Positions 1 through 64,000 of a stretch of DNA of 64,000 nt are shown piece by piece (position 1 is the first letter of the stretch; every line of letters begins with the position of its first letter). The DNA comes from Lactarius indigo. Taxonomy: Eukaryota; Basidiomycota; Agaricomycetes; Russulales; Russulaceae. A model generated the notes under the pieces. The model was not told the origin of the DNA. It searched no databases and saw only the letters and a list, made by a program, of their open reading frames with translations. The stretch lies in the NCBI GenBank assembly GCA_025766275.1, contig JAFKAC010000013.1, forward strand, positions 248,001 to 312,000, given 5' to 3'. The translations under genes and the position numbers were made by a program.

Positions 1-108
1 TACAACATCGCTGTCCTGCGCGAGTTATGTGCCAAGAAGGGCATTGAAGTTGATGGGGGAGGCTCAAGACCGCTGAAGAAACCGTATATCAATGCACTAC
101 TAAGCCAT
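1..108 (+). pseudogene. 3' end of a SAP-like module, partial at window edge
   Basis: The frame starting at base 1 is open and reads a SAP-like helix-extended-helix pattern (VLRELCAKKGIEV ... YINALL). The same pattern occurs in the Tnp2 transposase 5' half at 38,481-38,580 (VLRILCEEKGISV ... LIELL), so this is probably the tail of a related transposase-associated gene lying upstream of the window. A donor GTGAGA follows at 109 and an acceptor CAG at 147-149 would give a 41-nt intron; the next exon is open only to about 231. SAP modules bind DNA, but that role is inference here. No Tnp2 C-terminal region follows, so the gene is either truncated or of another type. Confidence 0.4.
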
Positions 109-282
109 GTGAGACGACACTCATCATCGCTCCCCACTACTATTGACAGCCCGAGCTAGCAGAGTCAAGGGGATCACAAAAATCCAGAACAAACAGGATT
201 GAAAATTAGACTTCCGTACTTCTTGCCACGAATTGTCAGTATCTCCTTGGATATATAAAACTAAACCTCCAATCGCACCTAC

Positions 283-1038
283 ATGATCCGACAGAATAAG
301 AAACGGACCATCGACAACGCAGACGACAGAAACCGAAAATGCCAGCGACGGAGTAAAGAACCAAGCGCTATCCAATTCGCTCAGCCCACGACAGTAGCGC
401 ACTTACATATGGCTATGGACCCACCTGACATGACTGTGGACGCACCCGACATGGCTGTGGACACACCCGACATCTCACACGGGGCCACTCCTCCAATCGT
501 ACTGAAAAGCCCTCGAATCGATACGGCACTGGCATTGAAAGGCCATCTAGTGCATATTCCTGCTGCAAATGCTGCTCCTGTACCGGAACCGACTTCTCAG
601 CCATTGACGACTGCAATTCCGAGCAAACGACCCTACCCTTTCAGTAGGGACGAAGCAAGGAAAAAGAAAAAGACCGGAGGATTGATCAATGTAAGGATCT
701 ATGCGGAACGGAAGGATGTAGATCACACACATGAGATCCAATGCGCCTTGACGCCGGATGGTGGGCTGAACCTTGTGAATTTGTCTCGGAAAATGAACCT
801 CACAATGTGTCAGGCAAGTCGAGTTGATATCATTCCGATATTTGGTCTTAGCGCTCATTACCTCCCAAAGGTTCTGGACGCTCGCTACTCACGACCGTGG
901 GTTGGCAAGCATCCTGTCCTGGAAAGTGGTGCTATTAAATTGTTGAAAGCGAAAGAGGGATACTTGCGAGTGGTCGGTCAGGCACCTCCACCAGTCAGAG
1001 ATCAGGAACCATCGCGCTTTCCTTCATGGCAGTCCTGA
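283..1038 (+). CDS. hypothetical protein, 251 aa
   Basis: Unrecognised open frame with its own ATG and a TATATAAA motif about 30 nt upstream (near 250-258). The N-terminal third is basic (KKRTIDNADDRNRKCQRR). It is followed near residues 45-66 by a short repeat built on PDM-VD- (PPDMTVDAPDMAVDTPDIS), a second basic patch (RKKKKTGG) and a less biased C-terminal half. No family signature is visible. It follows the SAP-like fragment on the same strand and could be an exon of the same gene. Base composition resembles the neighbouring genes. Confidence 0.4.
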   Translation: MIRQNKKRTIDNADDRNRKCQRRSKEPSAIQFAQPTTVAHLHMAMDPPDMTVDAPDMAVDTPDISHGATPPIVLKSPRIDTALALKGHLVHIPAANAAPVPEPTSQPLTTAIPSKRPYPFSRDEARKKKKTGGLINVRIYAERKDVDHTHEIQCALTPDGGLNLVNLSRKMNLTMCQASRVDIIPIFGLSAHYLPKVLDARYSRPWVGKHPVLESGAIKLLKAKEGYLRVVGQAPPPVRDQEPSRFPSWQS

Positions 1039-1198
1039 GTCGCAAATTGTATCTATAGTATAATAAAATTTAAATACGAGGCAGGAAACAAATCTAGATC
1101 AAGGGTAATTGGATGAGAAGCGAAGCGCTCTACGCGGGAGTTGGTATACGCACCCTCGGACACCTAAAAAAACGCTAGCGTGCACCATGGAAGGACAT

Positions 1199-2649
1199 CT
1201 ACCTGGGATCATGACTATAACTCGCATTCTTCAAGCGTTGGCAATGGTAGGCAATAGTTGACGGAGGTATGGGCGTGCCTACTGCGGCGTAGACATTTGT
1301 CTCGTTGCAGATATCTGGGTTACGAGATTATGTACGACGTCTATCAAGAACGTGAAGATGTGAGGTGAAACATCCAGGATAAATGTCGTGTACCCACCAC
1401 GATGACACATGATAGTATCGGCATTGCAAGAGGCCTTCAGCTGTCTCCATTTTTGCTGAAGGTAATGGCCACTCCACATGTTCCACGCGGGATCATTGAG
1501 GGACTTCCAGTCAATGTCATCTTCGTCGTCGACATCGAGAGAAGCGATCCTATGTACTTGATAGTTAGCCAATACAAAATCAACAACACATGGCACGCAC
1601 TTGCAAATGAGAACGTAGCTATCGTCTTCTTTCCAACGCTGCGTCTTTTCTTCGTTTCGAGCTTTCCCTTCGAGGGTATCAGACCTGCAGAATCACATGG
1701 ACACGATAATATTATAAATGAGCGAAGAACACACCATTTGTTCTGACATTGCTTTGGTGTCCGTATCGCACCCATTGCCTTTGATACGGAAACCCAGAAT
1801 CCTCGAGCTGACATGTCCGATTTACCATCCTGGGCCAGCCCCTCGATTGCATGTAAGAGTTGGCATTCCTCCTCCGATGACCAGGTTCCTTTTGAATATC
1901 CACAGCGTCAGATGACGCATAAGTTGAAAAGTCGGCGATACTGTTTTACACACCTCTCCATTTAGTTTCCTTATATTGTGTATGCTGACGGAACCGATCA
2001 CTACAATCGGTGGCTGAACGCTGCACTAAGTCCACGACAGCGGCCCAGTCCTTTCCATGTGTCTGGACAGCTCTGGATTGGACGGTCAGACAATAGTATG
2101 TGTCGACTCGGCAGGACGTACTTACATTCGCAGCTGTTCGTCCTCTGCCGCACTCCACTTCCCCGCCTTTCCAATGGAGTCACGCGCACGCCGAACGTGA
2201 TAAAAGATCGACTTTACCCCCCTCTGGGGCACAGTACGAGCTGAGACCACATATCAGTATGCAAGCCAACACAAGACAATTAGACAAATTTAACGCTAAC
2301 CAACGTAGCCCCAAAATCCCTTGGCAGGCTCAGAAGAGTGTATCAAATCGTCCAGTCGCTCATTATCTAAGTCGTTTTCCTGGACAGGGACGGGCAGCTA
2401 AAAGGCTATCAGCCTTGGACGTCCTACACACCTTCTGGTACATCTGAATCGCGTCATGAATTTTTTGTATTTCCTCTTTCGTGAACGGGCCCTTGCGACA
2501 AAGAATTCCTGAAAGCGTGCAGTTCAGATTCGTTCCTGAAAGGAGATGGACCAAACCTCACCAGCTTCCTCAAACTGTTTGACACTCATCCATCGTGTCG
2601 CCAGGAACTCCGCCTGGTCCTCCAATGACACGCTAAGGTGCTTGGTCAT
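1199..2649 (-). CDS. Reb1/TTF1-type Myb DNA-binding protein (spliced)
   Basis: Reading the minus strand from an ATG at 2,649 through about eight exons with GT-AG introns gives one continuous Myb-type protein. In order it reads MTKHLSVSLEDQ; the entry helix KGPFTKEEIQKIHDAI; GFWGYVARTVPQRGVKSIFYHVRR; a Myb repeat GKWSAAEDEQLR then GKDWAAVVDLVQRSATDCSD; a second repeat GTWSSEEECQLL then FWVSVSKAMGAIRTPKQCQN; and a third DWKSLNDPAWNMWSGHYLQQ. Tryptophan spacing and the RTPKQCQNKW motif match fungal Reb1 and animal TTF1, which bind rDNA terminators and block or terminate RNA polymerase I. Acting in the nucleus or nucleolus is inferred from the family. The last exon and stop (about 1,199) are the least certain. 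No disabling mutation was seen. Confidence 0.75.
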
Positions 2650-3791
2650 GGGGAAGACAAGTCAGTGGGCCGAGCTACAAAAAAAAATGTTTCTCCACAA
2701 TTGTGTCGCTAGAAAACACTGCCCAAAGGGAGAGCAAGGTAGACAACACCAACTAATAGACTAGCCAACTACCAATATGTTTTCATTTCACTTGACACTT
2801 CTCTAAATTTTCGTTACAGTACTATACTATACCCACTCGCAGACGAATACACGTGGGGGGAAAGGAGACAATTTTGCGTAGCGATCCACGAAGGTCTATC
2901 CGCCTGCTACATGGCCGGTTGAAGCCGGAGAACCGGACCGACCTGTCAGCCACTCCTTTGTTCGATCGTGGTAATTGGTAATTGGTAGCTCAGAGCGATT
3001 GACTGGCGATCTCAATGAGTGTAGATCTCGACATACTACAGTAAGTTATCCCTTGGTGATAATTGACCATGGGAAGGCGACATTGTAGCACAAGGGGCTT
3101 GCGGAAGTGTAGTTAGATATAGGCGGTACAAATTTCTCATAAGGCCGATCAAGAGGCCGATAGGGAAAGGGGGGTATGTATTTACATACGCAGGCGCTTG
3201 TCCAAATATGGTATTACATTCTACAGCAAACGGCTTGGTAATTCACCATGTATGGCCCGGGGCGCCTAAAATTCCGCGAGCCCCTTGATCCCGGGCCCCA
3301 CTGCTCCAAAAGCAAAAGCAAAAGAACAGCTTGTGGAGTATCGTTTCCTCACCACCCGTAAGTTACGTCTGTATACTGTACAGTACGACACCTCCACAAA
3401 GCTGTTAAAGAGTGGCTTATGGTCATGTCGGGATAACTCAATACACGCCATTCTCCACAAAATATATGCTAAGGTACCATGAGCGCCTTGACGAACGCTC
3501 ATCTAGACCAGTCTATCTGTATCCATCTGTGAGGCCTTCGAGTACGAGTCGTGCAGTGGCAGGCACGGCTATTGTTTTCCTCGTTTGCCCCCGCTCCAAA
3601 AGTAAACAGAACGTGGCGCCTGAGCGCGTTTGGGTCTATTATTTCCTCGCCGATGAAATATCTACTGCCAGTGTACGCAATACGCTCAACGCACAACGCT
3701 GATCCCTCTCGTCACAACGCGATCTGATGGCGCTTCCTTGTATTAATGGCGCGATGTCGTACCTCAATAAAAAAAATGAGACAAAAATTCG
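2650..3791. other. intergenic, no supported gene
   Basis: Only short overlapping frames on both strands, with no intron signals that link them. A short A-rich motif (CTCCAAAAG...) occurs twice, near 3,303 and 3,594. The stretch from 2,985 to 3,045 looks faintly tRNA-like but lacks a B box. Nothing functional is claimed. Confidence 0.4.
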
Positions 3792-4307
3792 TCATCGAAT
3801 TGGCAGGGACAGTGACTTACGGGGAAGGAGGCTGGAATGGGCATACGAAGGGCCAGGCGACACTTCCACCACGGATGAGGTAGGAGAGGGTGTGCGAGCT
3901 TGGTGTACACGCTTGCACCGGCGAGGTGTGTGGGAATCATCGCGCAGCCCAGCGACGGCATCCTTGAACTCTTGCAGAGCCTCTTGGAGTTCCTGATGTA
4001 GCGCCGTAAGCTCTTGGCGCAATTCTTCCTGCTCCTTTCGGAGGGTATGGTTGGAGTCACGGGCTTTCTTTGCCTCCTGGAGTGTGACATTGTGGTAGGT
4101 GCCGTGAATGAAGTAATGAGTGGCCCACGCGTCACAAATCTTGCACTCGTCGTCATGGAGGACGAGGTGCGTGTCTTCGTGATACTTCCATTCCATTTCG
4201 GGATCCGGATCATCATCAAATGGGTCGGGCGTGTCCGGGTAGCGTTTACGGGTGGACATTTTCCCTCCGCGAGCGTGGATCAACGGTGACGATGGTTGTT
4301 GCGACAT
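3792..4307 (-). CDS. hypothetical acidic/coiled-coil protein, 171 aa
   Basis: Single-exon frame with its own ATG; a second in-frame ATG at residue 17 (GGKMSTRKR) could be the real start. The N-terminal part is acidic (DTPDPFDDDPDPEMEW). A CKIC pair near residue 56 with nearby histidines could bind metal. Residues about 78-118 form a clear amphipathic heptad stretch (LRKEQEELRQELTALHQEL), a likely coiled coil, followed by a basic Ser/Pro tail. The family is not recognised. Codon use looks coding, and the short size is compatible with a lineage-specific agaric protein. Confidence 0.5.
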   Translation of the reverse strand: MSQQPSSPLIHARGGKMSTRKRYPDTPDPFDDDPDPEMEWKYHEDTHLVLHDDECKICDAWATHYFIHGTYHNVTLQEAKKARDSNHTLRKEQEELRQELTALHQELQEALQEFKDAVAGLRDDSHTPRRCKRVHQARTPSPTSSVVEVSPGPSYAHSSLLPRKSLSLPIR

Positions 4308-4504
4308 CTTGCAAGTGGTAAGAAAACTGAGGTCGTATAAACACGGGATTCACCTATATATATAAATTTGTGGTTCTCGCCTAGCGAGCGGATTCTGCCG
4401 CATTCTAGGGGCCTCGTGGTACTCTGCAGCCCCACTCTGCCGTTCCCACCAACGTCCGACGAGTCGCTTGGCGGCTCATTTTGCCTCCGTATCCGTCCCC
4501 TCGT

Positions 4505-4610
4505 TTTTTTTTTTTTTTTGAATCTATCCGTTCCCTCGTTTCCCTGAATTCCAACATGACCCGCTGTCCACTGGAGTCGGAGAACCGGATCACCTCGCCG
4601 AGCCATCGGT
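4505..4610 (-). pseudogene. retroposed RNase H fragment with poly(A)
   Basis: On the minus strand the peptide LQWTAGHVGIQGNEGTD matches the last catalytic block of transposon RNases H (WTPGH-GI-GNE-AD). It is cut off at once by a run of about 17 A (T run on the plus strand, 4,505-4,521). This looks like a very short fragment copied from a polyadenylated RNA that ended inside the RNase H region, as non-LTR machinery makes. The upstream sequence loses the RNase H frame within 20 codons. Confidence 0.5.
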
Positions 4611-4684
4611 CAATAGAGAGGACGCGCATAATAATTGACTTGAGAAATTTGTCGAGATGCGCGCACGAGTCTATAATGGTGCAA

Positions 4685-7284
4685 TTATCTTTTTAATATA
4701 TTCACGACATCCTCAACTGCACAGTGTGAAATATCGCCAGAGGACTCAAGCTCAATGGTGCAGGACCCACGTTCCAGCTTGAGCAGTTTCCCCACTTCTC
4801 CGATCCAACGGTATCCGGTAATGACTACCTTATTCCCTTCAGATGGTATCCAAGGTATGAGGTTTGATGGGTTGACGGAGACTTGAGTTAGTCTCTTCCT
4901 AAGGACAACCGACACAACCACTTCATTCGGTTTTGGTGGGATCTTCTGCCTTGTCACAGGTACCGTCTTTGCGACAAGTCCATTCAAACTAGCATGTGGG
5001 GACGATGCTGGAATGCCCCAAACATGGAATGGAATGCATTCCTCCCTTAGCGCTCCCTGGATTTCTTCCGCAAAGAGCCAGTGTGTCCGGGCTTACTCGG
5101 GATAAGGACACAAAACATTCGAGTGATCACTGATGACTCACCCGGTCCTTGAAACGAGCTCCGAGGGTATAATGTGCTCTCCTCGGGTTCTTCTGGTTCT
5201 GGCGTGACGGCACGAGGCACGTCTTCCGGAGGGGGTGTACAGTTCAGGCGACTCGGTGATGCCACTGGCATTGCAATGGGTCTGTCAGGTTGAGGCTTTG
5301 TGAGATGGGGCAGTAGCGGACAACACAGTACGCACTCCAGTCCAAATTCGCCAAACTGAAAGTGTTGCCTTGCCTGACCATGCAATGCTACCTTCGCGTC
5401 CAATTCAACATAAACACCAATAGGATCCTCGGCCTTGACGAGGCCACGATACCCCTTGAAAGAGCCTCTGGTGATCATTACTCGCTTTCCTTCCCAAATG
5501 CAACGGTGCTCGGTCTTAGGCAAAGTAACGGCTTGAACACCTGATACCATTATGTCGTCTACGTTGATATTGATCTGAACCTGTCATGAGTTCGTCGTCG
5601 GCGATACGGACCTAGACTTACATGTTTCCCGCTCACTCCATCAATGACTCGGGCGATGGTGCCGTCTGGTTCTTGTAATATGCGACCCCGGTGCATTGCA
5701 CCGCTTGCCCCTGGGAATTCAACATAGAGACCCGGAGTGAAACGGAAAAACCGAAGGGGAGGACTAAAGAATTGGATACTGAGTGTCGACCTATTAATCT
5801 ATGGGTCCAGAAATCAATCAGGGGATATGGAAGGGGAAGGATGAGGGCTGTAGGCGCACCTCTGCATTGGCTTCCCTGTCCAGAAAGGTTACTTTCTGCT
5901 CATCATGGTCAATGGCGACCACCATACCAAAGGAGCCTGACCAGCGGTCCTTGACGCAGTCACCTGGGTGAAAATGGGGAGTTAGGTCGCGCAAAGAGAT
6001 GCGAATGATCAGCCCGGAATGTTGCTCAGGGCTTTGAGTAACCACGTCCGCGACATTATCTTGAATTCTTTCGGTGCGACCGATGACGCCAGCGTATTCT
6101 TCAGACACTACCAGCACCCTATCACCAACTTGAGCCGAATCCTGTGCGAAGCGTTTGAGACATGGGTGGAAAGGAGGATGAGATTGGATTATGGCCGACT
6201 GTATGAATGGCGTAATGTTCTGAGGGGAATGCTCCAAGACACGAAGATAGGTCAATGGAATGGGCTCCATGACGAGCCCATCCTCGTACATGCTCCCTCT
6301 GAAGAGAAACTTGTTGGGCCCGAGAACCTTTACTTTCCTCTGGCCATATTGCTGGGTGAGTTCTGCAGCAGTCCATGCATGTGGGGCTGGCCGCCCATCT
6401 CTCTTCCGCTTGCCGCCCGATTGAGGGATCCGGGGCACGAATACCACAATGACGTCCCACTGGTTTGACTCGGAGACGTTCGATTTGTAGACATATCCAA
6501 CATCGTCGCGATATTGTCCAGCTATACAGCGCACCCATTGTCCGACCTCTATCCGAGCGGACGAATGGGGTCGGGAGGAGAGTATTCCAACGTACTTGGC
6601 TGGCGGAATGAACCGCGGTTGCTTGTCACAGACAGTAACCAAGCCATCCACTGCATGGTGAGCTTCTCTGACGTCGAACGCCTCAATGAACACATATCCC
6701 GGTATAGAGGGCAGAGCAAAGGTCGACGTGATGGCTGGTGGGTGTATTTCACGAGGCAAAAGACACCGACGACAAATCTGGCATATGACATCGGCTTCTC
6801 GTCCAAGCTGTACACCAGGTGTTAGCATCTGCTTGTACATAATACAGAATACCGACCTTCACCCTGACGGACCATATACTAGGATCGGTCGAGCGCGGCA
6901 CTCGAAACGGCAGGGGGATGTCATCAATTGTCGTGTATGAGGACCGCGTATTGTGCCCAGCTCTTGTTACGATTCTCACTGCTTCGTCTTCGAGGTCCTG
7001 TGCTTCTACGTTGGCACTAGCACGTGAGATGATTTCCGTCTCGTCGTCCAGAACCTCCTCCTCATCATCCAAGAGCTCACCTAAAAGATACACATAGACC
7101 GTGATGAACGACAAATGCATGTGGCTTACCAGGATAATCCTCTCCCTCATCCAGTTCCTCCTCATCCTCGCGCGCGACGATTGCTTCGATATCAAGAAAG
7201 TGGAGTGCCTGTAAATTAACAGATTAATGATATTGTTCCAAGACTCGTGTCAGCAGACTTCGGACTCACGGAGAATCCAGACAT
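4685..7284 (-). CDS. Spt5-like protein: acidic N terminus, NGN and KOW domains (spliced)
   Basis: The ATG at 7,284 opens a 15-nt first exon (MSGFS) with donor GTGAGT. Later exons join in frame: ALHFLDIEAIVARED; a strongly acidic stretch (ELLDDEEEVLDDETE); DPSIWSVRVK leading into the NGN domain (LPSIPGYVFIEAFDVREAHHAVDGL); and then several KOW-like modules (SARIEVGQWVRCIAGQYRDD, VGDRVLVVSEEYAGVIG, FHPGDCVKDRWSGSFGMV, TPGLYVEFPGASGAMHRGRI, WEGKRVMITRGSFKGYRG). The last exon ends NILKR-stop at 4,685. Spt5 with Spt4 clamps elongating RNA polymerase in the nucleus. This copy lacks the repetitive C-terminal region of canonical Spt5, so it is more likely one of the expanded agaric Spt5-like paralogues than the housekeeping gene. 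No stop codon interrupts the joined frame. Confidence 0.7.
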
Positions 7285-7669
7285 TTTTCAACGTGCAGCA
7301 CTGGAGGTGACGTGATTGAACAAATGGGTGAGCGGAGCGGAGCGCTACTGTTTGAATCACTTCCCTTTTAGGTGGCGCCCGATGGCTTGGCAAATTGTGT
7401 AAGTCGATTTGCCTTTGTTTTATAATATTCTAGTGTCCACGTGCTTTGGTCCTCGTCATTGTACCACCGTATCACCTATTAGGTTCACTGTAATCATATA
7501 TGTTGTTCTGTCCGAAAGTTGGGACTACAACTCGCTAGTCATCAAATGGCTCAGCTGGCACACTCGTTCAGGTATTATATACATGTTATATATTCTAACG
7601 GTCATCCATCTGGAACAAAAACAGGTATTAGACAAGACGAGATCACGTTGGACGGGAGTATGTGTACCT
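7285..7669. other. intergenic between two minus-strand genes
   Basis: Contains the presumed promoter of the Spt5-like gene and the 3' end of the membrane-protein gene. Short frames on the plus strand (7,409-7,731) have no recognisable content. Confidence 0.4.
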
Positions 7670-8983
7670 TCAAGTCACTTGAACTGGCATTAAGACGCGC
7701 CGGGCCTCTATCCTCCCCACCCATCCTTTAAAATTCTTGTCCAGTTTGTCAACAGGAACATGCAAGCGTGCAGTCTTGGGGCCAGTTTGGTGCTCACTGA
7801 GAGCCGTGAGGTCGCTCCGCACGCCATTGAACGCGTAAATACCTAAGGACAACGAGTCCCTTGCCTCTCTCCAGAGATTATTAATGCAGTGTAAATCGGC
7901 GCCTCGACCCTCTAGGATGCGTAGCGCACCGTGGTGTGCACCAAAAAAGGTCAACATCTTGGAGTTTATTTTTTCCTTCTCCTGCTTTACAGCCGTGACT
8001 TCAACAGCCAACAGACTCGATATCTCCAGGGCAATAGATTCCAGGAAGCGGAGGTCATGATATACGGACTCACCATGCATGACAAGGCGACGTGCATGGG
8101 CAGTTGTGGTATCCCCGACGAGAGCGAGTGCTTCCAAAATGGCCTGTTTGGAACGGTGGGCCCGATTGAACGTTATCAACCTCGATAACAAGCCCGGATG
8201 CAAGTCAACTCACAATTTGGCAAAGATAGCATCGTGTTCGAGTAACATCCTAAAACAGTCACCATCAAGGGGCGGGTTTTTTCGAGTTATATGGACTTAC
8301 TCGTCAATCACAGTCTTGACAAGAGCAACGTGAGATCCGGAGGAAAGTTCGGACGCCCAGGCACATTGAAGAAAGTCCTTGAGCTTATCTGACAGCTCAT
8401 GACGTCGACTGAGATCACTTGCCCATACGAGCGCCAGCACAGCAGAGGTAGCATTGGTTGCTTTGCGGATCATAAAGTCAACTGCGGGGCCGTGTATGTC
8501 CTCGTTGATAAGAAATGGTTGCCACGACAAAGAACGATCCACATTAGGGTCGAGTGGAGATAGTAGTCCATCGCTAACTCCCGCGCAGAAAAGGTTCTTG
8601 AAGGGTAAAGGAAGGGCACATATGGCTAACGTGATTGAGTGTGTGTTTCGAGCCACGGTGTGCGCCTGCGACGCCAGGTGTGACGTAACTCCTGACACCC
8701 CAGATAGAATGAACTGTAGTAAAATGGTGAATATGAAGACATAATGGAGGAGGCGAGCGACGGCCTTCCCAAGTCCCCTCGGAGTAGCCAAGGGAAAGCG
8801 ACCGAGATGGTAGACAACATTGAGGATCTCTCGTGATAGGGAGAAATACGCGCAGACTCGGGATAGGAAGGGCAAGAGTGGGAGTGTTGTCGTGGCTTTG
8901 TGAAGATCGATGATATTGCCATTCTGGGATTCCAAGGGTGAGCGAGACGAGGGGTGCGAACGCATGCTTCCCTGATCCGACAT
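7670..8983 (-). CDS. hypothetical membrane protein (spliced, three exons)
   Basis: The ATG at 8,983 starts a frame reading MSDQGSMRSHPSSRS. After a donor GTAAGT inside IDE it joins to MLLEHDAIFAKL, and after a second short intron to LITFNRAHRSKQAILEALAL, ending at 7,670. One strong transmembrane segment is visible (LLHYVFIFTILLQFILSGVSGV, residues about 82-103). The long C-terminal part is helical and soluble in character. The architecture resembles uncharacterised agaric membrane proteins; no enzymatic motif is seen and no function is proposed. Both introns have GT-AG ends and the joined frame has no stop. Confidence 0.6.
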
Positions 8984-10212
8984 TTGGAGGCGAGATTATG
9001 GGGATGCGACCACGTAATGACTCTCGCTTCTTGAGCTTTTCGTCTTATAATGACCACTAACCGTAGCCCGAAGACTATGGTAAGCTCGCTAGATGGAGAA
9101 AATAACTGGATCAATACAATTGCAGTATATACGCACGAGATAGATCCAGCGAGGTTCAGTAGAAGTTGTCCACAATACAACAGTCGATAGGAGTTGGATA
9201 AAATATTTGTTCGTCGTGTGCAATGGCAGTGACCTCCTCGCTGATATCTGCCACCCGCGCGATCATAGCAACGAGATGTATCTGCAGTCGACGGCGGTGG
9301 ATTGTTTGTGCGATGATCTCGGCCACGTGTGTAATAATGGGCGAGAATGGAGATTGACACCTGCTTGAACCGTATCTAGGTTAGCTCCCGCCCATCGTTC
9401 CATTCCAGCACTACAACGGAACAGCAAGTTTCCATGGCCATCAGGTCCCTGCCCCCGCTGATCGCCCTAACCGAGCGATTCAGACAAACGCCACCAGTGG
9501 GACAATGACACCTGCTCGAACCATATCTAGGTTAGCTCCCCGCCCATCGTTCCATTCCAGCACCACAACGAAACAGCAAGTTTCCATGGCCATCAGGTCC
9601 CCGCTCCCGCTGATGGCCCCAACTGAGCGATTCAGACAAACGCCACTGGTGGGACAAAAACACTCACAAGTCCTAATAGTTTTGGTGTTGCGTGTTGCGT
9701 CTACCGCAACAATTTATTAAGTTTATTCGCCGCATCAGTGGTAATGGAATGAAACCACCTGGTGAGGTGACAGTGACAACAACGACGGACGAAGAAACCG
9801 AGCGAAAGACTCCACCATGGGTTTTTCCGGCGGCGATAACACGCGCACTACACGGCCGAGGGAGATGCACGTGATGTCTTCGGCCGTGTAGCCCTCAGGT
9901 TCAAATGCTCCGCGCAGTCCGTACTTAATTCTTCTTTGGCTCTTGGCTCCATTTCGTATGGGTTCCATTGTCATTTCGTTGTCAAACTGCTATTGTCTCA
10001 AGACCACCTGCTCCATGTCTGCTGACTGGAAAGCCAATCTAATTTAGTTGTTGGCGTTCGTTTTGTTATGACTCTGGGGCTGTTTTGCGACTGCGAGCGA
10101 AAACTGCGCTCTTGTTAATTGTTGAAGTCACTGCTCGCCGGGCTGGCGCAAGGCGTAAAACGTTAAAAATCGCTAGCTTCTCCTGATGAGAAGCCCATCG
10201 CACTGACCAGAA
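8984..10212. other. intergenic with a tandem duplication
   Basis: No convincing gene. A hydrophobic frame on the minus strand (8,626-9,360) overlaps the membrane-protein gene and is rejected. A 79-codon minus frame at 9,735-9,974 has an ATG but no recognisable domain. The 151-bp tandem duplication is listed separately. Confidence 0.4.
9356..9657. repeat. 151-bp tandem duplication
   Basis: Two head-to-tail copies (9,356-9,506 and 9,507-9,657), both starting GACACCTGC and ending near GGTGGGACAA or CAGTGGGACAA, differing at roughly a dozen positions. No coding potential is apparent. The divergence shows that the duplication is not an assembly duplicate. Confidence 0.85.
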
Positions 10213-11732
10213 ATGTCACAATCTCCGCGCTCCGATACTGTAGAGTTCACCCTTCAGAATACTCTTCGTGGTCATACGAAAGCAATCAATCATCTCGCTG
10301 TTAGCCCGGACAAGACCCGTTTAATAAGCATTGGTGTGTTCTCTCATTGTCTCACCTCACGCCTTTTCGCTAAGGAATGGTTAGGTGACGATTCTAGGAC
10401 GGTCGTTTGGTCTGTTGCTTCTGGTGAGAAGCTTTTCGCAGTGGAACGGCCTTTCAATGGCCCAGCCACGGCTGTGTCTTGGGCGAGTCGTGATAACAGC
10501 CGCTTTGTGGTTGGGTTCGCCAGTGGAGATCTCCATCTCTTTTGGAGTGAAAGCGAAAAGGTAATCAAATTTACTTGGGTGGCTTGACTTGATCTTATCT
10601 CCATTGCGCCTAGTCGTACAGTGATAATATCGGCGTGTCAGGAGGGAAGGGACCTGTCGAGGGTATTGTGTACGACCCAATCCACGACCGGATTGCCTCT
10701 ATCTGCGCAGATTCGACTCAGTTGTGGAGAATCAAAGGGAGCATCTTGGCCCCGGTTCTTTCATCGCCATTTGAATATGAAGGATATGGCAAATGTGTTC
10801 AATTTTGCGACAATGGGGCAAGTGTTGTCATGTACTATCTAGATACTCACGAGTGGTACGTCGGCGTCTTCACTTATTCTCCTATTGGCTCAAGTATCAT
10901 AGCTTATGTTATTCGATAAACCCTTGGGAGAAGAGGTGGTCGAAAAGGTTGAACACTCGCATGTACGACTCCCAATACTTCTCATTTGATTCTGTTCTCA
11001 GTTACAAACAGTGGCTATGTGACTCCAAACCACGACGGCAAGCTCTTGCTTGTATCCAATCTCAAAGATGGCATTGATGAATATCAATTTCCGAGCATGG
11101 AAAAGGTCCAGACGTTTACTCACCCCATAGAGAAGAATTGTATTCTTCAAACCAAGACGCTACCATTATGGAACCTCATTGTTGCAGGTGGTGATGATGG
11201 CTTCGCTCGAGTGTTCAACCGAATCAGTGGCCAACTGGTCAGTGAGATTCATCATGGAGGTAAGCATCCACCTTTAACTAAATGGGCGCATTGTTGATAC
11301 GTTGCAGTTCATGGCCAACAAATACAGGTTGTTGAGGTAAGCCTTACAGCAATGGTATGAATTAGTTGGTTACTTTCAAATTTAGGCTTTTGCCAACTCT
11401 GGCAATCGGTGCATGGTAATTACGGCTTCCTCGGGTCGAGCACCATATGAGTTGAAAGTGTGGAGTTATCAACCAGAGAAGGTGTGTGTGGTGCAGATTA
11501 TTACAGAACATGTTCTGAATCCGATTTCAAGGTCCAGGTCTATTCAAAGGAATTGTCAGCGGTATCTCCTGCAAACTTCTCATCTTCAGCTTGGTGTGAT
11601 CGAATTGCCATTGCATTTATTGCCTTTCTATTCATGTTATTACTTATCGCGATTGTTGCCGCTGTGATTTTTTTGGCCGGAATGTTTGACATCTCAATAT
11701 TAGCATACACGACGCCCATCAGGATTGAATAG
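10213..11732 (+). CDS. WD40-repeat protein with C-terminal membrane anchor (spliced)
   Basis: The ATG at 10,213 begins MSQSPRSDTVEFTLQ. Introns with GT-AG ends at 10,334-10,384, 10,561-10,613, from 10,856, and further downstream join WD-type blades: LRGHTKAINHLAVSPDKTR, DDSRTVVWSVASGEKLFAV, DNSRFVVGFASGDLHLFW, IHDRIASICADSTQLWRI, GYVTPNHDGKLLLVSNL, NLIVAGGDDGFARVFNRISG and ELKVWSYQPEK. A 50-nt intron (11,482-11,531) then leads to a tail with one long hydrophobic segment (IAIAFIAFLFMLLLIAIVAA), so the propeller is probably tethered to a membrane. The family is common in Agaricomycetes and its role is unknown; a scaffold is the safe inference. No disabling change was seen. Confidence 0.75.
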
Positions 11733-12576
11733 AATCGAAGTGTCATTGCCTTTATTGCCTTTATGTTTGCTCATTATGGTTGTACTTACTATGGTATTCC
11801 TATACGCCGAGTCCAAAATCTATGTTACATACTCTCGTGGCTCGTTGACTTAGTCGCTCACGTTGTATTTGCATTTGCTCATAAGCTGCGTGACCTCGGG
11901 CCTATGGCTGCGTGTTCGGCATTCTCCGACCAGTCTTACTATGGCCATTAAACAGTCACGGCGAGGAGCCCTACTCGGGCCTCGTGCTGTCCTTGATTCC
12001 TCGTCCATCGCCACTCATGCCTATCTATCACCTTGGCCACGCCACCGCTTTGTCTTTGGCAGAGGCGTGGTCTCCTTTTGCATTAATCTCTTTTTTATTA
12101 GTGCACGTGCCATTGCCGTCGGCATCGGCCCTGTTTCATGCGAGCATCTTTGTCTTGTTCGCTTTACCACCTACGTTCCATATCGCCTTGGGAGGTTCCT
12201 ACGTTCTTCCTGTCTTGACCTCTTACTTCTTCCCTCTACCACGTCGACTCGCTCGTAAATACAGGTATGCTCACTGCACCGTGTCGCCAACTCGCCACGA
12301 GCGCCAATATTGGATTTCGCAACGGACGTATCCCGCGTGGGCAACTCTTCCGCTTATTTTCCTGATCTTCCGACTAAATCCTCAGCTAAGTTTGCCCTTT
12401 GTCTATGCAGCGTACTTACTGACTTGTGTCCTCTTTTTATTGTTTTATACTTGATCTTTTGTCTTACCCAATCATAGGACATCTGGTGCTGTTGCCCCCT
12501 TTGGCGTTTTATTGTCAACGAATTTAACAATATAAATGGCGTTGGTATACCAAGTCTACTTAGTGATATTCCCCAC
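11733..12576. other. intergenic
   Basis: Plus-strand frames at 11,863-12,258 and 11,912-12,454 overlap in different phases. They are hydrophobic from pyrimidine-rich composition and lack splice context. No gene is supported. The presumed promoter of the next gene lies at the right end. Confidence 0.4.
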
Positions 12577-14230
12577 ATGGCCAATCCCACTGACAATTCT
12601 TCTACGCCTCGATACGTGCACTCCCAGCCGCATGTTCAAGTGCAGTCATCCTTTGCCAGTAGCTCCGATCTCTCAGTGGAGTCGGTTATTACATCACATC
12701 TTCACGTCGCTGACTGGTCATAGGTGCGCCATGATGAGAGCCCTCAATCTCCGGCTGTCAATGAGACCGCCCGCCCCTTCCAAACTGTCGATGAAATGGA
12801 GGCCGAAGCTGTCGAGAGGCAACTCCGAGTCGAAGACCCACGTATGGATTCTGCGGTGACCCCAGGTCAGTAACAAAAGCTTGACTGACTCGAGCCTCGA
12901 AGTTCACTCATTCGTAGGAGGCCTTCCTAAGGGCTTATACACCGATATCGTTAACGCCGCTAGTGACGCGGCAACTGTGGCGACCTTAAGAGCCCTGCAA
13001 AATGGGACTCTGAAGCTGCCTCGCTGCGCCTGTGCTCCTCCGAGCCATGATCCCTCGATCTCAGGTGGAAACGAGTCGGAGACGGGTGACCTCCAGGTTT
13101 TCAAACGTACGTGGCCCTGTTCTGGTGAATATGTGATATGAACTTTTTCCCAGCGCCGGCAGGGAAAAAGAGGGTTCCTCGTCCTAACGAGGACAAGCTC
13201 ATAGATGTGTGCCGTTTCTACTCGCAGTTATAGTCACAATTGATGTCATATAGGAGGCAATGCGCAAATTCCTCGAAAGCGGGGGTGTCCTCGCAACAAA
13301 AGATTACATTCCTGATGACCCCGACGAAGGACGAGTCAAGGCATACGAAGAGCATGGCCTTTTGGGACCGGATCCCAGTGCCCCTCGCATTTGCTTAAAG
13401 CAGACGTTCAGGGGTAAATGGAATAAGGAGGTGGTAGAGATGCTGGCGACGAATTTCATCTTGGCAGTCAAGAAGGGGACATATAAACCCGTCCAACACA
13501 CTTGGCTGCAAATGAACGAGGACAAAGTAAGGAAAAGGTGCCAGAGCAAACTATACAGAACGCAGCGCATTTGCCTGAACCCCAAAAACGGTCCCGAATC
13601 GGATAAGATTAACCGGATGTATCAAAGGCGGCAAGAAGTGCGTGTCTTCTCGTCGGCACCGTTGGGCGGGTCACTGATATTTAGTAGACATATTACAGAC
13701 GGAGGAAAATCCACAATGCAAACTACCATAATGACCCAGCGACATGGAACAACGTCACTCTATTACTTGATGCTCTAGGCACTCTAGGCACCAGCGACGA
13801 CGAGACTGACAACGATTCAGAACACCCGAACCCTGACCCGCGCTTCAAGAGTGTCCGACGTGTTGATATAGGGTTTTTGAATCCAGCTATAGCCAAAATA
13901 TGGGCTGCCGTCGAGTCATATCCATCTTCTCTTCGCCCCTCACGTGGCAACCGTGCTTTTAAGCGTATCGTTAAAGCCAAATCGATTAGCAAAAACCGCG
14001 CGCCATTGCCAGGGCTCCCGGTCAACTTCTATAATCCTCAATGGCTTCAGGCGAGTCCCGCCCGCTTTCAGAGGGGCGTGAAGGCAGAGGTTCCTCTTCC
14101 TGTACTGGTGGGTAATTATGCATTTGTAATATCGGGTGTGAATTCTCACTACAATGCACAGGTACCGTATAACGTGGACACGGATTATGAGGATGACGAC
14201 GTTGAGCACATGGAGCACGATGGCTGCTAG
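12577..14230 (+). CDS. hypothetical protein, about seven exons
   Basis: The ATG at 12,577 reads MANPTDNSSTPRYVHSQPH. GT-AG introns then join HDESPQSPAVNETARPF, GGLPKGLYTDIVNAASDAAT, PAGKKRVPRPNEDKL, the long exon EAMRKFLESGGVLATKDYIP (about 13,257-13,640), NVTLLLDALGTLGTSDDETD and finally VPYNVDTDYEDDDVEH-stop at 14,228-14,230. All phases agree without internal stops, which supports a real, intact gene. Content: a disordered Ser/Pro N terminus, a basic middle (CLKQTFRGKWNKEVVEMLA), a second basic region (RAFKRIVKAKSISKNRAP) and an acidic tail. The family is not recognised; nuclear or DNA contact is only a guess from charge. Confidence 0.6.
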
Positions 14231-15355
14231 TAGCTGTGTCATACGTTCGTTCGTAAGACTACGTAGTCCATCAATGCCTATAGTATTGTCCGACCTCCAG
14301 TGCCAGGCCGCGTTACTAGATCTGGGCACAATCTGGCTTAATAGATTTAGTCTACTGACTCTAGGTACAGTCCAAATCTAGAACGTTGGCATCAAATCTT
14401 CTTAGAGGATATGGACGCTCGGAATGTATTAGGATAGGGAATAGATCTATTAATGAGCGAAACGTGTGCGCGGACGGGGTCTGCACGAGAAGACCTGTAG
14501 AGAGTAAATTGTATAGTTGCATGTTTTATGCTCTGCGGAAGCAGATCAATGAGATAACAAATCCGTAGACGTTGGGTACGACCGGGAGGGGAAGCGGGAG
14601 ACTGTCCGAGTGTCCGAGTAGGTGCAAGTACGAATTGATGAATCGAGCCAGGAGTGTGAAGGAATCGCACGGGTTTGCACAACGCCGACATGAAAGACGA
14701 AGATACGAACGAATTGAAACATAATCTCACGGACGGTATATTCAACAGATCTAGTGCAGCTGGTAGCCAGTAACTTGTCGTCTTGTGCCAGTACAGTACT
14801 AGTGGCGGTGCCGGATGACTGTGTGATTCTGTGTGAAAAACAAGCGTGCACGAGGTCACGGAGGCGTAGTGTCGGGCAGGTAGAATCGGAAACACTCAAG
14901 GAAACGTCCGCAAGCCTGTCTATTGTTCCCGAAAAAGATGACACAAATTAGGGGCGAAAGAAAAGGAAGCCCGTGAACTTGCGCACACGGGCTGGTATCG
15001 ATTCACGCTTAACATACGCACGCGTTTCTTGAAGTAGCTAGGCTACGGCCGGTCTTACTGTAGTCTCGGATATATATCCCGGAATAGATATGAGGGGGTT
15101 TTATTTTTATTTTTTTAAAAAAAGGAACCACAGTTCTTGCCACAGTTATACCGTGTGTACTAGTAAGCGTCAATAGCGGTGGTGATCTACACTGTCATCT
15201 ACAGCCGCGACTTTATCGGTCACGTGATGGACAACGACCGGCCGTGTAGTGGGTGGGTTTATTAACTACTCCGGAAAAGTCTGATAAGGTTTTTCCTCAA
15301 TCGTCTCTTATCTACTGCAGGGATGCGATCGAGTCCTCATGTAAATCGTCTGTAA
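14231..15355. other. intergenic
   Basis: Overlapping minus-strand frames (14,392-14,944) have no recognisable content. An 8-bp stem (AGCCCGTG at 14,968-14,975, CACGGGCT at 14,986-14,993) and a T7A7 palindrome near 15,108-15,122 are the only structures noted. The flank to the left of the Tnp2 relic may include its 3' untranslated region. Confidence 0.4.
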
Positions 15356-16850
15356 TCACATAATACGCATTTGCGTGCGGCCCAGACGTCGTACGCATTT
15401 ATTCAAAATAGCATAAAGTTGGGGATTATTAAAAGTCCTAGGAAATGAGCAAAGGTTAGCGAGCCATCTTCCATCCGAGATAATATTACTGACTCTATTC
15501 AACGGCTTCATTACCATGATTCTGTAGTCCCAGTCTCGGTAGACAGCGTGGTAAATTTTCCGACTTCCTGGCACGATCGTTACTTCTTTCTGCGTTTCTG
15601 ACGACCATAAACTTGCGCCAAACTCTGGGTAACGTGTGAATGGGTTTGGTAGAGATGTCGTAGGCGTCAGATAGCAGTGAACCACTAGGAATATATGTGT
15701 CGTATTGTCCTGTATCACCTGGAAGATCGCACGGACTATTCCCGGTACTAGGGCAAGGGAATCGCCTGCGTCTTGAAAGAAAATGACGCCGTGACTTTCC
15801 GACGTGCGGTAAGTGGTGAATTCATGTTTGTTGATTGTGATCCTGTCCTGAAAGTCTGCTTGCTCTGGACAGTGGAAAAACCCTAACTCGCGTTGTAGAT
15901 CCTTCTCACTCCTCTTCATCGCGGCTCGAATCGCTTCATCCAGTGGTTTCGATTTCGATTTTTTTGGTTTTGGAGGGGGTATATCTGTATCGCTTTCGTC
16001 TCTTAGGTTGTGTGTGTTTAGGTATGTACGTACCCCTGTCTTCGGTGCTAAATGACCGTTCCGTAATCGCGACACTATCCTTCCACCCATCTAGACTACT
16101 CAAATGCTGAATGACTGCATGCATGGTTGACTTCGCACAGAATGCCGCAAACATGGTCTTTTCCATTTGTCCTTTGTTTTGGTGAGAGTCATGACAATAG
16201 CAGGAAAGGGACATCGCTCACCCAATTTATTGTTCGTGCTCGAGCGTTGCAGGTTACCGATGACTCTTTCGAATGGGAACATCCACCAACCTCGAACAGG
16301 GCCATATAGACGAAGATATTTGCCGATGAGTAGGGCATTGACGTGGTTGGGGCGGAAACGCTGGTTTGGCCGGAGATCTTTCAGTGTTCTGAGGTAATTC
16401 TTCATAGTTTTCGTGTACTGTTCGATGTGCTTTGTCGACGTACGGTGGGAGGTCACCCAGCGGATCGCAGTGGCGAGTAGGAAGGTACTATGTACCAGTT
16501 TTGCTCTGTACTCATCCGTCTGTCTCCCTGACGCAATCCGCTGTGTCTCGATGCGAAGCAGAGACACTGGTATATCAAACTCGAAGCACGATCTCCACTC
16601 ATCGGCCTTCAGTTTACCATGGGATACCTGACCTAAATTGGCTGGAGGGGCAGCGTGCCATCGAGGGCGAACAGTAGCCGCTATATCATCTCGAATCACC
16701 TTCATATCGTCTTGAGAAATACCCATCTCTAGCAATGTCCTGAAAGCTGACCGCTCTTGGACAATTTCCTATATGATTCCCTCACCAATGATGTCTGATG
16801 AGACAGAACGCATCTCCCCTCTTGAAAGGGATTCCTAAATATCCCCCACG
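15356..16850 (-). pseudogene. Tnp2 (CACTA-type) transposase gene, 3' half
   Basis: The minus strand reads the C-terminal part of the agaric Tnp2-type transposase: MGISQDDMKVIRDDIAATV, LGQVSHGKLKADEWRSCFEF, RGWWMFPFERVIGNLQRS. A GT-AG intron inside NKLG then leads to QMEKTMFAAFCAKSTMHAV and a tail ending at 15,356. The sequence at 16,850 abuts the 3' LTR of E1, and the flank CGTGG (minus strand, 16,850-16,846) equals the 5 bp before E2 at 38,615-38,619. The matching 5' half lies at 36,452-38,619 on the other strand. The gene was therefore disrupted by the retrotransposon and its halves were later separated by inversion. Confidence 0.8.
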
Positions 16851-17538
16851 TGTGATGACTCACTGTCACTCGACAGGGGGTCACGACGTAGGCAGAGACT
16901 GGGGGCTGAGAGGGTGTGGAGAAGAGGTGCTCGACGACAGAAGAACACAAGATTCGCTCTTGGCTCAGTAGAGAGGTAGTGGCGCGCGGTGAGCGGGGCA
17001 CTCGAAGGAGCTGTGAGGCAAGAGGGAGGATGTCACAAGTGGACAGTCTGAGGGACTGTCCGTAGAATTGCACCAGCTTATATACTACAGGGGGTGGTCT
17101 GTGTGTAGATTTAGGGCAGGCTTAGGGCCTGTTCACGGGTGCTGCGCAGTACTGCGCAAAGGAACATTCTAGAGACATCTAACAATAGAGTCCAATCAGA
17201 AGAGGTTTAAACATAGAATGACTGCGCCGCAGTCGATGGCACAATCTTGTATCAGGATGGCGTGATTCCGCAGTCAATGCGGGAATTCCCGAGGGGTGGT
17301 GACTTGGGTGATTATCTTTGTTGATTGATCAACAATCAACCGTTGATTAGTACACGTGTACACAGCACGTGTCTTAGGAGACGTGACTGATCACGTGACA
17401 GATCACGTGATCGTTTGAGGACAGAATTCAAACTCCGATTCGGAATTCCCCTTTAGGAAGGTGGTTACATAAGACCGGGCCGGCGCGGACCGGTCCTAAG
17501 CGCCCTTGAGTCACGACCAGGTTTATAGGTTCGTGACA
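16851..17538 (-). repeat. E1 3' LTR
   Basis: 688 bp, TG...CA ends, next to the Tnp2 3' half. At the one informative non-CpG site it shares G (CCGTGAAC) with the E2 5' LTR, not with its own partner at 26,031-26,718, which has A. This supports its origin in the element now partly in E2. Confidence 0.95.
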
Positions 17539-17549
17539 GTATCCCCTTT

Positions 17550-20500
17550 TTAACGCTGTGCTATTCCACAAGCACTAATGTTCTTTGGTCGAGGGGCGGA
17601 GGGGTTGTCCTTGTGGAAACGCTGGACAAGATCTTGGGCGTGGGACATTTGGGAGGCAGGAAGCCAGGAATTCTCGGAGTCAGGGTACCCCTTCCATTTG
17701 ATCAGGTAAAGTACGCCTTTCTTGTTGGGCGATACCTTTGACTGCAGGACTCTTTCGACTTCATAATGTTCGTCTTCCCCTTGGACAATTTCGGGGGGTG
17801 GTCGGGTGAAGTTGGGGCCATGCGTGGTGTTTTCTTTGTATGGGGAGATCAAGGAATTATGGAAGACTGGGTGGATTCGCCATGTTTTTGGAAGTTGGAG
17901 TTTACAGTTAACTCCCCAGGAGGATAGGACTTTAAATGGGCCATGGCGTCGAGGGGTGAGTTTAGCCTTGGGATGGGTAGTGTGGATATTAGTCCCTTCC
18001 AGCCAGACCAGATCGCCTTCTTTGAATGTATGAGGGGTCGTGATTGACTTGGAATTTCTCATTACTTCCGCAGCAACTTTGAGGGCTGCAGTGACTTCGG
18101 AGCGGATTCGGTTCAATGCGTCTAGTCTTTCTTCGGCTGCGGGTATCTTGCTTTTGAAGTGGATGGGGGGAATGAACTCGGGATTGTACCCATACCACAC
18201 TTCAAAGGGTGACTTGTGAGTCGCGCTATGCTGCCGTGCGTTATGCGCGAATTCCATGAACAGGATTAGGTCTACCCAGTTGTCTTGTTGGAAGTTACAG
18301 AAGACACGGAGGAACTGTTCAAGTTCTTGATTTACACGCTCGGTTTCTCCATCTGTTTGCGGGTGGAAAGCTGTGGACAGGGTGGATTTGACTCCTAGTT
18401 TGTTCCAGATTTCTTGCATTACTTTCGATGCAAACTGAGGGCCTCTGTCGGAAATAACTTGTCGGGGAAGGCCGGTACGTCTCCAGACGTTTTCCAGGTA
18501 GAGTCGAGCAGTTTCGTCTGCTGTGATGGTCTTGTTACACGGGGAAATGACTACAGCTTTACTGAGTCGGTTGACGACTACGAACAGCGAGTCGTAGTTG
18601 TGGGAGGAGGGAAGGTCGGTGATGAAGTCCATTGTGATGGTTCCCCAGATTTCTTCAGGAATAGCATTGGGTTGCAGAGGTACTTGGGTTCGTGGTTTGA
18701 TTTTCGTAGATTGGCAAGTGGCACATCCATCGACGTATTCTTTGACAAACGTCGACATCCCTGGCCACCAAAAGTCTCGGGAAAGGAGTTCGTAAGTTTT
18801 CCATCGCCCCGGATGTCCCGTGGCGATGTGGTCGTGATACTGGGTTACGATGTCTCTTCGTAAGTTGTCGTTTTTGGGTACATAGATTTGTCCTCGGAAT
18901 AAGATGACTCCATCTTCTAAGTTCCACTCTTCTAGCCCCTTGGTTAAGGAACGGGGGCCATTCTTCAAGAGGGTTTCTAAGGCTGTGCTGACTTCGTTGT
19001 CGTAGGTGTGTATGTCTCGGATGCGTTGTCGAAGAGTTTTGTCGCCGTGAATGGTAACTGCAGTTCTTTGTACTGTGTTGATCGAGAAAAACTTTGTATC
19101 CAGGAGCACTCGTTTTTCATCTTCATCCGCTATCCCCTTTTTATGGTCTGGACGCCGGGACAGTGCATCAGACTTGTTCTGAACACCAGGCTTGTGGATG
19201 ATGATGAACTGGAAACGAGACAGGAAAAGCGCCCACCGCGCTTGTCGACGGGAAAGTTTCTGCTTTGTCATAAAGTAGGCCAGGTTATTGTGGTCGGACC
19301 AGATTTCGGTGGAATCACTACGTCCCTCGAGGTAGTGTCGGAAGGCGTGAAGGGCATGAATAATGGCCAAGAGTTCCTTATCGCAAATCTCGTAATGTCG
19401 TTCAGCCGGGAGGAGAGATTTCGATAGAAAGGCAATGGGGTGCCATTGGTGCAGAGCGTCGGGTTGTTTGAGGACCGCGCCCGTGGCGAAGTTACTGGCA
19501 TCGGTGATGAGTCGGAAGGGTTTGGAGTGGTCGGGAAGGGCTAGGACAGGCGCGTCCGTGAAGCATTTGATTAGGGTGCGGAAAGCGCTTTCCGCCGGGG
19601 TACCCCAAGAAAAAGGTACATCTTTCTTGGTGAGGTCGAAGAGTGGTCGGGCGACGGCAGAGTAATTCTTGATAAACCGCCAGTAAAAGTTACAGAAGCC
19701 TAGAAAGGCTTGGACTTGTTTGACTGTTCGCGGGGTGGGCCACTCGGTGATCCCAGCAACTTTTGCGGGATCCATGGATACTTGGCCATTGGAAATGACG
19801 ATGCCAAGGTATTCAACAGAGGTTTGTGCAAATGTACACTTTTCAGGTTTCAGGTAGAGGTCGTGACGTTCTAGTCGTTGAAGCACCTCGTGCGTCAATG
19901 CCGTGAGTGAGGAGATATCTTCCGTGAAGATTAAGATGTCATCGAGGTAGACGACCACATGTTCATCGTCGATTAAGGACTCGAAGATTTGGTTCATGAA
20001 TGTTTGGAATGTGGCGGGAGCGTTGCAGAGGCCGAAGGTCATTACTGTGGGTTCGAAAAGACCTAATGATGTCTTGAATGCTGCCTTATGTTCATCGCCT
20101 TCTCGGATGCGGATATTGTTGTAGCCCCAGCGGATATCCAGCTTGGTGAAATAGCGCGCGCCATGGAGTTTGTCAATGAGCTCAGGGATAAGAGGAAGGG
20201 GTGCTGCGTTCTTGATGGTTATATCATTGAGGGCACGGTAGTCTTGTACAGGGCGTAGTTTGCCATCCTTCTTGTCAACAAAGAAGAAGGGGGAGGCCAT
20301 GGGTGACTTAGACGGTCGAATGTAACCTTTCTTCAGGTGTTCAGAGATGTATTCTTTGAGGGCATCAGATTCCTTAGGCGTAAGTCGATAAATGCCACAA
20401 TTTTTCATAGTGGCTCCTGGCTTGAGGTCAATTGCGTGATCCCAAGGTTGGTGTTGGGGAAGTCGGTGGGACGCGGTTTCACTGAATACTTTGGTGTAAT

Positions 20501-21323
20501 GCTGGAAATGACTCGGAATGTGATCGGTGGAAGGCTTGGGAGCAGTCCGTGCTGCTATCTTGGTGCTTGTAGTTACTTTTGCTCGGATGGCAAGGTGGTC
20601 ATACTTGTTAAAGCTGTGAATCCACAGCCAGGGTTCGCAGGCGTCTTTGACGAATGTAGGTTCCAGGGGTTTTGTTTCATCTTCCGTGGGGGGGTAAGCA
20701 TCTTGGGTTGCTTCAAGTTCAAGGATGTTAATAGTCGTGTGTCGTGTCTGCGGCACTTTCGAAGAGATGACAACAGCTGAGGAGGACAGGGTACAGGTTT
20801 TTGGACATCGTGTGAAAGCTATCTTTGGTTGATGCCAATCGATTTCAGGGTTATGTGCTTGGAGCCAATCTGTTCCTAAGATTATATCGTGCTCCCCTAG
20901 AGTAGTTGCGTAAAGTTCCACGGTTTCATCGTGGTAGTTGTCATCAGAAGTTCTGATCCGTAGTCTCTGGATCGTGGTATACCTAACAGATCCCGTCTTG
21001 TTGGGAGACCCATCCACGTTTCTAACTGGTAAGGGTTTAATTAGTGTCCTCATTGTTAGGTTGTTTGCACGCGCAAACCCATCATCCACGATGATGCCCT
21101 CCGTGCCACTGTCCAACAGGGCGCGGGCACTGATTTCCTTGCCAGACTTCTTTCCTACTAGTGTAACTCTGAGAACAATTGAAGGAGCTCTCCTATTCCG
21201 AATTGTTTCTGCAGGTACATGCTCGGCTCCGAGCGTCTCTAGTAGGGAAAGGCCGTGTACAACGCTACTGGCACGAATACTTCCAATCGACAGTGCTACG
21301 ATGGAAGAGCCTAAAAATCCTCG
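17550..21323 (-). CDS. pol: E1 pol polyprotein (protease, RT, RNase H, integrase, chromodomain)
   Basis: Same product as E2 pol (44,015-47,788), where domains are detailed. The frame opens at 21,323 in the -1 phase of gag, has no ATG before the protease motif LDSGTEG, and runs uninterrupted to the stop at 17,550. The reverse transcriptase box YLDDILIF and the integrase D,D-E residues are intact, so the copy is potentially functional. The TAG of gag lies at 21,313-21,311. Confidence 0.93.
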   Translation of the reverse strand, partial: RGFLGSSIVALSIGSIRASSVVHGLSLLETLGAEHVPAETIRNRRAPSIVLRVTLVGKKSGKEISARALLDSGTEGIIVDDGFARANNLTMRTLIKPLPVRNVDGSPNKTGSVRYTTIQRLRIRTSDDNYHDETVELYATTLGEHDIILGTDWLQAHNPEIDWHQPKIAFTRCPKTCTLSSSAVVISSKVPQTRHTTINILELEATQDAYPPTEDETKPLEPTFVKDACEPWLWIHSFNKYDHLAIRAKVTTSTKIAARTAPKPSTDHIPSHFQHYTKVFSETASHRLPQHQPWDHAIDLKPGATMKNCGIYRLTPKESDALKEYISEHLKKGYIRPSKSPMASPFFFVDKKDGKLRPVQDYRALNDITIKNAAPLPLIPELIDKLHGARYFTKLDIRWGYNNIRIREGDEHKAAFKTSLGLFEPTVMTFGLCNAPATFQTFMNQIFESLIDDEHVVVYLDDILIFTEDISSLTALTHEVLQRLERHDLYLKPEKCTFAQTSVEYLGIVISNGQVSMDPAKVAGITEWPTPRTVKQVQAFLGFCNFYWRFIKNYSAVARPLFDLTKKDVPFSWGTPAESAFRTLIKCFTDAPVLALPDHSKPFRLITDASNFATGAVLKQPDALHQWHPIAFLSKSLLPAERHYEICDKELLAIIHALHAFRHYLEGRSDSTEIWSDHNNLAYFMTKQKLSRRQARWALFLSRFQFIIIHKPGVQNKSDALSRRPDHKKGIADEDEKRVLLDTKFFSINTVQRTAVTIHGDKTLRQRIRDIHTYDNEVSTALETLLKNGPRSLTKGLEEWNLEDGVILFRGQIYVPKNDNLRRDIVTQYHDHIATGHPGRWKTYELLSRDFWWPGMSTFVKEYVDGCATCQSTKIKPRTQVPLQPNAIPEEIWGTITMDFITDLPSSHNYDSLFVVVNRLSKAVVISPCNKTITADETARLYLENVWRRTGLPRQVISDRGPQFASKVMQEIWNKLGVKSTLSTAFHPQTDGETERVNQELEQFLRVFCNFQQDNWVDLILFMEFAHNARQHSATHKSPFEVWYGYNPEFIPPIHFKSKIPAAEERLDALNRIRSEVTAALKVAAEVMRNSKSITTPHTFKEGDLVWLEGTNIHTTHPKAKLTPRRHGPFKVLSSWGVNCKLQLPKTWRIHPVFHNSLISPYKENTTHGPNFTRPPPEIVQGEDEHYEVERVLQSKVSPNKKGVLYLIKWKGYPDSENSWLPASQMSHAQDLVQRFHKDNPSAPRPKNISACGIAQR

Positions 21324-22915
21324 TTAATAGGCACCGAACGCGGACGTGCGTCCGGGTCAAAAGGGAGTATCTCTCGATATATCGCTCCAATACTCGCGGG
21401 GTGGTCAGTAGGTGCTTCCTCCTGACTGTCTTCATCAACAAAGGCACCTCGTGCCCTAACGTTGTTGTCAGATTGGTCTCGTTTGGCCTTCATGGCTGCC
21501 GTCTTGGCGTGACATTCTTTAAGTACGTGGCCAGGTTTGCCACAGTACAGACAGAGTTTGTTCTTGAAGCGATACTCTCGCTCTTCCTTGGTAAGTTTGG
21601 TTCTTGGTTTGGTAGTATGAGATGAGGAGGTGTTGACATTTACGCTATCGTCCTCTGCTAGGACGGCTCGTCCTGTGGTGGGTTTATGGGTCTTGTTAAA
21701 CTGGTTAATGGCGTGACCAGCGTAAATTCGATAGGCACGATCGAATTCTCTTGCTTTCTCAACAAGGGTGTCGAAGGTAGTAGGGATGGGGGATATGCCG
21801 AGTAGCTTCATATTTAGAGCCGTTGGGATAGCTTGTCGGAAAGCATACATCTTGGTTTGTTCGTTTGCACCACTTCGCGTAGCATGGGTTGACCATTCTT
21901 GGAACCATTCGTTGAAAGGTCGGGTTCCCATTTTCAGGGAGTACATCTTGTTGGTGGATTCCATGGCAGTGTGACCAGGAACGAAGTGTGCATCGAAGTC
22001 GGTTTTGAACTGTGCCCAGGTGCCGAAGCTAATTGCTGCACCACCAGTTGGGTTTAAGGCTTTCTTTTGCCTATCTTGAGCCCATTCTCCTGCTGAGGTC
22101 CCAACCTTGAAATAGGTAAGGGCAGTAGATACCTTCTTGTTGTCGGAGTTAAAGATATCCTGGTTTAGATGAAAGTAATTGGCCAGGTTGTTCCAAAAGG
22201 CCTCAGCATGGTTGGGTTTGCCGTCAAACGGTTCAGGCGCTGCGCCTAGAATCTTTGCAGGTGCAGGGGCTGCCATGGTTGTACTCGGAGGGGGAACAGG
22301 AGCGGGGGGTATGGAAGTTCTTGGGGAAACTGTTATACTAACAGTGACGGGTGGCGATGGGAGTCGAGGAGGGGGCGTCGGAAATGGCAGACGACTTGGA
22401 CCAGGGGTACTTGGGGAAACTCGAGGGGAAGATGGTCGGGAGGTTACTTGGGAAAGTAGGCCGGAGAGGGTCTTAGTGGTACTTTCTAAGATCTGGGAAA
22501 CTTCAGCTACGTCGCTGTCAGAGTCGGGGGATTTGTCTTTAGTCGGGGTTGCGAACTCTTCGCTCTCGGGTGGCTCTTCCGAGTCAGAAAATCGAACTTT
22601 TCGATTGTTGTTGTACGTCCAAAGCTCTTTGACGAAGTTCCAGCGGACTACTTTTCCGCGATAGGTGCCGTGTAATGTGTCGTAGTCAAGGTTGTCGACC
22701 TTGTTGATGTCTGGGTAAGTTCTTTCGAGATCTTCAAATGTTACGCGTTCTTGGGTCTCAACCTTTGTCCAGGGATGTTTTCCAGTGGGACTAGTGATAT
22801 TCTGTCCTTCCCACCGAGCGTGATAAAGGTTGTCGTCGTCGGAGAAGAAGGTGTCGTAGAAATATACAGGGATGTAGGCTTTCTCTTGTTCCGTAAGAGG
22901 TCGTTGCGTGCTCAT
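21311..22915 (-). CDS. gag: E1 Gag, 534 aa
   Basis: Identical in sequence to the E2 Gag (42,423-44,027): an N-terminal extension of about 212 residues, a retrotransposon Gag core beginning near MAAPAPAKILG, and one CCHC zinc knuckle (CLYCGKPGHVLKEC). The start codon overlaps the ORF D stop as ATGA. Confidence 0.93.
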   Translation of the reverse strand: MSTQRPLTEQEKAYIPVYFYDTFFSDDDNLYHARWEGQNITSPTGKHPWTKVETQERVTFEDLERTYPDINKVDNLDYDTLHGTYRGKVVRWNFVKELWTYNNNRKVRFSDSEEPPESEEFATPTKDKSPDSDSDVAEVSQILESTTKTLSGLLSQVTSRPSSPRVSPSTPGPSRLPFPTPPPRLPSPPVTVSITVSPRTSIPPAPVPPPSTTMAAPAPAKILGAAPEPFDGKPNHAEAFWNNLANYFHLNQDIFNSDNKKVSTALTYFKVGTSAGEWAQDRQKKALNPTGGAAISFGTWAQFKTDFDAHFVPGHTAMESTNKMYSLKMGTRPFNEWFQEWSTHATRSGANEQTKMYAFRQAIPTALNMKLLGISPIPTTFDTLVEKAREFDRAYRIYAGHAINQFNKTHKPTTGRAVLAEDDSVNVNTSSSHTTKPRTKLTKEEREYRFKNKLCLYCGKPGHVLKECHAKTAAMKAKRDQSDNNVRARGAFVDEDSQEEAPTDHPASIGAIYREILPFDPDARPRSVPINEDF

Positions 22916-23598
22916 TCACCTCTTCTGGTGAGGCGGGTGACAGTCCAACTGTCCAAGTTCCAGGGGTAGTAGACTTTGTATGCAGGGAGGAGGATAGCTC
23001 TATCCGGACGATGAGGTCTTTGTGAACGACGGATCCAATGGTATTCTTCCCAAATACCAAAGTGGGTCAGGGTTGTCTTGCTTCTCCACAAGAAGTCTTG
23101 GAAATACAAGGGACTTGTCGAAATCTCGCTTATACGCGTAAGCGGCTGGGAAAAGTACAGGGTTTCGAGATTGTGCCGGTTTTGGTACAACAGAGAACAG
23201 TGTCTTCTGAACACGTCGAGTTCTCGGGGGGTTCTGGTTGGTAGGCTCTTGGTTACTAGGATAGCTTCAGGGAGATGACAATGGATCTCTCGGGGTTGGG
23301 TCTCGAGATACTGAGCTTCGTCACTGCTCGTAGAATGCTGTCTTGCAGTCGGGGTTGCTTGGATACTAGGGTACACCGGTTCGCTTGGTCCGGCTTGGTT
23401 AATACTCGGGAGGGGAATTTGGGTGTTGGTAGCTCGGCGAGCTCTGGGGGCCCTTCTTGAGGTAACAGGGGTACTAGGGGTGGAGGCTATGGGCCGATCG
23501 TCTACTTGGAAGCGACGGTGAATTCTTCTTTGGGCGACGTGTGAGGATGCCAGATTGATTGCCCAATGAATTGGATCCAGGGTTTGACTTGTCAAATT
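22912..23598 (-). CDS. E1 ORF D, methionine-free frame upstream of gag
   Basis: Same as E2 ORF D (41,740-42,426). It has no ATG, basic/Pro-rich N-terminal and aromatic C-terminal parts, and a stop overlapping the gag start. How it is initiated is unknown. Confidence 0.6.
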   Translation of the reverse strand, partial: NLTSQTLDPIHWAINLASSHVAQRRIHRRFQVDDRPIASTPSTPVTSRRAPRARRATNTQIPLPSINQAGPSEPVYPSIQATPTARQHSTSSDEAQYLETQPREIHCHLPEAILVTKSLPTRTPRELDVFRRHCSLLYQNRHNLETLYFSQPLTRISEISTSPLYFQDFLWRSKTTLTHFGIWEEYHWIRRSQRPHRPDRAILLPAYKVYYPWNLDSWTVTRLTRRGE

Positions 23599-23634
23599 TT
23601 ACACTCGTAAAATTATTTTGACAATCTATACTAT

Positions 23635-24670
23635 CTAGTCCTTTTCTCTATAAGGTAGATAGTTAACTCCAGGGGACCACAACACTACGTTGGGGGGTGT
23701 CGGGGGGGTGTTAGGACGATAACCACAGGTGCAAACTTCCTGAGAGCACCAACAGGGGCCTGAGGTCAGAGTTGGTCCCCAACCGTCGTTTGGACTAGGC
23801 GGCTGGTTGGTATCTCCGTTATGTAGGGAGATGTCGGAGTCTGAAGATTCGTCTTCAGTTTCAGGGGAACTAGGGGGTAGTCGATTTGTAATTCGGCGGA
23901 GCAAGGGCGGAGTCCGGAAGGTTTCTCTAGCGTTGAGAATTGAAACTAACTCTGGGTCGTCAGAGGTAGAAGGGGGGTAATGCCAGCTACTAGGGTTGAC
24001 CAGGTTTCAGTCAGGATTGGACAGGGTAGTTTCCCACACAGAGGTGGCGAAGGAATAAGTGAGCTCTGAACTATCGGAGATGACTAGATGGGGGGCAGAG
24101 TCAGGGTGGATGATTACTCGGAGTTCTTGAAAGGAAATCTGTATTTCCTGGTACGTGAGGCGGAGTCGGTCAACGTAATGAAGAGAGAAACCGTCTTCTA
24201 GTTGCCGAATATAGTGATCGCTTCGAGGGGGAACGTGGACAAACCAAAGATAGTCGCTCTTGGCCCACACTAGGAGTTGGTCTGTTGGATGATTGGTGGC
24301 AGAGGCGGAGTTGGAAAGGTGCCAATAAAGGAGTTGTTCGTCGGCAGCCTTGACGACTTCAGAAAGATCGTCAATGAACTCGTGGTAAACCCTTTCGGGG
24401 ATGACTTCTCCAAAATCAAAGAGGTCGATGAGGGTACGTAAGGCGGTAGGGGGTTCTGTCCAACAGTCAAGACGGGGGTTATCGATGAGGTCGTAAGTGG
24501 AAGTGACGGGGTAGTAGCGGTCAAGTTGCCGCTGCCTGTGGGATTCGAAGTTAACTCGGGCTCGCGCAAGCCTTTGTTCTTCAGATAAGTTGAAGGTAAA
24601 TGGAGTAGAAGGCGGCACTTAAATCACTCGATTTAAGTCCAAAACTCGAATAAGTAAACACTTACTTACT
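23635..24670 (-). CDS. E1 ORF B/C, start codon formed by splicing
   Basis: Copy of E2 ORF B/C (40,668-41,703). The candidate intron 24,618-24,669 joins A (24,670) to TG (24,617-24,616), giving an in-frame ATG. One TGA at 24,009-24,007 divides B from C and lies inside a candidate 48-nt intron. Unrecognised protein. Confidence 0.6.
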
Positions 24671-24725
24671 TTGCGTTGCACTTAAAACACTCGTTTCAAG
24701 ACAAGGCAAATATATAACCACTTAT

Positions 24726-26044
24726 CTAAAGCGGTTGGTCGTCGGGAAAAGCGGAAATGAAATCAAAGGGGTCGGCAGGAGTACGAGGGGAAAGACAGTA
24801 AGCAAGAAGGTGGGGGGCAGAGCGCACTAGGTCCTCAAAGAAGTAGGCCTGGTGGTAAGCGTAAATTTGTCCGTTAAAAGAAAATCGTAAGTGTCCGTAA
24901 GTGGTCACAATCCTCCCGTCCAAGAAGTCCTGGATCTCTAGGGTTACTAGAGAGTCAATATACCCTGCTCTATGGACGTTAGCGAGGGGGGCAAAGGCAC
25001 GTCTCAGGCCTTCCCTGAAGTCGTATCGGATAGTTCCAAAGGGGGTGTCGGGGGAAGGGAGGTCGTAGACGGCCTTGGAACAGATATACAGGGGAGGAAA
25101 GTCGGGGTGCTGAGCGGGGTCAACGACGCGCGGGAAGAGGGTGTAAACGTGGGGAGGAAGAAGGCGGAAAGGGGTGACGGAAGGGAAAATCGGGGGAAAA
25201 GAGACAAGGGAAGTGGCGAGGGGAATCTTAGTGATAAGTTCCCGGAGTGTGGTGGAGGCGGGCTGCCAAGATTCTCCTTGGGGGGTGACGACGGCGATGT
25301 ACTGGTGGGGGTGTTCTCCTTGGTGAAGGAGACAAGGAGGCGCCTGATAGGCGGTGGGACCGAGGGGGGGGAGGTTCTCTTGTTCGGGGTGAGGGGCCGG
25401 AGGGAAGACGGGGCCTTGTTCTGCTACTCGCTCGTAGTTAATCGGCGAGTTGGGGGTCGCAAGGCGGGAGGGGAGTGGAACAGGAGACGGAGAGCGACGA
25501 GGAGTCGGAGGAAAAACAGGAGGTGGCGAAGGAGAGCCACGAAGGGAAATAGGAGGGCGGGGGGCCGGAACTCGGAGGGGAGGCGCAGACCTGGCGCGGG
25601 GTTCGGGGGACAAGGGGACAGGGTTCCCGTTGAGGTCGATGAGCTCGAGGACCTCTTCGTAGAATTGGGCAGTGCTGGGGGACAAGGGACGAGGGGATGG
25701 ACGAGGGGTGGCTTCTTCAGTCAGAGCGTAAGGGTAAACTAGTTCGGGGGTTGTGTCCCGAACGAGGGCAACAGGGGCGGGAGGCTCGTTACCTCCGAAG
25801 GTGGCGGGGGTGTAGGGGGCGGTGAAGCGGAGGCTGTCAAGGCGGACAGCAGAGGTGGAGGGAACAAGGGAGACACGGGAAAAGTCGAGGGGGCTACCGT
25901 GATTGTCGAACTCCGACTGGTAGCTGGCAGAATCTCCGTCCCACTGACCGTACTGCGAGAAATCGTACTCGTAGTCAAAGTCAGTCACTGGAGCAGCCCG
26001 GAGTCAGTCTATTGGGTTAGACTGTCCAAGTGTGATGACTCACT
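24726..26044 (-). CDS. E1 ORF A, start codon formed by splicing across the LTR edge
   Basis: Copy of E2 ORF A (39,294-40,612). The candidate intron 25,988-26,043 (donor GTGAGT inside the LTR, acceptor CAG) joins A at 26,044 to TG at 25,987-25,986 to create the ATG. The 420-codon product has no other methionine. Confidence 0.65.
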
Positions 26045-26718
26045 GTCACTCGACAGGGGGTCACGATGTAGGCAGAGACTGGGGGCTGAGAGGGTGTGGA
26101 GAAGAGGTGCTCGACGACAGAAGAACACAAGATTCGCTCTTGGCTCAGTAGAGAGGTAGTGGCGCGCGGTGAGCGGGGCACTCGAAGGAGCTGTGAGGCA
26201 AGAGGGAGGATGTCACAAGTGGACAGTCTGAGGGACTGTCCGTAGAATTGCACCAGCTTATATACTACAGGGGGTGGTCTGTGCATAGATTTAGGGCAGG
26301 CTTAGGGCCTGTTTACGGGTGCTGCGCAGTACTGCGCAAAGGAACATTCTAGAGACATCTAACAATAGAGTCCAATCAGAAGAGGTTTAAACATAGAATG
26401 ACTGCGCCGCAGTCGATGGCGCAATCTTGTATCAGGATGGCGTGATTCCGCAGTCAATGCGGGAATTCCCGAGGGGTGGTGACTTGGGTGATTATCTTTG
26501 TTGATTGATCAACAATCAACCGTTGATTAGTACACGTGTACACAGCACGTGTCTTAGGAGACGTGACTGATCACGTGACAGATCACGTGATCGTTTGAGG
26601 ACAGAATTCAAACTCCGATTCGGAATTCCCCTTTAGGAAGGTGGTTACATAAGACCGGGCCGGCGCGGACCGGTCCTAAGCGCCCTTGAGTCACGACCAG
26701 GTTTATAGGTTCGTGACA
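26031..26718 (-). repeat. E1 5' LTR
   Basis: 688 bp, carries TATATAA and the GTGAGT splice donor. It directly abuts truncated element X at 26,719. At the informative site it carries A (CCGTAAAC), as does the E2 3' LTR. Confidence 0.95.
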
Positions 26719-26719
26719 C

Positions 26720-28489
26720 AAACTAGCTCCAAAACGACATGGACCCTTCAGAATTACCAAGGTCCTGTCACCGGTCAACTATGAACTCGCCCTACCCCTG
26801 CAATGGAAGATCCACCCTGTGTTCCATGCCAACCTACTTACACCATATAGGGAAACACCGCTCCATGGGGAAAACTTCCCACGACCCCCCCCTGACATAA
26901 TAAACGAAGAAGAAGAATGGGAAGTAGAGAAAGTTCTAGACTCTGCCAAGAAGGGATGACGACGTAAACTCCATTACCTCATCAAATGGAAGGGCTTCCC
27001 TGACAGTGACAACTCATGGGAACCGGAGGAAAATGTATCGGCCCCTGGAGCAATTCAAGACTTCTTCCGGCTACACCCGAATGCCGAAGGAGCACCCTCC
27101 TCACATATAAGAAGTACAAGGATGGAAGGAAAAGACCCCCACTCATCTACTCTTACATCTTCACACACAATGCCTTCTCGCTCCTCCTCTGTTGAAGCCC
27201 TCGTTGAACGCTCCATCGAACGAGGGTTCTTCTCGCGACCCCCTACCCCAGAACAACAAACCACCATGGATGTCAATCCAGCATTGGTTGCACTGTTGGA
27301 AAGTTTTGATGGACATCCCAACTTAGTCCCTAGGTCCTCCCTGTCTCCCCCTCCTGAACCAACTGCTACTCCTCCTCCACTCCCTCCTTCCACCCCTCCT
27401 CCTGACTCTCCCCCAGTCTCTGTGATCTCCCACTCGTCGATGCCTCCACTGGAGGATGCCCCTATTGACTATGAGCGTGTGGCTGCCACCACCAACAACG
27501 ACCCTGACAAAGACGACGACCACCCAGGCCTCCCCTTCTTCCCCAACATAGAGACCTCAGCCCGCTTCCACCCCCTCTACATCAACCAACCCAATGGCAC
27601 TAAAAACTTGGCAAAGTACATCGCCTACACCGGTAACCGCCAAGACGTCAAGGGTTGTATGGGCCGAGGTCAACCGGTCTATGGAGAACCTGTGTACCTG
27701 GATAGTCTCCCAGGAGCCATGCCACAAGTCATGTCAGATGATCAAATGCAGCAACTCTCACGTGACGATCCGCGGGCATATGCTGTAGATGAGGCCCTGA
27801 GGGACCTCAACTCCCCACAGCTATATGCGGAGATCTCTTGCCTTCGCAACTGTTTGGAACAGCGGGCTACGCTCCAGAAGCAGTTCACTGATCTGCAGGC
27901 TCAATGCAATCAAGTCCATGGACTGCTGTTCAACACCATCTCAGAGCTTGATGGGGTGCGCAGTCGGCTGGAAGCCACCCATGCCTACACCCGTATCGCA
28001 GAACACTACGCCGACACATGGCAACGACCTCGCCTCTTTCGTCACCAAGATCTTCCTTTCCCCCCTCGCCCCGGAGGACCTGTAGAGATGCCCCGCCTCC
28101 AGGAAAATCACAACGGAGACCGGTGCTGGCGCTGTGACAGTCGCTATCATCGCAGCTTTAACTGCCCTCGGACCAAGCGGTACTGTTACCATTGCCATAG
28201 TGCAGGCCATTGGCCCAACAAGTGCCTATGGCGCCGGCTTGAAGAACAACCGGGAGAAGAGGATGCCGCTAACAAGTGGTGCGGCAAGTGTTTTAGGACT
28301 GACCCCGGACATGCCGAGATCCGCTGCCCTGTCTATGAGCAGTGCTGGAAGTGCGGAGTTCGCGGACACTTCCAGTTCCTTCGCACTCATCGCTGCCGGG
28401 AGATCATTGCGGAGAACTACAACTCTGACTGGGTTGACGATGACCTCGTACAGACTGATGACCCTGAGCCTGGCACAGATCGTTTCTAG
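26720..28489 (+). pseudogene. pol: X pol C-terminal part: integrase end, chromodomain and zinc-knuckle extension
   Basis: One frame runs from the E1 border to 28,489, broken by a single TGA at 26,957-26,959 in a context (GGA TGA CGA CGT) where CGA is expected. It starts in the integrase C-terminal region (KLAPKRHGPFRITKVLSP, WKIHPVFHANLLTPY), passes a chromodomain (EWEVEKVLDS, LHYLIKWKGFPDSDNSW) and continues for about 450 residues: a Pro-rich linker, PIDYERVA, a coiled-coil-like stretch, and four Cys/His knuckles (CWRCDSRYHRSFNC, CYHCHSAGHWPNKC, CGKCFRTDPGHAEIRC, CWKCGVRGHFQFLRTHRC). The last two depart from the classical spacing. Chromodomains guide integration to methylated histone marks. 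The knuckles suggest an added nucleic-acid-binding function, which is inference. Confidence 0.85.
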
Positions 28490-28526
28490 GGACGTCGAGG
28501 CGACAAGGACTCTGAAGGGAGGGTAA

Positions 28527-29246
28527 TGTTACAGACTGGACTTGTTTTCAACTTTACCTTAATTTCTTACTTACACTTGTGTTCGCGGGAAAGTCTTTCC
28601 TTTCTTGGCTTTCCCTTTTTTCGGACTTGCTGCGCACTAGGAGCCTTAAGATTCTCTCCTAGTGCAAAGTGAGACAATGAGACACTCATTGTCCTTATTA
28701 GTCTTTATTACTACTATACTTGGGCTAAATGCACCCTTTTATGGCAGGTGTCTCATTTCTATTTTTAACTTTGAGACATGTCTCACTTGCCTTTTATATC
28801 TTTGCTTCTTCTCACACTTACTGCAGATAGCTGTGCACACTCTCTTCCTTTTCCCGTGCCTGCTGCGGATTGCTGTACTTTCTTCTCACGCTTGCTGCGG
28901 ATTGCTGTGTTACTTCTCACGCGTGCTGCGGATTGCGCCATTTGTTTGTTCCACACAAACAAACCTTTTTCTATATAAGTCGTGGCCCTAGGTAGCTTGT
29001 ATCCTTAGACTCGACTTCTTTACCATCACAGTATACATTGTTTTCCCATTCCCTTGGGGTAACTCTCTGCTGAACCGTCGAACCTCTTGAACCCCTGAAC
29101 TCCTCTCACATCTTGAGTATTGTGTCATACTCTAAGATCCTTGTTAACCACTTAAACCTTGCCAATATCGGCTAAACCCTCGTTCATTGACATAGAAAGA
29201 CCAGACTTGCTCACGCCGAGCTGAACGTTCCTACTGTAACGTTACA
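28527..29246 (+). repeat. X 3' LTR
   Basis: Starts TGTTACAG right after a purine tract (GAAGGGAGGGTAA, 28,514-28,526) and ends CGTTACA at 29,246. TATATAA lies at 28,972-28,978. Three near-identical TGCTGCGGATTGC motifs stand just upstream (28,861, 28,893, 28,924; about 32 bp apart) plus a decayed fourth copy near 28,818; a promoter-proximal enhancer array is a reasonable reading. Confidence 0.75.
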
Positions 29247-30107
29247 GACTTGATACTGATTGTGAGGCCGGCATGCGCTAGGACCTCGGCAACACGCTGA
29301 GGGACATTTGCTGAATGAATGAAGATCCCAAGAATACTTTGGAGGTGATTACAGTTTTCATTTGCGCTCTGGAGGACAATACTGATGCAAACGACACATT
29401 TCTAGCATTTTAATCGCCACTGTAAGAGTCCCATACAATGCGGAGCGTCTCAATATCATATCACTCACAATCACACGAATGGCAGTGTTTCTCGATGAGA
29501 CGTCCATCCGTGCCCTCTTCCGAGGTGGCTCGTCTTCCTCAGGCTCAGAATCTGATTCGCTGTTGTCGCCGCATTCACCCTGACCTTCCTTGACATCCAT
29601 ATCCCCTCCGATTTCGCCCAAATGCCGTTTGGATTCATTGAATATTTCTGCCAGATCCATGGTGACTGGGTCGACTGTGAGTGACGAGCGCCGTTCGTCT
29701 GTTGCCCCAAGCAGACTAAAGACCAGACTCCATAGAGATGGAGCGACTCGTCGCATACTATCCGCAAGACATGGCATAAACGTCAACTCGATTTGCTCTG
29801 CCATTGCTGCCCTTGCATCAAAATGAAGGCCGTTCAGCTTCTTGGTCATCTCTTCTACATCAGATCGCAGTGCTGATTGCGCGATTCGGAGGGCCCATGT
29901 AGTTACGGAGGCGGCCGTTGGGGTGTGACTTAGAAGACTGGCGCATATATTCAATGCATCGTGTTCTACCTCTTCCCTTGCTGACCGAACCCTTCGATCT
30001 TCCAGAGTATACCGTCACGAGAGCACATCAGACAGTAGAGTGAAGATTGTATAGCCATTGTCAGATAGACAGGAAAGGACGGTATTGAGTCCAGCGTAGT
30101 TATCCAT
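29247..30107 (-). pseudogene. DUF6589 gene, 5' part
   Basis: The minus strand from an ATG at 30,107 reads MDNYAGLNTVLSCLSDNGYT. After an in-frame TGA (30,017-30,015, where CGA would give Arg) it continues EEVEHDALNICASLL, HFDARAAMAEQIELTFMPC, an acidic DSEPEEDEPPRKRARM and RNTAIR. With splicing it reads VCISIVLQSANENCNHLQS and ILGIFIHSANVPQRVAEVLA, a hallmark of agaric DUF6589 proteins, thought to derive from transposons. The frame runs straight into the X LTR at 29,246. The matching C-terminal part is at 48,488-49,093 on the other strand. Confidence 0.75.
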
Positions 30108-31328
30108 TGACGCAGCAAGCAGAGATGAGATTGTACTACCCTTGGTACTATCCCGCGCTCACGCGTTCATGCATATACGCCAATGTCGAGTGTCCAATAA
30201 ATAAATTAAATATTCCTAATCTGGACACGCGCATCTACAAATCTAAAAGCCAGAAGCCGTGACAAAAGGACAAGATGTTGTCACAGTCCGAGATCCCCGA
30301 GACAAGTGTCCCCAGTCGGTGCGGAGTGTAACGAGACGCGAAGTTGCGATAAAAAAGGAAAGTGTGGTGTGGGAAAAAACACGTGAGGAGTAATGATAGT
30401 CTCTTACACGGAGCATCGAATGGGAAGGAGTCTGCGACGATACATGCGAGTCGGATGAACTTGGCCCGGCTTTTCTATTTCTACCAAAGAGACGTGTCAT
30501 GGCTTCAGTACTTCAGTCCTCTTTCACACCAGGTTCACGCCCTCCTTAACTCGCTGGCTAAAGCTTGGGCTAAAGTTCTAAAGATCTAAACTCTTCCGCC
30601 ATCTATACTTCAAATCACCAGACCATAATAGTACTTCCTCGCAGTCCTCGCAGACTTCAATCAATCCTTTTATGACCCCTCTATCGATTCCGTCGCTCAC
30701 GATGGTTCATCCGAAAACGCCCTTCATCTTATCGATCCCGATGACAACATCGCCAAACTTCGCAGGTCTGATCCGAAAGGCTTCGTCAACGACTCTCGCG
30801 TTACTGGCCTACAAAGTTTCGGTAATCATTGTTCCGTAAAAACAACGACCTCACAGGCATCGAGGTTATATTTGGCAAGGGTCATTGGAAGTCTGCGGAC
30901 GAATTCCTGGGATATTCCTATGGCTATGGCTCTCTCTCAAGGCGAGTACTTCCCTGTTCTACCACAATACAACCGATTCAAATATATCATTTTAGCTATC
31001 GCAAGTTCTCAATCCCCCGTCATCGGCATAGCTTGAGATGGAAGCGCTCTAGCCCCTGGGGTGCATTACGCCGTATGTGATATCGGATGATACAAGTGCA
31101 CCCATCCTCACATCGCTCTCTATAGTGCACAACAGAAACTGTCAAGGGCCTGTTGCCGTCTTGGGACTGGCCATGCGATGAGCGCCCCCACAATTTAAAA
31201 CTTCGGACCTTCTTTTTCACCTGGGCTCTAGCAAGCCCCAGCACATGCACAACGGCCTTTCCCTCAGTTGTATTAATTATTTTTTTTTGCTTGTGACAGC
31301 CATGCTATTGGTCACAACTAGTGAGTGG
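30108..31328. other. no clear gene; possible decayed exons
   Basis: A minus-strand exon-like piece at 30,500 downward reads MTRLFGRNRKAGPSSSDSH and ends at a GTAAGA donor, but no second exon was found. On the plus strand from about 30,600 a frame reads PFMTPLSIPSLTMVHPKTPF with a stop soon after. Both may be remnants. Confidence 0.3.
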
Positions 31329-32067
31329 ATGAACATGACGCGCACTAGTCCATCAGATTCTTTCCCCCACGATGGGAATTCTTCCGACCCGTCCCTGGGG
31401 GTATTTTCTTCGAACGGCCTCCCTTCTTCTAGTTCTCCTCGACATAGTAGCCTTCCTACACACTTCAGAGGCCACTACGAAGATCGATCGATGACATTCG
31501 AGCATACCAGCTCTCGCTAAGGATACAATCATTTACGTTATGCAGAGAGCATTGACGGCGGCCCAGCAAGCGAGGCTTCGTCCCGAGCGACAAGCCGTTT
31601 GTCATCCCACATCGACAAACACGCGGCGATGTAACACATAGCATATACATTCCGGATAAGGGATATACGCAATGCATTCGGAATCGTCACTGTCGCTTGC
31701 GTCTCATGGCCTGTCTTCTTCCCAGAAGCCGAATCGAAGAACTCGCGAGTTGCCACGACCACCGCCTTCTCAAGGATACTCCTATACCCATGGGCCGCCT
31801 TCGACGTCACTCCGACGTGTCCCGCAGAACGAACCTCGACCGCTCCCACCTATTCCCTTCGGCTCCGGCCCGGGCCCCGTCCGAGCGGGTCGATCTCTGA
31901 GCATTCGGACCACGAATATCTCGCACGGGTCTGGTGTGTTGAGAGCCAGGAGCGCAAGCATCAGAGTTGCCCAGTCGAGGCCGGGCTTGAATTCTGCTGA
32001 TGGTGACCCGTTCGATTTGCCGCGCGCATTCACCGCGATTGACACGACCGGACTCCACTGCGGGTGA
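31329..32067 (+). CDS. Ser/Pro/Arg-rich hypothetical protein, fragmented
   Basis: Three plus-strand coding-like pieces follow each other: MNMTRTSPSDSFPHDGNSSD (from 31,329), SIDGGPASEASSRATSRLS (near 31,550) and SSLSLASHGLSSSQKPNRRT on to RELPRPPPSQGYSYTHGPPS, ending at 32,067. Low-complexity Ser/Pro/Arg composition continues across the pieces, but the introns needed to join them lack good consensus and would be only about 30 nt. It is either a disordered regulatory protein with odd introns or a decayed gene. No domain is recognised. Confidence 0.35.
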
Positions 32068-34229
32068 ACGGGGACCCTGTTATCGGCGGTGAACGTTGTG
32101 CTTACAGAAGCGATTTCCCAGTCGAATTCTGGTAAGAGATTTCACGAATAGGTCTCATCCCGAGCGCGGTCACGTCTGGGGAACCGCGTGCGAACTTGAA
32201 AACGCCTTAGTTTCATACCGTGACGGTGAACGATAAGATAGAAAGCTGGGCTTATTCTTTATGTTTGATCAGATCATTCGTTCTTGCTCGCTTCATTTAA
32301 CAGTTGTGTGCGCGAGGCTTGGACGCAATTACGTTACGTCAAATCATTGTCTCCTTCGTCCTCTCCGAATTTTCTTCATTTTGCTTTGTGTTATATGCGG
32401 TATTTATTACTTATCCTAGTTCGGCGCGTGGTAGTGGAGAGGACGGATTCGAAATATAGTGACTTACCATATGTTGCTTGTTGCCGATATAGGATATGCG
32501 TCCGCTTCCTGGCCGTCGGGTCCTCTTCGTATCCTTTCCCATTGCTTCGCCTCGTTGTTTCACCCTTTGATTTCACATTCACCCACCTTTTCTTTTTTTT
32601 TTTGGAGAGCGTTTTATTTCCGGTAACTACCTTGTCCCTAATTACCGAAAATAAGTGCTAGATAGCAGGAGATTTACCATCAGCCCTATCTAGCCCGCAT
32701 GTAGCCGGGCTGAAGCCCAGATGTGAGGGAAGATGCCTTTACGCACGCCCCATGGTGTTTGGGGTAGTGTGGGACTCAGTGCACGTGATCATCTCAGGTC
32801 CAGACGCTACGTGCTCTCCTACCCACTAAAACCTCACTGTTGATCATCAAGTTGGGCGGTAGTTCCCGTTCCCGGCTGGGGGCTTCCTTCCATGTGCTGT
32901 CCACTGACTGCATCATGGCACTACTCCTCTTAGTCTTAGTCATGATTATCTTGTTGTTTGTCAATGGTGTTCCCTTGATCACTCATAGCCATCAGTTTTT
33001 GATCTCATGGGCAGAGTGAAGCGGTTGGCTTTCAATCACGGCAGGCAGGAGCGGGTAAGCAGAGTCTGCTTATAGTCAACTAAGGGATTAATTTATGTCC
33101 AATATATTGACTACTAAGTTGACTTTATTGTTGTCGCGAATTATATTAAGACAATTGAAAGATTTGTAGATGCCTCTTTATGTGTCAGATATTTATAAAT
33201 AAAAATACTTGAACAATTAGATATTAGTCCCATGCTGAAGAGAGCTCTAATTATTTCTGAATGTATATAAACTTAATTGTTATATCAGCTGATTGCGAAT
33301 CATCTGTCGCATTATATAGACATACCACACTCAATTAATTTGGTCTTAACGAGCATTAATTAGCTTAACGCAGCAGAGTTTGTAAAGACATCCATTTATA
33401 TTAAATAAAACCAGACGTAAATAGAGTCTACAAATCCGGCCAAAAATTTAGAATAAGAATAGTCAACTTATAGGCTGGCGATAATCGGCCGATGGAGATC
33501 AATTGGCCCGATACAGGAGATAAGGATATACATCCCCAGTTATACTATGGGATATTGCCAAGTCCTATGCTCCTCCGCCTGCTTTACACTGACTGTGCTA
33601 GTGCGTGCCCGTTTATCTAAGCCCACTCCCCAGAGGGAATAGCTTCCAAACGTTGCGGTGGGCGGGGCGCGTGCGTGTTACCCAGGCATAAGTTGCGCCT
33701 CATCGTCGCGGGTCTTGTGCGTGTGCGTGTCTGGGTTCCCACTGTCACCCCCCCTCTCACCGCGTCTTGAGTGGTCCCGCTAGCGGGTCCGGGGGTCGTG
33801 GGGTGGAGGTGCGCGGGTTTAAAGGTTACGTGATGCGTACGCGTGCGTCTCTGTCATGCCTAGGGAGGATTTAATTTATGTCTATTGGTTGTTATCATAC
33901 TACACACTTCGCGGAGGAGAACTGATGTATGGCATTAACACAGTGATAAATGAGAAAAAAAAAAAAAATGAAATTTAGCAAGCGCAGTGCCCTCCTCAGT
34001 GCCCCAGGATGGCTTAAGGCCCAGAAACCTCGGTCAACCAAAACTCTTCAAGGCTGTCGCGGCCTATGTCGCATGATGAAGGCGCAGGAAGGGTAAATAA
34101 CACGATCCTACACGAAGACATCATACCCTGGAATCACGCATCATTCTGTGCAGTCTGACTCCGCTGCTTACTTTCAACCGCATCTCACTTCTTCTTGCCT
34201 CTAGAAGTTTGCGGAACGGCGCATTTCAG
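32068..34229. other. non-coding stretch with an AT-rich island and a GC-rich block
   Basis: No gene seen. About 33,060-33,480 is strikingly AT-rich with no long frame. About 33,640-33,870 is G/C-rich with GTGCGTGTGCGTG-like runs. A 15-16-base A run occurs near 33,955-33,969 and a T run near 32,590-32,602. The island could be decayed, heavily mutated transposon DNA or an organellar insert; neither is proven. Confidence 0.5.
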
Positions 34230-34708
34230 ATGAGCAGTCGGGGTTGCGGAAGTGGTGATGCCCCGGTGGTGTGTCGGCACGCAGGCGCTTGTACTCCCCG
34301 CGACTTGGGCGCTCGTTCTCCTTCCACATCGACGCCTTCACACACCCGCCCCTCCAATATCAAACTCCAAACGGTGAGTGACCCCGTATTCTTGCCAACA
34401 AGCAATTGCTTAGCAGGCCAAGATGTTCTTGTATATCACCCGCTCGCTCCTGAAGTTCGCCTGGAAGTGGATAAAAAGAGGTGTGGTTATACCTCTTGAT
34501 AACCAGGTGAGTCGCCTCCTCTGCTCTATCAACCGTTGCTTACCTTTTATAGATGAGAAAGAGGGGATGGCGCGTGGAATTCACTGTCACCGTGCGCCTC
34601 AACATTGTCACCCGATCGGGTGATATTTTCGACCGATCCCTGCCGCTGCGATTCGCTTTACCCTGGGGTGTAGTGGTGGCCCCTGGAGAGGGCGCCGAGC
34701 AAGTTTGA
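34230..34708 (+). CDS. small hypothetical protein, three exons, about 130 aa
   Basis: Exons 34,230-34,373, 34,414-34,506 and 34,553-34,708 are each a multiple of three long and are joined by introns with consensus GTGAGT donors and TAG acceptors (40 and 46 nt). The product reads MSSRGCGSGDAPVVC, then FLYITRSLLKFAWKWIKRGV, then MRKRGWRVEFTVTVRLNIVT, ending AEQV-stop. The middle exon has an amphipathic basic helix. The clean phases argue for a gene. The family is not recognised. Confidence 0.45.
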
Positions 34709-35224
34709 GGTGAAAGAGGGGAATACTATACAGAAATTAAGTCAAATCGTCTGTGTATCTGTAACCGTGCGTTGCGTGAGCATTGCTAGGGTGTCAGCTG
34801 TCTGGGCTTTCGTGGCAATTACGCCGACATCGTCTTCTACACTTGGGTGAGTGAGCGGCCCAGTGTGGACGAAGCAATCGAAAGCATCCGATTGACTTCA
34901 TACAAATTTACGATTACGAGTTCTGAACAGATAGAAGAATAACGATACAGGACTATTTGATGTCTTTACCACGTATGCAGATGTGCACCGAGACTCGGCC
35001 AAGTCAAATGCCATGTCGTGTCTTGCCGGTGGCGACATACAAACATACCGAACAACTATCGTTTGCGGATATTCGTATCGAAATGAATATCACGACTCTG
35101 AAAAAACAAGGAAAACCAGGGGAAATGGTCAGCAACTATCACAACGGCTTATATCGTAACGCTTACCATCAAACTGGTGTACAACCGGAACTCGAAGGTC
35201 AATTGGGTACTTGAGTCCACAATA
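34709..35224. other. intergenic
   Basis: An 85-codon plus-strand frame (34,957-35,214) has an ATG but no visible domain. Nothing else is supported. Confidence 0.4.
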
Positions 35225-35946
35225 AGATTAACGCCACCGAAGAACCAGGAGCGTACACACCTGTAGCTTTTCCCTTAGCAGAAGCTTCCGGTTCTTTACG
35301 CTGCTGATCTTTCTTGGCTTTTTGTGCGCTGTTTTTCAAGTAGGTATGTAGGTAATCATGTACAACCCAGTTTCCTTCATACTCGAGGAGGACGGGAAAA
35401 TCTTTGGAGGCCTGCTTATATGATTAATTGCACGTCCGCGTGGTCGGAGAAAGATCAGCATCGTACCATCTCACAGACAAGAGTAAGTTTATTCATAGAT
35501 CTTGTTGCTTGAGCAGAATAGGCGAGAGACGTATCCAAATATTCATCGGCCAAGGAACGTACCCTTTCCTAGGAAAAATCTGTGTGACAGCCGTGTTACA
35601 AATGAGTAGATTATACCCTAATAGTTTGGTAAAGTCCATCTTCCCACCCGTGCTGCTGTTCGAGGATATCTTTAAGGGTGTATCCCCCACGACCGATACG
35701 GCCGACTTCCCCCAAAGGCTTCGGTATGAGTGATGGAGTGGACGCAGTCGGTGTGAGCGGCGACAGGGGTGGAGACCTTATCGGCCCATCTGTGGGATCA
35801 TTTTCCAACCTTTTTTGGAACACACCCCTCATGGCGTGAAAGAGTGGAGGAACCAGCTCCGGGTTGAAACTACATCGCATCGAGCCGGGAGGGAAGTGAG
35901 GAAGGAAGCGGCGTCGCTGGCGAATGGTTGAACGTATGGAAGGCAT
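35225..35946 (-). CDS. hypothetical multi-exon protein, possibly decayed
   Basis: The ATG at 35,946 begins MPSIRSTIRQRRRFLPHFPP and runs to GGYTLKDILEQQHGWEDGL. A downstream exon (acceptor CAG before ASKDFPVLLEYEGNW) continues VVHDYLHTYLKNSAQKAKKD and KEPEASAKGKAT up to a GTGTGT donor. The exon between them contains IFPRKGYVPWPMNIWI but then meets a stop in the frame tried, so the model is incomplete or the gene is broken. Similar short proteins occur in agaric genomes; no function is known to me. Confidence 0.4.
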
Positions 35947-36451
35947 TGTGTGAAGTAATGCTCATACCCCTCAGATCGTCGTGACATTTAAAGTCACCGA
36001 AATAGGCACCAAGTGGATGTTTGCGAGTGCGTTGGAAATATTGGCCAATCACCAAGAACAAAGAAAATGCAGCAAAGCAAAGGGATAGCGTTCTGGGGAG
36101 ACAATGGCATTGAGTGGAAACTCCGATGGTATTGTATTTGCCGATCCCTGGTTATTATCCATGAAACAAGAAAAACAAAGCCAAGAGAAGACCAGTGTGG
36201 GTTCTGCAACAACGCACGTTAGCGGGGGTCGAAAAAAAGAAAAAGAAAAAATACAAGAGCGCTGTGATAATGCCCGGTAATGTGCAAGCAAATGAGATGG
36301 CCTACTTTGTAGTCCATGAATGGACAACCCGTAGCTACGAGTTGCTTGTTGTGAAGAGAAAATATAAGCCTATCGGCGCTATGAAGATGTTGGATGGACA
36401 GTAGAAAAACCTACGTACCAGCGATTAAGATAGACTGAAAGAACCACCATC
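35947..36451. other. intergenic, upstream of the Tnp2 gene
   Basis: An A-rich tract (36,229-36,251) and short frames only. Probably the promoter side of the Tnp2 gene. Confidence 0.4.
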
Positions 36452-38619
36452 ATGCCTGCCTGCTACTGCAGGTACTCCAGCTGTAATGGCCAACTTGTTG
36501 ACGACAAGACTAGAAAGCGTCATAAGAGGTTTGACGACTCGCAAGCGTATCACAAGCAGGCCGAGGTATGCCGTCACTTTGACTTTACCTACTATCCCTA
36601 GTAAATAATGTTCTAGCACAACGCGGACGACAGTCAAGACCATCCAGAACTTGAACTTCAAGGCACCATTCCCAGGTCGTCTCCTCCGATCGACGAGGCC
36701 ACCTGCAAAGTAGGAAAAGAGGGATCACGCAAGGAGCATATCCGGCACTATCAAACCAGTACCTCCACATTGCAGTCTTTAGTTGAGCTAGAGCAAAGGG
36801 CCGCGATCCAGAGAAGGGCTATGCAGGACCTGAAGAGTCGGGTTATAACGTCACTATCGACTAAATCTTTGCTCGACGAGATCAAGACGCACCGGATAGA
36901 AATGGAAGCAACACTGGCTACCCTCACTGTTCTCTGGTGCAGTGACGGTTCAGTGGCGACGCGCGTGAAGGAAGACTTGGAGCTGCAACTGCAGGAAGGC
37001 ATCGAGGACACGAAGCGGTTGAAGCGTGTACTCGCCAGCACCCCAGCTGGTCCCAACAAGTGTAAACTAGTAATTGACATCGAAAAACCGGGTGAGAATC
37101 TCGACCATGAATCTAAAATACATCATTCTGACGTCAAAAACAGACAAAGACTTTCTCTGCTCTTTGGAAGGTTGCAACTCCCTTTTGCAGCGAAGTTTAT
37201 TCCAAGTGCTTGTCCAAGACAGTCTGGACCACGCAACTCGGAGCTCAAGCAACTTCAGGCTGAAGTCATTGAAGGACGATTTCGCAAAAACGATGGGCAA
37301 CGATTTGTCGCTTGCCGATGAAGAATTCCTTCGAACCTTTCCAACCGACATCAGAGTTGCACGGAAAATGCTCGGAGCCCCCAAAACCGTCACTTACGCT
37401 TGCTGTCCAGCATGCAGCTCTTTATATCCTCCACTAGATGAAGATGGTGTCCCCACATATCCGTATGAATGCACCAGCGGACTATGTCAAATTCGGGGTG
37501 GTTGTGACCTGCTCAAGCTGGGATCAACACAACACCAGAAGAGCATCGGCGTACCTAAACGTCCATTCGTAATGCGAGACTTCCATGACTTTGTGGGACA
37601 CCTGCTATCCAGACCAGGAGTGGAGGCAGTCATTCAGCGGTCGGGAGAACGGGTGGGCGACGACACTGTCGAGGATATACTCGCTGCGGAGGGGGTCAGG
37701 GAAATGAAAGACCCAGACGGCGCACCTTTCCTCTCTGGTGAGCAGCACGAAGAACTTCGCCTTCTATGGTGCCTCTCTGTAGATTTCTTCAACCCATATC
37801 ACAACAAGATTGCTGGAAAAGTGGCTTCGGTGGGGTCTATTGTTCTGTCTTGCCTCCTATTGCCGCCAGATATGCGGCATAAAATCGAGAACCTGTGCCT
37901 CGTCGGCGTCATTCCCGGGCCCCGTGAGCCTTCAGGGGAGGAAATTGACCATTTCTTACGCCCTCTCGTCGAAGTCATGAAGGAGTCCTGGACACATGGA
38001 GCAATATATAGGACACACGAATACCCTCATGGCCGACTTGTACGATCGGCAATCGCCCTCTCAGTAAACGACTTTCCGATGGCAAGGAAAATTATGGGCA
38101 CCGCAAATTACATCGATAGAAGAGCTGCAAGAGAGGAACATTTCGACTCCTGGAAAGTACGCACCTTCCAAAGGGTCCAAGAAGACGCCCAGAAATGGCG
38201 GAGTGCAACATCAGCAAAGGAGCGCAAGCGACTATACAACAAAACTGGCGTACGTCACTCAGTCTTGATGGAACTAGAATACTGGGACCCGACCACCATG
38301 GTGCCAGTTGACGGCATGCACAACCTCTTCATCGGCTTACTGCAGTACCATGCTCGAACGGTGCTCGGGATGGACTCAACAGGATCTTGAGATGAAAAGG
38401 CCGCAGAGACACTCAGGCAAGTAGAAAATGCAAGAGAGACGCTATCACATGCAAGCCTAGAATCGCTTGATCTGAGAACACTGACGGTTGATGTGCTGAG
38501 GATCCTCTGCGAAGAAAAGGGCATCAGCGTCGGGCAATCCAAAGGGCTTCGTAAAGTGGATCTAATAGAGTTGCTGAAGGTACGAAAACACTCTCACCTC
38601 GCCAGACGAACTCACGTGG
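36452..38619 (+). pseudogene. Tnp2 (CACTA-type) transposase gene, 5' half
   Basis: The ATG at 36,452 reads MPACYCRYSSCNGQLVDDKT, the usual Cys-rich start. GT-AG introns join a coiled-coil exon (SLVELEQRAAIQRRAMQDL) and a long exon with a zinc-ribbon-like block (YACCPACSSLYPPLDEDG) and the Tnp2 core: SVDFFNPYHNKIAGKVASVG, LCLVGVIPGPREPSGEEIDH, FLRPLVEVMKESWTHGA, HGRLVRSAIALSVNDFPMAR and DPTTMVPVDGMHNLFIGLL. A single TGA (38,388-38,390) interrupts an otherwise open frame that continues into the SAP-like segment VDVLRILCEEKGISV. A donor GTACGA at 38,581 implies that E2 inserted inside or beside an intron. The gene resumes at 16,850 on the other strand. The family cuts and pastes DNA; this copy cannot now be expressed whole. 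Confidence 0.85.
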
Positions 38620-38745
38620 TGTCACGAACCTATAAACCTGGTCGTGACTCAAGGGCGCTTAGGACCGGTCCGCGCCGGCCCGGTCTTATGTAACCACCTT
38701 CCTAAAGGGGAATTCCGAATCGGAGTTTGAATTCTGTCCTCAAAC

Positions 38746-38808
38746 GATCACGTGATCTGTCACGTGATCAGTCACGTCTCCTAAGACACGTGCTGTGTAC
38801 ACGTGTAC
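38746..38808. promoter_or_regulatory. E-box cluster in U3
   Basis: CACGTG at 38,749, 38,761, 38,787 and 38,800, plus CACGTC at 38,773. Two copies sit in 12-bp perfect palindromes (GATCACGTGATC, GTACACGTGTAC). CACGTG is the core site of fungal bHLH factors of the Cbf1/Pho4 type; regulation by them is inference. Confidence 0.6.
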
Positions 38809-39073
38809 TAATCAACGGTTGATTGTTGATCAATCAACAAAGATAATCACCCAAGTCACCACCCCTCGGGAATTCCCGCATTGACTGCGGAATCACGCCA
38901 TCCTGATACAAGATTGCGCCATCGACTGCGGCGCAGTCATTCTATGTTTAAACCTCTTCTGATTGGACTCTATTGTTAGATGTCTCTAGAATGTTCCTTT
39001 GCGCAGTACTGTGCAGCACCCGTGAACAGGCCCTAAGCCTGCCCTAAATCTACGCACAGACCACCCCCTGTAG

Positions 39074-39118
39074 TATATAAGCTGGTGCAATTCTACGGAC
39101 AGTCCCTCAGACTGTCCA
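39074..39118 (+). promoter_or_regulatory. E2 TATA box and predicted transcript 5' end
   Basis: TATATAA at 39,074-39,080. AGACTGTCCA at 39,109-39,118, 35 nt downstream, is complementary to the primer-binding site. GGACAGT (39,098-39,104) and ACTGTCC (39,111-39,117) form a dyad around the predicted start. The start site itself is predicted, not measured. Confidence 0.6.
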
Positions 39119-39293
39119 CTTGTGACATCCTCCCTCTTGCCTCACAGCTCCTTCGAGTGCCCCGCTCACCGCGCGCCACTACCTCTCTACTGAGCCAAGA
39201 GCGAATCTTGTGTTCTTCTGTCGTCGAGCACCTCTTCTCCACACCCTCTCAGCCCCCAGTCTCTGCCTACATCGTGACCCCCTGTCGAGTGAC

Positions 39294-40612
39294 AGTGAGT
39301 CATCACACTTGGACAGTCTAACCCAATAGACTGACTCCGGGCTGCTCCAGTGACTGACTTTGACTACGAGTACGATTTCTCGCAGTACGGTCAGTGGGAC
39401 GGAGATTCTGCCAGCTACCAGTCGGAGTTCGACAATCACGGTAGCCCCCTCGACTTTTCCCGTGTCTCCCTTGTTCCCTCCACCTCTGCTGTCCGCCTTG
39501 ACAGCCTCCGCTTCACCGCCCCCTACACCCCCGCCACCTTCGGAGGTAACGAGCCTCCCGCCCCTGTTGCCCTCGTTCGGGACACAACCCCCGAACTAGT
39601 TTACCCTTACGCTCTGACTGAAGAAGCCACCCCTCGTCCATCCCCTCGTCCCTTGTCCCCCAGCACTGCCCAATTCTACGAAGAGGTCCTCGAGCTCATC
39701 GACCTCAACGGGAACCCTGTCCCCTTGTCCCCCGAACCCCGCGCCAGGTCTGCGCCTCCCCTCCGAGTTCCGGCCCCCCGCCCTCCTATTTCCCTTCGTG
39801 GCTCTCCTTCGCCACCTCCTGTTTTTCCTCCGACTCCTCGTCGCTCTCCGTCTCCTGTTCCACTCCCCTCCCGCCTTGCGACCCCCAACTCGCCGATTAA
39901 CTACGAGCGAGTAGCAGAACAAGGCCCCGTCTTCCCTCCGGCCCCTCACCCCGAACAAGAGAACCTCCCCCCCCTCGGTCCCACCGCCTATCAGGCGCCT
40001 CCTTGTCTCCTTCACCAAGGAGAACACCCCCACCAGTACATCGCCGTCGTCACCCCCCAAGGAGAATCTTGGCAGCCCGCCTCCACCACACTCCGGGAAC
40101 TTATCACTAAGATTCCCCTCGCCACTTCCCTTGTCTCTTTTCCCCCGATTTTCCCTTCCGTCACCCCTTTCCGCCTTCTTCCTCCCCACGTTTACACCCT
40201 CTTCCCGCGCGTCGTTGACCCCGCTCAGCACCCCGACTTTCCTCCCCTGTATATCTGTTCCAAGGCCGTCTACGACCTCCCTTCCCCCGACACCCCCTTT
40301 GGAACTATCCGATACGACTTCAGGGAAGGCCTGAGACGTGCCTTTGCCCCCCTCGCTAACGTCCATAGAGCAGGGTATATTGACTCTCTAGTAACCCTAG
40401 AGATCCAGGACTTCTTGGACGGGAGGATTGTGACCACTTACGGACACTTACGATTTTCTTTTAACGGACAAATTTACGCTTACCACCAGGCCTACTTCTT
40501 TGAGGACCTAGTGCGCTCTGCCCCCCACCTTCTTGCTTACTGTCTTTCCCCTCGTACTCCTGCCGACCCCTTTGATTTCATTTCCGCTTTTCCCGACGAC
40601 CAACCGCTTTAG
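39294..40612 (+). CDS. ORF A: accessory protein, 420 aa, split start codon
   Basis: After splicing, the frame reads MTDFDYEYDFSQYGQWDGDS and stays open to TAG at 40,610-40,612. Without splicing there is no ATG at all: the 420 codons include no internal methionine. Third codon positions are strongly pyrimidine-rich, as in genes. The N-terminal quarter is acidic/aromatic, the middle Pro/Ser/Arg-rich (SLRGSPSPPPVFPPTPRRSP), and the C-terminal half appears folded (YIAVVTPQGESW, LREGL-type helices, IDSLVTLEIQDFLDGRIVTT). PINYERVA is nearly the PIDYERVA of the pol extension in element X, so the protein may share ancestry with it. Family unknown; function not assigned. Confidence 0.7.
39295..39350 (+). 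other. candidate 56-nt intron that creates the ORF A start codon
   Basis: Donor GTGAGT (39,295-39,300), branch consensus CTGAC (39,331-39,335) and acceptor CAG (39,348-39,350); the length is typical of agaric introns. It removes the end of the LTR and the whole primer-binding site. Joining base A (39,294) to TG (39,351-39,352) makes ATG in frame with ORF A, with G at -3. Confidence 0.75.
39310..39319 (+). other. primer-binding site, self-priming type
   Basis: TGGACAGTCT begins two bases after the LTR and pairs over 10 nt with AGACTGTCCA at the predicted transcript start (39,109-39,118). This layout is that of Tf1/sushi elements, whose mRNA 5' end primes minus-strand synthesis; a tRNA primer was not evident. 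Confidence 0.65.
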
Positions 40613-40637
40613 ATAAGTGGTTATATATTTGCCTTGT

Positions 40638-40721
40638 CTTGAAACGAGTGTTTTAAGTGCAACGCAAAGTAAGTAAGTGTTTACTTATTCGAGTTTTGGA
40701 CTTAAATCGAGTGATTTAAGT
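40638..40721 (+). other. hairpin cluster between ORF A and ORF B
   Basis: Three stem-loops in series: 40,638-40,645/40,650-40,657 (8 pairs, one G-U, loop GAGT), 40,670-40,676/40,681-40,687 (7 pairs) and 40,700-40,708/40,713-40,721 (9 perfect pairs, loop GAGT). The second covers the donor of the ORF B intron and the third its acceptor. Confidence 0.6.
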
Positions 40722-41703
40722 GCCGCCTTCTACTCCATTTACCTTCAACTTATCTGAAGAACAAAGGCTTGCGCGAGCCCGAGTTAACTTCGAATCCCAC
40801 AGGCAGCGGCAACTTGACCGCTACTACCCCGTCACTTCCACTTACGACCTCATCGATAACCCCCGTCTTGACTGTTGGACAGAACCCCCTACCGCCTTAC
40901 GTACCCTCATCGACCTCTTTGATTTTGGAGAAGTCATCCCCGAAAGGGTTTACCACGAGTTCATTGACGATCTTTCTGAAGTCGTCAAGGCTGCCGACGA
41001 ACAACTCCTTTATTGGCACCTTTCCAACTCCGCCTCTGCCACCAATCATCCAACAGACCAACTCCTAGTGTGGGCCAAGAGCGACTATCTTTGGTTTGTC
41101 CACGTTCCCCCTCGAAGCGATCACTATATTCGGCAACTAGAAGACGGTTTCTCTCTTCATTACGTTGACCGACTCCGCCTCACGTACCAGGAAATACAGA
41201 TTTCCTTTCAAGAACTCCGAGTAATCATCCACCCTGACTCTGCCCCCCATCTAGTCATCTCCGATAGTTCAGAGCTCACTTATTCCTTCGCCACCTCTGT
41301 GTGGGAAACTACCCTGTCCAATCCTGACTGAAACCTGGTCAACCCTAGTAGCTGGCATTACCCCCCTTCTACCTCTGACGACCCAGAGTTAGTTTCAATT
41401 CTCAACGCTAGAGAAACCTTCCGGACTCCGCCCTTGCTCCGCCGAATTACAAATCGACTACCCCCTAGTTCCCCTGAAACTGAAGACGAATCTTCAGACT
41501 CCGACATCTCCCTACATAACGGAGATACCAACCAGCCGCCTAGTCCAAACGACGGTTGGGGACCAACTCTGACCTCAGGCCCCTGTTGGTGCTCTCAGGA
41601 AGTTTGCACCTGTGGTTATCGTCCTAACACCCCCCCGACACCCCCCAACGTAGTGTTGTGGTCCCCTGGAGTTAACTATCTACCTTATAGAGAAAAGGAC
41701 TAG
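40668..41703 (+). CDS. ORF B/C: accessory protein, split start codon and one internal TGA
   Basis: From the spliced ATG the frame reads PPSTPFTFNLSEEQRLARAR and runs 203 codons to TGA (41,329-41,331), then stays open in the same phase to TAG at 41,701-41,703. A candidate 48-nt intron (41,301-41,348; GTGGGA, branch CTGAC at 41,324-41,328, acceptor CTAG) would remove the TGA and keep the frame; its donor is weaker than the others. B is helical and charged (VYHEFIDDLSEVVKAADEQL). C is Pro/Ser/acidic with a Cys-rich spot (CWCSQEVCTC). No internal methionine occurs. Family unknown. Confidence 0.6.
40669..40720 (+). other. candidate 52-nt intron that creates the ORF B start codon
   Basis: Donor GTAAGT (40,669-40,674) and acceptor AAG (40,718-40,720); the branch site is weak. 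Joining A (40,668) to TG (40,721-40,722) gives an ATG in frame with ORF B. The LTR donor at 39,295 spliced to this same acceptor would also give ATG, because the LTR exon also ends in A. Confidence 0.65.
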
Positions 41704-41713
41704 ATAGTATAGA

Positions 41714-41749
41714 TTGTCAAAATAATTTTACGAGTGTAAAATTTGACAA
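41714..41749 (+). other. hairpin between ORF C and ORF D
   Basis: Stem of 8 plus 6 pairs (41,714-41,721 and 41,726-41,731 with 41,736-41,749), a 4-nt bulge and loop GAGT at 41,732-41,735. The loop and its C-G closing pair equal those of two hairpins upstream of ORF B. Confidence 0.65.
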
Positions 41750-42426
41750 GTCAAACCCTGGATCCAATTCATTGGGCAATCAATCTGGCATCCTCACACG
41801 TCGCCCAAAGAAGAATTCACCGTCGCTTCCAAGTAGACGATCGGCCCATAGCCTCCACCCCTAGTACCCCTGTTACCTCAAGAAGGGCCCCCAGAGCTCG
41901 CCGAGCTACCAACACCCAAATTCCCCTCCCGAGTATTAACCAAGCCGGACCAAGCGAACCGGTGTACCCTAGTATCCAAGCAACCCCGACTGCAAGACAG
42001 CATTCTACGAGCAGTGACGAAGCTCAGTATCTCGAGACCCAACCCCGAGAGATCCATTGTCATCTCCCTGAAGCTATCCTAGTAACCAAGAGCCTACCAA
42101 CCAGAACCCCCCGAGAACTCGACGTGTTCAGAAGACACTGTTCTCTGTTGTACCAAAACCGGCACAATCTCGAAACCCTGTACTTTTCCCAGCCGCTTAC
42201 GCGTATAAGCGAGATTTCGACAAGTCCCTTGTATTTCCAAGACTTCTTGTGGAGAAGCAAGACAACCCTGACCCACTTTGGTATTTGGGAAGAATACCAT
42301 TGGATCCGTCGTTCACAAAGACCTCATCGTCCGGATAGAGCTATCCTCCTCCCTGCATACAAAGTCTACTACCCCTGGAACTTGGACAGTTGGACTGTCA
42401 CCCGCCTCACCAGAAGAGGTGAATGA
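41740..42426 (+). CDS. ORF D: methionine-free frame ending on the gag start
   Basis: Open from TAA (41,737-41,739) to TGA (42,424-42,426). It is in the same phase as B/C but separated from C by three stops (TAG, TAG, TAA), and no good intron was found to bridge them. The N-terminal half is basic and Pro/Ser-rich (RRIHRRFQVDDRPIASTPST). The C-terminal half is richer in aromatic residues (TLYFSQPLTRISEISTSPLY, FQDFLWRSKTTLTHFGIWEE). The stop overlaps the gag start as ATGA. It may be read after reinitiation, as a late exon of another ORF, or not at all. Confidence 0.55.
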   Translation, partial: NLTSQTLDPIHWAINLASSHVAQRRIHRRFQVDDRPIASTPSTPVTSRRAPRARRATNTQIPLPSINQAGPSEPVYPSIQATPTARQHSTSSDEAQYLETQPREIHCHLPEAILVTKSLPTRTPRELDVFRRHCSLLYQNRHNLETLYFSQPLTRISEISTSPLYFQDFLWRSKTTLTHFGIWEEYHWIRRSQRPHRPDRAILLPAYKVYYPWNLDSWTVTRLTRRGE

Positions 42427-44027
42427 GCACGCAACGACCTCTTACGGAACAAGAGAAAGCCTACATCCCTGTATATTTCTACGACACCTTCTTCTCCGAC
42501 GACGACAACCTTTATCACGCTCGGTGGGAAGGACAGAATATCACTAGTCCCACTGGAAAACATCCCTGGACAAAGGTTGAGACCCAAGAACGCGTAACAT
42601 TTGAAGATCTCGAAAGAACTTACCCAGACATCAACAAGGTCGACAACCTTGACTACGACACATTACACGGCACCTATCGCGGAAAAGTAGTCCGCTGGAA
42701 CTTCGTCAAAGAGCTTTGGACGTACAACAACAATCGAAAAGTTCGATTTTCTGACTCGGAAGAGCCACCCGAGAGCGAAGAGTTCGCAACCCCGACTAAA
42801 GACAAATCCCCCGACTCTGACAGCGACGTAGCTGAAGTTTCCCAGATCTTAGAAAGTACCACTAAGACCCTCTCCGGCCTACTTTCCCAAGTAACCTCCC
42901 GACCATCTTCCCCTCGAGTTTCCCCAAGTACCCCTGGTCCAAGTCGTCTGCCATTTCCGACGCCCCCTCCTCGACTCCCATCGCCACCCGTCACTGTTAG
43001 TATAACAGTTTCCCCAAGAACTTCCATACCCCCCGCTCCTGTTCCCCCTCCGAGTACAACCATGGCAGCCCCTGCACCTGCAAAGATTCTAGGCGCAGCG
43101 CCTGAACCGTTTGATGGCAAACCCAACCATGCTGAGGCCTTTTGGAACAACCTGGCCAATTACTTTCATCTAAACCAGGATATCTTTAACTCCGACAACA
43201 AGAAGGTATCTACTGCCCTTACCTATTTCAAGGTTGGGACCTCAGCAGGAGAATGGGCTCAAGATAGGCAAAAGAAAGCCTTAAACCCAACTGGTGGTGC
43301 AGCAATTAGCTTCGGCACCTGGGCACAGTTCAAAACCGACTTCGATGCACACTTCGTTCCTGGTCACACTGCCATGGAATCCACCAACAAGATGTACTCC
43401 CTGAAAATGGGAACCCGACCTTTCAACGAATGGTTCCAAGAATGGTCAACCCATGCTACGCGAAGTGGTGCAAACGAACAAACCAAGATGTATGCTTTCC
43501 GACAAGCTATCCCAACGGCTCTAAATATGAAGCTACTCGGCATATCCCCCATCCCTACTACCTTCGACACCCTTGTTGAGAAAGCAAGAGAATTCGATCG
43601 TGCCTATCGAATTTACGCTGGTCACGCCATTAACCAGTTTAACAAGACCCATAAACCCACCACAGGACGAGCCGTCCTAGCAGAGGACGATAGCGTAAAT
43701 GTCAACACCTCCTCATCTCATACTACCAAACCAAGAACCAAACTTACCAAGGAAGAGCGAGAGTATCGCTTCAAGAACAAACTCTGTCTGTACTGTGGCA
43801 AACCTGGCCACGTACTTAAAGAATGTCACGCCAAGACGGCAGCCATGAAGGCCAAACGAGACCAATCTGACAACAACGTTAGGGCACGAGGTGCCTTTGT
43901 TGATGAAGACAGTCAGGAGGAAGCACCTACTGACCACCCCGCGAGTATTGGAGCGATATATCGAGAGATACTCCCTTTTGACCCGGACGCACGTCCGCGT
44001 TCGGTGCCTATTAACGAGGATTTTTAG
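42423..44027 (+). CDS. gag: E2 Gag, 534 aa
   Basis: The ATG at 42,423 is the first in the whole unspliced transcript and has a poor context (T at -3). The only other ATG before the Gag core is at 43,062, in frame and in strong context (ACCATGG). It starts MAAPAPAKILG just before the conserved Gag core (FDGKPNHAEAFWNNLANYF, FGTWAQFKTDFDAHFV). Residues 1-212 form an extension ending in a Pro/Ser-rich linker. One CCHC knuckle (CLYCGKPGHVLKEC, near residue 455) binds nucleic acid. Gag forms the particle in which reverse transcription happens. The stop TAG at 44,025 follows a U-rich slip site. Confidence 0.93.
   Translation: MSTQRPLTEQEKAYIPVYFYDTFFSDDDNLYHARWEGQNITSPTGKHPWTKVETQERVTFEDLERTYPDINKVDNLDYDTLHGTYRGKVVRWNFVKELWTYNNNRKVRFSDSEEPPESEEFATPTKDKSPDSDSDVAEVSQILESTTKTLSGLLSQVTSRPSSPRVSPSTPGPSRLPFPTPPPRLPSPPVTVSITVSPRTSIPPAPVPPPSTTMAAPAPAKILGAAPEPFDGKPNHAEAFWNNLANYFHLNQDIFNSDNKKVSTALTYFKVGTSAGEWAQDRQKKALNPTGGAAISFGTWAQFKTDFDAHFVPGHTAMESTNKMYSLKMGTRPFNEWFQEWSTHATRSGANEQTKMYAFRQAIPTALNMKLLGISPIPTTFDTLVEKAREFDRAYRIYAGHAINQFNKTHKPTTGRAVLAEDDSVNVNTSSSHTTKPRTKLTKEEREYRFKNKLCLYCGKPGHVLKECHAKTAAMKAKRDQSDNNVRARGAFVDEDSQEEAPTDHPASIGAIYREILPFDPDARPRSVPINEDF
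44012..44027 (+). other. gag-pol -1 frameshift window
   Basis: The pol phase is closed by TAA at 44,012-44,014 and gag by TAG at 44,025-44,027, so a -1 shift must fall in the 10 nt between. They hold five T (44,021-44,025): TTT in the P site can re-pair one base back as TTT, moving TAG to TTA. Confidence 0.7.
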
Positions 44028-47000
44028 GCTCTTCCATCGTAGCACTGTCGATTGGAAGTATTCGTGCCAGTAGCGTTGTACACGGCCTTTCCCTACTAGA
44101 GACGCTCGGAGCCGAGCATGTACCTGCAGAAACAATTCGGAATAGGAGAGCTCCTTCAATTGTTCTCAGAGTTACACTAGTAGGAAAGAAGTCTGGCAAG
44201 GAAATCAGTGCCCGCGCCCTGTTGGACAGTGGCACGGAGGGCATCATCGTGGATGATGGGTTTGCGCGTGCAAACAACCTAACAATGAGGACACTAATTA
44301 AACCCTTACCAGTTAGAAACGTGGATGGGTCTCCCAACAAGACGGGATCTGTTAGGTATACCACGATCCAGAGACTACGGATCAGAACTTCTGATGACAA
44401 CTACCACGATGAAACCGTGGAACTTTACGCAACTACTCTAGGGGAGCACGATATAATCTTAGGAACAGATTGGCTCCAAGCACATAACCCTGAAATCGAT
44501 TGGCATCAACCAAAGATAGCTTTCACACGATGTCCAAAAACCTGTACCCTGTCCTCCTCAGCTGTTGTCATCTCTTCGAAAGTGCCGCAGACACGACACA
44601 CGACTATTAACATCCTTGAACTTGAAGCAACCCAAGATGCTTACCCCCCCACGGAAGATGAAACAAAACCCCTGGAACCTACATTCGTCAAAGACGCCTG
44701 CGAACCCTGGCTGTGGATTCACAGCTTTAACAAGTATGACCACCTTGCCATCCGAGCAAAAGTAACTACAAGCACCAAGATAGCAGCACGGACTGCTCCC
44801 AAGCCTTCCACCGATCACATTCCGAGTCATTTCCAGCATTACACCAAAGTATTCAGTGAAACCGCGTCCCACCGACTTCCCCAACACCAACCTTGGGATC
44901 ACGCAATTGACCTCAAGCCAGGAGCCACTATGAAAAATTGTGGCATTTATCGACTTACGCCTAAGGAATCTGATGCCCTCAAAGAATACATCTCTGAACA
45001 CCTGAAGAAAGGTTACATTCGACCGTCTAAGTCACCCATGGCCTCCCCCTTCTTCTTTGTTGACAAGAAGGATGGCAAACTACGCCCTGTACAAGACTAC
45101 CGTGCCCTCAATGATATAACCATCAAGAACGCAGCACCCCTTCCTCTTATCCCTGAGCTCATTGACAAACTCCATGGCGCGCGCTATTTCACCAAGCTGG
45201 ATATCCGCTGGGGCTACAACAATATCCGCATCCGAGAAGGCGATGAACATAAGGCAGCATTCAAGACATCATTAGGTCTTTTCGAACCCACAGTAATGAC
45301 CTTCGGCCTCTGCAACGCTCCCGCCACATTCCAAACATTCATGAACCAAATCTTCGAGTCCTTAATCGACGATGAACATGTGGTCGTCTACCTCGATGAC
45401 ATCTTAATCTTCACGGAAGATATCTCCTCACTCACGGCATTGACGCACGAGGTGCTTCAACGACTAGAACGTCACGACCTCTACCTGAAACCTGAAAAGT
45501 GTACATTTGCACAAACCTCTGTTGAATACCTTGGCATCGTCATTTCCAATGGCCAAGTATCCATGGATCCCGCAAAAGTTGCTGGGATCACCGAGTGGCC
45601 CACCCCGCGAACAGTCAAACAAGTCCAAGCCTTTCTAGGCTTCTGTAACTTTTACTGGCGGTTTATCAAGAATTACTCTGCCGTCGCCCGACCACTCTTC
45701 GACCTCACCAAGAAAGATGTACCTTTTTCTTGGGGTACCCCGGCGGAAAGCGCTTTCCGCACCCTAATCAAATGCTTCACGGACGCGCCTGTCCTAGCCC
45801 TTCCCGACCACTCCAAACCCTTCCGACTCATCACCGATGCCAGTAACTTCGCCACGGGCGCGGTCCTCAAACAACCCGACGCTCTGCACCAATGGCACCC
45901 CATTGCCTTTCTATCGAAATCTCTCCTCCCGGCTGAACGACATTACGAGATTTGCGATAAGGAACTCTTGGCCATTATTCATGCCCTTCACGCCTTCCGA
46001 CACTACCTCGAGGGACGTAGTGATTCCACCAAAATCTGGTCCGACCACAATAACCTGGCCTACTTTATGACAAAGCAGAAACTTTCCCGTCGACAAGCGC
46101 GGTGGGCGCTTTTCCTGTCTCGTTTCCAGTTCATCATCATCCACAAGCCTGGTGTTCAGAACAAGTCTGATGCACTGTCCCGGCGTCCAGACCATAAAAA
46201 GGGGATAGCGGATGAAGATGAAAAACGAGTGCTCCTGGATACAAAGTTTTTCTCGATCAACACAGTACAAAGAACTGCAGTTACCATTCACGGCGACAAA
46301 ACTCTTCGACAACGCATCCGAGACATACACACCTACGACAACGAAGTCAGCACAGCCTTAGAAACCCTCTTGAAGAATGGCCCCCGTTCCTTAACCAAGG
46401 GGCTAGAAGAGTGGAACTTAGAAGATGGAGTCATCTTATTCCGAGGACAAATCTATGTACCCAAAAACGACAACTTACGAAGAGACATCGTAACCCAGTA
46501 TCACGACCACATCGCCACGGGACATCCGGGGCGATGGAAAACTTACGAACTCCTTTCCCGAGACTTTTGGTGGCCAGGGATGTCGACGTTTGTCAAAGAA
46601 TACGTCGATGGATGTGCCACTTGCCAATCTACGAAAATCAAACCACGAACCCAAGTACCTCTGCAACCCAATGCTATTCCTGAAGAAATCTGGGGAACCA
46701 TCACAATGGACTTCATCACCGACCTTCCCTCCTCCCACAACTACGACTCGCTGTTCGTAGTCGTCAACCGACTCAGTAAAGCTGTAGTCATTTCCCCGTG
46801 TAACAAGACCATCACAGCAGACGAAACTGCTCGACTCTACCTGGAAAACGTCTGGAGACGTACCGGCCTTCCCCGACAAGTTATTTCCGACAGAGGCCCT
46901 CAGTTTGCATCGAAAGTAATGCAAGAAATCTGGAACAAACTAGGAGTCAAATCCACCCTGTCCACAGCTTTCCACCCGCAAACAGATGGAGAAACCGAGC

Positions 47001-47788
47001 GTGTAAATCAAGAACTTGAACAGTTCCTCCGTGTCTTCTGTAACTTCCAACAAGACAACTGGGTAGACCTAATCCTGTTCATGGAATTCGCGCATAACGC
47101 ACGGCAGCATAGCGCGACTCACAAGTCACCCTTTGAAGTGTGGTATGGGTACAATCCCGAGTTCATTCCCCCCATCCACTTCAAAAGCAAGATACCCGCA
47201 GCCGAAGAAAGACTAGACGCATTGAACCGAATCCGCTCCGAAGTCACTGCAGCCCTCAAAGTTGCTGCGGAAGTAATGAGAAATTCCAAGTCAATCACGA
47301 CCCCTCATACATTCAAAGAAGGCGATCTGGTCTGGCTGGAAGGGACTAATATCCACACTACCCATCCCAAGGCTAAACTCACCCCTCGACGCCATGGCCC
47401 ATTTAAAGTCCTATCCTCCTGGGGAGTTAACTGTAAACTCCAACTTCCAAAAACATGGCGAATCCACCCAGTCTTCCATAATTCCTTGATCTCCCCATAC
47501 AAAGAAAACACCACGCATGGCCCCAACTTCACCCGACCACCCCCCGAAATTGTCCAAGGGGAAGACGAACATTATGAAGTCGAAAGAGTCCTGCAGTCAA
47601 AGGTATCGCCCAACAAGAAAGGCGTACTTTACCTGATCAAATGGAAGGGGTACCCTGACTCCGAGAATTCCTGGCTTCCTGCCTCCCAAATGTCCCACGC
47701 CCAAGATCTTGTCCAGCGTTTCCACAAGGACAACCCCTCCGCCCCTCGACCAAAGAACATTAGTGCTCGTGGAATAGCACAGCGTTAA
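44015..47788 (+). CDS. pol: E2 Pol polyprotein (protease, RT, RNase H, integrase, chromodomain)
   Basis: Open in the -1 phase from 44,015. The first methionine comes only after the protease motif, so expression needs frameshifting, not internal initiation. Order: aspartic protease (LDSGTEG, 44,219), reverse transcriptase (FFFVDKKDGKLRPVQDYRAL; catalytic YLDDILIF at 45,389), RNase H (LITDASNFATGAVL), integrase with its zinc HHCC part (HIATGHPGRWK ... CATCQ) and D,D-E residues (TMDFITDLP; VISDRGPQF; PQTDGETERV), a GPF-type C-terminal region (RRHGPFKVL), and a chromodomain (YEVERVLQS, LYLIKWKGYPDSENSWLP, near 47,570-47,740). This order, integrase last plus chromodomain, defines chromoviruses. 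No stop or frameshift damages it. Confidence 0.95.
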   Translation, partial: RGFLGSSIVALSIGSIRASSVVHGLSLLETLGAEHVPAETIRNRRAPSIVLRVTLVGKKSGKEISARALLDSGTEGIIVDDGFARANNLTMRTLIKPLPVRNVDGSPNKTGSVRYTTIQRLRIRTSDDNYHDETVELYATTLGEHDIILGTDWLQAHNPEIDWHQPKIAFTRCPKTCTLSSSAVVISSKVPQTRHTTINILELEATQDAYPPTEDETKPLEPTFVKDACEPWLWIHSFNKYDHLAIRAKVTTSTKIAARTAPKPSTDHIPSHFQHYTKVFSETASHRLPQHQPWDHAIDLKPGATMKNCGIYRLTPKESDALKEYISEHLKKGYIRPSKSPMASPFFFVDKKDGKLRPVQDYRALNDITIKNAAPLPLIPELIDKLHGARYFTKLDIRWGYNNIRIREGDEHKAAFKTSLGLFEPTVMTFGLCNAPATFQTFMNQIFESLIDDEHVVVYLDDILIFTEDISSLTALTHEVLQRLERHDLYLKPEKCTFAQTSVEYLGIVISNGQVSMDPAKVAGITEWPTPRTVKQVQAFLGFCNFYWRFIKNYSAVARPLFDLTKKDVPFSWGTPAESAFRTLIKCFTDAPVLALPDHSKPFRLITDASNFATGAVLKQPDALHQWHPIAFLSKSLLPAERHYEICDKELLAIIHALHAFRHYLEGRSDSTKIWSDHNNLAYFMTKQKLSRRQARWALFLSRFQFIIIHKPGVQNKSDALSRRPDHKKGIADEDEKRVLLDTKFFSINTVQRTAVTIHGDKTLRQRIRDIHTYDNEVSTALETLLKNGPRSLTKGLEEWNLEDGVILFRGQIYVPKNDNLRRDIVTQYHDHIATGHPGRWKTYELLSRDFWWPGMSTFVKEYVDGCATCQSTKIKPRTQVPLQPNAIPEEIWGTITMDFITDLPSSHNYDSLFVVVNRLSKAVVISPCNKTITADETARLYLENVWRRTGLPRQVISDRGPQFASKVMQEIWNKLGVKSTLSTAFHPQTDGETERVNQELEQFLRVFCNFQQDNWVDLILFMEFAHNARQHSATHKSPFEVWYGYNPEFIPPIHFKSKIPAAEERLDALNRIRSEVTAALKVAAEVMRNSKSITTPHTFKEGDLVWLEGTNIHTTHPKAKLTPRRHGPFKVLSSWGVNCKLQLPKTWRIHPVFHNSLISPYKENTTHGPNFTRPPPEIVQGEDEHYEVERVLQSKVSPNKKGVLYLIKWKGYPDSENSWLPASQMSHAQDLVQRFHKDNPSAPRPKNISARGIAQR

Positions 47789-47799
47789 AAAGGGGATAC
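47787..47799 (+). other. E2 polypurine tract
   Basis: AAAAAGGGGATAC directly precedes the 3' LTR; this is the usual primer site for plus-strand DNA. It overlaps the end of pol by two bases. Confidence 0.8.
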
Positions 47800-48487
47800 T
47801 GTCACGAACCTATAAACCTGGTCGTGACTCAAGGGCGCTTAGGACCGGTCCGCGCCGGCCCGGTCTTATGTAACCACCTTCCTAAAGGGGAATTCCGAAT
47901 CGGAGTTTGAATTCTGTCCTCAAACGATCACGTGATCTGTCACGTGATCATTCACGTCTCCTAAGACATGTGCTGTGTACACGTGTACTAATCAACGGTT
48001 GATTGTTGATCAATCAACAAAGATAATCACCCAAGTCACCACCCCTCGGGAATTCCCGCATTGACTGCGGAATCACGCCATCCTGATACAAGATTGCACC
48101 ATCGACTGCGGCGCAGTCATTCTATGTTTAAACCTCTTCTGATTGGACTCTATTGTTAGATGTCTCTAGAATGTTCCTTTGCGCAGTACTGCACAGCACC
48201 CGTAAACAGGCCCTAAGCCTGCCCTAAATCTACGCACAGACCACCCCCTGTAGTATATAAGCTGGTGCAATTCTACGGACAGTCCCTCAGACTGTCCACT
48301 TGTGACATCCTCCCTCTTGCCTCACAGCTCCTTCGAGTGCCCCGCTCACCGCGCGCCACTACCTCTCTACTGAGCCAAGAGCGAATCTTGTGTTCTTCTG
48401 TCGTCGAGCACCTCTTCTCCACACCCTCTCAGCCCCCAGTCTCTGCCTATGTCGTGACCCCCTGTCGAGTGACAGTGAGTCATCACA
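47800..48487 (+). repeat. E2 3' LTR
   Basis: 688 bp. It carries A at the informative non-CpG site like the E1 5' LTR, has one further private change (ATCATTCACG), and abuts DUF6589 coding sequence at 48,488. Confidence 0.95.
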
Positions 48488-49093
48488 GAGGGCCTGCGGC
48501 AGTCGCGAGCGAAACCTGAAAGTGAAAGAGATCAGCAGTTCGAAAATCAAACTCTCCACAACCGTGACTACTTGCTCTATGTCGATCTGTGCAATGCCAT
48601 AAACATCGGCGACGTTGGACGGGTGGAGGCGTCCTTCCTCCACTGGATTTATGTGTTCCGTGCTACAGGGAAACATAAGTACGCCTCGCAATTAGCAAGA
48701 TATCTGAAGAACTTACATGAGGTCTATCCTCCGGAGCTGAGGTGAGATGGACTTGGTCCTAGACCCTTGAAGTATGGCGCAGAAATCGAAATCATAGCCA
48801 GATTGTTCGGATAAATATGTTGTGCAATCCAACAGGAAAACCGAATGTGTTCCGACCAGTCGATTGGCTCGTAGAACGCAATAACCTGTATATGAAAGTA
48901 AGTCATCTCACGCTAAGGAAGTATACTCACCGCGATGGCTCCAATCCAGGTCATTTATGCTGGAAGTGGGCCAAACCGAACGATGGACTATATCTGTCAA
49001 CAGTCCCCACTGATAGAGGTTTTCAGGAGCTGTCACGTCATAGTCGAGTCGGCATTCCTGCTCACGCACCGAACCCTCAGGCATATGCCCCCA
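48488..49093 (+). pseudogene. DUF6589 gene, 3' part
   Basis: The plus strand reads, in frame from the LTR border, EGLRQSRAKPESERDQQFEN, then DYLLYVDLCNAINIGDVGRV, HWIYVFRATGKHKYASQLAR and NLHEVYPPEL. A GT-AG intron (donor GTGAGA after 48,740) leads to NMLCNPTGKPNVFRPVDWLV and ERNNLYMK, and a second intron to VIYAGSGPNRTMDYICQQSP and LIEVFRSCHVIVESAFLL. These are the conserved C-terminal motifs of agaric DUF6589 proteins. The gene stops at the E3 LTR (49,094). The N-terminal part is at 29,247-30,107 (-); several hundred residues between the halves are missing. Confidence 0.8.
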
Positions 49094-49644
49094 TGTCACG
49101 TTCCGACTTTGACTGGCCGACTCGTACTCGAACCCTTACTGTACCGGTTGCAACTACGGCGGTAAGGTATATTAGTTGCGGACTTACTTACGGAGATACG
49201 GCAGTACGATAGGCGATAGGACTGATAGCTGACTGAGCGGTGCCTTGGTGACTCGATACTAGTACAGGTACTAGTAGTATTAGTTTTGCGATGTTTCTGC
49301 GATACGTTGGACGCTACTTTACAGTGACTCATAGCAGCGCTTCTAAGCCTGCTCAATGTGTATATAAACTGTCTTGCGAAGACCAAGACACGCCATCTTG
49401 GTCTTCTTGAATCGTCACTTTCTTTCTCTTCTCTTTCTCTTCTACAATCTTGCTCTCAAAGGACTACTCCACGCCGCGCGACTTCGTTCGCTGTTATAGC
49501 ACATCGTGACTTGCCAGTGTACCTCCGCGTATTCACTAGGGCAAGGGCTTGGATCTCCGCATCTTCAAGTCAATCGGATCGTATATCGCTAAGTGTTGTT
49601 GCCACTCCAAGCTCAAGTCGAGCTAACGTCGTGACGACGTTACA
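49094..49644 (+). repeat. E3 5' LTR (variant)
   Basis: Shares U3-R-U5 order with the E4 LTRs from ACCCTTACTG (49,131) on, but its first bases differ; the start at TGTCACG (49,094) is a proposal and a truncated LTR starting near 49,130 is the alternative. TATATAAA at 49,361-49,368. It ends CGTTACA at 49,644. Confidence 0.7.
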
Positions 49645-49646
49645 TT

Positions 49647-49657
49647 AAGACCAAGAT
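49647..49657 (+). other. E3 primer-binding site, self-priming type
   Basis: AAGACCAAGAT, two bases after the LTR, pairs over 11 nt with ATCTTGGTCTT at 49,395-49,405, which lies 34 nt below the TATA box. The same pairing exists in E4 (52,256-52,266 with 52,032-52,042). Confidence 0.65.
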
Positions 49658-49663
49658 CCAATC

Positions 49664-51718
49664 GTGGCCGTAACAACAAGAGACCAGTGGACGAGTTTCA
49701 GTCCCTATTCACTCCCAAGAAGAGGAGAACGCAACGTCCCCACGCGCTTTTTAGCAGCTGCTAGTTGGAGGGAAAGACAAGAAGAGACCGGATACTTCGT
49801 AGAGTTTAACGGACCTACCAGGTTCCGCCCAGTTGAGTTCAACTTCGACCACCTGTGCTGGGTGGAAGTTACGTGGAACCCCATAGACTCCCGGTGGGAC
49901 GCTGTACGACCAGCAGGACCGAGGTATCATTGCGATATCGACGCGCGAGAACTTAACAGCAGAACAGATTGGGGCCCCATTGATGGGCAAATACGAGAAC
50001 ACTCGACCGGAGAAGTAGTGTCTGACAAAGACGAGCAAAGCCAAGAAGGAAGCGAAGGGTGAGAACCAGGCCAAACAGAGACAAGTGGAGGAGCAATACA
50101 AGACCTCCTTATCGAACGAGCTGAGTCTGCACACATCACAGAGCCTGAACCAATTCACATCCGATCACCAGCTATCATGGCAACACTTACACAAGCCATG
50201 GAGGAAGTCGCAATCGAAGAAGCGCGTGCAATAAGGGCAGAGGCCAGAGATATCCTCATGCCCATCAACCCCGAAACAGGCGTGCGAATGACCGCAGACG
50301 ACGCCGCAATCTACCGAGCAATAGGGTCCGATCGAGGAGACCCTCCATCTGGACGACGACCGATAATGGAACTCCCCCCAGGGATGGGAGGACCTGGAGA
50401 AGATCCACTGCCACCACCAGGAGGAGGCATCCCATTCGACCTCCGACAAACCGAACCCCCAAGAGGACCACCCACCGGACTGCCAGGCGGAGGTGGAGGT
50501 GGAGGTGGAGGTGGAGGCGGAGGAGATGGAACAGCGGGACACCATAACAAAAAACTAACCGGCGAGCCACCCTCTATCTTCGATGGAGACAGACTTAAAG
50601 TGGACCAGTTCCTCACACAGTGGCACGTCTACTGGGGCATGAATTTGGACGCCCCCATCATGCGCAACGACTACAGGAGGTGTCTCCTGTTCCTTTCATA
50701 CATCAAGGGTGGAGCGGTCAGCGAATGGGTCCTGTCCTTCCTGAACTGGCTCAACCGACAAATACAAAGAGGGATCAGTCCCTACACTCGAGACTTGTGG
50801 GACGCGGTAGCCGATGGATTCAGTCAACGTTTCGAGAACACGCTGGAGAGGGAGCAAGCTCAAGCCATACTGCGAAAAGGTTTCAGAATGGCGGGAGAGG
50901 ACATTGATAAGTACGTCAATGACTTCGAACAACTTGCAAGGAAGGCTCATTACCGCCTCAACGAACCACAAACCATCGACCTGTTCACATCGGGTCTACC
51001 CAAGGAACTGTTCAAAACCGCGTTCCAGTTTGACAGTCCGGAAACATTCGACGACTGGAAAAGGGCCGTTCTCAAACGGCAGAAGAACTACATACATCTC
51101 AAGGCAAGGCTCAACGAGCACAAGAGTACGACGACTCAACCAAGAAAGCAAAACGGCAATGCAGGATGGACACTCCCCCAGAACCTGCCACAGACCAATC
51201 CGTGGGCCATGGACACCTCGGCAGACCGCGCCAAAGTACGATTAGCAGGATCCGAAGATATCGACTTCAATAAGCTGCCTCACCGCGACTGGCAAGCGCC
51301 GCCATTCCCACCAAGAGGAGGGCCAGGAGTCAGAGGACGGGGAAGAGGGGGGTCCAGAAGAGACTTAAGGAACGTCCTTTGTTATAATTGTGACGCTCCA
51401 GGACATCTCTCACGAAACTGCCCATATCCACGACAGCCAAGGCAATGGCAAAATTCTCCGTCCAACAGTAGGATGACCGAAACCGCGTGGCCACCTCAAT
51501 GGCCAGGAACTTCGGGTCCCGTCTCACAATACGAACCCTCGTTACCAGGATACACGACACCTGCACCAAGTGCGACACCCGCGCCGCAGATCAACGCAAC
51601 AAAAACGGCCGGGGAACAAGCAAAGGAATGGCTAACGCAAGTAGCCAATAGTACGGATGAGGTGAAAGACCTCATCCTTCAAGATCTCTGGGGGAAGGAG
51701 GGTTTTCAGGGCGCCTGA
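49664..51718 (+). pseudogene. gag: E3 gag with one in-frame TGA
   Basis: Open after TAA (49,646-49,648), with no ATG at the N terminus; GTG at 49,664 in the context ATCGTGG is the likely non-AUG start, as in E4. It reads TRDQWTSFSPYSLPRRGERN and TGYFVEFNGPTRFRPVEFNF. TGA at 50,060-50,062 interrupts it, after which the same phase continues through the ATG at 50,177 (MATLTQAMEEVAIEEARAI), a poly-Gly run from a GGA repeat (50,488-50,523), the Gag core (VDQFLTQWHVYWGMNLDAPI) and a knuckle CYNCDAPGHLSRNC. The part after the TGA is intact. Confidence 0.8.
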
Positions 51719-51773
51719 ACCCGTCAGTCTGGGTGAGGGCTTTACGATGTAATTCTGTAATTGTGACAACACG

Positions 51774-51778
51774 CTATC
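51774..51778 (+). other. target-site duplication of E4, left copy
   Basis: CTATC here and at 59,476-59,480, directly outside the E4 LTRs. Confidence 0.9.
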
Positions 51779-52253
51779 TGTTACGGTTTCATGTGTTGGA
51801 CCCTTACTGTACCGGTTGTGGCTACGGCTGTAAGGTAGATTAGTCACGGACTCGGACTTTACGATAGGAGTTAGGAGTTGAAGGATGACTCGATCCTAGT
51901 ACAGGTAGTAGTAGTACTAGGATTGAGTTACTTACGCGATACGTTGGACGCTACCATACTGTGACTCATAGCAGCGCTTGAAAGCCTGCTCCTCTTGTAT
52001 TTAAGATAGCGGTGGAAGACCAAGACACGCCATCTTGGTCTTCTTCAATCGTCACTTGCTTTTCTCTCTCTCTCTCTCTCTCTCTCTTTCTCACGTCTTG
52101 TCCCTTGTCTCAGACCAGGGGATCGTCGCCGTACTAGTGTCTTCGAACATCTAGACCCGCCTTCGTGCCATACGCCTCTGAGGCGTGATTAGCTAAGTCC
52201 TCAAAGTCGCCGTACTCGAGCTCAAGTCGAGCTAACGTCGTGATGACGTTACA
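51779..52253 (+). repeat. E4 5' LTR
   Basis: TGTTACGG...GACGTTACA. TATTTAA at 51,998-52,004 and a CT microsatellite at about 52,065-52,090. It carries an ATG at 52,241-52,243 (a 4-codon frame) that the 3' LTR lacks (ACG there). Confidence 0.95.
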
Positions 52254-52272
52254 TTAAGACCAAGATACCATC

Positions 52273-54264
52273 GTGGCGACTGTCAACACCCGTGATCAGT
52301 GGACAAACTTTCGTCCATACTACCTAGAACGACGAGGAGATCGTAACGTACCAACTCGATTCCTGGGAGCAGCCCGGTGGAGAGATCGAGGAGACGAAAC
52401 CGGATATTTTGTGGAGTTCAACGGACCTACGAGGTTCAGACCCGTTGAGTTCAATTTCGACCATCTGTGTTGGGTGGAAATTACGTGGAACCCCATAGAT
52501 CATCGCTGGGACGTTGTACGACCAGCCGGAAGACAGTACCAGTGCGACATTGACGCACGGGAGCTCAACTCACGAGCCGACTGGGGACCAATTGACGGTC
52601 AAATACGAGAACATTCTACCGGAGAAGCAGTAAGCGAAGAAACAGAGGAAGAAGAAGAAGAACACCAACAAGCCAGCGTTGGACCTATCGAGCAATACAC
52701 CATCCAACAAGCTGAGTCTTTGCACATCTCGGAACCACCAGAAGTCATTCACGTACGGTCACCGGCAGCAGAAATGGCAACCGCCACTATGACCGCAGAC
52801 GAAATCATCGCGATAAGAGAACAAGCAGCGCACGAGGCAGCTGAAGCCATTAGGCAAGAATCACAACGACACCTGTTACCAATCAACCCCGAAACCGGAC
52901 ATCGAATGACCGCTGACGACGCGGCAATCTTTCGGGCCATCGGACCAGATCAAGGAGACCCTCCGTCTGGAAATGGGCGCAGACAAGGGCTATCAATCGA
53001 CCCTCCACCAGGATGGGGAGGACCACCAGGAGGGGACTTTCCCCGACGACTAGGTAACGGAGGCAACCCACCAGACCTCCCAACTAACCCACCAAATGGG
53101 GGACCCCTGGATGGAGGCAACGGTGGAGGCCCTCCAGGAGGAGGAGGCGGAGGGCATGGACATGAAAAACTAACCGGTGAACCTCCTACTATCTTCGACG
53201 GAGATCGTACTAAGGTGGATTCGTTCCTCACGCAATGGCATGTTTACTGGGGGATGAATCTCGATGCCTCCATCATGCGCAACGACTACCGACGCTGTCT
53301 TCTATTCCTATCATACATCAAGGGGGTATCGGTCAGCGAATGGGTGCTTTCGTACCTCAAATGGCTCAACCGGCAAATACAACGAGGAATAGACCAACAT
53401 ACAAGAGATCTATGGAATGCAGTAGCAGAAGGGTTTAACCAAAGGTTCGTTAATACCCTTGAACGAGAACAGGCTCAAGCGCTTCTAAGAAAGGGACTCA
53501 AAATGACCGATGGAGACATCGATAAGTACGTCAATGAGTTTGAAGAAGCCGTCAGGAAGGCCGGATACCGCCTCAACGACCCCCAAACTATCGATCTATT
53601 CACCAAGGGGTTGCCGAAGAAGCTATACGAAAAAACGTACGATCTGGATGAACCAGAAACGTTCGACGAGTGGAAAAGAGCCACACTCCGTCGGCAGCGA
53701 AACTATATTCATATCCGAGCCAGGGTGGACGAGTATAAAGACACCAAACCAAAGAAAGCGGGCAACGCCGGATGGACCATACCCCAAAACCTCGCAAATC
53801 CTTGGGCAATGGACACCTCCGCAGACCGAGTAAAAGTGCGACTGGCCGGATCAGAAGAGATCGACTACAGTCAGCCGCCTTATACCGGCCGAGTCAATCC
53901 GCCTCCCTTCCCACCTAGAGGAGGACCCGGAGCCAGAGGACGCGGAAGAGGAGGGTCGCGACGAGACCTAAGGACGGTGTTGTGCTATAATTGCAATAAC
54001 CCGGGCCATCTCTCACGAAATTGCCCCCACCCCAGACAGCCAAGACAGTGGCAACAAAATGCCGGACCCTCCACAGTCCGAGCAGCGGAAACAGACTATT
54101 ATGCCCAGGAAACGCCACCGGCACAAGCACAGGCCGCCTCAACCAGCAAAACCGCCAAAGAACGAGCCAAAGAATGGCTGACGGGAGTTGCAAATGCCCC
54201 AGACGAAGTGAAAGACCTGATATTGCAGGATTTGTGGGGAAAAGAGGGTTTTCGGAGCGCCTGA
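52273..54264 (+). CDS. gag: E4 Gag, probable non-AUG start
   Basis: The frame opens after TAA next to the primer-binding site. GTG at 52,273 sits in a strong context (A at -3, G at +4) that E3 shares. The first in-frame ATG is only at 52,774 (AAEMATATM). It reads TRDQWTNFRPYYLERRGDRN and TGYFVEFNGPTRFRPVEFNF, an acidic run (EETEEEEEEHQQ), a Gly/Pro-rich segment, the Gag core (VDSFLTQWHVYWGMNLDASI, LKWLNRQIQRGIDQHTRDLW) and one CCHC knuckle (CYNCNNPGHLSRNC). The frame is intact to TGA at 54,262-54,264. If translation starts at 52,774, the upstream 167 codons would still need explaining, since they are conserved with E3. Confidence 0.88.
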   Translation: MATVNTRDQWTNFRPYYLERRGDRNVPTRFLGAARWRDRGDETGYFVEFNGPTRFRPVEFNFDHLCWVEITWNPIDHRWDVVRPAGRQYQCDIDARELNSRADWGPIDGQIREHSTGEAVSEETEEEEEEHQQASVGPIEQYTIQQAESLHISEPPEVIHVRSPAAEMATATMTADEIIAIREQAAHEAAEAIRQESQRHLLPINPETGHRMTADDAAIFRAIGPDQGDPPSGNGRRQGLSIDPPPGWGGPPGGDFPRRLGNGGNPPDLPTNPPNGGPLDGGNGGGPPGGGGGGHGHEKLTGEPPTIFDGDRTKVDSFLTQWHVYWGMNLDASIMRNDYRRCLLFLSYIKGVSVSEWVLSYLKWLNRQIQRGIDQHTRDLWNAVAEGFNQRFVNTLEREQAQALLRKGLKMTDGDIDKYVNEFEEAVRKAGYRLNDPQTIDLFTKGLPKKLYEKTYDLDEPETFDEWKRATLRRQRNYIHIRARVDEYKDTKPKKAGNAGWTIPQNLANPWAMDTSADRVKVRLAGSEEIDYSQPPYTGRVNPPPFPPRGGPGARGRGRGGSRRDLRTVLCYNCNNPGHLSRNCPHPRQPRQWQQNAGPSTVRAAETDYYAQETPPAQAQAASTSKTAKERAKEWLTGVANAPDEVKDLILQDLWGKEGFRSA

Positions 54265-54308
54265 ACCCATCGGCCTGGGTGAGGGCTTTAAATTGTAATT
54301 CTGTAATC

Positions 54309-57300
54309 ATGACGCGCTTTCGCTCTCTTCGAATTCCAGTCTCGATACGCACGAATTACCGAATGGCCGACATAAAAGCACTAGTAGATTCGGGGGCCAC
54401 TGACAACTTCATACACCCGAATTTCGTAAAGAAAATGGGCATCGGCACGCAAATGCTGGCCCAACCCCGCAAGATCTGGAATATTGACCAAACAGAAAAT
54501 AAAGCTGGGTCCATCACTCATTTTTGCGATCTCGACGTGTACGCCAAAAAATGTCACAGAACAATGCGATTCCTCATAACGGACCTCGGTGACGAGGACA
54601 TCGTACTGGGGTATCCCTGGTTGGCAACCTATGAACCAACCATTAGCTGGCGTAATGCGGTAATACACGAAGAAATCATGCCAGTAGTGATCAGTACCCA
54701 GGACAGTCTTCACCGACATACTGTCATAGCCGCTGCTCTCACTGACGAACAGAAAGAAGAACTAGTCGAAGAACTAGACGAAGAGGACACGTCATTACGC
54801 GCCACCACGTCTACGGAACTAGCAATTCGAGCAAAAAAGGAGGAGCAACCCGTAAAACTGCCAGCAGAATATCAAGCCTTCCAAAACCTCTTCAGCGAAG
54901 AGGCGTCGCAACGCTTTCCCCCTGCCAGACCGTGGGATCACGCAATCGATTTCAAACCAAACGCCCCGGCGGCCATAGACTGTAAAATATACCCACTGAC
55001 GCAAGAAGAAGAGGGCAAACTTAAGGAGTTCCTAGATGAAAAGCTCAAGCAGGGATATCTACGTCCCTCCATCTCTCCGTACGCATCATCGTTTTTCTTT
55101 ATCAAAAAGAAGGACGGAAAACTACGCCCGGTACAGGACTATCGGGTCATCAACTCCCATACCATACGAAATCAATACCCGCTCCCCTTAATTCAAGACC
55201 TCATCTACGACCTCAGTAACGCGCATATCTATACGAAGCTCGATATCCGCTGGGGATATAATAACATCCGCATTCGGGACGGCGATCAAGAAAAAGCGGC
55301 CTTCAAGACCAAATTCGGACTCTTTGAGCCGACGGTCATGTTCTTCGGCCTCACCAACTCACCGGTGACCTTCCAAACGATGATGAATCACATATACAGG
55401 GACACGATCGCTAAGCACGAACTTCGCGGTACGATCATCCGAGTCTATATGGACGACATCGGTATCGCGACACGTGAAGGACGCACCTCCGCGGACCACA
55501 TCGCGGCAGTGACAGATGTCCTTCAGGTCGCCCAAGAGCATGACCTGTACTTCAAACTCGAGAAATGCCTGTTCCATCAACCTCGGATGGATTACCTGGG
55601 GGTAATCCTTGAAAAGGGGGTAACTCGCATGGATCCGGTAAAAGTTCGAGGCATCAAAGACTGGCCTACGCCAACCAAAGTCAGGGACGTACGCTCCTTT
55701 TTAGGATTCTGCAACTTTTACCGTTTATTTATCCGAGGTTTCGCAACACACGCCCGACCACTGAACCGGCTTACGAGGAAAGACACCGAGTGGCGATGGA
55801 CGGAAGAAGAAGATCGCGCATTCAAAACACTCAAACGCCTCGTCACAGAAGAACCGGTGTTAGCACACCCCACCTTACACGAACAATTCGAGCTAGAAGT
55901 CGACGCTTCTGGGTTCGCGGTGGGTGCAGTCCTCTTACAGAAGAAGCGTGACGGGCGTAAGCACCCAATAGGCTACTACTCGGCAACATTAAGCGAAGCA
56001 GAACGCAACTACGATATTTACGACTTGGAACTCCTTGCCATCGTAAAGGCCCTCCGACACTGGCGCCCCTTACTCGTGGGATCCCCACACAAGATCAAGA
56101 TATTCTCGGATCACCTCAACCTACAATATTGGAAGACGCCGCAAAAGATTAGTCGGAGAGTCGCCCGAGAAGTACTGGAGTTGATGGAATACGATTTCGA
56201 GATCCATCATATCAAGGGGAAGAACAACGGTAGAGCAGACGCGCTATCAAGGAGACCAGATTACGACCAAGGGGATGAGGACAACCAAGGTGTGGTTGTC
56301 TTACCTCCGGAAGTGTTTGTGCGAGCTACTAATACCGCACGCACGTTGGAAATACACCCCATGATGCAACAACCGAGACGACAACAAGACCCCACCATAA
56401 TCAAAACCTGGGTCGATGCACACCGTCTTAAGAAGATCGACGGAGAATGGTACAAGGAGGGACGACTGGTAATCACTGGGCCAATGACGACCTATAGGGC
56501 CATCATACAGGACCACCATGACCCACCAGTACACGGACACCCCGGGATAAGCAGAACACAACGGATTGTAGAGCGACACCACTGGTGGCCAACCATCCGC
56601 CGAGACGTCTATGAATACGTCACTGGATGCGCGGATTGCCAACGAAACAAGGTCAACACTCGACCTACCCGAGCCCCCCTGCACCCGATCACTGCAATCA
56701 CGGACGCTCCCCCGTTCCATACCATTGCCTTAGATTTTATCACCAAACTACCGACTTCACAGTCGTACGACAGTATCCTGACCGTTACTGACCACGACTG
56801 CAGTAAAGCATCTATATTCATCCCGTGCAACGAGGAGATTACAGCGGAAGGAACCGCCATCTTGTACGTCAATCACATGTTCAGAAGATTCGGATTACCG
56901 CGTAAAATTATTAGTGATCGCGACCCCCGGTTCGCCTCCAAATTCACACGAGAAGTATGCCGTATATTGGGGATTCAACAGAATATCTCCACGGCCTATC
57001 ATCCACGTACAGACGGACAGTCAGAACGTACCAATCAGTGGCTCGAACAATACTTGCGGTTCTGGGCCAACGAGCGTCAAGATAACTGGGCGGAGTACCT
57101 CCCTATAGCGGAATTCGCTCACAACAATTGGCCTCATGAACACACAAAGCAATCACCATTCATGCTTCTGATGGGATACAACCCGACGGCTGATTGGACG
57201 GATAAGCCATCCCCAATCCCTAACGTGATCACCAGACTAACACAACTAAAGGAAGCGCGCCAACTCGCACAAGATCTCATCAAGAGGGCGCAAGATAGTT

Positions 57301-58970
57301 GGATTCGGCACAAAGATACCCCGCGCTATCAGGTCGGAGACCAGGTGTGGTTAGAAGGGAAACATCTGCGGACCAATCAACCTACGGCAAAATTGGCGGC
57401 GCGACGCCACGGACCGTTCAGGGTGACCCAGGTGATGTCTCCCTACAATTACCGCCTAGAACTTCCCACACAGTGGAGCATCCATCCAGTGTTTCACATC
57501 GATCTTCTCACGCCATACAAGAACACCGCCTTACACGGCGAGAACTTCCCACGTCCACCACCGGATCTTGTGGAGGGAGAAGAAGAATACGAGGTCGAGG
57601 CGATTCTAGATTCGCGGCATTTCGGCAGACGAAGAAAACTTCAATACCTCGTCAAGTGGAAGGGGTATCCGGACTCGGAGAATCAGTGGGTCGATAAGGA
57701 TGACGTATTCGCACCCGAGGCGATAGAGGCGTATCGAGCGGGCCGGTCAACCGCTCGCTATCATAAAAGCGACCTCCCGGATGACCATGGGCAGCATCCC
57801 TCCTATACTTCTATGCCCACTTCTCCTCTCAGACATGTCACCACGGCGATCCTCCTCGACCAAGTCGCACAAGACGCCGCCAACCTCATCCAAGATGACG
57901 AAGAAACCGTGGTACAACAGGTCCGCCTCACTCCGTACACACCTGCAGACCTGCGAACGGGGCATATCACCGCTCAAGAGTGGGCTGCGGTCCTACAGAG
58001 GTTCCCCGACCCGACTCAGCAGCCCGACGACGAGCAGCAGCATGCCGTCGCTCACATCTTCCGAGATGACGAAGGTAATCGGGAGCCCATCGCCGTCATC
58101 CCCCCAGGTGACGACCTCATCGGCACGCGGGGAATTCTCCCTGCCGACCGACCCCTTGAAGACCCAAGCGGAGTTAGAAGCAGCGGAGGACTGGCGGAGG
58201 ACGGCGAAGGAGTGGGCCGACGAACAGCTGCGCTTAGCGCAGAGGAGATTGAGCGAGCTGCGGCAGCGCAGGCAACGCTCCCTCATGACGAAGCTCACGT
58301 TGACGACGAAGATTACTACCCGGTCAGACACCCCCTCCTTCGAACGCACAGCCACCCTACTAATCCCCGAATCACCCCATGGCTTGTCCACACCGACGGC
58401 ACCCCCATGTCTCGAGGACGTGTGCGACTGCCCGGCGTCGCATTTCACACCCCCATTACGCACGACGACGACCCCGCACAGGTCCTTGCGCCTGAAGGGT
58501 TCAGGGCGAATCGACAGCCCCATTACGTTCACTTCCCCATCACCGGACCCGATGGCGTAGAGATGAACGCCAGTCATATTCAGATAGTCGGAGGTGCGAA
58601 TCCGTTTGTCCTCGGACTCATTCCCGGGTCCCCCCATCTCTACGGCAAACCACTGTACGCCTTCCCGATGCTATCGGCTGCGGGACGCGCCTTCATCGCC
58701 CATGAGGACCTCGTTATTCTCGCGTCCGACAAGATTACAGACCGTGCCCTGCACCGCATCGGGGACGAGTCCCTGACGGCGGAGGTGACGCGCTACCGGG
58801 CGGCCGCGTACGAGGAAGAACGACTTGCGGCTCGAATCCGTCAGCTTCAGGCCATGCGGCTGTCGGCGAGGGACGACAAGAGGGACTGCATCTATCGGTT
58901 GGAGAGGGCGAACGTTTTTGAGCGGCTTAGCGACGAGCAGTCCACTTGGCCGGCGCGAGACTTTCGGTGA
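54309..58970 (+). CDS. pol: E4 Pol polyprotein with chromodomain and long C-terminal extension
   Basis: The ATG at 54,309, 45 nt after the gag stop, begins MTRFRSLRIPVSIRTNYR. The phase is -1 to gag and is open back to 54,021, so frameshifting is an alternative to reinitiation. Domains: protease (ALVDSGATDNFI), reverse transcriptase (YMDDIGIA near 55,447), RNase H (LEVDASGFAVGAVL), integrase (HGHPGISRTQRIVERHHWWP; DFITKLP; ISDRDPRFASKFT; RTDGQSERT), chromodomain (YEVEAILDSRHFG, LQYLVKWKGYPDSENQW, about 57,585-57,735), then roughly 415 residues without a known domain, ending in a helical Arg-rich tail (LAARIRQLQAMRLSARDD). Intact. Confidence 0.93.
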   Translation: MTRFRSLRIPVSIRTNYRMADIKALVDSGATDNFIHPNFVKKMGIGTQMLAQPRKIWNIDQTENKAGSITHFCDLDVYAKKCHRTMRFLITDLGDEDIVLGYPWLATYEPTISWRNAVIHEEIMPVVISTQDSLHRHTVIAAALTDEQKEELVEELDEEDTSLRATTSTELAIRAKKEEQPVKLPAEYQAFQNLFSEEASQRFPPARPWDHAIDFKPNAPAAIDCKIYPLTQEEEGKLKEFLDEKLKQGYLRPSISPYASSFFFIKKKDGKLRPVQDYRVINSHTIRNQYPLPLIQDLIYDLSNAHIYTKLDIRWGYNNIRIRDGDQEKAAFKTKFGLFEPTVMFFGLTNSPVTFQTMMNHIYRDTIAKHELRGTIIRVYMDDIGIATREGRTSADHIAAVTDVLQVAQEHDLYFKLEKCLFHQPRMDYLGVILEKGVTRMDPVKVRGIKDWPTPTKVRDVRSFLGFCNFYRLFIRGFATHARPLNRLTRKDTEWRWTEEEDRAFKTLKRLVTEEPVLAHPTLHEQFELEVDASGFAVGAVLLQKKRDGRKHPIGYYSATLSEAERNYDIYDLELLAIVKALRHWRPLLVGSPHKIKIFSDHLNLQYWKTPQKISRRVAREVLELMEYDFEIHHIKGKNNGRADALSRRPDYDQGDEDNQGVVVLPPEVFVRATNTARTLEIHPMMQQPRRQQDPTIIKTWVDAHRLKKIDGEWYKEGRLVITGPMTTYRAIIQDHHDPPVHGHPGISRTQRIVERHHWWPTIRRDVYEYVTGCADCQRNKVNTRPTRAPLHPITAITDAPPFHTIALDFITKLPTSQSYDSILTVTDHDCSKASIFIPCNEEITAEGTAILYVNHMFRRFGLPRKIISDRDPRFASKFTREVCRILGIQQNISTAYHPRTDGQSERTNQWLEQYLRFWANERQDNWAEYLPIAEFAHNNWPHEHTKQSPFMLLMGYNPTADWTDKPSPIPNVITRLTQLKEARQLAQDLIKRAQDSWIRHKDTPRYQVGDQVWLEGKHLRTNQPTAKLAARRHGPFRVTQVMSPYNYRLELPTQWSIHPVFHIDLLTPYKNTALHGENFPRPPPDLVEGEEEYEVEAILDSRHFGRRRKLQYLVKWKGYPDSENQWVDKDDVFAPEAIEAYRAGRSTARYHKSDLPDDHGQHPSYTSMPTSPLRHVTTAILLDQVAQDAANLIQDDEETVVQQVRLTPYTPADLRTGHITAQEWAAVLQRFPDPTQQPDDEQQHAVAHIFRDDEGNREPIAVIPPGDDLIGTRGILPADRPLEDPSGVRSSGGLAEDGEGVGRRTAALSAEEIERAAAAQATLPHDEAHVDDEDYYPVRHPLLRTHSHPTNPRITPWLVHTDGTPMSRGRVRLPGVAFHTPITHDDDPAQVLAPEGFRANRQPHYVHFPITGPDGVEMNASHIQIVGGANPFVLGLIPGSPHLYGKPLYAFPMLSAAGRAFIAHEDLVILASDKITDRALHRIGDESLTAEVTRYRAAAYEEERLAARIRQLQAMRLSARDDKRDCIYRLERANVFERLSDEQSTWPARDFR

Positions 58971-58988
58971 GTCGGGAGTCTCACGCTG

Positions 58989-59000
58989 AAAAGGGGGTGA
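58989..59000 (+). other. E4 polypurine tract
   Basis: AAAAGGGGGTGA lies directly before the 3' LTR. Confidence 0.8.
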
Positions 59001-59475
59001 TGTTACGGTTTCATGTGTTGGACCCTTACTGTACCGGTTGTGGCTACGGCTGTAAGGTAGATTAGTCACGGACTCGGACTTTACGATAGGAGTTAGGAGT
59101 TGAAGGATGACTCGATCCTAGTACAGGTAGTAGTAGTACTAGGATTGAGTTACTTACGTGATACGTTGGACGCTACCATACTGTGACTCATAGCAGCGCT
59201 TGAAAGCCTGCTCCTCTTGTATTTAAGATAGCGGTGGAAGACCAAGACACGCCATCTTGGTCTTCTTCAATCGTCACTTGCTTTTCTCTCTCTCTCTCTC
59301 TCTCTCTCTTTCTCACGTCTTGTCCCTTGTCTCAGACCAGGGGATCGTCGCCATACTAGTGTCTTCGAACATCTAGACCCGCCTTCGTGCCATACGCCTC
59401 TGAGGCGTGATTAGCTAAGTCCTCAAAGTCGCCGTACTCGAGCTCAAGTCGAGCTAACGTCGTGACGACGTTACA
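59001..59475 (+). repeat. E4 3' LTR
   Basis: 475 bp, almost identical to the 5' copy, with a CT microsatellite at about 59,285-59,312. It is followed by CTATC and E3 pol. Confidence 0.95.
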
Positions 59476-59480
59476 CTATC

Positions 59481-62400
59481 GATCTCTGCGAATTCCAGTG
59501 ACTGTCAGAACGGATTACAAAACGACTGAAACCAACGCATTAGTCGACTCTGGAGCGACCGACAATTTTATCAAACCAAGCCTGATAGCCCGAGCCGGAA
59601 TCTCGGTGCAACAACTTGAAATGCCACGCAAAATATGGAACATAGATAATACCGAAAATAAAGCTGGGTTAATCACTCATTACGTTAACCTAGAAGTGAA
59701 AACACGAGGACAGATAAAAAAGATGACCTTCCTAATAACCGACCTCGGCAGCGAAAGCATGGTACTGGGTTACCCTTGGCTGAGTGCCTTCGAACCCACC
59801 ATTAGCTGGGCAACTGCAACCGTACACTCCGATGTACAACCCGTAGTGCTGGCCACTATGGAACATCTACTAACGACCACAACGATTCGCGCCCTCACAA
59901 CAACCGAGAAAAACGACATCATTCTGGAACTGGAACCAGAAGAACGGATGTTCGCACGAGCCACCACCTCGATGGAGCTGGCCATCCAAGCCAAACAACA
60001 GCAGACGGCAGTAGAGCTGCCGGCGGTCTACAATGAATTCCGCACACTTTTCAATGAACAAGCTTCACATCGATTTCCCCCAGCAAGACCCTGGGATCAT
60101 GCTATCGACTTTAAACCAACCACACCAACGGCAATAGACTGCAAAATATACCCAATGACACTAAAAGAAGAGGGAGAACTTAAGGAGTTCCTCGACGAAA
60201 AGTTGCGACAGGGTTACCTACGCCCTTCAATCTCCCCATACGCCTCTTCATTCTTCTTCATCAAAAAGAAAGACGGAAAGCTACGCCCGGTGCAGGACTA
60301 CCGGGTCATCAACTCGCACACTATCCGGAACCAATATCCATTGCCGCTAATCCAGGACCTCATCCGCGACCTCAGCAACGCCCACATCTACACAAAGCTC
60401 GACATCCGGTGGGGCTATAACAACATACGCATCCGCGACGGTGACCAAGAGAAAGCGGCATTCAAAACAAAATTCGGCCTCTTCGAGCCCACAGTGATGT
60501 TCTTCGGCCTCACTAACTCCCCCGCAACCTTCCAAGCCATGATGAACCACATATACCGAGACACTATCGCAAAGCATGAGCGTTTAGGAACCACGATACG
60601 TGTCTACATGGACGATATCGGGATCGCCACTCACTTTGATCACGATCTAGCTGCCCACATCACCGCAGTCCGGGACGTCCTACGTGTCGCACAGGAACAC
60701 AACCTCTACTTCAAGCTCGAAAAGTGCCTGTTCCACCAGCCGCATATGGATTACCTGGGGGTAATCCTTGAAAGGGGGGTGACTCGAATGGACCCTGTAA
60801 AAGTCCAGGGCATCAAAGACTGGCCAACACCGACAAAAGTCAAAGACGTCCGATTGTTTCTCGGCTTTTGCAACTTTTACAGGCTTTTCATCCGCGGCTT
60901 CGCAACTCACGCCAAACCACTCACCAAGCTAACACGCAAAGACGAGGAATGGCGATGGACAGAAGAAGAAAACAACGCATTCAACACCCTCAAACGCCTA
61001 GTAACCGAAGAACCGGTGCTAGCACACCCCACACTTCAAGATCCATTTGAGCTGGAGGTTGACGCATCAGGATACGCGGTGGGAGCCGTCCTATTGCAGA
61101 AAAAGTCTGACGGAAAGCGACACCCTATAGGATACTACTCCGCAACACTCTCGGAAGCGGAGCGAAACTACGATATTTATGACTTGGAACTGCTGGCAAT
61201 CGTCAAAGCCTTGAGGAATTGGAGACCGTTACTAGCGGGAGCCCCCCACAAAGTCAAAATCTACTCAGACCACCTCAATCTGCAATATTGGAAGTCACCA
61301 CAAAAGATCAGTAGACGAGTTGCTAGGGAAGTACTCGAACTCTCCGAGTACGACTTCGAAATTCACCACATCAAAGGGAAGAACAACGGCAGGGCTGACG
61401 CGCTATCGCGACAACCCAATTACGATCAAGGAATAGAAGACAACAGCGAAGTGGTGGTATTGCCACCGGAAGTCTTTGTCCGAACCCTCAACACGGCAAA
61501 AATGTTCACCCTCAACCCAAACCTGCTACAGCCGCGACACCAACAAGACGAAGAAGTGATCAAGGTATGGGCGGATCCCCATCAACTAAAGAAAATACAA
61601 GGAGAATGGTATAAGGATGGCAGGTTCGTCATCACTGGCCCAGCATCCACACATCGCGTGCTGATTCACGACCACCACGACCTGCCAATACACGGACATC
61701 CGGGAATCGCGAGGACACAACGAATCCTAGAAAGACACTATTGGTGGCCGCGACTACGAAAAGATGTCTACGAATACGTCCAAGGGTGCGCCGAATGCCA
61801 ACAAAATAAAGTCAACACACGCCCCATACGCGCAGCCCTACATCCCATCACACCTGTACTCGAGGCACTTCCCTTTCAAACGGTGGCAGTCGACTTCATT
61901 ACCAAACTACCGGTGTCAAACGGATATGACACCATCCTCACCGTTACTGACCATGACTGCAGTAAAGCCTCGGTATTTATCCCATGCCGGGAAGAAATAA
62001 CGGCAGAAGAAATGGCCGCGCTGTACGTGAAACACGTCTTTACACGATTTGGACTACCGTGTAAAATCATCAGCGACCGGGACCCGCGATTTGCGTCCAA
62101 GTTCACAAGAGAAGCGTGCCGAATCTTAGGGATTCAGCAAAACATATCCACGGCATACCACCCCCGCACCGATGGGCAATCGGAAAGAACCAATCAATGG
62201 CTAGAACAATATCTGCGCTTCTGGGTAAACGAGCGGCAAGATAACTGGATCACTTATCTACCAATCGCAGAGTTCGCGCATAACAACTGGCCCCATGAGC
62301 ATACGAAACAATCACTGTTTCGGCTCCTAATGGGATATGACCCGCAAACCAATTGGACTGATAAGCCATCCCCCATCCCACAAGTAACGACGCGACTGAC

Positions 62401-64000
62401 ACAGCTGAAAGAAGCCAGAGAAGACGCCCAACGCCTCATAAAGAAGGCACAAGAAGCATGGGTGCGCAACAAAGATACGCCCAAGTTCCGCATCAACGAC
62501 CTGGTGTGGCTGGAAGGGAAACACCTCCGAACCAATCAACCAACAGCAAAGTTGGCGGCGCGACGCCACGGGCCGTTTCGAGTAACACAGGTGATGTCCC
62601 CCTACAATTATCGGTTGGAACTTCCCATGCAGTGGAGTATCCACCCAGTGTTCCACATCGATCTTCTCACCCCATACAAGCAAACTCCCTTACATGGGGA
62701 GAATTTCACGTGCCCGCCACCCGAACTGATTGATGGAGAAGAAGAGTACGAGGTCGAGGCCATTCTAGATTCCCGGCACTTCGGCAGAGGAAGACGCCTC
62801 CAGTATCTGGTCAAATGGAAGGGATACCCAGACTCGGAGAATCAGTGGGTCAACAAAGACGACATCTTTGCGCCCGACGCGCTGCGTCTGTATCAAGACA
62901 CGCAAGCGCCCCAGAAAACAGTTAAAATGAGCAGTGCAAGAGTCGAAGGAAGTCATCCGCTCCTCCTTCGATCCATCCACACTCACATGCCTACTTCTCC
63001 CCTTCGACATGTCACTCAAGCACAACTCCTCGACGCCCTCGCCAACGACGCCCAAGCGCTCCTCACTGACGAGGACGCGACTGAGGTTCCCAACACCCAA
63101 ATCACCCCGTACACACCTATCGGCCGACCAGAAGGCCGTATCACCGCGCAAGAATGGGCAAACGTACTTGCCCGATTCCCCGACCCCACTCAACAACCCG
63201 ACGACGAGTCCGCCGTCGTCCACGTCTTCCGAAACGAAAGCGGTGAGCGCGAACCCATCGCCGCTATTCCCCCAAGCGACGACCTCATCGGCGTTCGCGG
63301 AGTTTTCCCGCGCAACGACGAGCGTTCAAGCTCTCCTGGAGTATGAATTGGAGGGCTGGAAGAGAGTAGCGGCGGAGTGGCAGAGGGAGCAGTTAGAATC
63401 GGCAGCGACCCGACTGAGAGAGATGCGAGAGCGGCGGCAGCGATGGCAGCAGCTGAGGCTGGCCATGACGACAAGGATTACTACCCGGCGAGACATCCCT
63501 TCTTACGAACGAAGCGCGACGCTGATAATCCCCTCATCACACCATGGCTCGTCAACACTGACGGCTCCCCCATGTATCGAGGACGTATACGAGTACCAGG
63601 GGCCGCCGACCACCAACCATTCACAGCAGCCGACGACCCAGCACACGTCATCGCGCCTGAGGGGTTCAGGGCGAACAGACGACCCCATTACCTTCGATAC
63701 CCCATCACCGGGCCTGACGGAGTAGAGCGGGACACATCACACGTCCAGATCATTGGAGGGGCGGACCCCATTATATTGGGGGTCATACCGGGCTCGCCTC
63801 ACATCTATGGTAAGCCCCTCTATGCCGAGCCCCACGTATCCGCAGCACTCCGCCCTACGTACCCACACGAAGACCTCGTCGTCTTCACGGCGGACAAGAT
63901 CACCGACCGCGCCCTCAATCGCATTAACGACGAGACCCTTACGGTGGAGGTTACGTGCTACCACGTGGCCAGCTTCGAGCTGGAACGCCTTCGAGCACGA
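59481..64000 (+). pseudogene. pol: E3 pol with one in-frame TGA, partial at window end
   Basis: Reads YRSLRIPVTVRTDYK across the E4 insertion site, then protease (ALVDSGATDNFI), reverse transcriptase (YMDDIGIA), RNase H (LEVDASGYAVGAVL), integrase (HGHPGIARTQRILERHYWWP; ISDRDPRFASKFT; RTDGQSERT), chromodomain (YEVEAILDSRHFG ... WKGYPDSENQW) and the extension shared with E4. TGA at 63,344-63,346 stands where E4 has Arg (GVR), then the same phase continues DKDYYPARHPFLRT and APEGFRANRRPHYLRYPITG to the last base. At the place of the E4 pol ATG, E3 has GTG (51,763-51,765). Confidence 0.85.

Follow-up and report, generated by a model that had tools for sequence, protein, structure and literature searches.

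Retroelements depend on a single RNA that has to be shared between translation and replication. The chromovirus E2 of Lactarius indigo raises the question of how this might be achieved in an element whose long leader is free of AUG and contains three open reading frames upstream of gag, the first of which (ORF A) has no ATG in its unspliced frame. The initial annotation of the locus suggested that a short intron across the edge of the 5' LTR acts as a switch, its removal building the start codon of ORF A and at the same time eliminating the primer-binding site (PBS). Here, it is proposed that the splice state of two introns selects the product that is made from the AUG-free leader with its ORFs A, B and C, a reading of the sequence which we consider likely. 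If this is true, one short intron makes both decisions, supplying a start codon and removing the priming site, and the AUG-free leader of 3.3 kb results in a clear rule that predicts the protein product and can be tested. The many copies of the element allow comparative as well as RNA-level tests. Moreover, gene callers that require an ATG would miss ORFs such as A and B or assign them a wrong start. All positions refer to the window, i.e., the whole stretch of 64,000 nt that was analysed, and are collected in Table 1.

Table 1. Positions of the features of E2 and of its inverted copy E1 in the window; a slash marks a putative splice junction.
Feature	Positions	Strand	Remarks
E1, inverted near-identical copy of E2	16851..26718	-	repeat search and comparison with E2
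5' LTR of E2	38620..39307	+	TGTCAC...ATCACA; repeat search and LTR comparison
ATG-free stretch	38991..42422	+	3,432 nt; longest in the window
TATA box	39074..39080	+	35 nt upstream of the self-primer
Putative self-primer AGACTGTCCA	39109..39118	+	at the predicted 5' end of the RNA; exactly complementary to the PBS
Hairpin H1, CTGT-CGAGTG-ACAG	39282..39295	+	abuts donor 1
Putative intron 1	39295..39350	+	56 nt; A 39,294; donor GTGAGT 39,295-39,300; branch CTGAC 39,331-39,335; acceptor CCAG with AG 39,349-39,350; TG 39,351-39,352; would make the A/TG of ORF A
PBS TGGACAGTCT	39310..39319	+	within intron 1
ORF A after the join	39351..40612	+	420 codons counting the spliced ATG; no other Met
Hairpin H1b, loop CGAGTG	40638..40657	+	upstream of donor 2
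Hairpin pairing donor 2 with downstream sequence	40668..40689	+	folding
Putative intron 2	40669..40720	+	52 nt; A/GTAAGT ... AAG/TG with AG 40,719-40,720; would make the ATG of ORF B
Hairpin H2, ACTTAAAT-CGAGTG-ATTTAAGT	40700..40721	+	at acceptor 2
ORF B	40721..41703	+	E1/E2 frame cut by TGA 41,329-41,331, codon 203
Hairpin H3, loop CGAGTG	41724..41743	+	upstream of ORF C
ORF C	41758..42426	+	probable start CTG 41,758, A at -3, G at +4; no ATG within
gag	42423..44027	+	ATG at 42,423
pol: protease, RT-RNase H, integrase, chromodomain	44015..47788	+	Pfam matches
3' LTR of E2	47800..48487	+	repeat search and LTR comparison

The element, its copies and its self-primer

E2 is a Ty3/Gypsy chromovirus. 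Its Pfam matches follow each other in the order Retrotrans_gag, RVT_1, RT_RNaseH, rve and Chromo, i.e., gag precedes the RT-RNase H-integrase part and the chromodomain is located at the C-terminus of the integrase, and no env ORF was found between the end of pol (47,788) and the start of the 3' LTR (47,800). The initial annotation had pointed to E1 as a second copy with the same splice signals. These signals are present in E1, but it gives no independent support for those of E2 because the two copies differ at 14 of 9,868 positions and have the TGA within ORF B in common. Other loci with the frame intact in this region have no stop at that codon, and it seems that a copy whose ORF B was already interrupted has been mobilised or duplicated. 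Neither E1 nor E2 is bordered by a matching pair of 5-nt flanks; CGTGG ends the left flank of E2 (38,620-48,487) and begins the flank of E1 (16,851-26,718) after its 3' LTR, and the arrangement suggests an inversion or an exchange involving two insertions. A different chromovirus family is located at 49,142-63,725, with direct repeats of approximately 300 nt, several gag/pol frames and an ATG density of 10-12 per kb.

In the 90.3-Mb source genome at least 103 matches to ORF A were found (100 of 162 first-look candidates were scored). Among the matches listed, those of nearly full length have identities of approximately 86-100% and 61-74%, with partial matches scattered between. Fifty loci were fetched from this genome, L001 and L002 being E1 and E2, and two subfamilies are distinguished among them, a close group and another one; as the loci were selected by their ORF A match, copies without ORF A are under-represented. 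ORF A itself has no Pfam match, and the named proteins closest to it are from Lactarius sanguifluus, L. deliciosus and L. hengduanensis. In three ORF A copies (C261, C290 and C213) the matches omit the same stretch of approximately 32 residues near the N-terminus within a single open frame.

The putative self-primer lies near the predicted 5' end of the RNA and is complementary to the PBS in 10 of 10 nt. The self-primer, as AGACTGTCCACTTGTGAC, is identical in all 50 loci and the PBS is present in 49 of them. The primer of E2 looks like a self-primer of the Tf1/sushi type within the LTR, and in this respect the initial account of reverse transcription has to be corrected; its central point, the position of the PBS inside intron 1, is retained. 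RNA spliced at intron 1 could not be copied because the self-priming PBS would be lost together with the intron. To our knowledge, Tf1 lacks accessory ORFs upstream of gag, and no start-making introns are known for it. The Tf1/sushi chromoviruses, such as Tf1 of fission yeast, and E2 have in common the chromodomain integrase and a 10-nt LTR self-primer that is complementary to a PBS beside the 5' LTR. In the available part of PMC10085805, the self-priming layout of the Tf1/sushi elements comprises a second short pairing as part of a pretzel structure, and such a second pairing is also seen beside the self-primer of E2 (TGTGA/TCACA, by eye). Approximately half of the copies read CCACA here and have one pair fewer. 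Near the end of ORF C, at 42,384-42,401, GGACAGTTGGACTGTCAC resembles the self-primer and the PBS and could form a hairpin; in the other subfamily it differs by one base.

Putative introns 1 and 2 and the starts of ORFs A and B

Intron 1 would begin 13 nt upstream of the end of the 5' LTR and extend across the LTR edge and the PBS, and its donor, branch motif, acceptor and length are found exactly as the initial annotation had given them. Its removal would join an A to a TG and thereby create the sole AUG of ORF A, in agreement with the earlier proposal that this is the only Met of the frame. The predicted intron resembles spliceosomal introns of the host, having GT-AG ends, a branch motif and a host-like length: five introns of host actin, which were checked by the restored protein sequence, are 49-59 nt long and one of them has GTGAGT.

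An alignment of family copies had been suggested as a check, and in the 50 loci the signals turned out to be conserved. The donor A/GTGAGT is present in 50 of 50 loci, the bases before the junction being GACA in 49 and GGCA in one, and both CTGAC and AG/TG are in place in 49. The interior of the intron is variable at many positions and its length is 56 nt in 32 loci and 55 nt in 17; the acceptor always reads CAG or TAG followed by TG (49/49), and reading across the junction yields M in each of these 49 loci. The locus set apart in these counts, L048, carries an insertion between the donor and the acceptor with ORF A still open. An intact ORF A beside a lost donor or acceptor, which would have spoken against splicing, did not occur through a point mutation in any of the 50 loci, and the insertion in L048 is the sole exception.

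Donor patterns (GTRAGN, GTATGY and GTRCGT) were searched in a leader alignment of 16 copies, the rows of which were chosen from the two subfamilies; nine rows from the close group stop near 42,110, approximately 300 nt short of gag. With sites present in at least 13 rows regarded as conserved, only 39,295 and 40,669 were obtained, each in 16/16 rows and each following an A. Throughout the genome, donor plus PBS in the form GTGAGT-N4 gave 60 exact matches, and allowing two mismatches added two more, each with one mismatch outside the donor. This count leaves out E2-type copies (N3), and the conservation that it shows is no proof of splicing because the LTR end and the PBS are also constrained. 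As the donor of intron 1 is located in the LTR end beside the PBS, part of its conservation may be due to the requirements of reverse transcription.

The dN/dS values of ORF A are 0.15-0.18 between subfamilies (five pairs) and 0.07-0.18 within them (eight pairs), i.e., low in 13/13 pairs, and judged by these substitution patterns ORF A is under purifying selection. Thirteen of 33 ORF A homologues, all of them Lactarius gene models, read ...SDM-SDY as predicted by the A/TG join; this reading is expected from CTGTCGAGTGACA joined to TG or from a near variant, as judged from the protein alone. In the Lactarius models reading across the junction, the protein continues upstream of A/TG, and their M is therefore internal. 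In P0022 and P0027 the donor is used with another acceptor, P0005, P0023, P0026 and P0032 read the unspliced V, P0002 and P0024 differ, and P0033, which has 43 members and comes from a contig of 1,904 bp, begins with M at a position where its homologue P0023 has V. The N-terminal region is shown by 22 of the 33 homologues and absent in 11; the join of ORF B, again judged from the protein, is present in six.

The initial annotation had treated the building of a start codon as a single event concerning ORF A. This is probably too narrow: just as the loss of intron 1 would supply the ATG of ORF A, that of intron 2 would supply the ATG of ORF B, the join giving ATG CCG CCT, and ORF C probably starts at CUG (see below). 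Intron 2 is found in 49 of 50 loci, L048 failing for both introns. It is 47-53 nt long across the loci and the bases before its donor vary, the last one being A in 49/49; unlike intron 1, it has no CTGAC. ORF B is open for 327-346 codons in 32/49 loci. Its dN/dS, calculated for the first 195 codons, is 0.06 in the single close pair and ranges from 0.17 to 0.63 in four further pairs, the three highest values coming from pairs containing a copy with an early stop. Joined, intron-less forms of intron 1 or intron 2 were not found by exact patterns in the 90.3-Mb genome (very common words skipped); for intron 2 this absence is also expected if the intron is never removed.

Alternatively, ORFs A and B might be translated from the unspliced RNA by non-AUG initiation at GUG (39,350 and 40,720), aided by hairpins, and the introns might be a chance resemblance. 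A GTG does open both unspliced frames, that of ORF B directly after a stop codon, ORF C seems to be started at CUG, and CGAGTG hairpins precede ORFs B and C in E2. However, initiation at GUG is poor in eukaryotes and leaves unexplained the two A-preceded donors in 49/50 loci, the CTGAC motif and the YAG of every listed variant. As, in addition, Lactarius models splice at this junction, we regard non-AUG initiation of ORFs A and B as very unlikely.

The ATG-free leader and the start of ORF C

A splicing switch needs an ATG-free leader because only then would the unspliced RNA feed scanning ribosomes to gag. The next longest ATG-free run on the plus strand of the window has 639 nt, and on the minus strand 3,371 nt in E1 compare with 639 nt. 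Between 39,115 and 42,422 the leader has no ATG and, on the same strand, 30 CAT; 20.0 ATG are expected from a first-order Markov model, and the minimum in 500 draws was five. The ATG of gag is the first one after the predicted RNA start, with no AUG earlier. In E2 it overlaps the stop codon of ORF C as ATGA (42,423-42,426), and in the other subfamily ORF C ends a few bases before this ATG.

Among 49 loci scanned, 26 have no ATG between the self-primer and gag or the end of the locus. In the close group (L001-L030), 20 of 30 loci are without ATG over approximately 3.0 kb, these loci stopping approximately 300 nt before gag, and the other ten carry 1-5. For L031-L050 the scan took in 19 loci, L047 being left out by the search pattern. 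Six of these have a single ATG approximately 3.2 kb downstream of the donor, which was read as the gag start in L036, L041 and L044 and assigned by position in L037, L038 and L042. The remaining 13 of the 19 exceed a single ATG at the gag position, six having 2-7 and seven having 18-31; the latter seven comprise L048 and six loci in which ORF B contains stops.

It might be argued that the leader is AUG-free for another reason, such as its base or protein composition, and that the accessory ORFs are unexpressed. The leader is indeed rich in C, and few out-of-frame ATG result from the synonymous codons that it uses. For ORFs A, B and C, 20, 24 and 45 of 1,000 synonymous-codon shuffles reach zero out-of-frame ATG with their own codons, and 0, 23 and 92 of 1,000 with element-wide codon usage; per leader ORF, the lack of out-of-frame ATG is only moderately rare. 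However, composition does not account for the number of CAT on the same strand or for the 73 ATG in the 5.4 kb of gag and pol (in-frame/out-of-frame: gag 8/11, pol 13/41, compared to 0/0 in ORF A, in the first 203 codons of ORF B and in ORF C), and a dN/dS far below 1 in ORF A argues against unexpressed ORFs. Such an alternative reason, with unexpressed ORFs, is therefore extremely improbable.

According to the accessible text of PMC5902531, long ORFs without internal AUG let ribosomes scan to the main ORF in rice tungro bacilliform virus (RTBV) and badnaviruses, and ORF I of RTBV starts at the non-AUG codon AUU. The upstream ORFs of E2 are likewise without internal AUG; a weak AUG for the second ORF, as in RTBV-type leaders, was not found. 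Furthermore, compared to the RTBV leader as outlined in the same text, with approximately 900 nt and leaky scanning, the leader of E2 has approximately 3.3 kb and contains two ORFs that would obtain their AUG by splicing (PMC5902531).

For ORF C, the start is probably a CUG. In 47 of 50 loci the codon reads CTG GA(T/A) CC with G at +4, and A is present at -3 in 47/47. In the close group an A-run of variable length precedes the CTG, which fits a start at this codon. Seven homologues of ORF C were found, the alignment being continuous from about LE/LD; in several homologues on short contigs an M precedes this point by a few residues, and the start of ORF C may differ in other lineages. A third intron, serving ORF C, was considered and rejected, as the 16-copy alignment contains no third conserved donor-pattern site. 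The AG/TG at 41,733 was tried as an acceptor for ORF C; it is conserved in 15/16 rows, but TAA follows in E2.

Proposed use of the splice sites and relation to known systems

In the mechanism that we favour, both leader introns would be removed by the spliceosome and the ribosome would scan from the cap to the first AUG, the splicing state thereby selecting the product. Unspliced RNA would be translated into Gag-Pol and also serve as genome, RNA spliced at intron 1 would give ORF A and could not be copied with the self-priming site lost, and RNA spliced at intron 2 alone would give ORF B. At the CUG, which has a good context, a minority of ribosomes would initiate and make ORF C, and all others would continue scanning as far as gag. 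Of the switch envisaged in the initial annotation, the conserved host-like intron, the loss of the PBS with this intron and the ATG-free leader stand, while splicing itself, its proportion and its control are what we infer from them.

The introns could also be real and constitutive, ORF A being produced by normal splicing without a switch and the unspliced genomes representing a leftover fraction. The splice sites do agree well with the consensus of fungal introns and are host-like, and we know of no regulatory protein for the splicing of this leader. Nevertheless, the element must retain unspliced RNA bearing the PBS, and the ATG-free leader implies selection for translation of gag from unspliced RNA. 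Furthermore, the interval between ORFs A and B folds far better than its shuffles (z -4.32, 0/200 as stable), with donor 2 and acceptor 2 in stable stems. Taken together, constitutive splicing is rather unlikely, and we retain the selection of the product by the splice state.

Sequences around the splice sites form hairpins with a common loop. CGAGTG is found with stems of 4 to 8 bp at 39,286, 40,645, 40,708 and 41,731, and the remaining CGAGTG in E2 have stems of 0-1 bp, except for the copy of the first hairpin in the 3' LTR. Three stems of at least 7 bp with a common loop were obtained in 0/200 Markov-resampled leaders. Upon folding, the C and the G of the hexamer are paired and GAGU is left as the loop. 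The H1 region folds slightly better than shuffles (z -1.65, 12/200 as stable) and the H3 region alone no better (z -0.81). The stem of H2 appears, read by eye, to covary between the subfamilies, with T-A changed to C-G beside the loop, A-T to T-A further out, and one bulged T. H3 was found in 26/30 close-group loci versus 0/18 of L033-L050, the other subfamily, and is not a general feature since it is missing in 22 of 50 loci. It is our guess that the CGAGUG hairpins regulate splice-site use or packaging.

In a self-regulated variant of the switch, ORF A or another early protein from a spliced message would bind the CGAGUG hairpins at the splice sites and shut splicing off, after which the RNA would serve as Gag-Pol message and genome instead of as accessory messages. 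The coat proteins of ssRNA phages are binders of RNA hairpins, and they are the best structural matches, statistically weak, of the confidently predicted C-terminal part of ORF A. We consider such self-regulation unlikely.

In the literature covered, which included few subscription papers, no title or abstract opening was recognised as describing a retroelement in which splicing across the LTR edge builds a start codon. The errantiviruses (gypsy, ZAM, tom) are Ty3/Gypsy elements with a subgenomic spliced message, as is proposed for E2; their message serves env after pol, whereas E2 has no env ORF there. Where the major splice donor of a retrovirus precedes the PBS, as in the foamy viruses, the subgenomic messages lose the PBS. 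These foamy-type retroviruses differ from E2 in that large introns lead to distant ORFs and the start codons are encoded and not assembled. In the part of PMC7828637 that is available, foamy virus pol and env are expressed from spliced messages. For the Ty1/Copia element BARE1, the accessible portion of PMC3735527 describes that splicing separates the Gag message from the genome RNA and that DNA copies of the spliced RNA are not amplifiable. As described there, the intron of BARE1 differs from intron 1 of E2 in making a stop codon after gag; no start codon is created by it, and the PBS is not removed (PMC3735527).
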